Positions 1-35,195 of a stretch of DNA of 35,195 bases are shown piece after piece; within the stretch, counting starts at the first letter, position 1; each line of letters opens with the position of its first letter. Position numbers and translations under genes: made by a program. Source of the DNA: Verrucomicrobiota bacterium (GTDB taxonomy: Bacteria > Verrucomicrobiota > Kiritimatiellia > UBA8416); assembly GCA_018645275.1 (NCBI GenBank), contig JABGOW010000511.1, positions 5,175 to 40,369 of the forward strand, written 5' to 3'. Under the pieces are notes generated by a model. It ran no database searches. It was not told where the DNA came from and saw only the letters and a list, made by a program, of their open reading frames with translations.

Positions 1-2
1 TG

Positions 3-119
3 CACCTTCTAGCAGCCTGCCACATGAATGGATGCCTTCTCTGGACAAGAGACAAACGGCTGCGCACCATAACTGACGAAATGAACATCGGATTCTGCCA
101 ACATCCGGGTGCACGCTAG
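3..119 (+). CDS. C-terminal fragment of PIN-domain (VapC-like) toxin, truncated by window start
   Basis: Frame 3 reads HLLAACHMNGCLLWTRDKRLRTITDEMNIGFCQHPGAR* ; 'LLWTRDKRLR' is typical of the C-terminal part of PIN domains. Confidence 0.6.
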   Translation, partial: HLLAACHMNGCLLWTRDKRLRTITDEMNIGFCQHPGAR

Positions 120-146
120 TTTTCACCGCGCGGACGCGGTGAAAAC
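119..146. repeat. Perfect 12-bp inverted repeat / hairpin (GTTTTCACCGCG-CGGA-CGCGGTGAAAAC)
   Basis: Read directly; begins at the last base of the PIN gene stop codon. Confidence 0.75.
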
Positions 147-198
147 AGCGTGACCCAAGCGTTCGATTTACAGAGGAATGACGGCGTGAGACGGGGCC

Positions 199-227
199 TT
201 GACGTCGTAGCCCATACGGGCTATCCT
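199..227 (+). promoter_or_regulatory. Candidate promoter (TTGACG-17 nt-TATCCT) with embedded operator palindrome TAGCCC-ATAC-GGGCTA (208-223)
   Basis: Sigma70-like hexamers with 17-bp spacing, 27 nt upstream of the antitoxin ATG; palindrome overlaps spacer and -10. Confidence 0.5.
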
Positions 228-253
228 ATTCAGCAGAAATGGAGGGTGTTGAG

Positions 254-517
254 ATGAACCGGACAGCAACCGTCAGAGCAAGAGTTGAACCGGACCTAAA
301 GGCAGATGTTGAAAAACTTCTTCACAGGCTAGGCGTTACGACCACCGAGGCCATCACGATGTTCTATAGCCAGATACGCCTCCGGCAGGGACTTCCCTTT
401 CCCGTAGAAGTCCCCAGTGCAATCACCGAAAAGACGTTTAAGGCCACCGACCGCGGTGAGGACCTCCATACATTCGACTCTCTAGACGAGATGTTTGAGG
501 CACTCGACAAATGCTGA
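254..517 (+). CDS. RelB/DinJ-family antitoxin
   Basis: MNRTATVRARVEPDLKADVEKLLHRLGVTTTEAITMFYSQIRLRQGLPF: ribbon-helix-helix signature; GGAGGG upstream of ATG 254; followed by overlapping toxin. Confidence 0.85.
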   Translation: MNRTATVRARVEPDLKADVEKLLHRLGVTTTEAITMFYSQIRLRQGLPFPVEVPSAITEKTFKATDRGEDLHTFDSLDEMFEALDKC

Positions 518-783
518 CGCTCAGGACGACCGGGCGATTTCAGAAAGACTACAAGAAATCCGTCAAGTCCGGCCAGGACATGGCAAGGCTCAAGCAAGTC
601 ATGACGTGGATCGCCGAGGAGCAGGCTCTGCCTCCAGCACTGCGCGATCACAAGTTGATAGGAAACTATCACGGCAGACGCGAGTGCCACCTGGCTGGCG
701 ATTGGCTGCTCATTTACAAACTCGAAAAGGGCACGGTGGTCTTTGAGCGCACGGGCTCTCACTCTGAGTTGCTGAAGAAATAG
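511..783 (+). CDS. YafQ/RelE-superfamily mRNA interferase toxin
   Basis: TTGRFQKDYKK...LRDHKLIGNYHGRRECHLAGDWLLIYKLE...FERTGSHSELL matches YafQ family pattern; overlaps antitoxin stop by 7 bp. Confidence 0.88.
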   Translation: MLTLRTTGRFQKDYKKSVKSGQDMARLKQVMTWIAEEQALPPALRDHKLIGNYHGRRECHLAGDWLLIYKLEKGTVVFERTGSHSELLKK

Positions 784-881
784 GAATCGAACAAGCCGGG
801 TGCATACGTACCGCTGGAAGTCGCGCTACGCACGACTCCCAGCGTCCGGTGACCCGCAGACGTCTGGGCTGGAGATAAGAG

Positions 882-1226
882 ATGACAACTTGGGGTACAT
901 TTGGGCTCATCGTATGCGCGTTCATCATCCCGCCGATCATTTTGCTGAATCGCAGTTCGATCGCATCGCGGCGGGTGTGGATCATCGCCATTCCTGTGGT
1001 CGCTGTGACAACGTATCTCGGCATCTTTCTTGGGCCTGTTATCTTCACCGGCATGCTTGGGCATCCCGAATGGCCTTCCGCTTCCAGTCACCGGATCATG
1101 CTTGGCTGCAGCCTTGTGTTTTCGCTGTGGATGGCCGCTACGCTTTTTGTCGTGAAACGCCGAAGCGAGAAGGACGAAGCAAAAGGAAGGGATGGGCACG
1201 GGCCATACGGAACCCCAATGCCCTGA
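882..1226 (+). CDS. Small hypothetical membrane protein
   Basis: Three hydrophobic segments (TFGLIVCAFIIPPIILL, VWIIAIPVVAVTTYLGIFLGPVIF, IMLGCSLVFSLWMAATLFVV); GGAG upstream. Confidence 0.6.
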   Translation: MTTWGTFGLIVCAFIIPPIILLNRSSIASRRVWIIAIPVVAVTTYLGIFLGPVIFTGMLGHPEWPSASSHRIMLGCSLVFSLWMAATLFVVKRRSEKDEAKGRDGHGPYGTPMP

Positions 1227-1250
1227 CAGCCCAACAAAGGTGTGGATAGC

Positions 1251-2051
1251 ATGACTATATGTCCAATATGTTCTTCTCGTGATACTCAACTTTTTATTGT
1301 TGTCAAAAACTATGATTACTTTGCCTGCAATTCATGTAGGGCTGTGTATTTGGGAGTCATTGACGACAATGAACAAGTTGAACGACACACTAGTTCTGAG
1401 TACAAGCAATCGCGTATCCGAGCAGACAGTCTAAACACTAATCACAACAAATGGCTTGCTGCCATGATTGCTCGTATTAAGAGATCTGGTTCTGTGCTCG
1501 ATGTAGGTAGCGGAGCTGGATACTTTGTAAAAACCATGCGTGACTTCGGATATGATGCAGTCGGTCTCGATTTAGGAGAGGAGAACGTAGTATTTGCCCG
1601 TGACAATCTATCAGTGGCCGTCCTAAATCAAGATTTCTTAACCATGACAGGAAAGTATGACATCATTACTTTCAATCAATTGATAGAGCATGTATCGAAT
1701 CCTAACGCTTTCATTTCAAAAGCTAGATCTATGCTGCGTGAGCATGGACTAATAATTATCAGCACGCCAAATCTATATTTGGCAAGGATACTTGCAAAAT
1801 TGCCAAGACCGATATTGGGCGATGCGCTTGGCCATCCACCAAATCATTGTATTCTTTTTGAACCAAAGACGATTCGTTGGATGCTTGAGCAAAATGGATT
1901 TGAAGTAACATCTATCCGAAACAACCCAACTGGACTAAAAGGAAATTCAAAGATTCGCCACATTGCCGACACTATAATGAATGCAGCGAAAGTGATTGGT
2001 CCAAATATGATTATATCCGCAGAAGTAAAGACCGGACATACAACCACCTAA
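1251..2051 (+). CDS. Class I SAM-dependent methyltransferase with N-terminal zinc ribbon
   Basis: CPICSS...CNSCRAVY zinc ribbon; VLDVGSGAGYFVKTMRDFGYDAVGLD motif I; ITFNQLIEHVSNP; LIIISTPN. Confidence 0.85.
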   Translation: MTICPICSSRDTQLFIVVKNYDYFACNSCRAVYLGVIDDNEQVERHTSSEYKQSRIRADSLNTNHNKWLAAMIARIKRSGSVLDVGSGAGYFVKTMRDFGYDAVGLDLGEENVVFARDNLSVAVLNQDFLTMTGKYDIITFNQLIEHVSNPNAFISKARSMLREHGLIIISTPNLYLARILAKLPRPILGDALGHPPNHCILFEPKTIRWMLEQNGFEVTSIRNNPTGLKGNSKIRHIADTIMNAAKVIGPNMIISAEVKTGHTTT

Positions 2052-2067
2052 CAAGATAGGGATTAGG

Positions 2068-2086
2068 TCCGACTCGTAGAGTCGGA
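2068..2086. repeat. Perfect 8-bp stem hairpin TCCGACTC-GTA-GAGTCGGA
   Basis: Read directly, 17 nt after the methyltransferase stop. Confidence 0.7.
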
Positions 2087-2126
2087 TCTGGATAGCGACG
2101 TTTCTGCTGTATAGAGAAAAGAGCTC

Positions 2127-3530
2127 ATGAGTCATATGGAAGACAAGACAACGAAGCCAAACATAATCCTGATCAATTGCGATGACCTTGGCTATGGCGA
2201 CCTGGCCTGCTATGGCTCCGAGCGAAATGACACGCCGCATCTGGACCAGCTTGCGACGGAGGGAGTACGGTTTACCGATTTCTACATGGCCTCCCCTGTG
2301 TGCTCCGCTTCACGTGCAGCGATGCTGACCGGTTGCTATTCGCAGCGAATCGGATTTGCCGACTACCAGGTGCTCTTCCCGGGCCAGGCGCAGGGCCTGA
2401 ACACGAAGGAGTCAACCATTGCCAAACAGTTGAAACGGGTAGGCTATGACACAAAGATTATTGGCAAATGGCACTGCGGTGATCAGCCGGAGTTCCTCCC
2501 GACCAACCACGGCTTTGACGAGTACTTCGGAATTCCATTCAGCAATGACATGGGCCGCCAGGCGAATGCCCTTGAACGTCCCCCATTGCCGCTTCTGCGA
2601 AACGATGAGGTCATTCAGGAACAGCCTGATCAGCGTGGTATTACCGAGCGGTATGTAGATGAATCTCTGCAATTTATGCGCCGCGACCGAAAGAACCCCT
2701 TCTTTCTCTATTTGGCGCACATGTACGTCCATGTGCCGTTGTTCATTCCGAAGCCGTTTCTTGACACCTCGCGCAATGGCGCATACGGAGGGGCTGTCGC
2801 TTGCATTGACTGGGCAATGGGCATGATCGAGGCGGAACTGAGCCGCTTGGGCATCAAGGACGACACGCTGGTCATTTTCACTTCTGATAACGGTTCTCGG
2901 GCTCGGGGTGAGGGCGGCAGCAACGCGCCGCTGCGCGGCACCAAAGCACAAACCTGGGAGGGCGGACAAAGGGTTCCATGCATCATGCGCTGGCCCGGGA
3001 GGATCGCGGCGGGAACCACCTGCGAAGGGATCGCCTCCGCCACCGACCTTTTTGCCACCTTGGCTGAGCTCACCGGCGCACCGCTACCGGCAGACAGGAC
3101 TCTCGACAGCATCTCGCTATCTGAGGCCATCCTCGAAGGAAGGCCCACGAAACGCAGTGTCTTCGCCTACTACAAGGGACCCAACCTTGAGGCCGTGCGC
3201 AAGGACGACTGGAAACTGCATTTCTGCAAGACCGGATGGTCTCCGGTCGGCGACGAAAAGGAGGTGTCTTTGGAACTTTATAATCTGCGTGATGATGTTG
3301 GCGAAACCAACAATGTCTACGACACGCATCCAGAAATCGTCGCTGAGATTGAAGCGGAAGCTGAGGGATTTCGACGGGCCTTCGGTGATCGTCGGCGGGG
3401 GTGCGTAGGGACGGAAATCCGGGAGGCGGGGGTGTGCGATGACCCCAAACCACTAACCGAGTACGACGAGGGTCATCCCTACATGATCGCCTACTACGAT
3501 CTGGCCGACATGCCGACAATGTCAGGCTAG
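2127..3530 (+). CDS. Sulfatase (arylsulfatase A-like, alkaline phosphatase superfamily)
   Basis: PNIILINCDDLGYGDLACYGS; formylglycine motif CSASRAAMLTG; GKWHCG; VIFTSDNG; APLRGTKAQTWEGGQRVPCIMRWPG. Confidence 0.95.
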   Translation: MSHMEDKTTKPNIILINCDDLGYGDLACYGSERNDTPHLDQLATEGVRFTDFYMASPVCSASRAAMLTGCYSQRIGFADYQVLFPGQAQGLNTKESTIAKQLKRVGYDTKIIGKWHCGDQPEFLPTNHGFDEYFGIPFSNDMGRQANALERPPLPLLRNDEVIQEQPDQRGITERYVDESLQFMRRDRKNPFFLYLAHMYVHVPLFIPKPFLDTSRNGAYGGAVACIDWAMGMIEAELSRLGIKDDTLVIFTSDNGSRARGEGGSNAPLRGTKAQTWEGGQRVPCIMRWPGRIAAGTTCEGIASATDLFATLAELTGAPLPADRTLDSISLSEAILEGRPTKRSVFAYYKGPNLEAVRKDDWKLHFCKTGWSPVGDEKEVSLELYNLRDDVGETNNVYDTHPEIVAEIEAEAEGFRRAFGDRRRGCVGTEIREAGVCDDPKPLTEYDEGHPYMIAYYDLADMPTMSG

Positions 3531-3673
3531 ACGGGGACGAGGGAAACAGGATTGATGTGTCGACAATGCGCCCCGCCATCATCTGCAAGCGGCGCGCTTC
3601 CGGGCAGGAAGAGTCGCTGAGGATCTGCGCTTATGAATTGAAGCGCACGTGTCGGGTCTGCTAGCCTGCAACC

Positions 3674-4768
3674 ATGTTCGCAAGATGCCACATCATACGC
3701 TGGACCGTTCCGCTGTTGTTCCTGCTGTGCGGAGGAACGCTGGCTGCACCCCCCGACCACTCGGGGCAATCCGCAGAAGACGTGCTTGCCGACCAACTCA
3801 TCGGGTTGGGCGCCCAGATTGTACGTGATGTTTCTGGCGGCCAAGTCCATCTGGATGAAGCGCTGTTGAAGTCGCCAGAAATGAAGGCCATGTACCGTCG
3901 CCTCTACAGTGCGCTGCAACAGGTCGATATGGAACGCCTCGGGGAGCTGACGCCGCTCTTGGTTCAAGCGCTTCCGATGCTCCATCGCATCAAGGGGGGA
4001 AGAGCCTATGCAGACTGGTTGCGACAGCGCATTGACTACGCAGATGTAGCCCGCATTGTGATGGAGGCATATCCGTATGCGCAGCATACGGCGAGTACCA
4101 CCCGACAGCCTTCGACAACCACACCCCCTAGGCAGTCACCGCGACAGGGAGCACCCCCCCCTCGGAGCACCCCTCCCACTTCCTACACGAAGCCACCCCC
4201 GTCACCGAGCCGCCCAGCGGTCCAGGCTCAACGGAAGCGCACAAGCGGCGATGTTGAAGTGTGGCAGCGCAAGCTTGCAAAGCGGCCCGCGCCCTCTGGT
4301 GCAGATGCCCTTCTGCCCGAAATGAAATCAATCTTTGCATCTGAAGGAGTTCCCTCCGAGCTGGCCTGGCTCGCAGAAGTGGAATCCTCGTTCAACCCAA
4401 ACGCCCGTAGTCCCGTCGGAGCCGTCGGTCTCTATCAGTTTATGCCGGCAACCGCGCAGAGCCTTGGACTCCAACTGAAGCCCCGCGACGATCGCGAAGA
4501 TCCCGCCAAGAGCGCCCGCGCTGCCGCGATCTACCTGAAACGGCTGCACGGCCGCTTCGATTCCTGGCCGCTGGCTCTGGCCGCCTACAACGCCGGCGAA
4601 GGGCGAGTCAACAAACTGCTGCGCGAACACGATGCCAACGACTTCGATGGCATCAGCGACCACCTGCCATCAGAGACGCGTATGTACGTTCCAAAGCTCG
4701 ACGCCGTGCTTCGCCTACGCGAGGGCAAAACCCTAGCCTCTCTGCAGCCCCCCTCAAGCTCCGGATAG
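3674..4768 (+). CDS. Secreted lytic transglycosylase (SLT domain, MltD-like)
   Basis: Signal peptide; P/T/S-rich linker; ESSFNPNARSPVGAVGLYQFMPATAQSLGL and LALAAYNAGEGRV motifs. Confidence 0.9.
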   Translation: MFARCHIIRWTVPLLFLLCGGTLAAPPDHSGQSAEDVLADQLIGLGAQIVRDVSGGQVHLDEALLKSPEMKAMYRRLYSALQQVDMERLGELTPLLVQALPMLHRIKGGRAYADWLRQRIDYADVARIVMEAYPYAQHTASTTRQPSTTTPPRQSPRQGAPPPRSTPPTSYTKPPPSPSRPAVQAQRKRTSGDVEVWQRKLAKRPAPSGADALLPEMKSIFASEGVPSELAWLAEVESSFNPNARSPVGAVGLYQFMPATAQSLGLQLKPRDDREDPAKSARAAAIYLKRLHGRFDSWPLALAAYNAGEGRVNKLLREHDANDFDGISDHLPSETRMYVPKLDAVLRLREGKTLASLQPPSSSG

Positions 4769-4801
4769 GTTGCTGATTATTGGATATTGCGTAGGGAGCC
4801 C

Positions 4802-5110
4802 ATGAAACGGAAGCAGGAACAAGACACGGTATGCGCCATGATCCGACTGTACTGTCGAGGGCGGCATGGTGCGGACGAACTCTGTTCAGACTGTTCTGCG
4901 CTCTTGGACTATGCGAATCAACGCCTCTCAGCATGTCCGTACGGCGACGAAAAGCCCAAGTGCAGGGTCTGCCCTATTCACTGCTACGCTCCGGAAATGC
5001 GAGAGCGGATAGCCGAAGTCATGCGCTACGCCGGCCCCCGCATGATGATCCAGCATCCCGTTATGGGGCTTCGTCATCTGCTCAATCGGAGCAAGCCGGA
5101 AAAGCCATAG
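4802..5110 (+). CDS. YgbA-like (nitrous oxide-stimulated promoter family) small Cys-rich protein
   Basis: MIRLYCRGRHGADELCSDCSALLDYANQRLSACPYGDEKPKCRVCPIHCYAPEMRERIAEVMRYAGPRMMIQHP matches remembered YgbA family pattern. Confidence 0.75.
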   Translation: MKRKQEQDTVCAMIRLYCRGRHGADELCSDCSALLDYANQRLSACPYGDEKPKCRVCPIHCYAPEMRERIAEVMRYAGPRMMIQHPVMGLRHLLNRSKPEKP

Positions 5111-5111
5111 A

Positions 5112-8100
5112 TTACTGCTGAATGATAACTTCAGTTGTTTCCAGCGCCAAAACGGAGAACGTCGTACGCGCCGCTTCACCCTTCAGTGAGGCGGCGTAGG
5201 TTCCGGGCGCAAGGCCTTTGATTGTGGTTGAACCCGCGCTGTTCAGTGCCGTGTTGCAGGCTGCAGACCAGTATCCCACCATTGCCCACGCTTCATTATG
5301 GCAGCGCTCAACACGTGCGCCCTCTTTGGTGTGCACTTCAATATACTTCCCAGTGACCGGGTTTCCAGAGGCGTCTTTCACGCTGATTATAACTTCGCCA
5401 CCCGGTTCCAATTTGGGGCTCCACGTTGTGTCTTCGGTCAAGGTGATGCGCTGTGTTTTGATGTCATAGCCATCCTTGAATGCAAGGAGGAGGCAGGCCC
5501 CCTCCGGGAGTGGAGATTGGATTGTGTAGTCACCAGCAGCATCGGCGATCCCAAACCCCATTGTTTCCTCGGTGTCTGGGGAGAGAACGACAATCGCAGC
5601 CTGTGGAAGCGTATTACCTTCCGGATTTGTGATCTGGCCTCTGAGGGTGAAGCCATCGGACAGGGTGATGTCATGTGTCACATTACGGTCTGCAACCTCA
5701 ATAAATGCAACACTCGGACTGAATTCTGCTGTCTGTGTGCGCAATTTATAGCTTCCCGGTTGTAAGCATTTCAAGGCGTATTTCCCCTCATCATCCGTGA
5801 CTGTGTTCCGACCTTGTGTGTATTCCTGCCATCCCTTCGCCGTCCTTGATGTGAGGTGCATTCGAATTCCCTCCTTCGGGGTTCCGCCTGCTGTGACAAC
5901 CCCCGACAGGGTCTTTCCATCAATGGCAAGCGTGAGGGCTTGGTCACCTTCCTCAACGGTGAACGTTCCCGTCAGAGCTGGAGCCATCCACCCGGATTGC
6001 GGTTCTTCTGGCTTCGTGGGGTCAGTGATTCTGTAGGTGTATTCGCCAGGTTCTAACCCTGTGATCGAAAACGCCCCCTTCTCGTCAATGTCCGCTTGCT
6101 TGACGCCCCCCATCATACGCATGGCCATGGCCATCTGGTTGCTGCGGTCTTCTGTTTTGGGGGCGGCTTGAAAGACGATCTTCCCACCTGGCTGAGGTGT
6201 GCCATTTACGGTGATGATTCCTGCTCGTGAGGTTTCATTGCTGCCTCCGGATTTCTGGCGGAGCGAGAGTGTCGTTGTCTCTCCCTCCTTCACAATGGCC
6301 TGGGTGGCAACCATCTTTGCCATGATGCTGGTGTAGTCTGTGCTATCGGCGTCATCATTCATAGGCGTTGCATATACCTGGTATGTTCCAGCTGGCACGC
6401 CTGCGAATAAAAATGAGCCATCCTCATCCACTTGGGTGTTCTGCATGCCTCGCGGATTAGATGTGTTTTGGAGCATGACCGATGCGCTCGACACGGGATC
6501 GCCGTCCGCCGTTATGAAGACGCCTTCTATTCTACCTGTTGTTGGCAATTCGATCTTCACTCCGTCCAGTTCATCTGCTTCAACGAGCACACGCTTTTGC
6601 GTCAGAACCTGACGTTGACCATCAGTGTTAGAGCAGGCCATGAGTTCTACGACCCCTTTAGCAACACCCTCTATCTTAAACGCGCCAGTTGAGTCCGTTG
6701 TTTCTACTGTATCGCGGTTGCCTTGCATCATGCCCATGCCGCCAAACCAACCCCCGGTTCCCGGGCGTACCTCTATGCCTGCGACCGGAGCGCCGCTGGC
6801 TTGGTCAACAACCGTTCCGCGGATCGTTGCGCCCTCTTTGAGCGTCATTTCAATGACCGCGTTATCAAAACTGGCGGGGGTGGATAGATCAACCGTGCTG
6901 TTGCCTGGTAGATAAGGAGACAGGGATGCCGTTATGCGATAGGGCGACCCTTCTCTGACTGTGACGCTGAACATGCCATTGCTGTCTGTCTCAATGTCGC
7001 TTTGCCTAGCTCCGGAAGACCCGAAACGCGCGCTGCCCTCTCTCTGTCTTGCCGTGCCAACGCCAACCCCCGAGAGCGGATTGCCTTCTGCATCAACGAC
7101 GCGTCCCGTTACTGAGTGTTGTGCACCCAGCGAGACGAAGATGTCGTCCGTACCGGCCTCGATGTCAGAAAGCGTTGAAACGGTATCGCGACCGTCTTGG
7201 ATATTGATGGTATACCGCCCTTCGCTCAAGCCCCCAATCTCAAAGGATCCATCGGCGTCTACCTCTTCGCGCTTCCATACGCGTTCTGTTCCTGATGCGT
7301 TCTTTGGGCCGTTTGCTGTGACGCGAATGCCATCTGATAGCTCACCCTTTGATTCCTGCACCATGCCCGAAATCGAAAGCCCGGCGGCCAACTCGATATT
7401 GGATAACGTGTTGCTGCCGGATGTGACGGTGACCTCTTGCTTGAGCTCGCAATAGTCATCATGCTTGATTTCCAGAACGTAATCCCCTGCGGCCAGTCCG
7501 TTTATGGAAAAATGCCCGTCATCGTCACTCTCTCCGCGTTCTCTATGTCGACGTGATGTGCTCGTTCTCCCCTGGCTGTTTTTCGATTTTACTTCTTCGA
7601 TTACGGTGAGCTTTGCGCCAGCAATGGCCGCTCCATTAGTGCCAACTATGGCGCCTGTGATTGAGCACGCATCCTCAAGAACGAGGTGAATCTCCTGCTC
7701 TGCCTCGTTTGTGATTTCCAGCTCTAATGATGTATCGACGTAGTCCTTATGCTTGCCCTCGATTTTCGCGCTTACTGGGGTAATGCCCGTGATAACGAAT
7801 GCACCCGTCTCGTCCGTCGTTGCTTTTCCCTGTTGGTGCGATGACGAATATGAACCGCCTGTGGGCGTTTTGGTTTTTGCAACACCGTAAAGAGAGACTG
7901 ACGCCTTTGCTATGGGGTCGCCATTGGAATCGGACACGCTGCCATTAACGGTGACGGTTTTCTTGACCGGTAGGGATAGCTCTACTATCTCGCCGGCTGT
8001 GAGCTGAACGCCGTTTGTGTTGAACCACACGCCATCCCCGTGAACATGTAGGGAATAGGTTCCTGAGCGCAATCCCGTGCAGGTTACGCTTTCGTCGGCT

Positions 8101-9074
8101 AATGTCTTTTTAAACGTGTGTTGATTTTTCCAGCCGTCTTTGCCGCGAAGCTGGACCGTGACGCTAGAGGGCATTTCTGAAGCCTGCTCCTGAGTAAACG
8201 CAAGGCGGAGCGTGGCTGCGGGTTCGACCTCAAAGTCGCGAGTGACGGTTATCCCGCTCTTGAACTCCACCCGGGTTTTTGCCCCGGCAGCCAGCGCATA
8301 ACTGTCGGAGTCGATGGACACCGTCGTGCTGCGTTTTTCAAGACCGGAAAGGGAGTAGTGGCCTTGTGCATCTGTCGTTGCCTGCCGGGAACGGCTTGTT
8401 TTTACAATAATGCCCGGTGCCGGCTTTTTATCCGTTGTGTGTATGATGCCTTCAATGGTGCATCCCAGTTCGGCAAGCAGTTCGAGATAGGCGAAGTCAT
8501 CTTGGATCTCAACATCCTGGCGCTTTGGCGCGTAGCGCTTATCATCAATGAAGCAGCGGTAGGTGCCCGGGCTGAGGGATGCAAAGGCAAAAGCGCCCTC
8601 TGCATCGGTTTTTGTGCGGGCCGCTTCCGAATAGTGCTTGCAGCTGGTTTTGCGAAGACGCATCTCGGCAACTACACTCACCCCGACAAGCGGCTTATTA
8701 GCCTCGCGCACGATTCCGGTGCATTCGCCAAGCAGCGAGAGCTTGAGCGTCTTCAGGTCGGTATCTTCATCAATGTGTGTGAATCCATCCCTGAGTCGGC
8801 CGTCAGCGTCCCGGACCAGGATGGTGTAATCCTTCTTGCCACTGGGCAGCGACAGTGAAAAGTCCCCATCATCGCCTGTTTGGGTTGTGGCTTCGAAAGG
8901 CGGTGTTGTCCCCGTTTTGTCGGCATGCAGATGCGTGGCGGAAATGACAAGTCCCACAAGTGGTTTCTCTGTCTCTGCATCGACGGTCCTTCCCGTAATC
9001 GTGATGTCAGCCCGTGCGGATAGCGTGTGCAGCGCGATGAGGGTTGCGAGAAGGTGTAGAATACGAGTGCGCAT
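5112..9074 (-). CDS. Large secreted protein of tandem carboxypeptidase-regulatory-like (beta-sandwich) repeats
   Basis: Signal peptide MRTRILHLLATLIALHTLSARA; more than 10 repeats of type 'GxVxDxxGxPLxGVxVxxxxxxxxxTDxxGxFxxxGLxxGxYxL'; AAGGAGA RBS before ATG 9074. Confidence 0.9.
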   Translation of the reverse strand: MRTRILHLLATLIALHTLSARADITITGRTVDAETEKPLVGLVISATHLHADKTGTTPPFEATTQTGDDGDFSLSLPSGKKDYTILVRDADGRLRDGFTHIDEDTDLKTLKLSLLGECTGIVREANKPLVGVSVVAEMRLRKTSCKHYSEAARTKTDAEGAFAFASLSPGTYRCFIDDKRYAPKRQDVEIQDDFAYLELLAELGCTIEGIIHTTDKKPAPGIIVKTSRSRQATTDAQGHYSLSGLEKRSTTVSIDSDSYALAAGAKTRVEFKSGITVTRDFEVEPAATLRLAFTQEQASEMPSSVTVQLRGKDGWKNQHTFKKTLADESVTCTGLRSGTYSLHVHGDGVWFNTNGVQLTAGEIVELSLPVKKTVTVNGSVSDSNGDPIAKASVSLYGVAKTKTPTGGSYSSSHQQGKATTDETGAFVITGITPVSAKIEGKHKDYVDTSLELEITNEAEQEIHLVLEDACSITGAIVGTNGAAIAGAKLTVIEEVKSKNSQGRTSTSRRHRERGESDDDGHFSINGLAAGDYVLEIKHDDYCELKQEVTVTSGSNTLSNIELAAGLSISGMVQESKGELSDGIRVTANGPKNASGTERVWKREEVDADGSFEIGGLSEGRYTINIQDGRDTVSTLSDIEAGTDDIFVSLGAQHSVTGRVVDAEGNPLSGVGVGTARQREGSARFGSSGARQSDIETDSNGMFSVTVREGSPYRITASLSPYLPGNSTVDLSTPASFDNAVIEMTLKEGATIRGTVVDQASGAPVAGIEVRPGTGGWFGGMGMMQGNRDTVETTDSTGAFKIEGVAKGVVELMACSNTDGQRQVLTQKRVLVEADELDGVKIELPTTGRIEGVFITADGDPVSSASVMLQNTSNPRGMQNTQVDEDGSFLFAGVPAGTYQVYATPMNDDADSTDYTSIMAKMVATQAIVKEGETTTLSLRQKSGGSNETSRAGIITVNGTPQPGGKIVFQAAPKTEDRSNQMAMAMRMMGGVKQADIDEKGAFSITGLEPGEYTYRITDPTKPEEPQSGWMAPALTGTFTVEEGDQALTLAIDGKTLSGVVTAGGTPKEGIRMHLTSRTAKGWQEYTQGRNTVTDDEGKYALKCLQPGSYKLRTQTAEFSPSVAFIEVADRNVTHDITLSDGFTLRGQITNPEGNTLPQAAIVVLSPDTEETMGFGIADAAGDYTIQSPLPEGACLLLAFKDGYDIKTQRITLTEDTTWSPKLEPGGEVIISVKDASGNPVTGKYIEVHTKEGARVERCHNEAWAMVGYWSAACNTALNSAGSTTIKGLAPGTYAASLKGEAARTTFSVLALETTEVIIQQ

Positions 9075-9116
9075 GGGGTCTCCTTGTTCGTTAGACCCCA
9101 TCCGAAAAGGGTCTTT

Positions 9117-9313
9117 GCCCTGAAAGGGCTTGATATACTAGCCCAGGGCAACGCCCTGGGAATCGAAGAAAAAGATGAACCAGCCCTGAAAGGGCGAGAT
9201 ACATCAAAGCTTCTGATGGTACGACCATATATCCCGCCCTTTCAGGGCTAAATTTGTTTCGTGGTCACACCCAGGGCGTTGCCCTGGGCTAGAATATCTC
9301 GCCCCGCTGGGGC
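9117..9313. repeat. Cluster of short palindromes arranged as two inverted copies of one compound element
   Basis: CTAGCCCAGGGCAACGCCCTGGG at 9138-9160 is the exact reverse complement of 9270-9292; GCCCTGAAAGGGC at 9117-9129, 9183-9195 and inverted at 9236-9248; GCCCCGCTGGGGC at 9301-9313. Confidence 0.9.
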
Positions 9314-9361
9314 TTTTCGGACAACGTCTAGTTACAGATGATGTGCCGATTGGTGTGCGGC

Positions 9362-9949
9362 TCAGCGATAGCGGTAGACCGCTATCGTCGCAGTCCACCG
9401 TTTACTTTCGGCGTCGTAAATGCTGTCGGAAATCTGTCCCACGGTTGCGCCCTTGTCGAGTGGAAGGGGGATGAGCTGGCGCTTGCCGAATGTCAGAATG
9501 TGTGGCGCTTCTCCCGTTGTCTCCTCTATGGCGTTTTCAAGCTCTGGATCACGAGCGACGCAGACGAGAAACACAGAGGAACGGCCCTGCCCGTGGCGCA
9601 CCATATATGCACTCACATCAACGGCACTCAGAAGTTCTGCGAGCAGTTCGGCGCGTGACTGCTGATCGCCTTTTTTCGCTGCCAGCGCACGGCTGGGAGC
9701 AATTACGCAACGACCGCCTCAACCATAGGTCGTTTTGGTTTGTTTGATCTCGTCCTGCACAAACTGGTGCATAGAGAGAATGCGGTGGACCTGAGATTCG
9801 GTCTGCTGTGAGAGCTCCTGCGCTCTTGCAGCAATAGCGTCGGGATCATTCTTCTGAGTTGCAGCTGTGACGACCCATCCCAACGAAAGGGCGCTTGCGA
9901 GTGCGACTACCACCGTCTGTACTCTCGACATCATGTCTGCATCTTGCAC
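9362..9949 (-). pseudogene. Membrane-anchored, possibly transglutaminase-like protein ORF with one in-frame TGA (9719-9721); pseudogene or recoded
   Basis: The 76-aa (9949-9719) and 84-aa (9616-9362) ORFs are in the same frame (333 nt between listed starts); open throughout except the single TGA. Confidence 0.65.
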
Positions 9950-10092
9950 GATGACGGAATATTCTGCAAGGAGGGATTGCGACAGGGAGGATTCGACACA
10001 CCCAGGACTGTATCCAGGGTCATTAAGTCCTCAATCGTAACATGCTTTGGTTCACTCGATTACGCTGCATGTTGCAATACCCGTCGGGCCCA

Positions 10093-10167
10093 TGTCATCC
10101 TGAGCTTGCCGAAGGATCTCGTGCTTATCGGTGGCCCTTGAGATCCTTCGACAAGCTCAGGATGACA
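10093..10167. repeat. REP-like inverted repeat pair (28-bp arms, TGTCATCCTGAGCTTGCCGAAGGATCTC ... GAGATCCTTCGACAAGCTCAGGATGACA)
   Basis: Arms 10093-10120 and 10140-10167, one mismatch; second copy at 21361-21434. Confidence 0.9.
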
Positions 10168-10426
10168 CTGAAGGAACCGCAGGAACACCAACCAATACAA
10201 GTATGTCCTGTTTCTGGGAAGTGAAACTGACGAATGCCTGTCCGCTCGAGAGGCAAACGGCCTCCTTTTCCTGAAGAATATCCCACCGGCAGACGTCTGC
10301 CTCATGAAGAACGGGTGTTGGGGGCGGCATAGCGCGCTGCTGACCCTTTGTGTTTGCCGTCCCCACCTCGTTCTTCATTTTTCTTTCTTTTTTTGGAAGA
10401 ATGCCATCGTGGCAGACGTCTACAGG

Positions 10427-11017
10427 ATGCAGACGGACTATGAACGAGGGTCAGACGTGGTCGGAACTCAAAAGCCTGGACAACGTAAAGCGCGTGATCG
10501 GACAGCAACCATGGAGAAGATTGTGTCCCAACACGAAACAGCACTACTACGCTATGCTGCGCGTTTGGTAAACAGCCCAACCGCCGCTCAGGATGTCGTT
10601 CAGAATGTGTTCATCAAGCTCTTCAAGAACTGGGATGGGCATTCGCAACCCTCAGACAAACTCAAGAGTTGGCTCTTCCGCGTCACCCACAATGAGGCCG
10701 TCGATCTCATCCGCCGCGAATCCCGACTGAAGGTACTGCACGAGAAACACGCCGAGGAACGGCGGGAGGACACCTGTCCGGATGGACACAACTGCCCCCC
10801 CAGTCACGAAGAGAGGAAAGCCACCGTTTTAACACATCTGAAGCGACTCCATCCGCGTGAACAGCAGATTGTCCTTCTGCGACTGGAACAGGGACTCTCC
10901 TATCGCGACATTTCTGAGATTACCGGCCGAAGCGAAGGCAACGTTGGCAACATTCTACACCACGCCATTCGCAAACTATCAACAGTCCTACAACAGGAGG
11001 GGGTGATTCAGTCATGA
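10427..11017 (+). CDS. ECF-type sigma-70 family RNA polymerase sigma factor (start uncertain: 10427 or 10511)
   Basis: VSQHETALLRYAARLVNSPTAAQDVVQNVFIKLFKNW (region 2), SWLFRVTHNEAVDLIRRE, LHPREQQIVLLRLEQGLSYRDISEITGRSEGNVGNILHHAIRKL (region 4). Confidence 0.92.
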   Translation: MQTDYERGSDVVGTQKPGQRKARDRTATMEKIVSQHETALLRYAARLVNSPTAAQDVVQNVFIKLFKNWDGHSQPSDKLKSWLFRVTHNEAVDLIRRESRLKVLHEKHAEERREDTCPDGHNCPPSHEERKATVLTHLKRLHPREQQIVLLRLEQGLSYRDISEITGRSEGNVGNILHHAIRKLSTVLQQEGVIQS

Positions 11018-14000
11018 ATTGTGAGCAAATCCATCCTCTACTCACGCAGTATCTTCTCGCCGAGCTGGACCCGAAAACAGCAGACTCGATCAAAGCACAT
11101 CTCGAGACCTGCCCGGTCTGCCAGGCTGAACTTGCGCTCCTCGAGCCAACGTTGGCCCTCCTGTCAGACGCCCTGGCAGAACCCGCAACGGCACAGAAGC
11201 GCCTGGAGTCCACACGGCGAAAGCGGGTTCTACATCCCAGCCGCCTGGGGCGGACATTCCACTGGGTTGGAACGTCTCACCCCAGAATGGCCATGGCTGC
11301 CGGCGTCATGTTCGTTGCCGGGTTCTTGTGGTTTTTGGTAACGCCTGCAGCAATGCACAGCGCCAAGAAAGCGCGGGCATCGCGAGTGCGCTTTGGCCTC
11401 GATCTTGAGATGCCGCCTCCACAACGGGGTGTCACCGTCACGGTTGTTGAGCCCGAACCCATGGAAGCGCTTGAGGATATCGAAGAGCCGCTTGCTGAGA
11501 GCCCCGCCCCCAAGCTCCTCCCAGACCCCCTAATGCCCCCGCATCCCATAGAGGTGGACTTCACGCCCGCAGCAACGCTGCCGGCTCTGGAGGTGGCAGC
11601 TCCTTCGCAGGATGTTAGCGTGCAGCCCGCCGAATTTGACAGCGTCGCCATGGTGAAGAGCCCGGTTGTCATGAAGGGCATCTACGCTGGCCGGACACCG
11701 GCTGGCCGCGCCGAGGCGTTGAGGCGCTTTGGCGGGAGCGGTGGTGGCTCTACGGGGGGCGATGGCGACGACCTGGGCATCGTAGTCGCAGACGTGAGCC
11801 GGGAGCGACCCTCAGAGCTCATTAATCTTGCGTTTGCCGACAGTGACGCTGATAGCCTTCCAGACGGTTGGGAGACGGCAGATCGCAGCGGTGCCTCGGT
11901 ACCAGCCAAGGAGACGGTGCCTATCCTGGGCGATACTCCTATCGCGGGCCGGCTGTTTAGGAAGACCACAAAGACGTCCGGCACCCCCGGAAGCCTGAGA
12001 TTTAAAGCGCTCCCAAAACCCGATGACAATAACAGGGATCAGCCGACTGATTGGTTTCTGGGTGATGCAGCCGAGGTTGCGGACTCCGAGACCGTTGAGA
12101 GCCGCTCAGAACTCAATGGCACCGTTGTTCCGAGCTCTGGCAGCACGGAGACTCGAGCGGCCTCATCTCAAGAACGGAGAAGAAGCTTCTACTATTCCCT
12201 GGTCTCCGAATCCAAACCGACCGGGGGCAAGGTCGCTTCTCCCCCTCGTCCGAGGCCTGCCACTCGGGGCGTGGCGGCTACTGCTAAGCCTGCTGATACC
12301 CTTGCGACACTCGAGGCCAACGTCTCTGCTGCAGTGGACGACCTTGTTGAGCATAACCGTCTTCACAGCATCAGCCGCGTTGAGGCGCGAGGGTCAATGA
12401 AAGGGCGATATGCAGAAGCACTGGGGGAGCGGCGAAATCAACTCACAACAGAACTGATGTTACTTGAGGCATCACATCCAGCGTTGCAGGGCGCCAAAGC
12501 CGAAGTGATTCGCGAGGTGGGACAACTGACACAGGCGACAGGTGAAGTCAGCGCAGATCCAGAGCTGAAAGAGAAATCTGAGAGTGAAGAACTCCTGGCA
12601 TGTCAAGATCAGCCTGTGGAGCTTGCAAAGCTGAAGAGGGAGGAGAAGAGTCTGGCTGGCAATCTGCAACCGGATCACCTAGAGCTGAGGGACGTCCGCA
12701 GCAAGATTTCTGGCATTGAAAAGAAACTGTCCGTTGCGGCTGAAGTAGAAATGCAGAAGCTCAAGGGTCGACACAAGGCGCTAACGATACAGCTAGATGC
12801 AATTGAGACTGCTGAATACAAGTGGCAGGTAAAGAGGCAGCTGGCAGAGGCACGCGAGGCAGAGCACAAACGTCTCGACCAGCGCCTTAAGACGGCCGAG
12901 GAGAAACTTGAGCTTGCCCAAGAGACTGAGGAGAAGCGGCTGCAAGAGGAGCGCGAGAGTGAAGCGCGCGAGGACCCTGCTCGGTTCAAGGCATTTGGGG
13001 TGAATCCGTTCGTGGCGGTCGCCGACCAGGCGTTCTCGACGTTCGCGATTGATGTGGACACCGCGGCCTACACACTGGGACGGAACTACCTGAAACAGGG
13101 TTATCTGCCGCCGGCGGAATCCGTGCGTACCGAGGAATATGTGAACTTCTTTGACTATGCCTACAAAGCCCCCGCTCGCGACACATTCACGGTCTATACC
13201 GACGTCGCGCCTTCCACGTTTGGGCGTGGGCAGCATCTGCTCAAGATTGGCGTGAAGGGACGTCGGTTGGGGCGCGAAGAACAACGTCAGGCGTCGCTGA
13301 CATTCCTGATTGATACGTCGGGCTCCATGAACCAGACCGATCGTCTCGGATTGGTTCAGAAGTCGCTCGGGTTGCTCGTCAACGAAATGAATGCTGATGA
13401 CCGCGTTGCCATTGTTCAGTACGGCTCGCATGCACGACTTGTTCTCGAACACACGCCGATCTCAGACAAGGAAGCCATCCTGAAGGCGATCAACAGCTTG
13501 CAGTGTGGCGGCTCGACCAACCTCGAAGAGGGCATGCACCGCGCATACGCGCTAGCCGCAGCCAACTTTGTTCCAAAGGGAGAGAACCGCGTGCTGCTGC
13601 TCTCCGATGGTGTTGCCAACCTCGGGAGCGGGGCGGCAGAGGATATTCTGGAAAAGGTTGATGCATTCCGCCGCCAGGGCATTACCTGTTCCGTCTTCGG
13701 GTTCGGCATGGGCACCTATGACGACGTCATGCTCGAGACACTGGCCAACAAGGGCGATGGGGCTTACGCCTTTATCGACTCTGAAAGCGAAGCTCGACGC
13801 GTCTTCATTGACGACCTATCGGCGACGCTCAATACGATCGCAGCAGACGTAAAGATCCAGGTGGAATACAACCCGGCCTTCGTGGCGCGCTATCGGCAGC
13901 TTGGGTACGAGAACCGTCAGCTCAGGAAAGAGGACTTCCGCAACGACGCTGTCGATGCCGGTGAAGTTGGATCCGGACAGTCGGTGACTGCACTCTACGA

Positions 14001-14364
14001 ACTGGAGCTGGCCTCCGCGATGAAGGCTCCGCGGCGTCATTCTGGCGTTGCAACCGATGTGATTGCGACGGTGCGGGTGCGCTACCGCCGCATCGACACG
14101 GGAGCGGTCGAGGAGATCGAGCACCGCGTGCGCCAGCAAAATGTGCTCCCACGCTTCGCGGATGCCTCCCCCCGTTTCAAACTGGCCGCCGGCGTGGCGG
14201 AGTTCTCAGAGATTCTGCGTGGCAGTCCATTTGCAAAGGGGTCCACCCCAGAAGACGTTGCCAACATGATCCGTCCAGCAGCATTAGAGCTGACGCTGGA
14301 TCATCACGTTCAGGAATTTCTACGACTTGTTCAGGGCGCCTCAGGCATGAGCCGGGGACGGTGA
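11014..14364 (+). CDS. Fusion protein: N-terminal zf-HC2 anti-sigma domain, TM helix, TSP3-like motif, coiled coil, C-terminal YfbK-like VWA domain
   Basis: CEQIHPLLTQYLLAELDPKTADSIKAHLETCPVCQAEL (zf-HC2); MAMAAGVMFVAGFLWFLVTP (TM); DSDADSLPDGWE; STFAIDVDTAAYTLGRNYLKQGYLPPAESVRTEEYVNFF; FLIDTSGSM (MIDAS). ATGA overlap with sigma gene, AGGAGG upstream. Confidence 0.9.
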   Translation: MNCEQIHPLLTQYLLAELDPKTADSIKAHLETCPVCQAELALLEPTLALLSDALAEPATAQKRLESTRRKRVLHPSRLGRTFHWVGTSHPRMAMAAGVMFVAGFLWFLVTPAAMHSAKKARASRVRFGLDLEMPPPQRGVTVTVVEPEPMEALEDIEEPLAESPAPKLLPDPLMPPHPIEVDFTPAATLPALEVAAPSQDVSVQPAEFDSVAMVKSPVVMKGIYAGRTPAGRAEALRRFGGSGGGSTGGDGDDLGIVVADVSRERPSELINLAFADSDADSLPDGWETADRSGASVPAKETVPILGDTPIAGRLFRKTTKTSGTPGSLRFKALPKPDDNNRDQPTDWFLGDAAEVADSETVESRSELNGTVVPSSGSTETRAASSQERRRSFYYSLVSESKPTGGKVASPPRPRPATRGVAATAKPADTLATLEANVSAAVDDLVEHNRLHSISRVEARGSMKGRYAEALGERRNQLTTELMLLEASHPALQGAKAEVIREVGQLTQATGEVSADPELKEKSESEELLACQDQPVELAKLKREEKSLAGNLQPDHLELRDVRSKISGIEKKLSVAAEVEMQKLKGRHKALTIQLDAIETAEYKWQVKRQLAEAREAEHKRLDQRLKTAEEKLELAQETEEKRLQEERESEAREDPARFKAFGVNPFVAVADQAFSTFAIDVDTAAYTLGRNYLKQGYLPPAESVRTEEYVNFFDYAYKAPARDTFTVYTDVAPSTFGRGQHLLKIGVKGRRLGREEQRQASLTFLIDTSGSMNQTDRLGLVQKSLGLLVNEMNADDRVAIVQYGSHARLVLEHTPISDKEAILKAINSLQCGGSTNLEEGMHRAYALAAANFVPKGENRVLLLSDGVANLGSGAAEDILEKVDAFRRQGITCSVFGFGMGTYDDVMLETLANKGDGAYAFIDSESEARRVFIDDLSATLNTIAADVKIQVEYNPAFVARYRQLGYENRQLRKEDFRNDAVDAGEVGSGQSVTALYELELASAMKAPRRHSGVATDVIATVRVRYRRIDTGAVEEIEHRVRQQNVLPRFADASPRFKLAAGVAEFSEILRGSPFAKGSTPEDVANMIRPAALELTLDHHVQEFLRLVQGASGMSRGR

Positions 14365-14383
14365 CATGAGCGCGGCAAAGGCA

Positions 14384-14480
14384 TTGTTGCGAAGATGGAG
14401 GCGGCCCGCCCCCGGGCCGCATTTCCAGGGCGAGGGCGCCCCGGCTCCATGGTTGCGGCGTTTCCGGGGCGGAGTCGCTC
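14384..14480 (-). repeat. GC-rich dispersed intergenic repeat (copy 1, two tandem units)
   Basis: Reverse complement TGGAGCCGGGGCGCCCTCGCCCTGG...CGGCCCGGGGGCGGGCC..CCTCCATCT matches 24433-24498. Confidence 0.8.
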
Positions 14481-14506
14481 CATGGTTGCACCACGGGGAA
14501 GTAGAT

Positions 14507-14580
14507 CGGCTCTCCAGAGCTGATCAAGCAAAGAGCAGGCCATATGAACGTGCGGCGGGTGCTACAGCTCTGGAGAGCCG
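14507..14580. repeat. 16-bp perfect inverted repeat whose arms are themselves palindromic (cruciform-like)
   Basis: CGGCTCTCCAGAGCTG (14507-14522) and CAGCTCTGGAGAGCCG (14565-14580); each arm contains GCTCT-NN-AGAGC. Confidence 0.85.
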
Positions 14581-14692
14581 TAGCTACTGTGGTGGAACCT
14601 GACCACTACATTTTTCTTACATCCCTTTTACGGGTATCTGACCAGAGGAGTCTTCGGATGTGGTGCAATCAAACAAAACAACAAGGGGGATC

Positions 14693-17600
14693 ATGATGAA
14701 AAAGTGGTTTGCGATGGTGTGGGTGTCTTTGGTGACAGGGATGACGGCTTTCGGGGCATCGTCGGAGGTGACCGTTTCGGACCTCGTCCTGAGGGGGGAG
14801 ATTGAAGGGGAGAACATCGTCTTCGAGCTGTCGCTCGACGTGAGCGCAGCGGGCAAGGATTGCTCGCTTCCCCTCGTGGTTGGGGATGTTGCGTACTTGG
14901 ATGGCAAGTTACCGAAAGGCGCCGAGATCGTTCGAAGCGGGGACCGGTATCTACTGAAGATGGGGCGCAGTGGGTGGGGTCGCTCCAGCAAGAAGTCGGT
15001 GCGGTTCAAGTTTGCGAGCCGGGCCGTTGAAAAAGGCGAATGGCGAAACACGAGCTTCTCCATTCCAGCCGCGAGCATTCGCCGCATCTCTGTGGTCTGT
15101 GACCGCGATGATCTCGAAGTCCGTTTTCCTGGCGCCCTCAACATTGAACGCCAGAAGCTGGCGGATTCCAAGAGCGAGGTCACGGCCTACCTCGGCATCA
15201 CGGACCGTTTTCAAGTTCAATGGAAACCCGAGGTCAAGAAGCTCGATTCCGAACTCGTGGTTTCGTGCGAGGCGAACGCAATTGCCACCGCCAGCGTCGG
15301 CGCGATGCGTCTCGACACCATCTTCACCTACCGCGTGATCCAGGGCGCACTCAAAGAGTTGGAGCTGGACCTCCCCGACGTGAGTGTCACGCAGGTTACG
15401 GGAGATGACATTCAGGGGTGGCGCATTGATCGAACAGATGCGGACCACCCACGGTTGATTGTGTCGCTCAGTCGCGCCAAGGAGGATCTGTATCGCCTCC
15501 GCGTCGAAAGCGAAATGGCTCTCCCGAAATTCCCATCGAGCTCCACGCTTCCCGTACTCGCTCCGCGCCACGTCATCCGTAATAGCGGGTTTCTCCAAAT
15601 CGGTACTGACAGCGCGATCAAGCTCCAGGTTGCGAAAGCCGCGGGCCTCACCCAAGTTGATCTGGCGGCTTTCCCAACGGTGACGCTCAGCGGCGATGCC
15701 TCCTCGCGCCCAACACCTGCGCGAAGTCTCTATGCCTACCAGTATGCCGGAACCCCCTACACGCTTGATATCACGGCTGATGATATTGTGACCACCTTTA
15801 CGGTGGACAGCCAGTTGGTGCTCACACTTGCAGACAACGAATTGTCGCTCGATGCCTCTGTCGAGATTGACGTGAAGGATGCCCCGGCGCGGGAGATTCG
15901 GATTGAAACAGATGCCGACGCCGAATGGACCGTCACCAGCATCACGGGGCAGCACGTTTCCGAGGCGGACGCAGATGTGCGGGACGAAGACGGCAAACGC
16001 ATCATCTATGTCCCTTTTCGGCAGGCGGTACATGGGGCCGCCCTCGTGACCATTCGCATGGAGCGCTCTCTTAAGCGCGATTCTGTGATGTTCGCCGCTC
16101 CCAAGTTCACCGTTCTGGGAGCCAAGTCGGAACGTGGCTACCTTGTGATGGCGGCCGAGAAGGGCATTCGGCTGAAAGCAAAGGCCTCCACCGCACTGCA
16201 AGAGGTGCATACGGGATCAGCACCCATGCGAATTGCGGGCGCTCAACAAGCCTTCCGATTCAAGACGGGCGAGTGGTCGCTCGGCATGACGATCGAACGC
16301 ACGCTCGCATCCATTGATACGGAGGTGTTTCACCTCGTCTCGCTGGGAGAAGGCGTGATGTACTGCAGCGCGGCGATTACCTACCACATCAGCGGTGCAC
16401 CGGTTCAGGAGTTTCGCGTGCGCGTGCCGGAGTCCATCGAAACGGTGGAATTCACAGGCGCCGATATCGAAGGGTGGCAACGCGAAGGCGAGATCTGCAT
16501 GGTCCGCCTGCAAGCTAAGGTCATGGGGGACTACACGCTGCTGGTGACCTATGACAAGCAATTCGACTACGAGGGCGCCGTCATTGAGGCGGGCGGTATT
16601 GAAACACTCGACACCGACAGCGAGGTCGGATACATCGCAACAGCAAGTTCGGCCAGTCTCGAGCTCACCGAATCGGAGACACTTCCGGGGGCGATTATTC
16701 GAATCGACCGCGACGAGATCCCCAGCGCCTATGCCTCCCCGGTAAATGACCCCATCATCAAGTCCTACAAGTACGTCAAGAATCCGCACACGGTCTCAAT
16801 GCGTATTGATCCTTTCGATACAGAACCCCTATTGGGTCAGATTGCCGACTACGTCAAGCTTGAGACGCTTCTCAGCAAGAAGGGCGGCGCCGTCACAACG
16901 GGAACCTACTATATCAAGAACGCCTCCCGGCAGTACCTTGTCGTGAATGTCCCGAAAGGCGTTGATCTGTGGACCATCAAGGTCGTCGATGAGAATGGCA
17001 AGAAGACGGATGTTCTCTCTCAGGAGAAGGACGACGCAGTTCTGATTCCAGTCAACCGCCCGCAGAATCCCAATACGGCAATTGCGATTGAGCTGGTCTA
17101 CGCACAATCGCTTGGTGCCCTGGGGTTCTGGCGAAGCGGCGTTCTCGGGGTGCGGCTGGATGCGCCGACTTTGAGCGATACGCATGCAACGTTTGCGAGC
17201 TGGCAGGTGACCGTTCCTGATGAGATGTCGATTGCAACCACAGGTGGAAACATGACGCCCGAGGCGAGCGTTCGCCGCCCCGGCATCAGCGGCGCCCTGA
17301 AGAAGGTATGGCGCCTTGGCCGTGCCATGCGCTCACGCCGCTACACCATCCGCCGTGCGCTGTCGGGTGGCTGCGGAGGCGGTCGCTCTCAGGAGTTCAT
17401 CCGGTCGGTCAATCTTGCCGACGAGCGGCCCTTGAGCATACGCCTCTCCGTGGTGCCCACCGCGATGGGGGCGGCAAGCTCTGCACGGCTCATGCTGGGT
17501 GGCGTGATTCTCGGTCTCGCCTTGCTATGCGGGAGCGTAGTGACGCGCAGGCCACGACTGGTTATTGCGTTGGGGATCACCGCCGTCGTGCTTGGTGCTG

Positions 17601-20600
17601 CTCAGTGTGCGGCCGGGCGCTCCGTCGTGGCCGTCTGCGTCTGGATTCTGATCGCATTTCTGTTCGCACGCTATGGAATTGGATTTGCTTGGAAACTGGT
17701 TGCCCTTGCAGGTAGCGGCCTCATGCGGGTGCTGCGGCAAGTATGGAGACTGATCCGTTTCGTGGCCACGGCAAGCTATGCCGTTTTGGGGGCGGGCTGG
17801 GTCGCGTGGCGCGAGCACCGTGCACGCGTGTACCAGCGGAAGTTGGAACTGACGCGGGCCTCGCAGTCGGCCTATGACATTGCGCCGTTCGAATCGACTC
17901 CCCCGCCAAAGCCGCCACCCTCGCCAGAGAGCCCGGAAAGCGGTTTTGCGCTCATGCAGTGGCTGGCTGTGGTTGCTGCGGTGAGCATGTTGGCCCTGAG
18001 CGGCGTGATGGCGAGTGCCTCTGAACAAGTCACGAAACAACAGGAGCCTCCCGTTCCGGCACCAAGCGTTCCCGTGATGGATCTCATCACCATCAATATG
18101 ATCGGTCCGACTTCGGATCGTGACGCCGAGCAGAGCGCCGCAGTCAACATGACGCTGGAATTCGAAACGGAGGGATCCACTTCTTTTGTGGTGGTTCCCA
18201 GCGCGTGCGTTCTGATGGAGTACGACCTGAACTCGCGCCATGCAGCCATCGAGAGCAGCGACAAAGGATATGTGCTGAACGTCAAGAAGTCCGGCGAGTA
18301 CCGCATCGTGTTGAACTTCAGGACGCCTGTAACGGAACAGGAAGGGAGATGGATCGCCTCGGTCCCGCTGCTTGAGAACATGCGCAATCGCCTGACGCTG
18401 GAGCTCCCCGAGAATGGGATGGACATACGGGCGGATCTGGCTGTGCTCTTCCGCAGCGACGAAGATGCCTCCAAGACCACTGCTGAAGCCGTCTTTGGTC
18501 CGGCAAACGCGGCAACGCTGTCATGGCGGCCACGTGTCCGCAAAACCATGTTGGAAGCGGTCGTCTTCTTCAGCGAGGTGAAGACGTTGGCTTCACTGCT
18601 CTCCGGAGTCGTCGATCTCACTCACGTGGTGCGGTACCAGATTGCCCAAGGCGAGATGAAGGAGCTCAAGATACTCATGCCTGCCGGTATGAGCGTAACG
18701 TCGGTCAAGGCGCCGTTGTTGGCCACATGGAGTTTCGACCCCGAAACCCGGTTGCTCGAAGCCGTTCTAAGACAAGCCGTCACAGGCGATTTCACGCTAA
18801 ACCTACAGACTCAGATGCCGAGCGAGGGCCTCCCCTACGATGCCGTTCTGGGTGCGTTGGATATCCAGGGCAGCGCGCGGCAGCGGGGAGCGATGGCCAT
18901 CTCTGCACCCGACGCCGTTCAGATACGGGTGGAGGGTTCAGAAACCACAAGCCCAATGAACATCGAGGATTTCTCTTCCAAGGCAATCAGGGCTGCCTGG
19001 GGTGGCTGCAAGCGCCGGCCTCTCGCCATACGTCGCGCGTTCCGCTACAACGAGCCCGGCAGCGTCGCGATCGCCATTCATGCTGAACGCGTCTTTCCTG
19101 AAATCCGCGTTCGGGAGCTCGGGTCGCTCTCCGTCGCCGACGAACGTATCGTACTCTCGACGAAGATCGCCCTCGCGATTGCCAAGTCCGGCATCTTCTC
19201 CGTGCGCCTCGGCATTCCCGCTGACTTTGATGTCGAGACGCTGTCCGGCAAAGATGTAAGCCATTGGGATGAGATAGCCCCCGGCGATGTCGGTACGGAA
19301 GACATCGGCGGTGGACGCGGGGTTACGGTGCATTTCAATCGCCATGTCAACGACGCCACAGAGATCAATCTTGTGGTTGCCCGGATGGAGAAGGGCATTG
19401 AGTCGCAAATCTCCGTGCCGCGCGTGTATGTGGCAGAAGCGCGCAAGCATGCCGGTCGGCTGACGGTTGCTGGCGAGCGAGGGGTTCGCATGATGGTGGA
19501 GAGCCACCGCGGCGTAGACATCAAAAAGGCCAGCGAAGCGGGCATCACGCAGTCCGGCGTCCTCGTTTTTGATATTCTCAGGCCCACCTGGGCGATCGTA
19601 CTCAAGACCGAAATCATGGAACCGGTCATAAAGCCGGAGGTTCTGCAGTGGGTTGACCTGACCGAGGGCATGCTCAAGTGCCAGGCCTTTGTGAACTATG
19701 AGATTGAGAATGCCGGTGTGAAGACCTTCCGACTGCAGAGCCCCCTACCCCATGTCGCGCTTGCCGTCACCGGCAACAACATCGCCCGCGTACATGAGAT
19801 TGATCCCGAGCAGGGCGTCTGGCAGGTGGAGCTGCACGGCAAGGTCGAGAACCAGTTCGCGATGACGGTTGGATTCCAGGTTCCGTTCAACCATGAGGAG
19901 CGGCGTGTCAGCGTACGCCCCCTCAAGACGGTCGATACCGAGGGACAGCGCGGCTACGTGGTGGTGACTTGCGGCGGTCGCGTGCAAGTGGTACCGGATG
20001 AAGGACTTGAAGGACTCAAAGGAGAGGACCCGCGGAGCATTCCATCCAGCTTTGGGGCGGGAGACCTTTCTGATGCCATTCTCTGCTACCGAACCGTTCG
20101 CTCGGACTACGAACTGCCGCTATCGGTCGTGCGTCACGAATCCGCCAGCGTCCTGCCGGCCAGTATCAGCCAGGTTCGGATGACATCGGTGGTTTCAGGA
20201 AACCGCAAGCTCCTGACACGGCTCGCTATTCAGCTTGCCGTAGGCGATCTGCGCTTCCTGCGGATGTCGCTGCCGGACCCGAAGGACGCCCTCTGGACCG
20301 TGCTCGTCAATGGCCGCGAAGTCTCCACGTCGCGCGATGGTGAGCGCTACTGCATCCCGCTCGAAGAGCAAGAGGGCTCCGAAGTCTCCTCCGTCGAAGT
20401 CGTCTACGCCGGGTCCATCGGGGGGGGCGGCTTGCTGCGCGAACACAAAGTTGTTGCTCCGTCTTTCGAGGGGTTGCCCCTTAACGATATTGAGTGGTCG
20501 TTCTTCGTCCTCCCGCAGGCACAGTACTACGGCTTCGGGGGCACCATGGACCTCAAGCCGGACGAAGCCATTGCAAAGGTCTTCGATACCGACTCCTACA

Positions 20601-21226
20601 TGGACTACAACAGGAAGCAGCGCGAAGCGACATGGAAGAAGGCTCGCGATGTGCTGAGCGCGGGAGAACAGATGGCCAAGGTTGGCCGGCAGAAGGAGGC
20701 GCGCAACGCATTCCAGCAGGCGTTGAGCTACTCCGCAGGAAAGAAGGATCTGAGCGAAGATGCGCGGGTTCAGCTGCGCAACTTGACCAAGCAGCAATTC
20801 AAGATGGGGCTTGTCAACCGCCGTGGTGCCGTGCGCTTCCGCAACAACATCATCGACGAGCAGGAGATCCAGCAGATGGAGGGGTTCCAGGGCGGCAACT
20901 TCACCCAGGAATATGCCGCAAGCGTCGAACAGCAACTCTCCTCCAGTGACAACGATGCACTGGACGTGGTCGCCGAGAAGATGCTCGATCAGCAGGCCGC
21001 TGCAGCCGGTGTCGTGAAAGCTATCCGCATTGTCATGCCGGAACACGGCAGAGAGCTACGCTTTGCGCGAGCCCTACAGGTTGATCCCGCCGGTGAACTG
21101 AGCGTCTCATTCAAGGTCAGTCGTGGCACGCCACTTCGGGGTCTTGGAGACCTCTGGTCGGCGCTCTTCGTCTTCCTCGCTGCATTTGGCCTGACCGCGC
21201 TCGTCGCACGCCCGAAAACGGCATAA
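14693..21226 (+). CDS. Giant (~2177 aa) secreted/membrane protein of two duplicated halves separated by a multi-TM region
   Basis: Signal peptide MKKWFAMVWVSLVTGMTAFGAS; TM cluster near 17473-18030; C-terminal TM (LWSALFVFLAAFGLTALVARP); long uninterrupted ORF. Confidence 0.9.
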   Translation: MMKKWFAMVWVSLVTGMTAFGASSEVTVSDLVLRGEIEGENIVFELSLDVSAAGKDCSLPLVVGDVAYLDGKLPKGAEIVRSGDRYLLKMGRSGWGRSSKKSVRFKFASRAVEKGEWRNTSFSIPAASIRRISVVCDRDDLEVRFPGALNIERQKLADSKSEVTAYLGITDRFQVQWKPEVKKLDSELVVSCEANAIATASVGAMRLDTIFTYRVIQGALKELELDLPDVSVTQVTGDDIQGWRIDRTDADHPRLIVSLSRAKEDLYRLRVESEMALPKFPSSSTLPVLAPRHVIRNSGFLQIGTDSAIKLQVAKAAGLTQVDLAAFPTVTLSGDASSRPTPARSLYAYQYAGTPYTLDITADDIVTTFTVDSQLVLTLADNELSLDASVEIDVKDAPAREIRIETDADAEWTVTSITGQHVSEADADVRDEDGKRIIYVPFRQAVHGAALVTIRMERSLKRDSVMFAAPKFTVLGAKSERGYLVMAAEKGIRLKAKASTALQEVHTGSAPMRIAGAQQAFRFKTGEWSLGMTIERTLASIDTEVFHLVSLGEGVMYCSAAITYHISGAPVQEFRVRVPESIETVEFTGADIEGWQREGEICMVRLQAKVMGDYTLLVTYDKQFDYEGAVIEAGGIETLDTDSEVGYIATASSASLELTESETLPGAIIRIDRDEIPSAYASPVNDPIIKSYKYVKNPHTVSMRIDPFDTEPLLGQIADYVKLETLLSKKGGAVTTGTYYIKNASRQYLVVNVPKGVDLWTIKVVDENGKKTDVLSQEKDDAVLIPVNRPQNPNTAIAIELVYAQSLGALGFWRSGVLGVRLDAPTLSDTHATFASWQVTVPDEMSIATTGGNMTPEASVRRPGISGALKKVWRLGRAMRSRRYTIRRALSGGCGGGRSQEFIRSVNLADERPLSIRLSVVPTAMGAASSARLMLGGVILGLALLCGSVVTRRPRLVIALGITAVVLGAAQCAAGRSVVAVCVWILIAFLFARYGIGFAWKLVALAGSGLMRVLRQVWRLIRFVATASYAVLGAGWVAWREHRARVYQRKLELTRASQSAYDIAPFESTPPPKPPPSPESPESGFALMQWLAVVAAVSMLALSGVMASASEQVTKQQEPPVPAPSVPVMDLITINMIGPTSDRDAEQSAAVNMTLEFETEGSTSFVVVPSACVLMEYDLNSRHAAIESSDKGYVLNVKKSGEYRIVLNFRTPVTEQEGRWIASVPLLENMRNRLTLELPENGMDIRADLAVLFRSDEDASKTTAEAVFGPANAATLSWRPRVRKTMLEAVVFFSEVKTLASLLSGVVDLTHVVRYQIAQGEMKELKILMPAGMSVTSVKAPLLATWSFDPETRLLEAVLRQAVTGDFTLNLQTQMPSEGLPYDAVLGALDIQGSARQRGAMAISAPDAVQIRVEGSETTSPMNIEDFSSKAIRAAWGGCKRRPLAIRRAFRYNEPGSVAIAIHAERVFPEIRVRELGSLSVADERIVLSTKIALAIAKSGIFSVRLGIPADFDVETLSGKDVSHWDEIAPGDVGTEDIGGGRGVTVHFNRHVNDATEINLVVARMEKGIESQISVPRVYVAEARKHAGRLTVAGERGVRMMVESHRGVDIKKASEAGITQSGVLVFDILRPTWAIVLKTEIMEPVIKPEVLQWVDLTEGMLKCQAFVNYEIENAGVKTFRLQSPLPHVALAVTGNNIARVHEIDPEQGVWQVELHGKVENQFAMTVGFQVPFNHEERRVSVRPLKTVDTEGQRGYVVVTCGGRVQVVPDEGLEGLKGEDPRSIPSSFGAGDLSDAILCYRTVRSDYELPLSVVRHESASVLPASISQVRMTSVVSGNRKLLTRLAIQLAVGDLRFLRMSLPDPKDALWTVLVNGREVSTSRDGERYCIPLEEQEGSEVSSVEVVYAGSIGGGGLLREHKVVAPSFEGLPLNDIEWSFFVLPQAQYYGFGGTMDLKPDEAIAKVFDTDSYMDYNRKQREATWKKARDVLSAGEQMAKVGRQKEARNAFQQALSYSAGKKDLSEDARVQLRNLTKQQFKMGLVNRRGAVRFRNNIIDEQEIQQMEGFQGGNFTQEYAASVEQQLSSSDNDALDVVAEKMLDQQAAAAGVVKAIRIVMPEHGRELRFARALQVDPAGELSVSFKVSRGTPLRGLGDLWSALFVFLAAFGLTALVARPKTA

Positions 21227-21262
21227 CGTTCAGCCCGCGCCCGGCGGAAACGTTGCCCCCCC

Positions 21263-21283
21263 CCAACGACCTTGCGTCGTTGG
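21263..21283. repeat. Hairpin CCAACGAC-CTTGC-GTCGTTGG downstream of the giant gene, preceded by a C-run; no T-tract
   Basis: Read directly, 37 nt after the stop codon; core CGACNTGCGTCG resembles 21470 and 30133 hairpins. Confidence 0.6.
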
Positions 21284-21360
21284 AGGGAGCGATTGGTAGC
21301 AGACGCCAGCCAATCATCATGTCATGCCATCGGCCCAACGGGTCGATCTCAACGTATGCT

Positions 21361-21434
21361 TGTCATCCTGAGCTTGCCGAAGGATCTCACGTACTCAACA
21401 CGCGTTGAGATCCTTCGGCAAGCTCAGGAAGACA
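21361..21434. repeat. REP-like inverted repeat pair, second copy
   Basis: Arm 21361-21388 identical to 10093-10120; opposite arm 21407-21434 with one mismatch to its partner. Confidence 0.9.
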
Positions 21435-21469
21435 GACCTGTGGTACGATGTGAGGTATAACGAGGCCCT

Positions 21470-21497
21470 CCCGACATGCGTCGGGACTCAAGCGCTT
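21470..21497. repeat. Dispersed hairpin repeat CCCGACATGCGTCGGGACTCAAGCGCTT
   Basis: 26/28 identical to 30133-30160. Confidence 0.8.
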
Positions 21498-21567
21498 TGG
21501 GGCCAACAGAGCTTCTCCGGCCTGCCATTAATATGAGATCCGGGGTTGCTTTTCCTGCAGCCTCACA

Positions 21568-22449
21568 CTACCCGTGCACCTTGTGCCGCTGGCGATATTC
21601 CGTTGCGGGTATACCCATGAGCCGGGAGAAACGCCGAGAGAAGTAGAGTGGATCGTCAAACCGAAGCTGATCTGCGATCTCAGCAATCGTGAAGTCCGTC
21701 TCCACGAGCAGGCGACACGCTTCTCGAATCCGTAGACTCATCACGTAGCGCGAGGGGGGCGCATGGACATACCGTGCCCAATAGCGACGAAATGTGGAAG
21801 GAGACAAGCCATAGTCCCGGGCAAGCGCATCAAAATCATGGTGCTCAAGGTAGTGCGTCCGCACACGCTCACGGATCTGACGGATGATAGACTCGTCTCG
21901 CCCCAGTGGCGGACGGGACTCCCCCAGGCGACTCTCAACCACCAATAGCTCACACGCGCGATCAATGCGGTCGACTCGGCCATGCTCATGAGGGCTTTGA
22001 AGCAGACTCATCAGGTGATCCACCTGTTCCCTCATAGGAATTTCGCGTCGGACGTTCCAAAGCGGCTTGCGGAGCAATGCCAGATTTCGCTTGCGCAGCT
22101 CATCCAGTTGGTCGGCCGGATAGATAAGCGACAACTCCTCCCAGGTCTCCCACGGACTGCAGGGGCCATAGTCCATCAGCTCGCCCGGCCACTGGATGAA
22201 TACGCACGGAGCCTTAACGGCTATCGACTCTCCTCTGAATCTGAAGATGCCGCCACCAGATAGAATGAATGAGAAATTGAACGTTTCAAAGGTGCGGTGC
22301 TCACGCCGCGTCTTGTGGCCGTTGTACGCGATAGACTCCAACGCCAATCCCGATGGCAACCGACGGGGCAATGGCGCCAAGTGCATAAAAAAATCGTCCA
22401 TATGAAAGATAATATACTCCATTGGCATTAAGTCAATCGCGACGTACAC
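21568..22449 (-). CDS. AraC-family transcriptional regulator (start may be internal, e.g. at MEYIIF or MDDFF)
   Basis: C-terminal double HTH: HDFDALARDYGLSPSTFRRYWARYVHAPPSRYVMSLRIREACRLLVETDFTIAEIADQLRFDDPLYFSRRFSRLMGIPATEYRQRHK. Confidence 0.93.
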   Translation of the reverse strand: MYVAIDLMPMEYIIFHMDDFFMHLAPLPRRLPSGLALESIAYNGHKTRREHRTFETFNFSFILSGGGIFRFRGESIAVKAPCVFIQWPGELMDYGPCSPWETWEELSLIYPADQLDELRKRNLALLRKPLWNVRREIPMREQVDHLMSLLQSPHEHGRVDRIDRACELLVVESRLGESRPPLGRDESIIRQIRERVRTHYLEHHDFDALARDYGLSPSTFRRYWARYVHAPPSRYVMSLRIREACRLLVETDFTIAEIADQLRFDDPLYFSRRFSRLMGIPATEYRQRHKVHG

Positions 22450-22533
22450 TGACCAGAATTAACATTGTCCCGATTCTACCCGTGGAGATATTGAGGCGGG
22501 GTTGAGGCACCACTAACAGAGGACAGAGAAGCC

Positions 22534-23268
22534 ATGGCAGCCAAGAAGAAGAGAGCAACGAGCAGCAAGACAAAGTCCGGAAAACGCAAATCGGTGCTGG
22601 TGGTCTGGGGCGGTTGGAGCGGACACACGCCGGAAGCGTGCGCCGACGTGGTTGCGCCCTGGCTCAAATCCAAAGGCTACCGGGTGGTGGTGTCAGACTC
22701 GATGGAGATCTACGCCAACAAGCGCAGAATGCGGAACTTCGATCTGATCGTGCCAATCTGGACCATGGGCGAGATCACGGGCGAACAGTGGGCCGGCCTG
22801 AATGACGCCGTGCTGAACGGCGCAGCCGTGGCGGGATGGCATGGTGGGATGTGCGACGCCTTCCGGAATAACACGGGATACCAATTCATGACCGGCGGTC
22901 AGTGGGTTGACCATCCCGGAGGCATCATCCGCTACAAGGTCAACATCACCGACGACAGAGACCCCATCACGCGAGGCCTCAAGGACTTCTGGATGAAGTC
23001 GGAGCAGTACTATATGCATACCGACCCCGGTAACGACGTGCTGGCGACCACAACCTTCAGCGGACGTCACGGCGACATCCCGTGGATCAAGGGCACGGTC
23101 ATGCCTGTGATCTGGAAACGCAAGTACGGCAAGTCACGCATCTTCTACTCCTCTCTCGGCCATGTCGCCGATGAGTTTACCCAAGTGCCTGAGGTGTTTG
23201 AGATCGTGAAGCGCGGCATTATGTGGGCCATGGGCGAGAAGATTGTTCCTGAATATCAGTCACAGTAG
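22534..23268 (+). CDS. ThuA-like domain protein
   Basis: [41 protein letters not shown]...[16 protein letters not shown]...[33 protein letters not shown]. Confidence 0.9.
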
Positions 23269-23284
23269 ATTGGACATAGAAATA

Positions 23285-24388
23285 ATGAAGAAGACGAATG
23301 TTGCAATTGTCGGGTGCGGGAATATTAGCGGGATCTACTTTGAGAATCTCTGTAAGGTTTTCAAAAACGTCACTGTGAAGGCATGTGCGGATCTGGATCC
23401 TGAACGCACGGCCGCGAAGGTTGAGAAGTATCCTGACGTTCAGGTGGCGACGCTGGAGGCAATTCTGGCCGATCCTGAAATCGAGATCATCGTCAACCTG
23501 ACAACACCGCAGGGACACTTCCCCGTCGCGATGCAAGCCATTGAGGCCGGCAAGAGCGTCCACAACGAGAAGCCAGTCGTGTTGACACGCGACGAGGGCA
23601 AACAGCTTCTCGCAGCAGCAACAACCAAAGGCGTGCGGGTCGGCAGCGCACCTGACACGTTCATGGGGGGCGGCATACAGACTTGCCGAAAACTCATCGA
23701 CGACGGGTGGATCGGCGACCCCATAGGAGCCCAGGCCTTCATGCTCTGCCACGGACACGAGAGCTGGCACCCGGACCCCGAGTTCTACTACAAGGTTGGC
23801 GGCGGTCCTATGTTTGACATGGGCCCCTATTACGTGACGGCGCTGGTGTCGTTACTTGGTCCCGTGAAGCGGGTCTCGGGCTCCACGCGCATCACCTTCC
23901 CACAGCGAACGATTACAAGCGCGAAGAAGTACGGCAATAAAGTTGATGTCGATGTGCCCACACACGTGACTGGTATCATGGATTTTGCCAGCGGCGCCAT
24001 CGGCACAATCACAACCAGCTTTGACGTCTGGGGAAGCGATACGCCGTGCATAGAGATTTTCGGGACCGAGGGCTCCTTGAGCGTGCCCGACCCCAACACC
24101 TTTGGTGGCGTTCCAAGAGTCAAACGTATGGGAGCCGACGCGTGGAGCGACCTGCCCCTGACGCACGGCTATGCTGAGAATGCACGCGGAATTGGCCCCG
24201 CCGACATGGCGGCCGCTATTGAGAATGACCGCCCACATCGTGCCAACGGGGAGCTTGCCTACCATGTGCTCGACATCATGCACGCCGTGCATGATTCATC
24301 TGATCAGGGACAGCGTATCGAATTGGAAAGCACCTGTGAACGCCCTGCACCACTGCCGGCAGGATTGCTGAAGGGCATGTTGGACTAA
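23285..24388 (+). CDS. Gfo/Idh/MocA family oxidoreductase (1)
   Basis: [20 protein letters not shown] Rossmann motif; [17 protein letters not shown]. Confidence 0.93.
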
Positions 24389-24431
24389 ATCTGACCGGCG
24401 GGACGGAGAGCGCGCCGGCCTCCAGGAGATT

Positions 24432-24541
24432 CTGGAGCCGGGACGCCCTCGTCCCGGGAGCAGCGGCCCGGGGGCGGGCCACCTCCATCTCGCCAACAGA
24501 ACTCTCTCTGCAAAACTGGAGCCGGGACGCCCTCGTCCCGG
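24432..24541 (+). repeat. GC-rich dispersed intergenic repeat (copy 2); 26-bp perfect direct repeat CTGGAGCCGGGACGCCCTCGTCCCGG at 24432 and 24516
   Basis: Read directly; homologous to minus-strand 14384-14449. Confidence 0.85.
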
Positions 24542-24620
24542 AGATTGTATACACCCGAGACTTGTGCACGAAACCAGGAAGATTCTAGAATCCTCCTTGA
24601 TCCAAAACAGAAAGCATATC

Positions 24621-25649
24621 ATGCCAACAAGACCAAGAGTAGTCCTGACTGGCTGCGGGGGTATCGCCGAGGCCTGGCTGGGAACGACCCCGGTTCAGAA
24701 GCAAGTCGAGATCGTTGGGCTCGTCGATATCAACGGGGCCGCCGCGGCGGGGAAAGCAGAGCAATTTGAACTGACCAAGGCTGCCACCGGAACCGACTTG
24801 GCCGCAGTGCTAAAGAAGGTGCAGCCAGATGCCGTATTTGATTGCAGCATCCCTGAAGCCCATTGCGAGGTCACGCTGACGGCATTGCGGCATGGGTGCC
24901 ACGTCCTGGGCGAGAAACCTATGGCAGACACCATGCCGAACGCGCGCAAGATGCTACGCGCGGCTGAAAAGGCCAACAAGCTTTACGCCATCATGCAGAA
25001 TCGCCGCTACCAGCCCGAGATTCGCCGTCTACGGCGATTCCTGGATTCCGGTGCCATCGGCAAAGTCACTACGGTACAGAGCAATTTCTTCATCGGTGCC
25101 CACTTCGGAGGCTTCCGTGACGAAATGCAGCATGTGCTGATTCTCGATATGGCAATTCATTCCTTTGATCAGGCCCGCTTGATCACCGGTCAGGACGCCG
25201 AAGCCGTCTACTGTCACGAGTGGAATCCGTCAGGATCGTGGTACAAGCATGGCGCATCGGCGGTGGCCACATTTGAGATGACAGACGAGGTGGTCTACAC
25301 CTATCAAGGAAGCTGGTGCAGCGAAGGCTGCAACACCTCATGGGAATGCGACTGGCATATCATCGGAGAGAAGGGCTCCGTCCACTGGGACGGTGGTGAC
25401 GGCTTCAAATGCGAAGTCGTGCAGGCCAAGACCGGCTTCATTCGCAAACAGCGAGAACGCCAGATTCCGAAGGCCTGCCCAAAACGTTTGACAGGAGGGC
25501 ATGCTGGCTGCATTGCTGAGTTCATCAGATGCCTACGCGATGACACCGCGCCCGAGACGATCTGCAGTGATAATGTCAAGAGCCTGGCAATGGTGCACAG
25601 CGCCGTGCGCAGCGCCAACCAGAAACGACGCATCGCCGTGACACTGTAA
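24621..25649 (+). CDS. Gfo/Idh/MocA family oxidoreductase (2)
   Basis: RVVLTGCGGIAEAWLGT; GCHVLGEKPMADTMPNARKML; MQNRRYQPEIRRLRRFLDSGAIGKV. Confidence 0.93.
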   Translation: MPTRPRVVLTGCGGIAEAWLGTTPVQKQVEIVGLVDINGAAAAGKAEQFELTKAATGTDLAAVLKKVQPDAVFDCSIPEAHCEVTLTALRHGCHVLGEKPMADTMPNARKMLRAAEKANKLYAIMQNRRYQPEIRRLRRFLDSGAIGKVTTVQSNFFIGAHFGGFRDEMQHVLILDMAIHSFDQARLITGQDAEAVYCHEWNPSGSWYKHGASAVATFEMTDEVVYTYQGSWCSEGCNTSWECDWHIIGEKGSVHWDGGDGFKCEVVQAKTGFIRKQRERQIPKACPKRLTGGHAGCIAEFIRCLRDDTAPETICSDNVKSLAMVHSAVRSANQKRRIAVTL

Positions 25650-25671
25650 CGAGCAAGGCAGCAATAACAGC

Positions 25672-25696
25672 AGCCCTGAAAGGGCGAGATATAGGA
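25672..25696 (+). repeat. Solo copy of palindromic element AGCCCTGAAAGGGCGAGATATAGGA
   Basis: Same core as copies at 9183 and 9236. Confidence 0.75.
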
Positions 25697-25716
25697 ATCC
25701 AACCAGGAGACACACC

Positions 25717-26667
25717 ATGCCCAAACCAAAGACACCCCCCATCGACATTCGCATCGGCACGCTCGTGAGCAGTGGCGCCAAAGCGCCCGACTACATCCGC
25801 CAGATTCTACCCCATGGATTCGAGTCATTCAGCCTGACCTTCTGGCAAACCTGCGAAGGCATCAACTTCAGGAAGCTGGCCAAGGAAGTGAATGCCGTCC
25901 TCGAAGGCAGCAATGCGGTTATCTCGTCGCTTGGCATCTTCGGCAATCCTCTGGAGTCGGAAGCAAAAGACAAAGAGACGCTCAAAGGCTGGCGCAAGTG
26001 CATTGACCATGCGCACCTATTCAACTGCGATGTCGTCGCCGGTTTCACTGGTCGCGTGCGGGGAAAACGCATCGACGAGAGCATGAAGACCTTCAAGAAG
26101 GTTTGGACGCCACTGTCCAAGCGCGCCGCCGATAAGGGAGTTCGGATTGCTTTCGAAAACTGCGACATGGGCGGCACCTGGGCCTCCGGTGATTGGAATA
26201 TTGCCCACAACCCCACCGCATGGCAGATGATGTTTGATGCCGTACCCGCCGACAACATGGGTCTGGAATGGGAGCCCTGCCACCAGATGGTGAGCTTGAT
26301 CGACCCGATGCCACAGCTTCGCGAGTGGGCTGGCAAGATTTTCCACGTGCACGGCAAGGACGCCACCGTCCATTGGGATGTGGTTCGCAAGTACGGCGTA
26401 CACTCCTCTATGCATGGTGACATTGCCCTGCCGGGGGCCACGCAATCCGTGCCGCCATTTGCCTACCACCGCACGCCAGGTTACGGCGACAGCAATTGGA
26501 CGGACATCATTTCTGATTTGCGTATGTCCGGATTTCAAGGCAGCATCGACATTGAGGGCTGGCACGATCCCGTCATGAATGGCGACCTTGAAATGACGGG
26601 GCAAGTGCGCGCACTGAACTATCTCAAAAATTGTCGTGGCGATTTCGTCGCGAATCCGAAGATGTAA
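25717..26667 (+). CDS. Sugar phosphate isomerase/epimerase-like TIM-barrel protein (1)
   Basis: Xylose isomerase-like fold signatures: KGVRIAFENCDMGG, MGLEWEPCH, KIFHVHGKDA; AGGAGA RBS. Confidence 0.88.
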   Translation: MPKPKTPPIDIRIGTLVSSGAKAPDYIRQILPHGFESFSLTFWQTCEGINFRKLAKEVNAVLEGSNAVISSLGIFGNPLESEAKDKETLKGWRKCIDHAHLFNCDVVAGFTGRVRGKRIDESMKTFKKVWTPLSKRAADKGVRIAFENCDMGGTWASGDWNIAHNPTAWQMMFDAVPADNMGLEWEPCHQMVSLIDPMPQLREWAGKIFHVHGKDATVHWDVVRKYGVHSSMHGDIALPGATQSVPPFAYHRTPGYGDSNWTDIISDLRMSGFQGSIDIEGWHDPVMNGDLEMTGQVRALNYLKNCRGDFVANPKM

Positions 26668-26678
26668 AGGAGGCTACA

Positions 26679-27833
26679 ATGAATCGAAAACTGCGGATGG
26701 GAATGGTTGGCGGGGGCCCTGGTGCCTTTATTGGTGATGTGCATCGCAAAGCGGCACGCATGGATGGCGGCATCGAGCTGGTGGCAGGCGCGTTTGATAT
26801 CAATCCTCGCAAGAGCAAGGAAATGGGCCGCGAGCAATGCATCGACCCAAAGCGAGCCTACAAGGACTACCAGTCCATGATCGAAGGCGAGCTGAAACTG
26901 CCGGAGGACGAACGGATCGACTTTGTCTCCATCACCGTGCCGAATAACTGGCACTTCCCCATTGCTCGGGACTTCCTGCAGGCTGGCTTCCATGTTATGT
27001 GCGAGAAGCCTATGACCATGACGGTCAAAGAGGCGCTCGAGTTGGAAAAGATCGTCAAGGAATCGAAGAAAGTCTTCGGCCTGATGCACAACTATACGGG
27101 CTATCCCATGGTCAAGCTTGCGCGCGATATGGTGAAGCAAGGCGATCTGGGCAAGATCTACAAGATCGTCGTGCAGTATCCCCAAGGCTGGCTGGTCCGC
27201 CCGATTGAGCGTGAGGGACAGCAGCAGGCCTCGTGGCGCACGGATCCCAAGCAGAGCGGTGCCGCCGGCTGCATGGGCGATATCGGCACCCATGCCGAGA
27301 ATCTCGCAGAGTACATCTCTGGACTGAAGCTGAAAGAGATCTGCGCAGAGCTGACCACCTTCATTAAGGGGCGCAAGCTGGAAGACGATGGCAACTGCCT
27401 CTTGCGATTCAACAAAGGAGCCAAGGGCATTCTGCACGCCAGCCAGATCTCGATCGGCGAGGAGAACAATCTGGCCATCTGGGTCTATGGTGAGAACCGC
27501 AGTTTGGAATGGCACCAGGAGCACCCGAACTATCTCTACGTGAATCAGATTGATGGACCCCAGGAAGTCTGGAAGCGCGGCAACGACTATGTTGCAGCGA
27601 AGAGCGCTGCTGCAGGACGCAACACGCGCTTGCCCTTCGGTCATCCCGAAGCGTTTCTTGAGGCTTTCGCCAACAACTACTGTAACTTTGCTGATACCGT
27701 ACGCGCAAAGATCGAGCGCAAGAAAGCAGACCCGCTGGCGCTCGATTTCCCGAGCGTGAAAGACGGTATTCGCGGCATGGCGTTCATAGACGCAGTTGTC
27801 AGAAGCAAAGGGCGCTGGATCAAACTCAAATAG
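26679..27833 (+). CDS. Gfo/Idh/MocA family oxidoreductase (3)
   Basis: LRMGMVGGGPGAFIGDVHRKAARMDGGIELVAGAFD; GFHVMCEKPMTMTVKEAL; AAGGAGG RBS. Confidence 0.94.
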   Translation: MNRKLRMGMVGGGPGAFIGDVHRKAARMDGGIELVAGAFDINPRKSKEMGREQCIDPKRAYKDYQSMIEGELKLPEDERIDFVSITVPNNWHFPIARDFLQAGFHVMCEKPMTMTVKEALELEKIVKESKKVFGLMHNYTGYPMVKLARDMVKQGDLGKIYKIVVQYPQGWLVRPIEREGQQQASWRTDPKQSGAAGCMGDIGTHAENLAEYISGLKLKEICAELTTFIKGRKLEDDGNCLLRFNKGAKGILHASQISIGEENNLAIWVYGENRSLEWHQEHPNYLYVNQIDGPQEVWKRGNDYVAAKSAAAGRNTRLPFGHPEAFLEAFANNYCNFADTVRAKIERKKADPLALDFPSVKDGIRGMAFIDAVVRSKGRWIKLK

Positions 27834-27845
27834 AGGAGACATACA

Positions 27846-28838
27846 ATGGCACGACCCGTAACACTATTCACAGGACAATGGGCAGACCTCCCACTCGAAG
27901 AACTCGCCAAGATGGCGGCAGACTGGGGCTATGACGGCCTTGAACTCGCCTGTTGGGGAGATCACTTTGACCCGGAGTTAGGCGCGAGAAGCAAACGCTA
28001 CTGCGATGATCGCCACGCACTGCTTGAGAAGTACGACCTGAAGTGCTGGTCGATCTCGCATCATCTTGCGGGGCAGTTGGTGTGCGACAACATCGATGCA
28101 CGCCACTACCAGTTCACGCCGCCAGGCGTGAAGAAGAACCCGGCAGCGGCGCGCGCTTGGGCAGTGAAGACCATGAAGCAGACGGCTCGGGCGGCGGCCA
28201 ACATGAAGCTCAAGGTCGTCAATGGATTCACGGGGTCCTCCATCTGGCATCTCCTCTACTCATTCCCCCCTGCCCTGCCAGGGCAGATTGATGCGGGATA
28301 CGAGGACTTCGCCAAACGGTGGACACCCATTCTCGATGTCTTCGCCGACAAGGGCGTACGCTTTGCTCTCGAAGTGCATCCGACAGAGATCGCCTTCGAC
28401 ATCGCGTCAGCGGAACGTGCTCTGAAGGCGGTCAAGAACCACAAGGCATTTGGATTCAACTACGATCCCTCGCACCTTGGCTATCAGGGGGTCGACTATG
28501 TTGAGTTTATCCGCCGCTTCAAAGACCGCATCTTCCACGTCCATATGAAGGACGCCTGGTGGGGGCATGGCGATGGAAGCGTCGGCGTGTTTGGCGGCCA
28601 CACAGACTTTGCGGACCCACGCCGCTTCTGGGACTTCCGTTCACTCGGGCACGGCGATATTGAGTTCGAAGACATCATCGTTGCACTGAACGACATCGGC
28701 TACAAAGGCCCGCTGTCCGTCGAGTGGGAGGACTCGCGCATGGACCGTTGCCACGGGGCAGAAGAGGCCTGCGACTTCGTGAAGGCAGTCGATTTTCCGT
28801 CCAGCAATATTGCCTTCGACGCGCAGTTTGAAAAATAG
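27846..28838 (+). CDS. Sugar phosphate isomerase/epimerase-like TIM-barrel protein (2)
   Basis: [77 protein letters not shown]. Confidence 0.94.
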
Positions 28839-28868
28839 TGGCGGTGGCCGCGCCAAGCAGAAAGTCAG

Positions 28869-28903
28869 GGGAGAAGTGGCAGTGCTGCCGCTTCTCCCTT
28901 TTT
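28869..28903 (+). terminator. Rho-independent terminator of the sugar cluster
   Basis: GGGAGAAGTGGC-AGTGCT-GCCGCTTCTCCC followed by TTTTT, 30 nt after the last stop codon. Confidence 0.88.
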
Positions 28904-28978
28904 CTATCCTCGCTGTACGTGTCGTGAGAAAAGCGCTATCGTGACCTCAAATTGATGTCCAGAAAGGGAGTGTCTACC

Positions 28979-30073
28979 ATGAATATGTGTCGCCTGTTCG
29001 TTCTTTGCCTGCTCATGGGCTCCGCCCTTTCTGTCGAAGCAAATGCACCCGCTAAGAAGCCCACCCCCAAGCGAACGCCAAAAGCCAAAAAGGTCGTCGA
29101 TCCAAAGCAGGCTGCCGAAGATGCTCGCTTCACGGGAACGAAGAAATCCCTCCGCCCAGCGCTGCTCGAGTTGGACGCGATTAACAAGAAACTCGTGGAC
29201 GCGTGGGTAGAACTCCGCGATGCCCAACTCGATGGCACGCGGCTGGATTTAGTCTGGGGGGTCAGAGCCAGGCGCGATGCCGAAAAACGCAAAGCCTCGC
29301 TGAGCAGCTTGATTCCCCGTCTCGAGAGAGACCTCACCGTTCTCAGTGAGAAGCAGGAGAAGCGGTTCGATCGGGAGCTTGTGAAGCTCCGCAAAACCAT
29401 CTCAAAACTCGCAGATCGCCCGCGCTCTTCTAGCGAGCGGTTGAATGAGATCCAGGCAAAGGAGCTTGCGGGCGTGAAAGCTGAGGAGGAGAAGTACGAG
29501 AACCTGATTTCGGCAATAGACGCGATGGTAGATCAGGTCAGCGGATACAAGCCTGGCGGCAGTACCGACCGACTGACTCAGATCGGCGTGGACTCACACG
29601 ACAAAGAGCTTCGCACCGTGCTCAGCAGGCATAAGTCTCTCGTCGATACCGCCTATGACGTTAAGGATCTCAAAGCAGATATCGCTGCTCTCAAGAAGCG
29701 ACAGGCGGCCAAAACAGACTGGACATCAAGGGACGACAGCACCCTCAGAACAGTTGGTGGGCGCCTGGAGATGGCGGGAAGGAAAATCGAGAAACTCGTC
29801 GAGCGAGAGCGGAAGAAACTCAAGCGCGATATCGACAAAGCTGAGGATGCCATCAAGCGGCTTGATGCGCGGCTCTCAGGACTATCCGATGAAAGCAGAT
29901 CCTACGAGCGCTACACAAACGAGAAGTGGGATATCGAATCCGAGCTACTCGGTCTAAAGAACCTGGATGGATGCTTCGCCAAGCTGGCCGACTGGAAGGA
30001 ACCAGTGAAGAAACCTGCGGCAGCAGCCAAGAAACCTGCCAAGAAACCTGCTAAGAAAAAAGCCGGACACTGA
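28979..30073 (+). CDS. Secreted coiled-coil hypothetical protein with Lys/Ala/Pro-rich C-terminal tail
   Basis: Signal peptide MNMCRLFVLCLLMGSALSVEANA; highly charged helical body; tail KKPAAAAKKPAKKPAKKKAGH. Confidence 0.7.
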   Translation: MNMCRLFVLCLLMGSALSVEANAPAKKPTPKRTPKAKKVVDPKQAAEDARFTGTKKSLRPALLELDAINKKLVDAWVELRDAQLDGTRLDLVWGVRARRDAEKRKASLSSLIPRLERDLTVLSEKQEKRFDRELVKLRKTISKLADRPRSSSERLNEIQAKELAGVKAEEEKYENLISAIDAMVDQVSGYKPGGSTDRLTQIGVDSHDKELRTVLSRHKSLVDTAYDVKDLKADIAALKKRQAAKTDWTSRDDSTLRTVGGRLEMAGRKIEKLVERERKKLKRDIDKAEDAIKRLDARLSGLSDESRSYERYTNEKWDIESELLGLKNLDGCFAKLADWKEPVKKPAAAAKKPAKKPAKKKAGH

Positions 30074-30132
30074 CCGCCTCAAAACGCGCGCCCGTATAAA
30101 AGTGGGCCTGCCCCACCCATTATGGCTCCCCC

Positions 30133-30160
30133 CCCGACGTGCGTCGGGGCTCAAGCGCTT
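30133..30160. repeat. Dispersed hairpin repeat CCCGACGTGCGTCGGGGCTCAAGCGCTT (second copy)
   Basis: 2 mismatches to 21470-21497. Confidence 0.8.
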
Positions 30161-30243
30161 CGTTTCGCCTTCTTATAGGTCTATGTTGCAGAAGAGGTTA
30201 TCAACGTCCAACATCCAAGTTGAATACCTGGCCATTTTCTATG

Positions 30244-30272
30244 TTGACACTTCGCATCATAATCCTCATATT
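30244..30272 (+). promoter_or_regulatory. Candidate promoter of ars operon (TTGACA-17 nt-CATATT)
   Basis: Consensus -35 with 17-bp spacer, 30 nt upstream of arsR ATG. Confidence 0.5.
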
Positions 30273-30301
30273 TCGCCACATAACGAACTAACGGGGTTGT
30301 G

Positions 30302-30670
30302 ATGTTTGAGTTTATGTCCATCATGAAAGCACTGGCGGATCCGAATCGGGTTCGCATCGTCTGCGCACTTGAGGCCGGTGAGCTCTGTGTCTGTCAGATC
30401 GTGGAGATGCTGGGGCTGGCACCATCAACGGTGTCCAAGCACCTCTCCATCCTCCGCCAGGCACGCCTTATCGTAGATCGCAAGGAGGGTCGATGGATGT
30501 ACTACCGGCTTCCCGAGGAGACATCAACTGAAGCTCAGGGCGCGCTGGCGCTGCTGAGATCCTCGCTCGCCTCTGATAGCCAGATTCTGGCAGACGCAGT
30601 GCGTGTGGCAGAAATCCAATGTTTGGACAGGGAGGCGCTATGTCGCACACAGACGAAGCAAAACGCTTGA
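30302..30670 (+). CDS. arsR: ArsR-family metalloregulatory repressor
   Basis: MSIMKALADPNRVRIVCALEAGELCVCQIVEMLGLAPSTVSKHLSILRQARLIVDRKEGRWMYYRL. Confidence 0.93.
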   Translation: MFEFMSIMKALADPNRVRIVCALEAGELCVCQIVEMLGLAPSTVSKHLSILRQARLIVDRKEGRWMYYRLPEETSTEAQGALALLRSSLASDSQILADAVRVAEIQCLDREALCRTQTKQNA

Positions 30671-31086
30671 AGGTCATGTTCCTTTGCACAGGGAACTCCT
30701 GCCGCAGCCAGATAGCGGAAGGGTGGGCTCGGGCGTTGAAGGGCAACGGCATCGACGCCTATTCCGCGGGTATTGAAACCCACGGCCTCAACCCCAATGC
30801 CGTCCGCGTCATGGCAGAAGCCGGTGTCGATATTTCGGCGCATATCTCAAAATGTGTGGACGACCTCGCCGACGTAGACTTTGACATCGTGGTTACCGTC
30901 TGCGGTCACGCCCATGAGACCTGCCCCCTCTTTTCCGGCAAGACGCGCGTCGTTCATGTTGGCTTCGATGATCCCCCAAAGCTTGCCGCGGCGGCCTCAA
31001 CGGAGGAAGAGGCGCTTAACTGCTATCGTCGCGTCCGGGACGAAATCAAAGCGTTCATTAAAGGAATGCCCGAGAACCTTATGTAG
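30640..31086 (+). CDS. arsC: Arsenate reductase, LMW-PTP family
   Basis: KVMFLCTGNSCRSQIAEGWAR; DFDIVVTVCGHAHETCPLF; RVVHVGFDDPP; 31-nt overlap with arsR. Confidence 0.93.
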   Translation: MSHTDEAKRLKVMFLCTGNSCRSQIAEGWARALKGNGIDAYSAGIETHGLNPNAVRVMAEAGVDISAHISKCVDDLADVDFDIVVTVCGHAHETCPLFSGKTRVVHVGFDDPPKLAAAASTEEEALNCYRRVRDEIKAFIKGMPENLM

Positions 31087-31128
31087 CGTTGGCCGTCTCG
31101 GCCAACACAAGCACGCAAAGGAAACAAC

Positions 31129-32295
31129 ATGAGCACAGCGACAAAAAGTACAATGAGTATATTCGAACGCTACCTTACCGTATGGGTCGGACTCTGCATC
31201 GTTGGGGGCATTGCACTGGGCAAACTTGCCCCCAACTTAGCCAAGGCTCTTGATGGCATGGCCATTTCAGTCAATGGTGCACCGGTCGTCTCGATTCCCA
31301 TTGCCGTCTGCCTCTTCTTCATGATGTACCCCATCATGGTGAAGATCGACTTTGCTGAAGTCATTAAGGCAGGCAAGAGCGTCAAACCGGTTGGACTGAC
31401 ACTCATCATCAACTGGGCCATCAAGCCCTTCACCATGTTTGCCATCAGTTATCTCTTTCTCGGCATTCTGTTTCGTGGATTCATCGGCACGGAAGCGGTT
31501 GACTTGGTGAAGCTGCCATTCGGTCTCGATCTAGCCGTTGGCGAGGTCTATGGATCTGGGATTGTCGTGCTGCAAGAGGGCGTAAAGATGCTGCAAGTGC
31601 CCTTGTGGCGTAGCTACTTCGCGGGTTGCATCCTGTTGGGAATTGCCCCGTGTACAGCAATGGTGCTTGTTTGGGGTGCCCTCGCCAAAGGAAATGCCGG
31701 CCACACCCTCGTCATGGTCGCCATCAATTCCCTTGCCATGCTGCTGCTATACGGCGTTCTGGGAGGCTTTTTGCTTGGTGTTGGAAAGCTGCCCGTACCG
31801 TGGCAAGCACTCCTGCTCTCGATCAGTGTCTACGTTGCACTTCCTCTTGTTGCCGGCTTCTTCACCCGCCGCTGGATCGTTGCACACAAAGGCCTGAAGT
31901 GGTTCAAAGAAACGTTTCTGCACGTACTGACACCCATCACGATTGGGGCGCTCTTGCTCACACTTGTGCTGCTATTCTCCTTCAAGGGTGACGTCATCCT
32001 CTCAAATCCGCTCACAATTCTGTGGATCGCCGTTCCACTCACGATTCAGACCTGTCTGATTTTCCTGCTGGGCTATGTGGCCGCCAGACGGCTCAAGCTA
32101 TCCTATGCAGATGCCGCGCCTTCTGCCATGATCGGAGCATCAAACCACTTCGAAGTGGCCATCGCTACGGCCACGATGCTCTTCGGGCTCTCTTCGGGGG
32201 CGGCCCTGGCAACCGTAGTGGGTGTTCTGATTGAGGTGCCGCTCATGTTATTGCTCGTGCGCATCTGCCTCAGGACACAAGACCGTTTCGAATAG
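31129..32295 (+). CDS. acr3: ACR3-family arsenite efflux transporter
   Basis: [90 protein letters not shown]. Confidence 0.95.
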
Positions 32296-32327
32296 GAAGG
32301 ACTGTAGCGAAAACAGGAGATTCCCCA

Positions 32328-32843
32328 ATGAACCCGAAACTCGACCCCATTTTCGCGCGGCGTAGCGTGCGCACCTTTGGCAACCAACCTGTTGAGGATG
32401 GACAGATTCGTGATCTGCTCGAAGCAGCAATGGCGGCCCCTTCCGCCGTTGCCAAAGACCCTTGGCATTTCCACGTGATTCGGGAGCAGACAGAAAGAGA
32501 GCGTCTGGCGGATGCGCTGCCCAGCGGGCAGATGCTTCGGCAGGCCCCTGTCGCGATCATCGTTGTCGGCGATCTTGAGTTGGCTCACGACAATCTGCTC
32601 TCCTACATGATCCAGGACTGCAGTGCCGCGATAGAGAATCTGCTGCTCGCGGCGTCGATCCTGGGCTTGGGAGCCTGCTGGCTGGGGGTCCACCCGCGGG
32701 AGGATCGTGTGGCCGCCTTGCGCGAGCAGTTCGATTTGCCAAGTTCGCAGATCCCGGTCTCCGCTATTGCACTGGGGTGGCCGGAACAACAGCCCGCCCC
32801 GCGAACGCGCTACCAGGAATCCCGCGTACATGGCATAGGGTAA
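32328..32843 (+). CDS. Nitroreductase family protein
   Basis: IFARRSVRTFGNQPVEDGQIRDLLEAAMAAPSAVAKDPWHFHVI; QDCSAAIENLLLAASILGLGACWLGVHPRE. Confidence 0.92.
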   Translation: MNPKLDPIFARRSVRTFGNQPVEDGQIRDLLEAAMAAPSAVAKDPWHFHVIREQTERERLADALPSGQMLRQAPVAIIVVGDLELAHDNLLSYMIQDCSAAIENLLLAASILGLGACWLGVHPREDRVAALREQFDLPSSQIPVSAIALGWPEQQPAPRTRYQESRVHGIG

Positions 32844-32846
32844 TCC

Positions 32847-33590
32847 ATGGAAGTCGAAACGCTGCTCCATGGAGACAACTACATTTACCTGTTGATTGAT
32901 GGGGACGAGGCCGTCGTAGTGGATCCCGGTGCTGCTCCTCCTGTTCTCGAGGCACTCGATCAGCATCGCGCCTCCCTCAAGCTCATCCTGCTCACCCACT
33001 ATCATGGTGATCACACAGGGGGCTGCATCCCCCTAAAGCAGGCAAGTCGCTGCAGGGTCCTTGGATCTGCCGGTGGGCCAATTCCCCTCGACGAGGAGGT
33101 CTCAGAAAGCCGCACGATCACCTTTGCCGGACTCAGCATCTCCGTCTTCTCTGTACCCGGGCACACGTCCCACGATGTTGCCTACTACGTTCCCCAGGCG
33201 AAGTTGCTCTTCACAGGAGATACCCTCTTCGCGGGGGGGTGCGGCCGACTCTTCACGAACGATCCGGAGCGGCTGTGGTCCTCCCTCTCTCGCCTACGCG
33301 CACTTCCCGGCGATACCCGCGTCTATGGTGGGCACGACTACGCCCGCGACAACCTGGAATTTGCCGCCGCCCTGGAGCCAGAGAACACTGCGATCCGTCA
33401 GCGCTTGAACGGCCTCATCAAGCGAGAGCGTATGGGACCCCCCCATCCCCCTTCTACGCTTGCGGAGGAATGCAAGACGAACCCCTTCCTGCGTTGTGAC
33501 TCGCCCGAAGTGAGGGTGGCGGTCAACCTTCCAGAGGGTTCCGCAGTAGCCGTCTTTGCTGAGCTGCGGCGCCGCAAGGACCACTGGTAG
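32847..33590 (+). CDS. MBL-fold metallo-hydrolase (glyoxalase II-like)
   Basis: LLTHYHGDHTGG; VFSVPGHTSHDVAYYVPQAKLLFTGDTLFAGGCGRLF; VYGGHDYARDNLEFA. Confidence 0.93.
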   Translation: MEVETLLHGDNYIYLLIDGDEAVVVDPGAAPPVLEALDQHRASLKLILLTHYHGDHTGGCIPLKQASRCRVLGSAGGPIPLDEEVSESRTITFAGLSISVFSVPGHTSHDVAYYVPQAKLLFTGDTLFAGGCGRLFTNDPERLWSSLSRLRALPGDTRVYGGHDYARDNLEFAAALEPENTAIRQRLNGLIKRERMGPPHPPSTLAEECKTNPFLRCDSPEVRVAVNLPEGSAVAVFAELRRRKDHW

Positions 33591-33642
33591 ATAAACGTCA
33601 TCTCCCCAACGGGGCAGATATGGTGAAGTTGACAACGTTCAA

Positions 33643-33697
33643 ATGTTGATGCCTCTACGTCCAGGCATCAACATCTCGCACGAATCCGATTTCGTGC
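33643..33697. repeat. Two tandem hairpins (12-bp stem ATGTTGATGCCT/AGGCATCAACAT; 7-bp stem GCACGAA/TTCGTGC)
   Basis: Read directly in the 186-nt gap between the MBL and LysM genes. Confidence 0.7.
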
Positions 33698-33776
33698 TTG
33701 GGTATCCTCGCTTTGATCACTAGATTGTTCATCACACTCAGCAACAGAATAGCCCACCCATAGAGGAGAAACTGCG

Positions 33777-34310
33777 ATGCAAAAGTTGGCCCTTGTTCTA
33801 CTCGGTGTCGTTGTGGTTTGCAGCGGCTGCGAAACGCTCTCGGCACAGCAACGGCGGCAGGGAGAAATGCGGCGTTACAACGAAATGGCCAATCTCAGAG
33901 CCTCCGTGCAGCGGATTGAACAGCGACTGGATGGTATTGAGGCTGGCAGGGAGGACCTCTATGCGCAGATTTCTGATTTGCGTGAGACGCAAGCGCGGGA
34001 CGCAGCGCAACACGACACGGACCTCCAAGCCATTGAGATCAAACTCACAGCACAGACGTCTGCCCAGGAGAGTATGCGAAAAGGACTGGTCTCTGAGCTG
34101 AGTCGCAAGATGGCGACAATCATCAAGACACAGGCCCCTGCACCCGCGCGCCACTCCGAGTCCGGCTACGAGCATGTGGTCAAGCCCGGGCAAACGCTCT
34201 CCGAGATTGCCAAAGCCTATGGCGTTAGCATCAGTGTGGTCACGAGGGCGAACAAGCTGAAGAACCCGGATGATCTGCGCGTCGGTCAGACGCTCTTTAT
34301 TCCGGAATAA
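33777..34310 (+). CDS. LysM-domain lipoprotein with coiled coil
   Basis: Lipobox-like VVVCSGC; coiled-coil body; LysM YEHVVKPGQTLSEIAKAYGVSISVVTRANKLKNPDDLRVGQTLFIPE. Confidence 0.9.
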   Translation: MQKLALVLLGVVVVCSGCETLSAQQRRQGEMRRYNEMANLRASVQRIEQRLDGIEAGREDLYAQISDLRETQARDAAQHDTDLQAIEIKLTAQTSAQESMRKGLVSELSRKMATIIKTQAPAPARHSESGYEHVVKPGQTLSEIAKAYGVSISVVTRANKLKNPDDLRVGQTLFIPE

Positions 34311-35076
34311 CCGGCAGCCGCCAGCGGAGACCGAGCGCCTCCCCCGGGGGCACGATCGTCAGTGCAACAAGCGAAGGCGGTTCGACCGCAGGCTTCACCA
34401 CAGGGGCGGCAACAGCGGCAGCAAGTTCGGCCAAAGGTTTGGCGGAAGGTTCTGGTGCGCCCCTCCTCCGTTTCGCGGGCGTGTTCAATTCCTGCAGCTC
34501 ACGAACCTGCTGAGCAACGGTCGGCCAGTCCTTCATGACGCGGTCCAGATCCTCTTTGAGTGCCGTATTCTCACTCGCCAGACGATCCAACACCTCTTGC
34601 ATCGTCGCCATGCTCTCCCCGCCCTTCGTCACCTGCTCCGCAACCGCAGCGTGCTCGCTAGCCAGCTTATCGTGGCGGTCGAGGATGCTCTTGCGATCCG
34701 TGCCGAACCGGGTCTCAAGTGTGGACAAAGAGGCTCGTGTGGCTTCGTTCTCGGTCGCGATCTTCCTGTCGAGGGCCTCGGTCTCCGTCACAACGGCATC
34801 ATAGTCGACTGCCATCCGCTGCATCTGCCAGTAGACCAGGCCCGTCCCTGCCGCCGCAGTGACCAGAAGCAGGATCACGAACACCGCCGTAAGCGCTAGC
34901 AGCCGCCGGCGCGCCTTCTTTCGCTCGTTATCCAGAAAATCCTGGAAGGCTTCCAGCACAGGCAGCGAGCCCGGGGCGCGCTGAATTCCCGAGAAGCGGT
35001 TTCGTTCAATCTGCTTGAGATTGTTATCCAACCGAACAAGCTGTGTCTTCAATGTCTTTGGGGGTAGATTTTCCAT
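34297..35076 (-). CDS. Hypothetical single-TM coiled-coil protein
   Basis: TM RRRLLALTAVFVILLLVTAAAGTGLVYW followed by long heptad-rich region. Confidence 0.75.
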   Translation of the reverse strand: MENLPPKTLKTQLVRLDNNLKQIERNRFSGIQRAPGSLPVLEAFQDFLDNERKKARRRLLALTAVFVILLLVTAAAGTGLVYWQMQRMAVDYDAVVTETEALDRKIATENEATRASLSTLETRFGTDRKSILDRHDKLASEHAAVAEQVTKGGESMATMQEVLDRLASENTALKEDLDRVMKDWPTVAQQVRELQELNTPAKRRRGAPEPSAKPLAELAAAVAAPVVKPAVEPPSLVALTIVPPGEALGLRWRLPVIPE

Positions 35077-35078
35077 TA

Positions 35079-35195
35079 CTATTTCTGCAATCGCATCCAG
35101 GGCTTCATTTTAAACATAGACTTCGGAGGGGGACCAGAGGGGGCGGTTGAGGCAGCGCGACGTGGAGATTCCGGTGCGGGAGCAGGCTCTTCCGG
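35079..35195 (-). CDS. C-terminal fragment of a Pro/Ala-rich protein, truncated by window end
   Basis: Frame reads PEEPAPAPESPRRAASTAPSGPPPKSMFKMKPWMRLQK*, ending 2 nt before the ATG of the 259-aa ORF. Confidence 0.55.
   Translation of the reverse strand, partial: PEEPAPAPESPRRAASTAPSGPPPKSMFKMKPWMRLQK

Follow-up and report, generated by a model that had tools for sequence, protein, structure and literature searches.

A giant Verrucomicrobiota membrane protein built from two paralogous beta-sandwich repeat arrays and usually linked to an ECF sigma/VWA locus

The 35,195-nucleotide stretch of Verrucomicrobiota DNA analysed here (the window; contig JABGOW010000511.1) encodes a giant protein in which an exported array of about 900 residues occurs twice, with a membrane block and an internal signal-peptide-like segment linking the two copies (Table 1). 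The original prediction of two paralogous halves in one giant protein was confirmed by self-alignment, by a tree of the halves and by unfused relatives; it is correct, stronger than stated, and reaches well beyond the window. The open reading frame runs uninterrupted on the + strand from 14660 to 21226, giving 2188 residues counted from the GTG, and the ATG at 14693, where the protein had been proposed to begin, is its likely start, given the AAGGGGG just upstream and a signal-peptide-like N-terminus (MMKKWFAMVWVSLVTGMTAFGA). The peptides quoted in the prediction are all present at residues 222, 566, 1101, 1323 and 1671 (nucleotides 15323, 16355, 17960, 18626 and 19670), within 1 nt of where they had been placed, and the offset given as about 3.3 kb measures 3303 and 3315 nt for the two pairs.

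Table 1. Features of the double-half gene and of the sigma/anti-sigma genes upstream of it (window coordinates)
Feature	Position	Strand	Basis
ECF-type sigma-70 factor, first gene of triad	10304..11017	+	Pfam, sigma70-ECF
zf-HC2 / vWF_A / VWA / YfbK_C anti-sigma-type gene	11014..14364	+	Pfam
AAGGGGG, likely ribosome binding site for ATG 14693	14683..14689	+	sequence
Double-half membrane protein (likely start)	14693..21226	+	ORF open from GTG 14660
N-terminal signal peptide (predicted)	14693..14758	+	sequence
Half A repeat array	14765..17263	+	profile self-alignment, 10x10 unit comparison, all-beta model
Half A units, approximate bounds	R1 14765-15211, R2 15212-15751, R3 15752-16261, R4 16262-16786, R5 16787-17263	+	
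Variable insert, last beta segment, TM block	17264..17704	+	hydropathy; alignment of 34 homologs
Basic then Pro-rich loop, predicted cytosolic	17705..17938	+	charge of equivalent loops
Internal signal-peptide-like segment, residues 1094-1120	17939..18019	+	hydropathy, homolog motif counts
Half B repeat array	18131..20557	+	profile self-alignment, 10x10 unit comparison, all-beta model
Half B units, approximate bounds	R1 18131-18514, R2 18515-19054, R3 19055-19576, R4 19577-20107, R5 20108-20557	+	
Conserved TPR-like helical insert of half B	20588..21004	+	alignment; helices in model
C-terminal TM anchor	21143..21199	+	hydropathy

For comparison the protein was divided into half A (residues 1-1140) and half B (1141-2188). 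A self-alignment lacking significant A/B similarity, the outcome named beforehand as contradicting the prediction, was looked for and did not occur: blastp aligned residues 170-865 of half A with residues 1271-1963 of the full-length protein across 716 columns (23.6% identity, E=1.5e-43), hhalign on the single sequences gave a probability of 99.4, and profiles built from 34 relatives each matched at probability 100 and E=2.5e-99 over 792 columns. The homology between the halves is significant and collinear, as a whole-half duplication with in-frame fusion predicts. Each half is in turn a tandem of five beta-sandwich units of ~150-180 residues apiece, with within-half repeats at offsets of ~170 and ~340 residues in profile self-comparison (E 3e-20 and 6e-18), and the two quoted motif pairs proved to lie at the core of units 2 and 4, two units that are alike within a half. 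When both halves were cut into five units and all ten profiles were compared (a 10x10 comparison), every unit of A found its best match in the same-numbered unit of B (A1-B1 1.9e-16, A2-B2 5.2e-32, A3-B3 7.9e-26, A4-B4 7.9e-36, A5-B5 2.1e-27, a range of 1.9e-16 to 7.9e-36); units 2-4 also match each other, and units 1 and 5 are more distant. This same-numbered pairing implies that the array predates the duplication of the halves, so that, read from the repeats, the units came before the half and the half before the double. The similarity of A and B could instead reflect two unrelated arrays assembled from one common beta-sandwich repeat, since units 2-4 resemble one another inside each half at E ~1e-9 to 1e-16, yet this is very improbable: the A/B match is collinear across its 792 columns, the matrix diagonal of same-numbered partners already contradicts such an origin, and the insert, last beta segment and TM anchor follow in the same order in both halves.

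The fusion extends far beyond this genome. Matches occur in 50 genomes among 144 relatives and in 83 of 390 genomes of the phylum, and A and B stand together in one reading frame at 56 loci besides the window, almost all of them in Verrucomicrobiota. Lone A or B matches of the A-B family are nearly all cut by contig ends, and every non-truncated member sampled is a single ORF except L082, where the split is probably a frameshift. In the tree all A halves fall into a clade of their own (97/95), as do all B halves (99/97), a result repeated in a wider set; the fusion is ancient and phylum-wide rather than local. In a genome split into 581 contigs an artefact of assembly or a frameshift might be suspected behind the fusion, but this is next to impossible, being already contradicted by the same stop-free single ORF at about 56 other loci, some of them in near-finished genomes that comprise only one or two contigs (L107, L111). 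One contig scan yielded only two loci, one of them labelled Planctomycetota (L032); its halves group with those of the Verrucomicrobiota genome L098 at 100, so the label may be wrong and we make no claim of presence in Planctomycetota.

A divergent sister system carries the same arrays in other arrangements: its gene S, of about 1140-1240 aa, encodes a single half, and behind it comes a fused d1-d2 gene of about 2200-2700 aa whose linker also carries a signal-peptide-like segment. In family f61 (L093, L094) each piece is a gene of its own, one after another: L093 has three one-half genes a, b and c, with b and c 5 bp apart and c starting MKSFAWLLVMAPLGSMAAD, and L094 has a and b before its contig ends. 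These a, b and c genes group with S (92), d1 (92) and d2 (88). The check proposed with the original prediction, a search for genomes that carry the halves as separate genes, thus found separate exported genes in the sister system and none in the A-B family itself. A single duplication shared by A/B and d1/d2 was considered and rejected by an AU test (p=2.6e-4), to be read with the long branches and the unrooted tree in mind, and doubling and joining accordingly seem to have occurred twice. Taken with the unfused genes of the sister system, these separate duplications suggest that split genes represent the general route to fusion and not the literal parents of the gene in the window. A third, shorter layout, in which a gene of ~1165 aa precedes one of ~630 aa, was seen at L074:90-5563, L075:4250-9662 and L076:1-4885; both genes are partially similar to the arrays, and those scanned gave no Pfam matches.

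The junction between the halves bears out the suggestion that the second half enters in frame after a TM block: about three helices (residues ~938-1015) are followed by the loop and then by a signal-peptide-like segment. In 49 of the 62 fused proteins the first 40 residues of the equivalent loop carry a net positive charge. Directly after the Pro-rich stretch lies the internal segment WLAVVAAVSMLALSGVMASA, followed by SEQ, with a candidate signal peptidase I (SPase I) site between ASA and SEQ; in the window's protein the residues immediately before the segment are acidic rather than basic. That half B opens with such a segment is conserved, with an SPase-like motif behind the hydrophobic segment closest to the start of half B in 48 of the 62 fused proteins versus 14 of 56 C-terminal TMs (p=1.5e-8), so a hydrophobic segment followed by an A-x-A-type site, as expected of an SPase I-cut polyprotein, is present in most. 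Among 34 homologs an [AVST]xA motif is present in the internal segment of 25 and in the C-terminal TM of 3; Ala-rich motifs also end some TM helices, including the TM at ~938 in 15 of the 34. The internal segment fits a signal peptide that would re-export half B and may be cleaved, although the acidic residues before it in the window's protein and the Ala-rich ends of some TM helices speak against this. The end of half B parallels that of half A, with the TPR-like insert preceding the last beta segment and then a single TM; TPR matches also occur in the unfused gene c of L093. Relatives differ in what is inserted next to the membrane behind the first array (L070:3284-11389, L065:5689-12579, L093:5169-9569), the inserts comprising cytochrome c (PF00034, 5.7e-5), DUF1559 pseudopilin-type (5e-7) and STN secretin-type (8.6e-9) domains, as if this position were a sensor slot.

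Upstream of the double-half gene stand two genes that overlap by 4 nt. The product of the first matches Sigma70_r2 (2.9e-16) and Sigma70_r4_2 (4.3e-12) in Pfam as well as sigma70-ECF, and that of the second has a zf-HC2 anti-sigma domain (1.6e-8), one hydrophobic segment and a long ectodomain with vWF_A, VWA (3.2e-19) and YfbK_C (4.4e-44), including a MIDAS-type DTSGS. At 41 of the 56 fused loci a same-strand VWA gene lies no more than 3 kb upstream, accompanied by the sigma gene at 32, and several of the 15 loci lacking it end at a contig edge. DxSxS is found in 40 of 47 VWA genes, and HxxxCxxC within the first 90 residues in 31 of the 43 that are complete at the 5' end. An ECF sigma gene thus adjoins a zf-HC2 gene with a membrane segment, and the pair fits a stress-type ECF sigma factor with a transmembrane anti-sigma factor. 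No other neighbour of the fused gene is widely shared among the loci. Six fused A-B loci (L064-L068, L077) have neither a VWA nor a sigma gene nearby, and the ones included in the tree fall into one clade; the partnership is therefore not obligatory. Elsewhere in the window, 5112-9101 (-) encodes a 1329-aa protein with about 12 carboxypeptidase-regulatory-like repeats, and an AraC regulator (21568-22449, -) adjoins a run at 22534-30073 that probably serves the catabolism of sugar derivatives and consists of ThuA, three GFO/IDH/MocA oxidoreductases and two xylose-isomerase-like TIM barrels.

Family searches with the whole protein against Pfam and NCBIfam returned sub-threshold chance matches alone (DUF6188, 14-3-3, DUF3203), with no match above cut-off to Ribophorin_I, Peptidase_M1_N or DUF4424 and no catalytic family, and profile searches of PDB sequences returned filamin alone (E>2), that is, no solved relative by sequence. 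Structure prediction of each half, which the original prediction had proposed as a check, gave all-beta models for both, with mean pLDDT of 72.8 for half A and 71.4 for half B, from shallow AlphaFold2 runs of six sequences with pTM of 0.35-0.40. With these low-pTM models, and at global TM-scores of 0.1-0.3, the best Foldseek match of half A was Ost1/ribophorin I (E=3.3e-8, probability 1.00), which was also near the top for half B (probability 1.00), and the N-domains of LTA4H and APN matched units of both models (probability 1.00). Such global scores mean that the match concerns the type of unit and not its arrangement. The LTA4H-N-type fold has been described as an auxiliary, possibly substrate-binding module, with DUF4424 (PF14415) reported as its bacterial stand-alone version (PMC3848476). 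Matches to the integrin-alpha fold, suggestive beside a VWA neighbour, were set aside as generic beta-sandwich legs (TM ~0.15).

The sequences show that an exported array of five beta-sandwich units (LTA4H-N/Ost1-like by predicted fold) with a membrane anchor was duplicated whole and that the copies became one gene. Homology, repeats, conservation, linkage and the signal-peptide-like motif are direct observations on the double-half protein; for its topology, cleavage, VWA contact and control of the sigma factor we infer the following. A signal peptide would carry half A across the inner membrane, the TM helices, odd in number (about 3), would end in the cytosol, and after the basic and Pro-rich loop a second signal peptide would export half B, whose TPR-like helices would lead to the last TM anchor; by this topology both arrays would be periplasmic, side by side, in a fixed 1:1 ratio. 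Cleavage by signal peptidase I behind residue 1120 may yield two paired proteins from one polyprotein. The product would be the envelope-facing partner of the ECF sigma and zf-HC2-VWA-YfbK_C anti-sigma pair upstream, its arrays would bind both the VWA ectodomain and some component of the envelope, and the making or breaking of this contact would control release of the sigma factor. As the best-supported reading, at a little short of even confidence, we tentatively take the protein to be a two-ectodomain envelope scaffold or sensor that works with the VWA anti-sigma factor and is possibly split by signal peptidase. A bolder version, that a phylum-wide polyprotein of two paralogous exported receptors or scaffolds is split by signal peptidase at the conserved internal signal peptide into an obligate 1:1 pair controlling a VWA-type anti-sigma factor, joined at least twice (A-B and d1-d2) into the same architecture, seems possible but rather doubtful. 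The main rival to the sensor reading is a single uncleaved structural scaffold, a long periplasmic bead array that would brace the envelope and be no more than a target or passenger of the sigma operon, not a sensor. Ten beta-sandwich units with no catalytic family, fold matches to structural or auxiliary domains (integrin legs, mastigonemes, Ost1) and the orphan clade that has no sigma or VWA genes all suit such a scaffold, but the close and conserved linkage to a zf-HC2 anti-sigma/VWA gene at most loci, the conserved SPase-like motif and the cytochrome c, STN or DUF1559 inserts near the membrane in relatives, which suggest ligand or redox input, speak against it, and we regard it as a real possibility that falls well short of probable.

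This is a large family, widespread in Verrucomicrobiota, that has no Pfam or NCBIfam model and is usually linked to ECF sigma and VWA genes. In it the same exported arrays can be followed in nature from separate through part-fused to fully fused genes, and the idea of a bacterial polyprotein carrying an internal signal peptide can be put to the test. It also points to an envelope-sensing system of VWA and repeated beta-sandwich domains.

Several known systems share individual features with this triad. Ost1/ribophorin I of the eukaryotic oligosaccharyltransferase (PDB 6ezn, 6s7o) has a tandem beta-sandwich ectodomain next to a TM anchor, the architecture predicted for each half by the Foldseek matches, but has two sandwiches against about five per half here, no linked ECF/VWA genes, no sequence match and low global TM-scores. 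The N-domain of M1 aminopeptidases/LTA4H matches the units in predicted fold, whereas here there is no peptidase domain and the array is tandem and membrane-anchored; DUF4424 has the same fold type as that N-domain but no Pfam match here. The upstream pair fits ECF sigma and zf-HC2 transmembrane anti-sigma systems; what sets it apart is the VWA-YfbK_C ectodomain of the anti-sigma factor and the giant double protein encoded after it. In BatA/BatB-BatD operons, VWA proteins are paired with a TM-anchored beta-sandwich protein; beside this triad no MoxR ATPase was found, nor any BatD match. The Bradyrhizobium FbcH cytochrome b/c1 precursor joins two exported products through an internal signal peptide, but its halves are unrelated proteins, whereas here they are paralogous and processing is conjectured. 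Our searches of the open literature turned up no account of the family, and we regard it as undescribed and widespread, assembled from parts of known kinds: an ECF/anti-sigma locus, beta-sandwich repeats and gene fusion.
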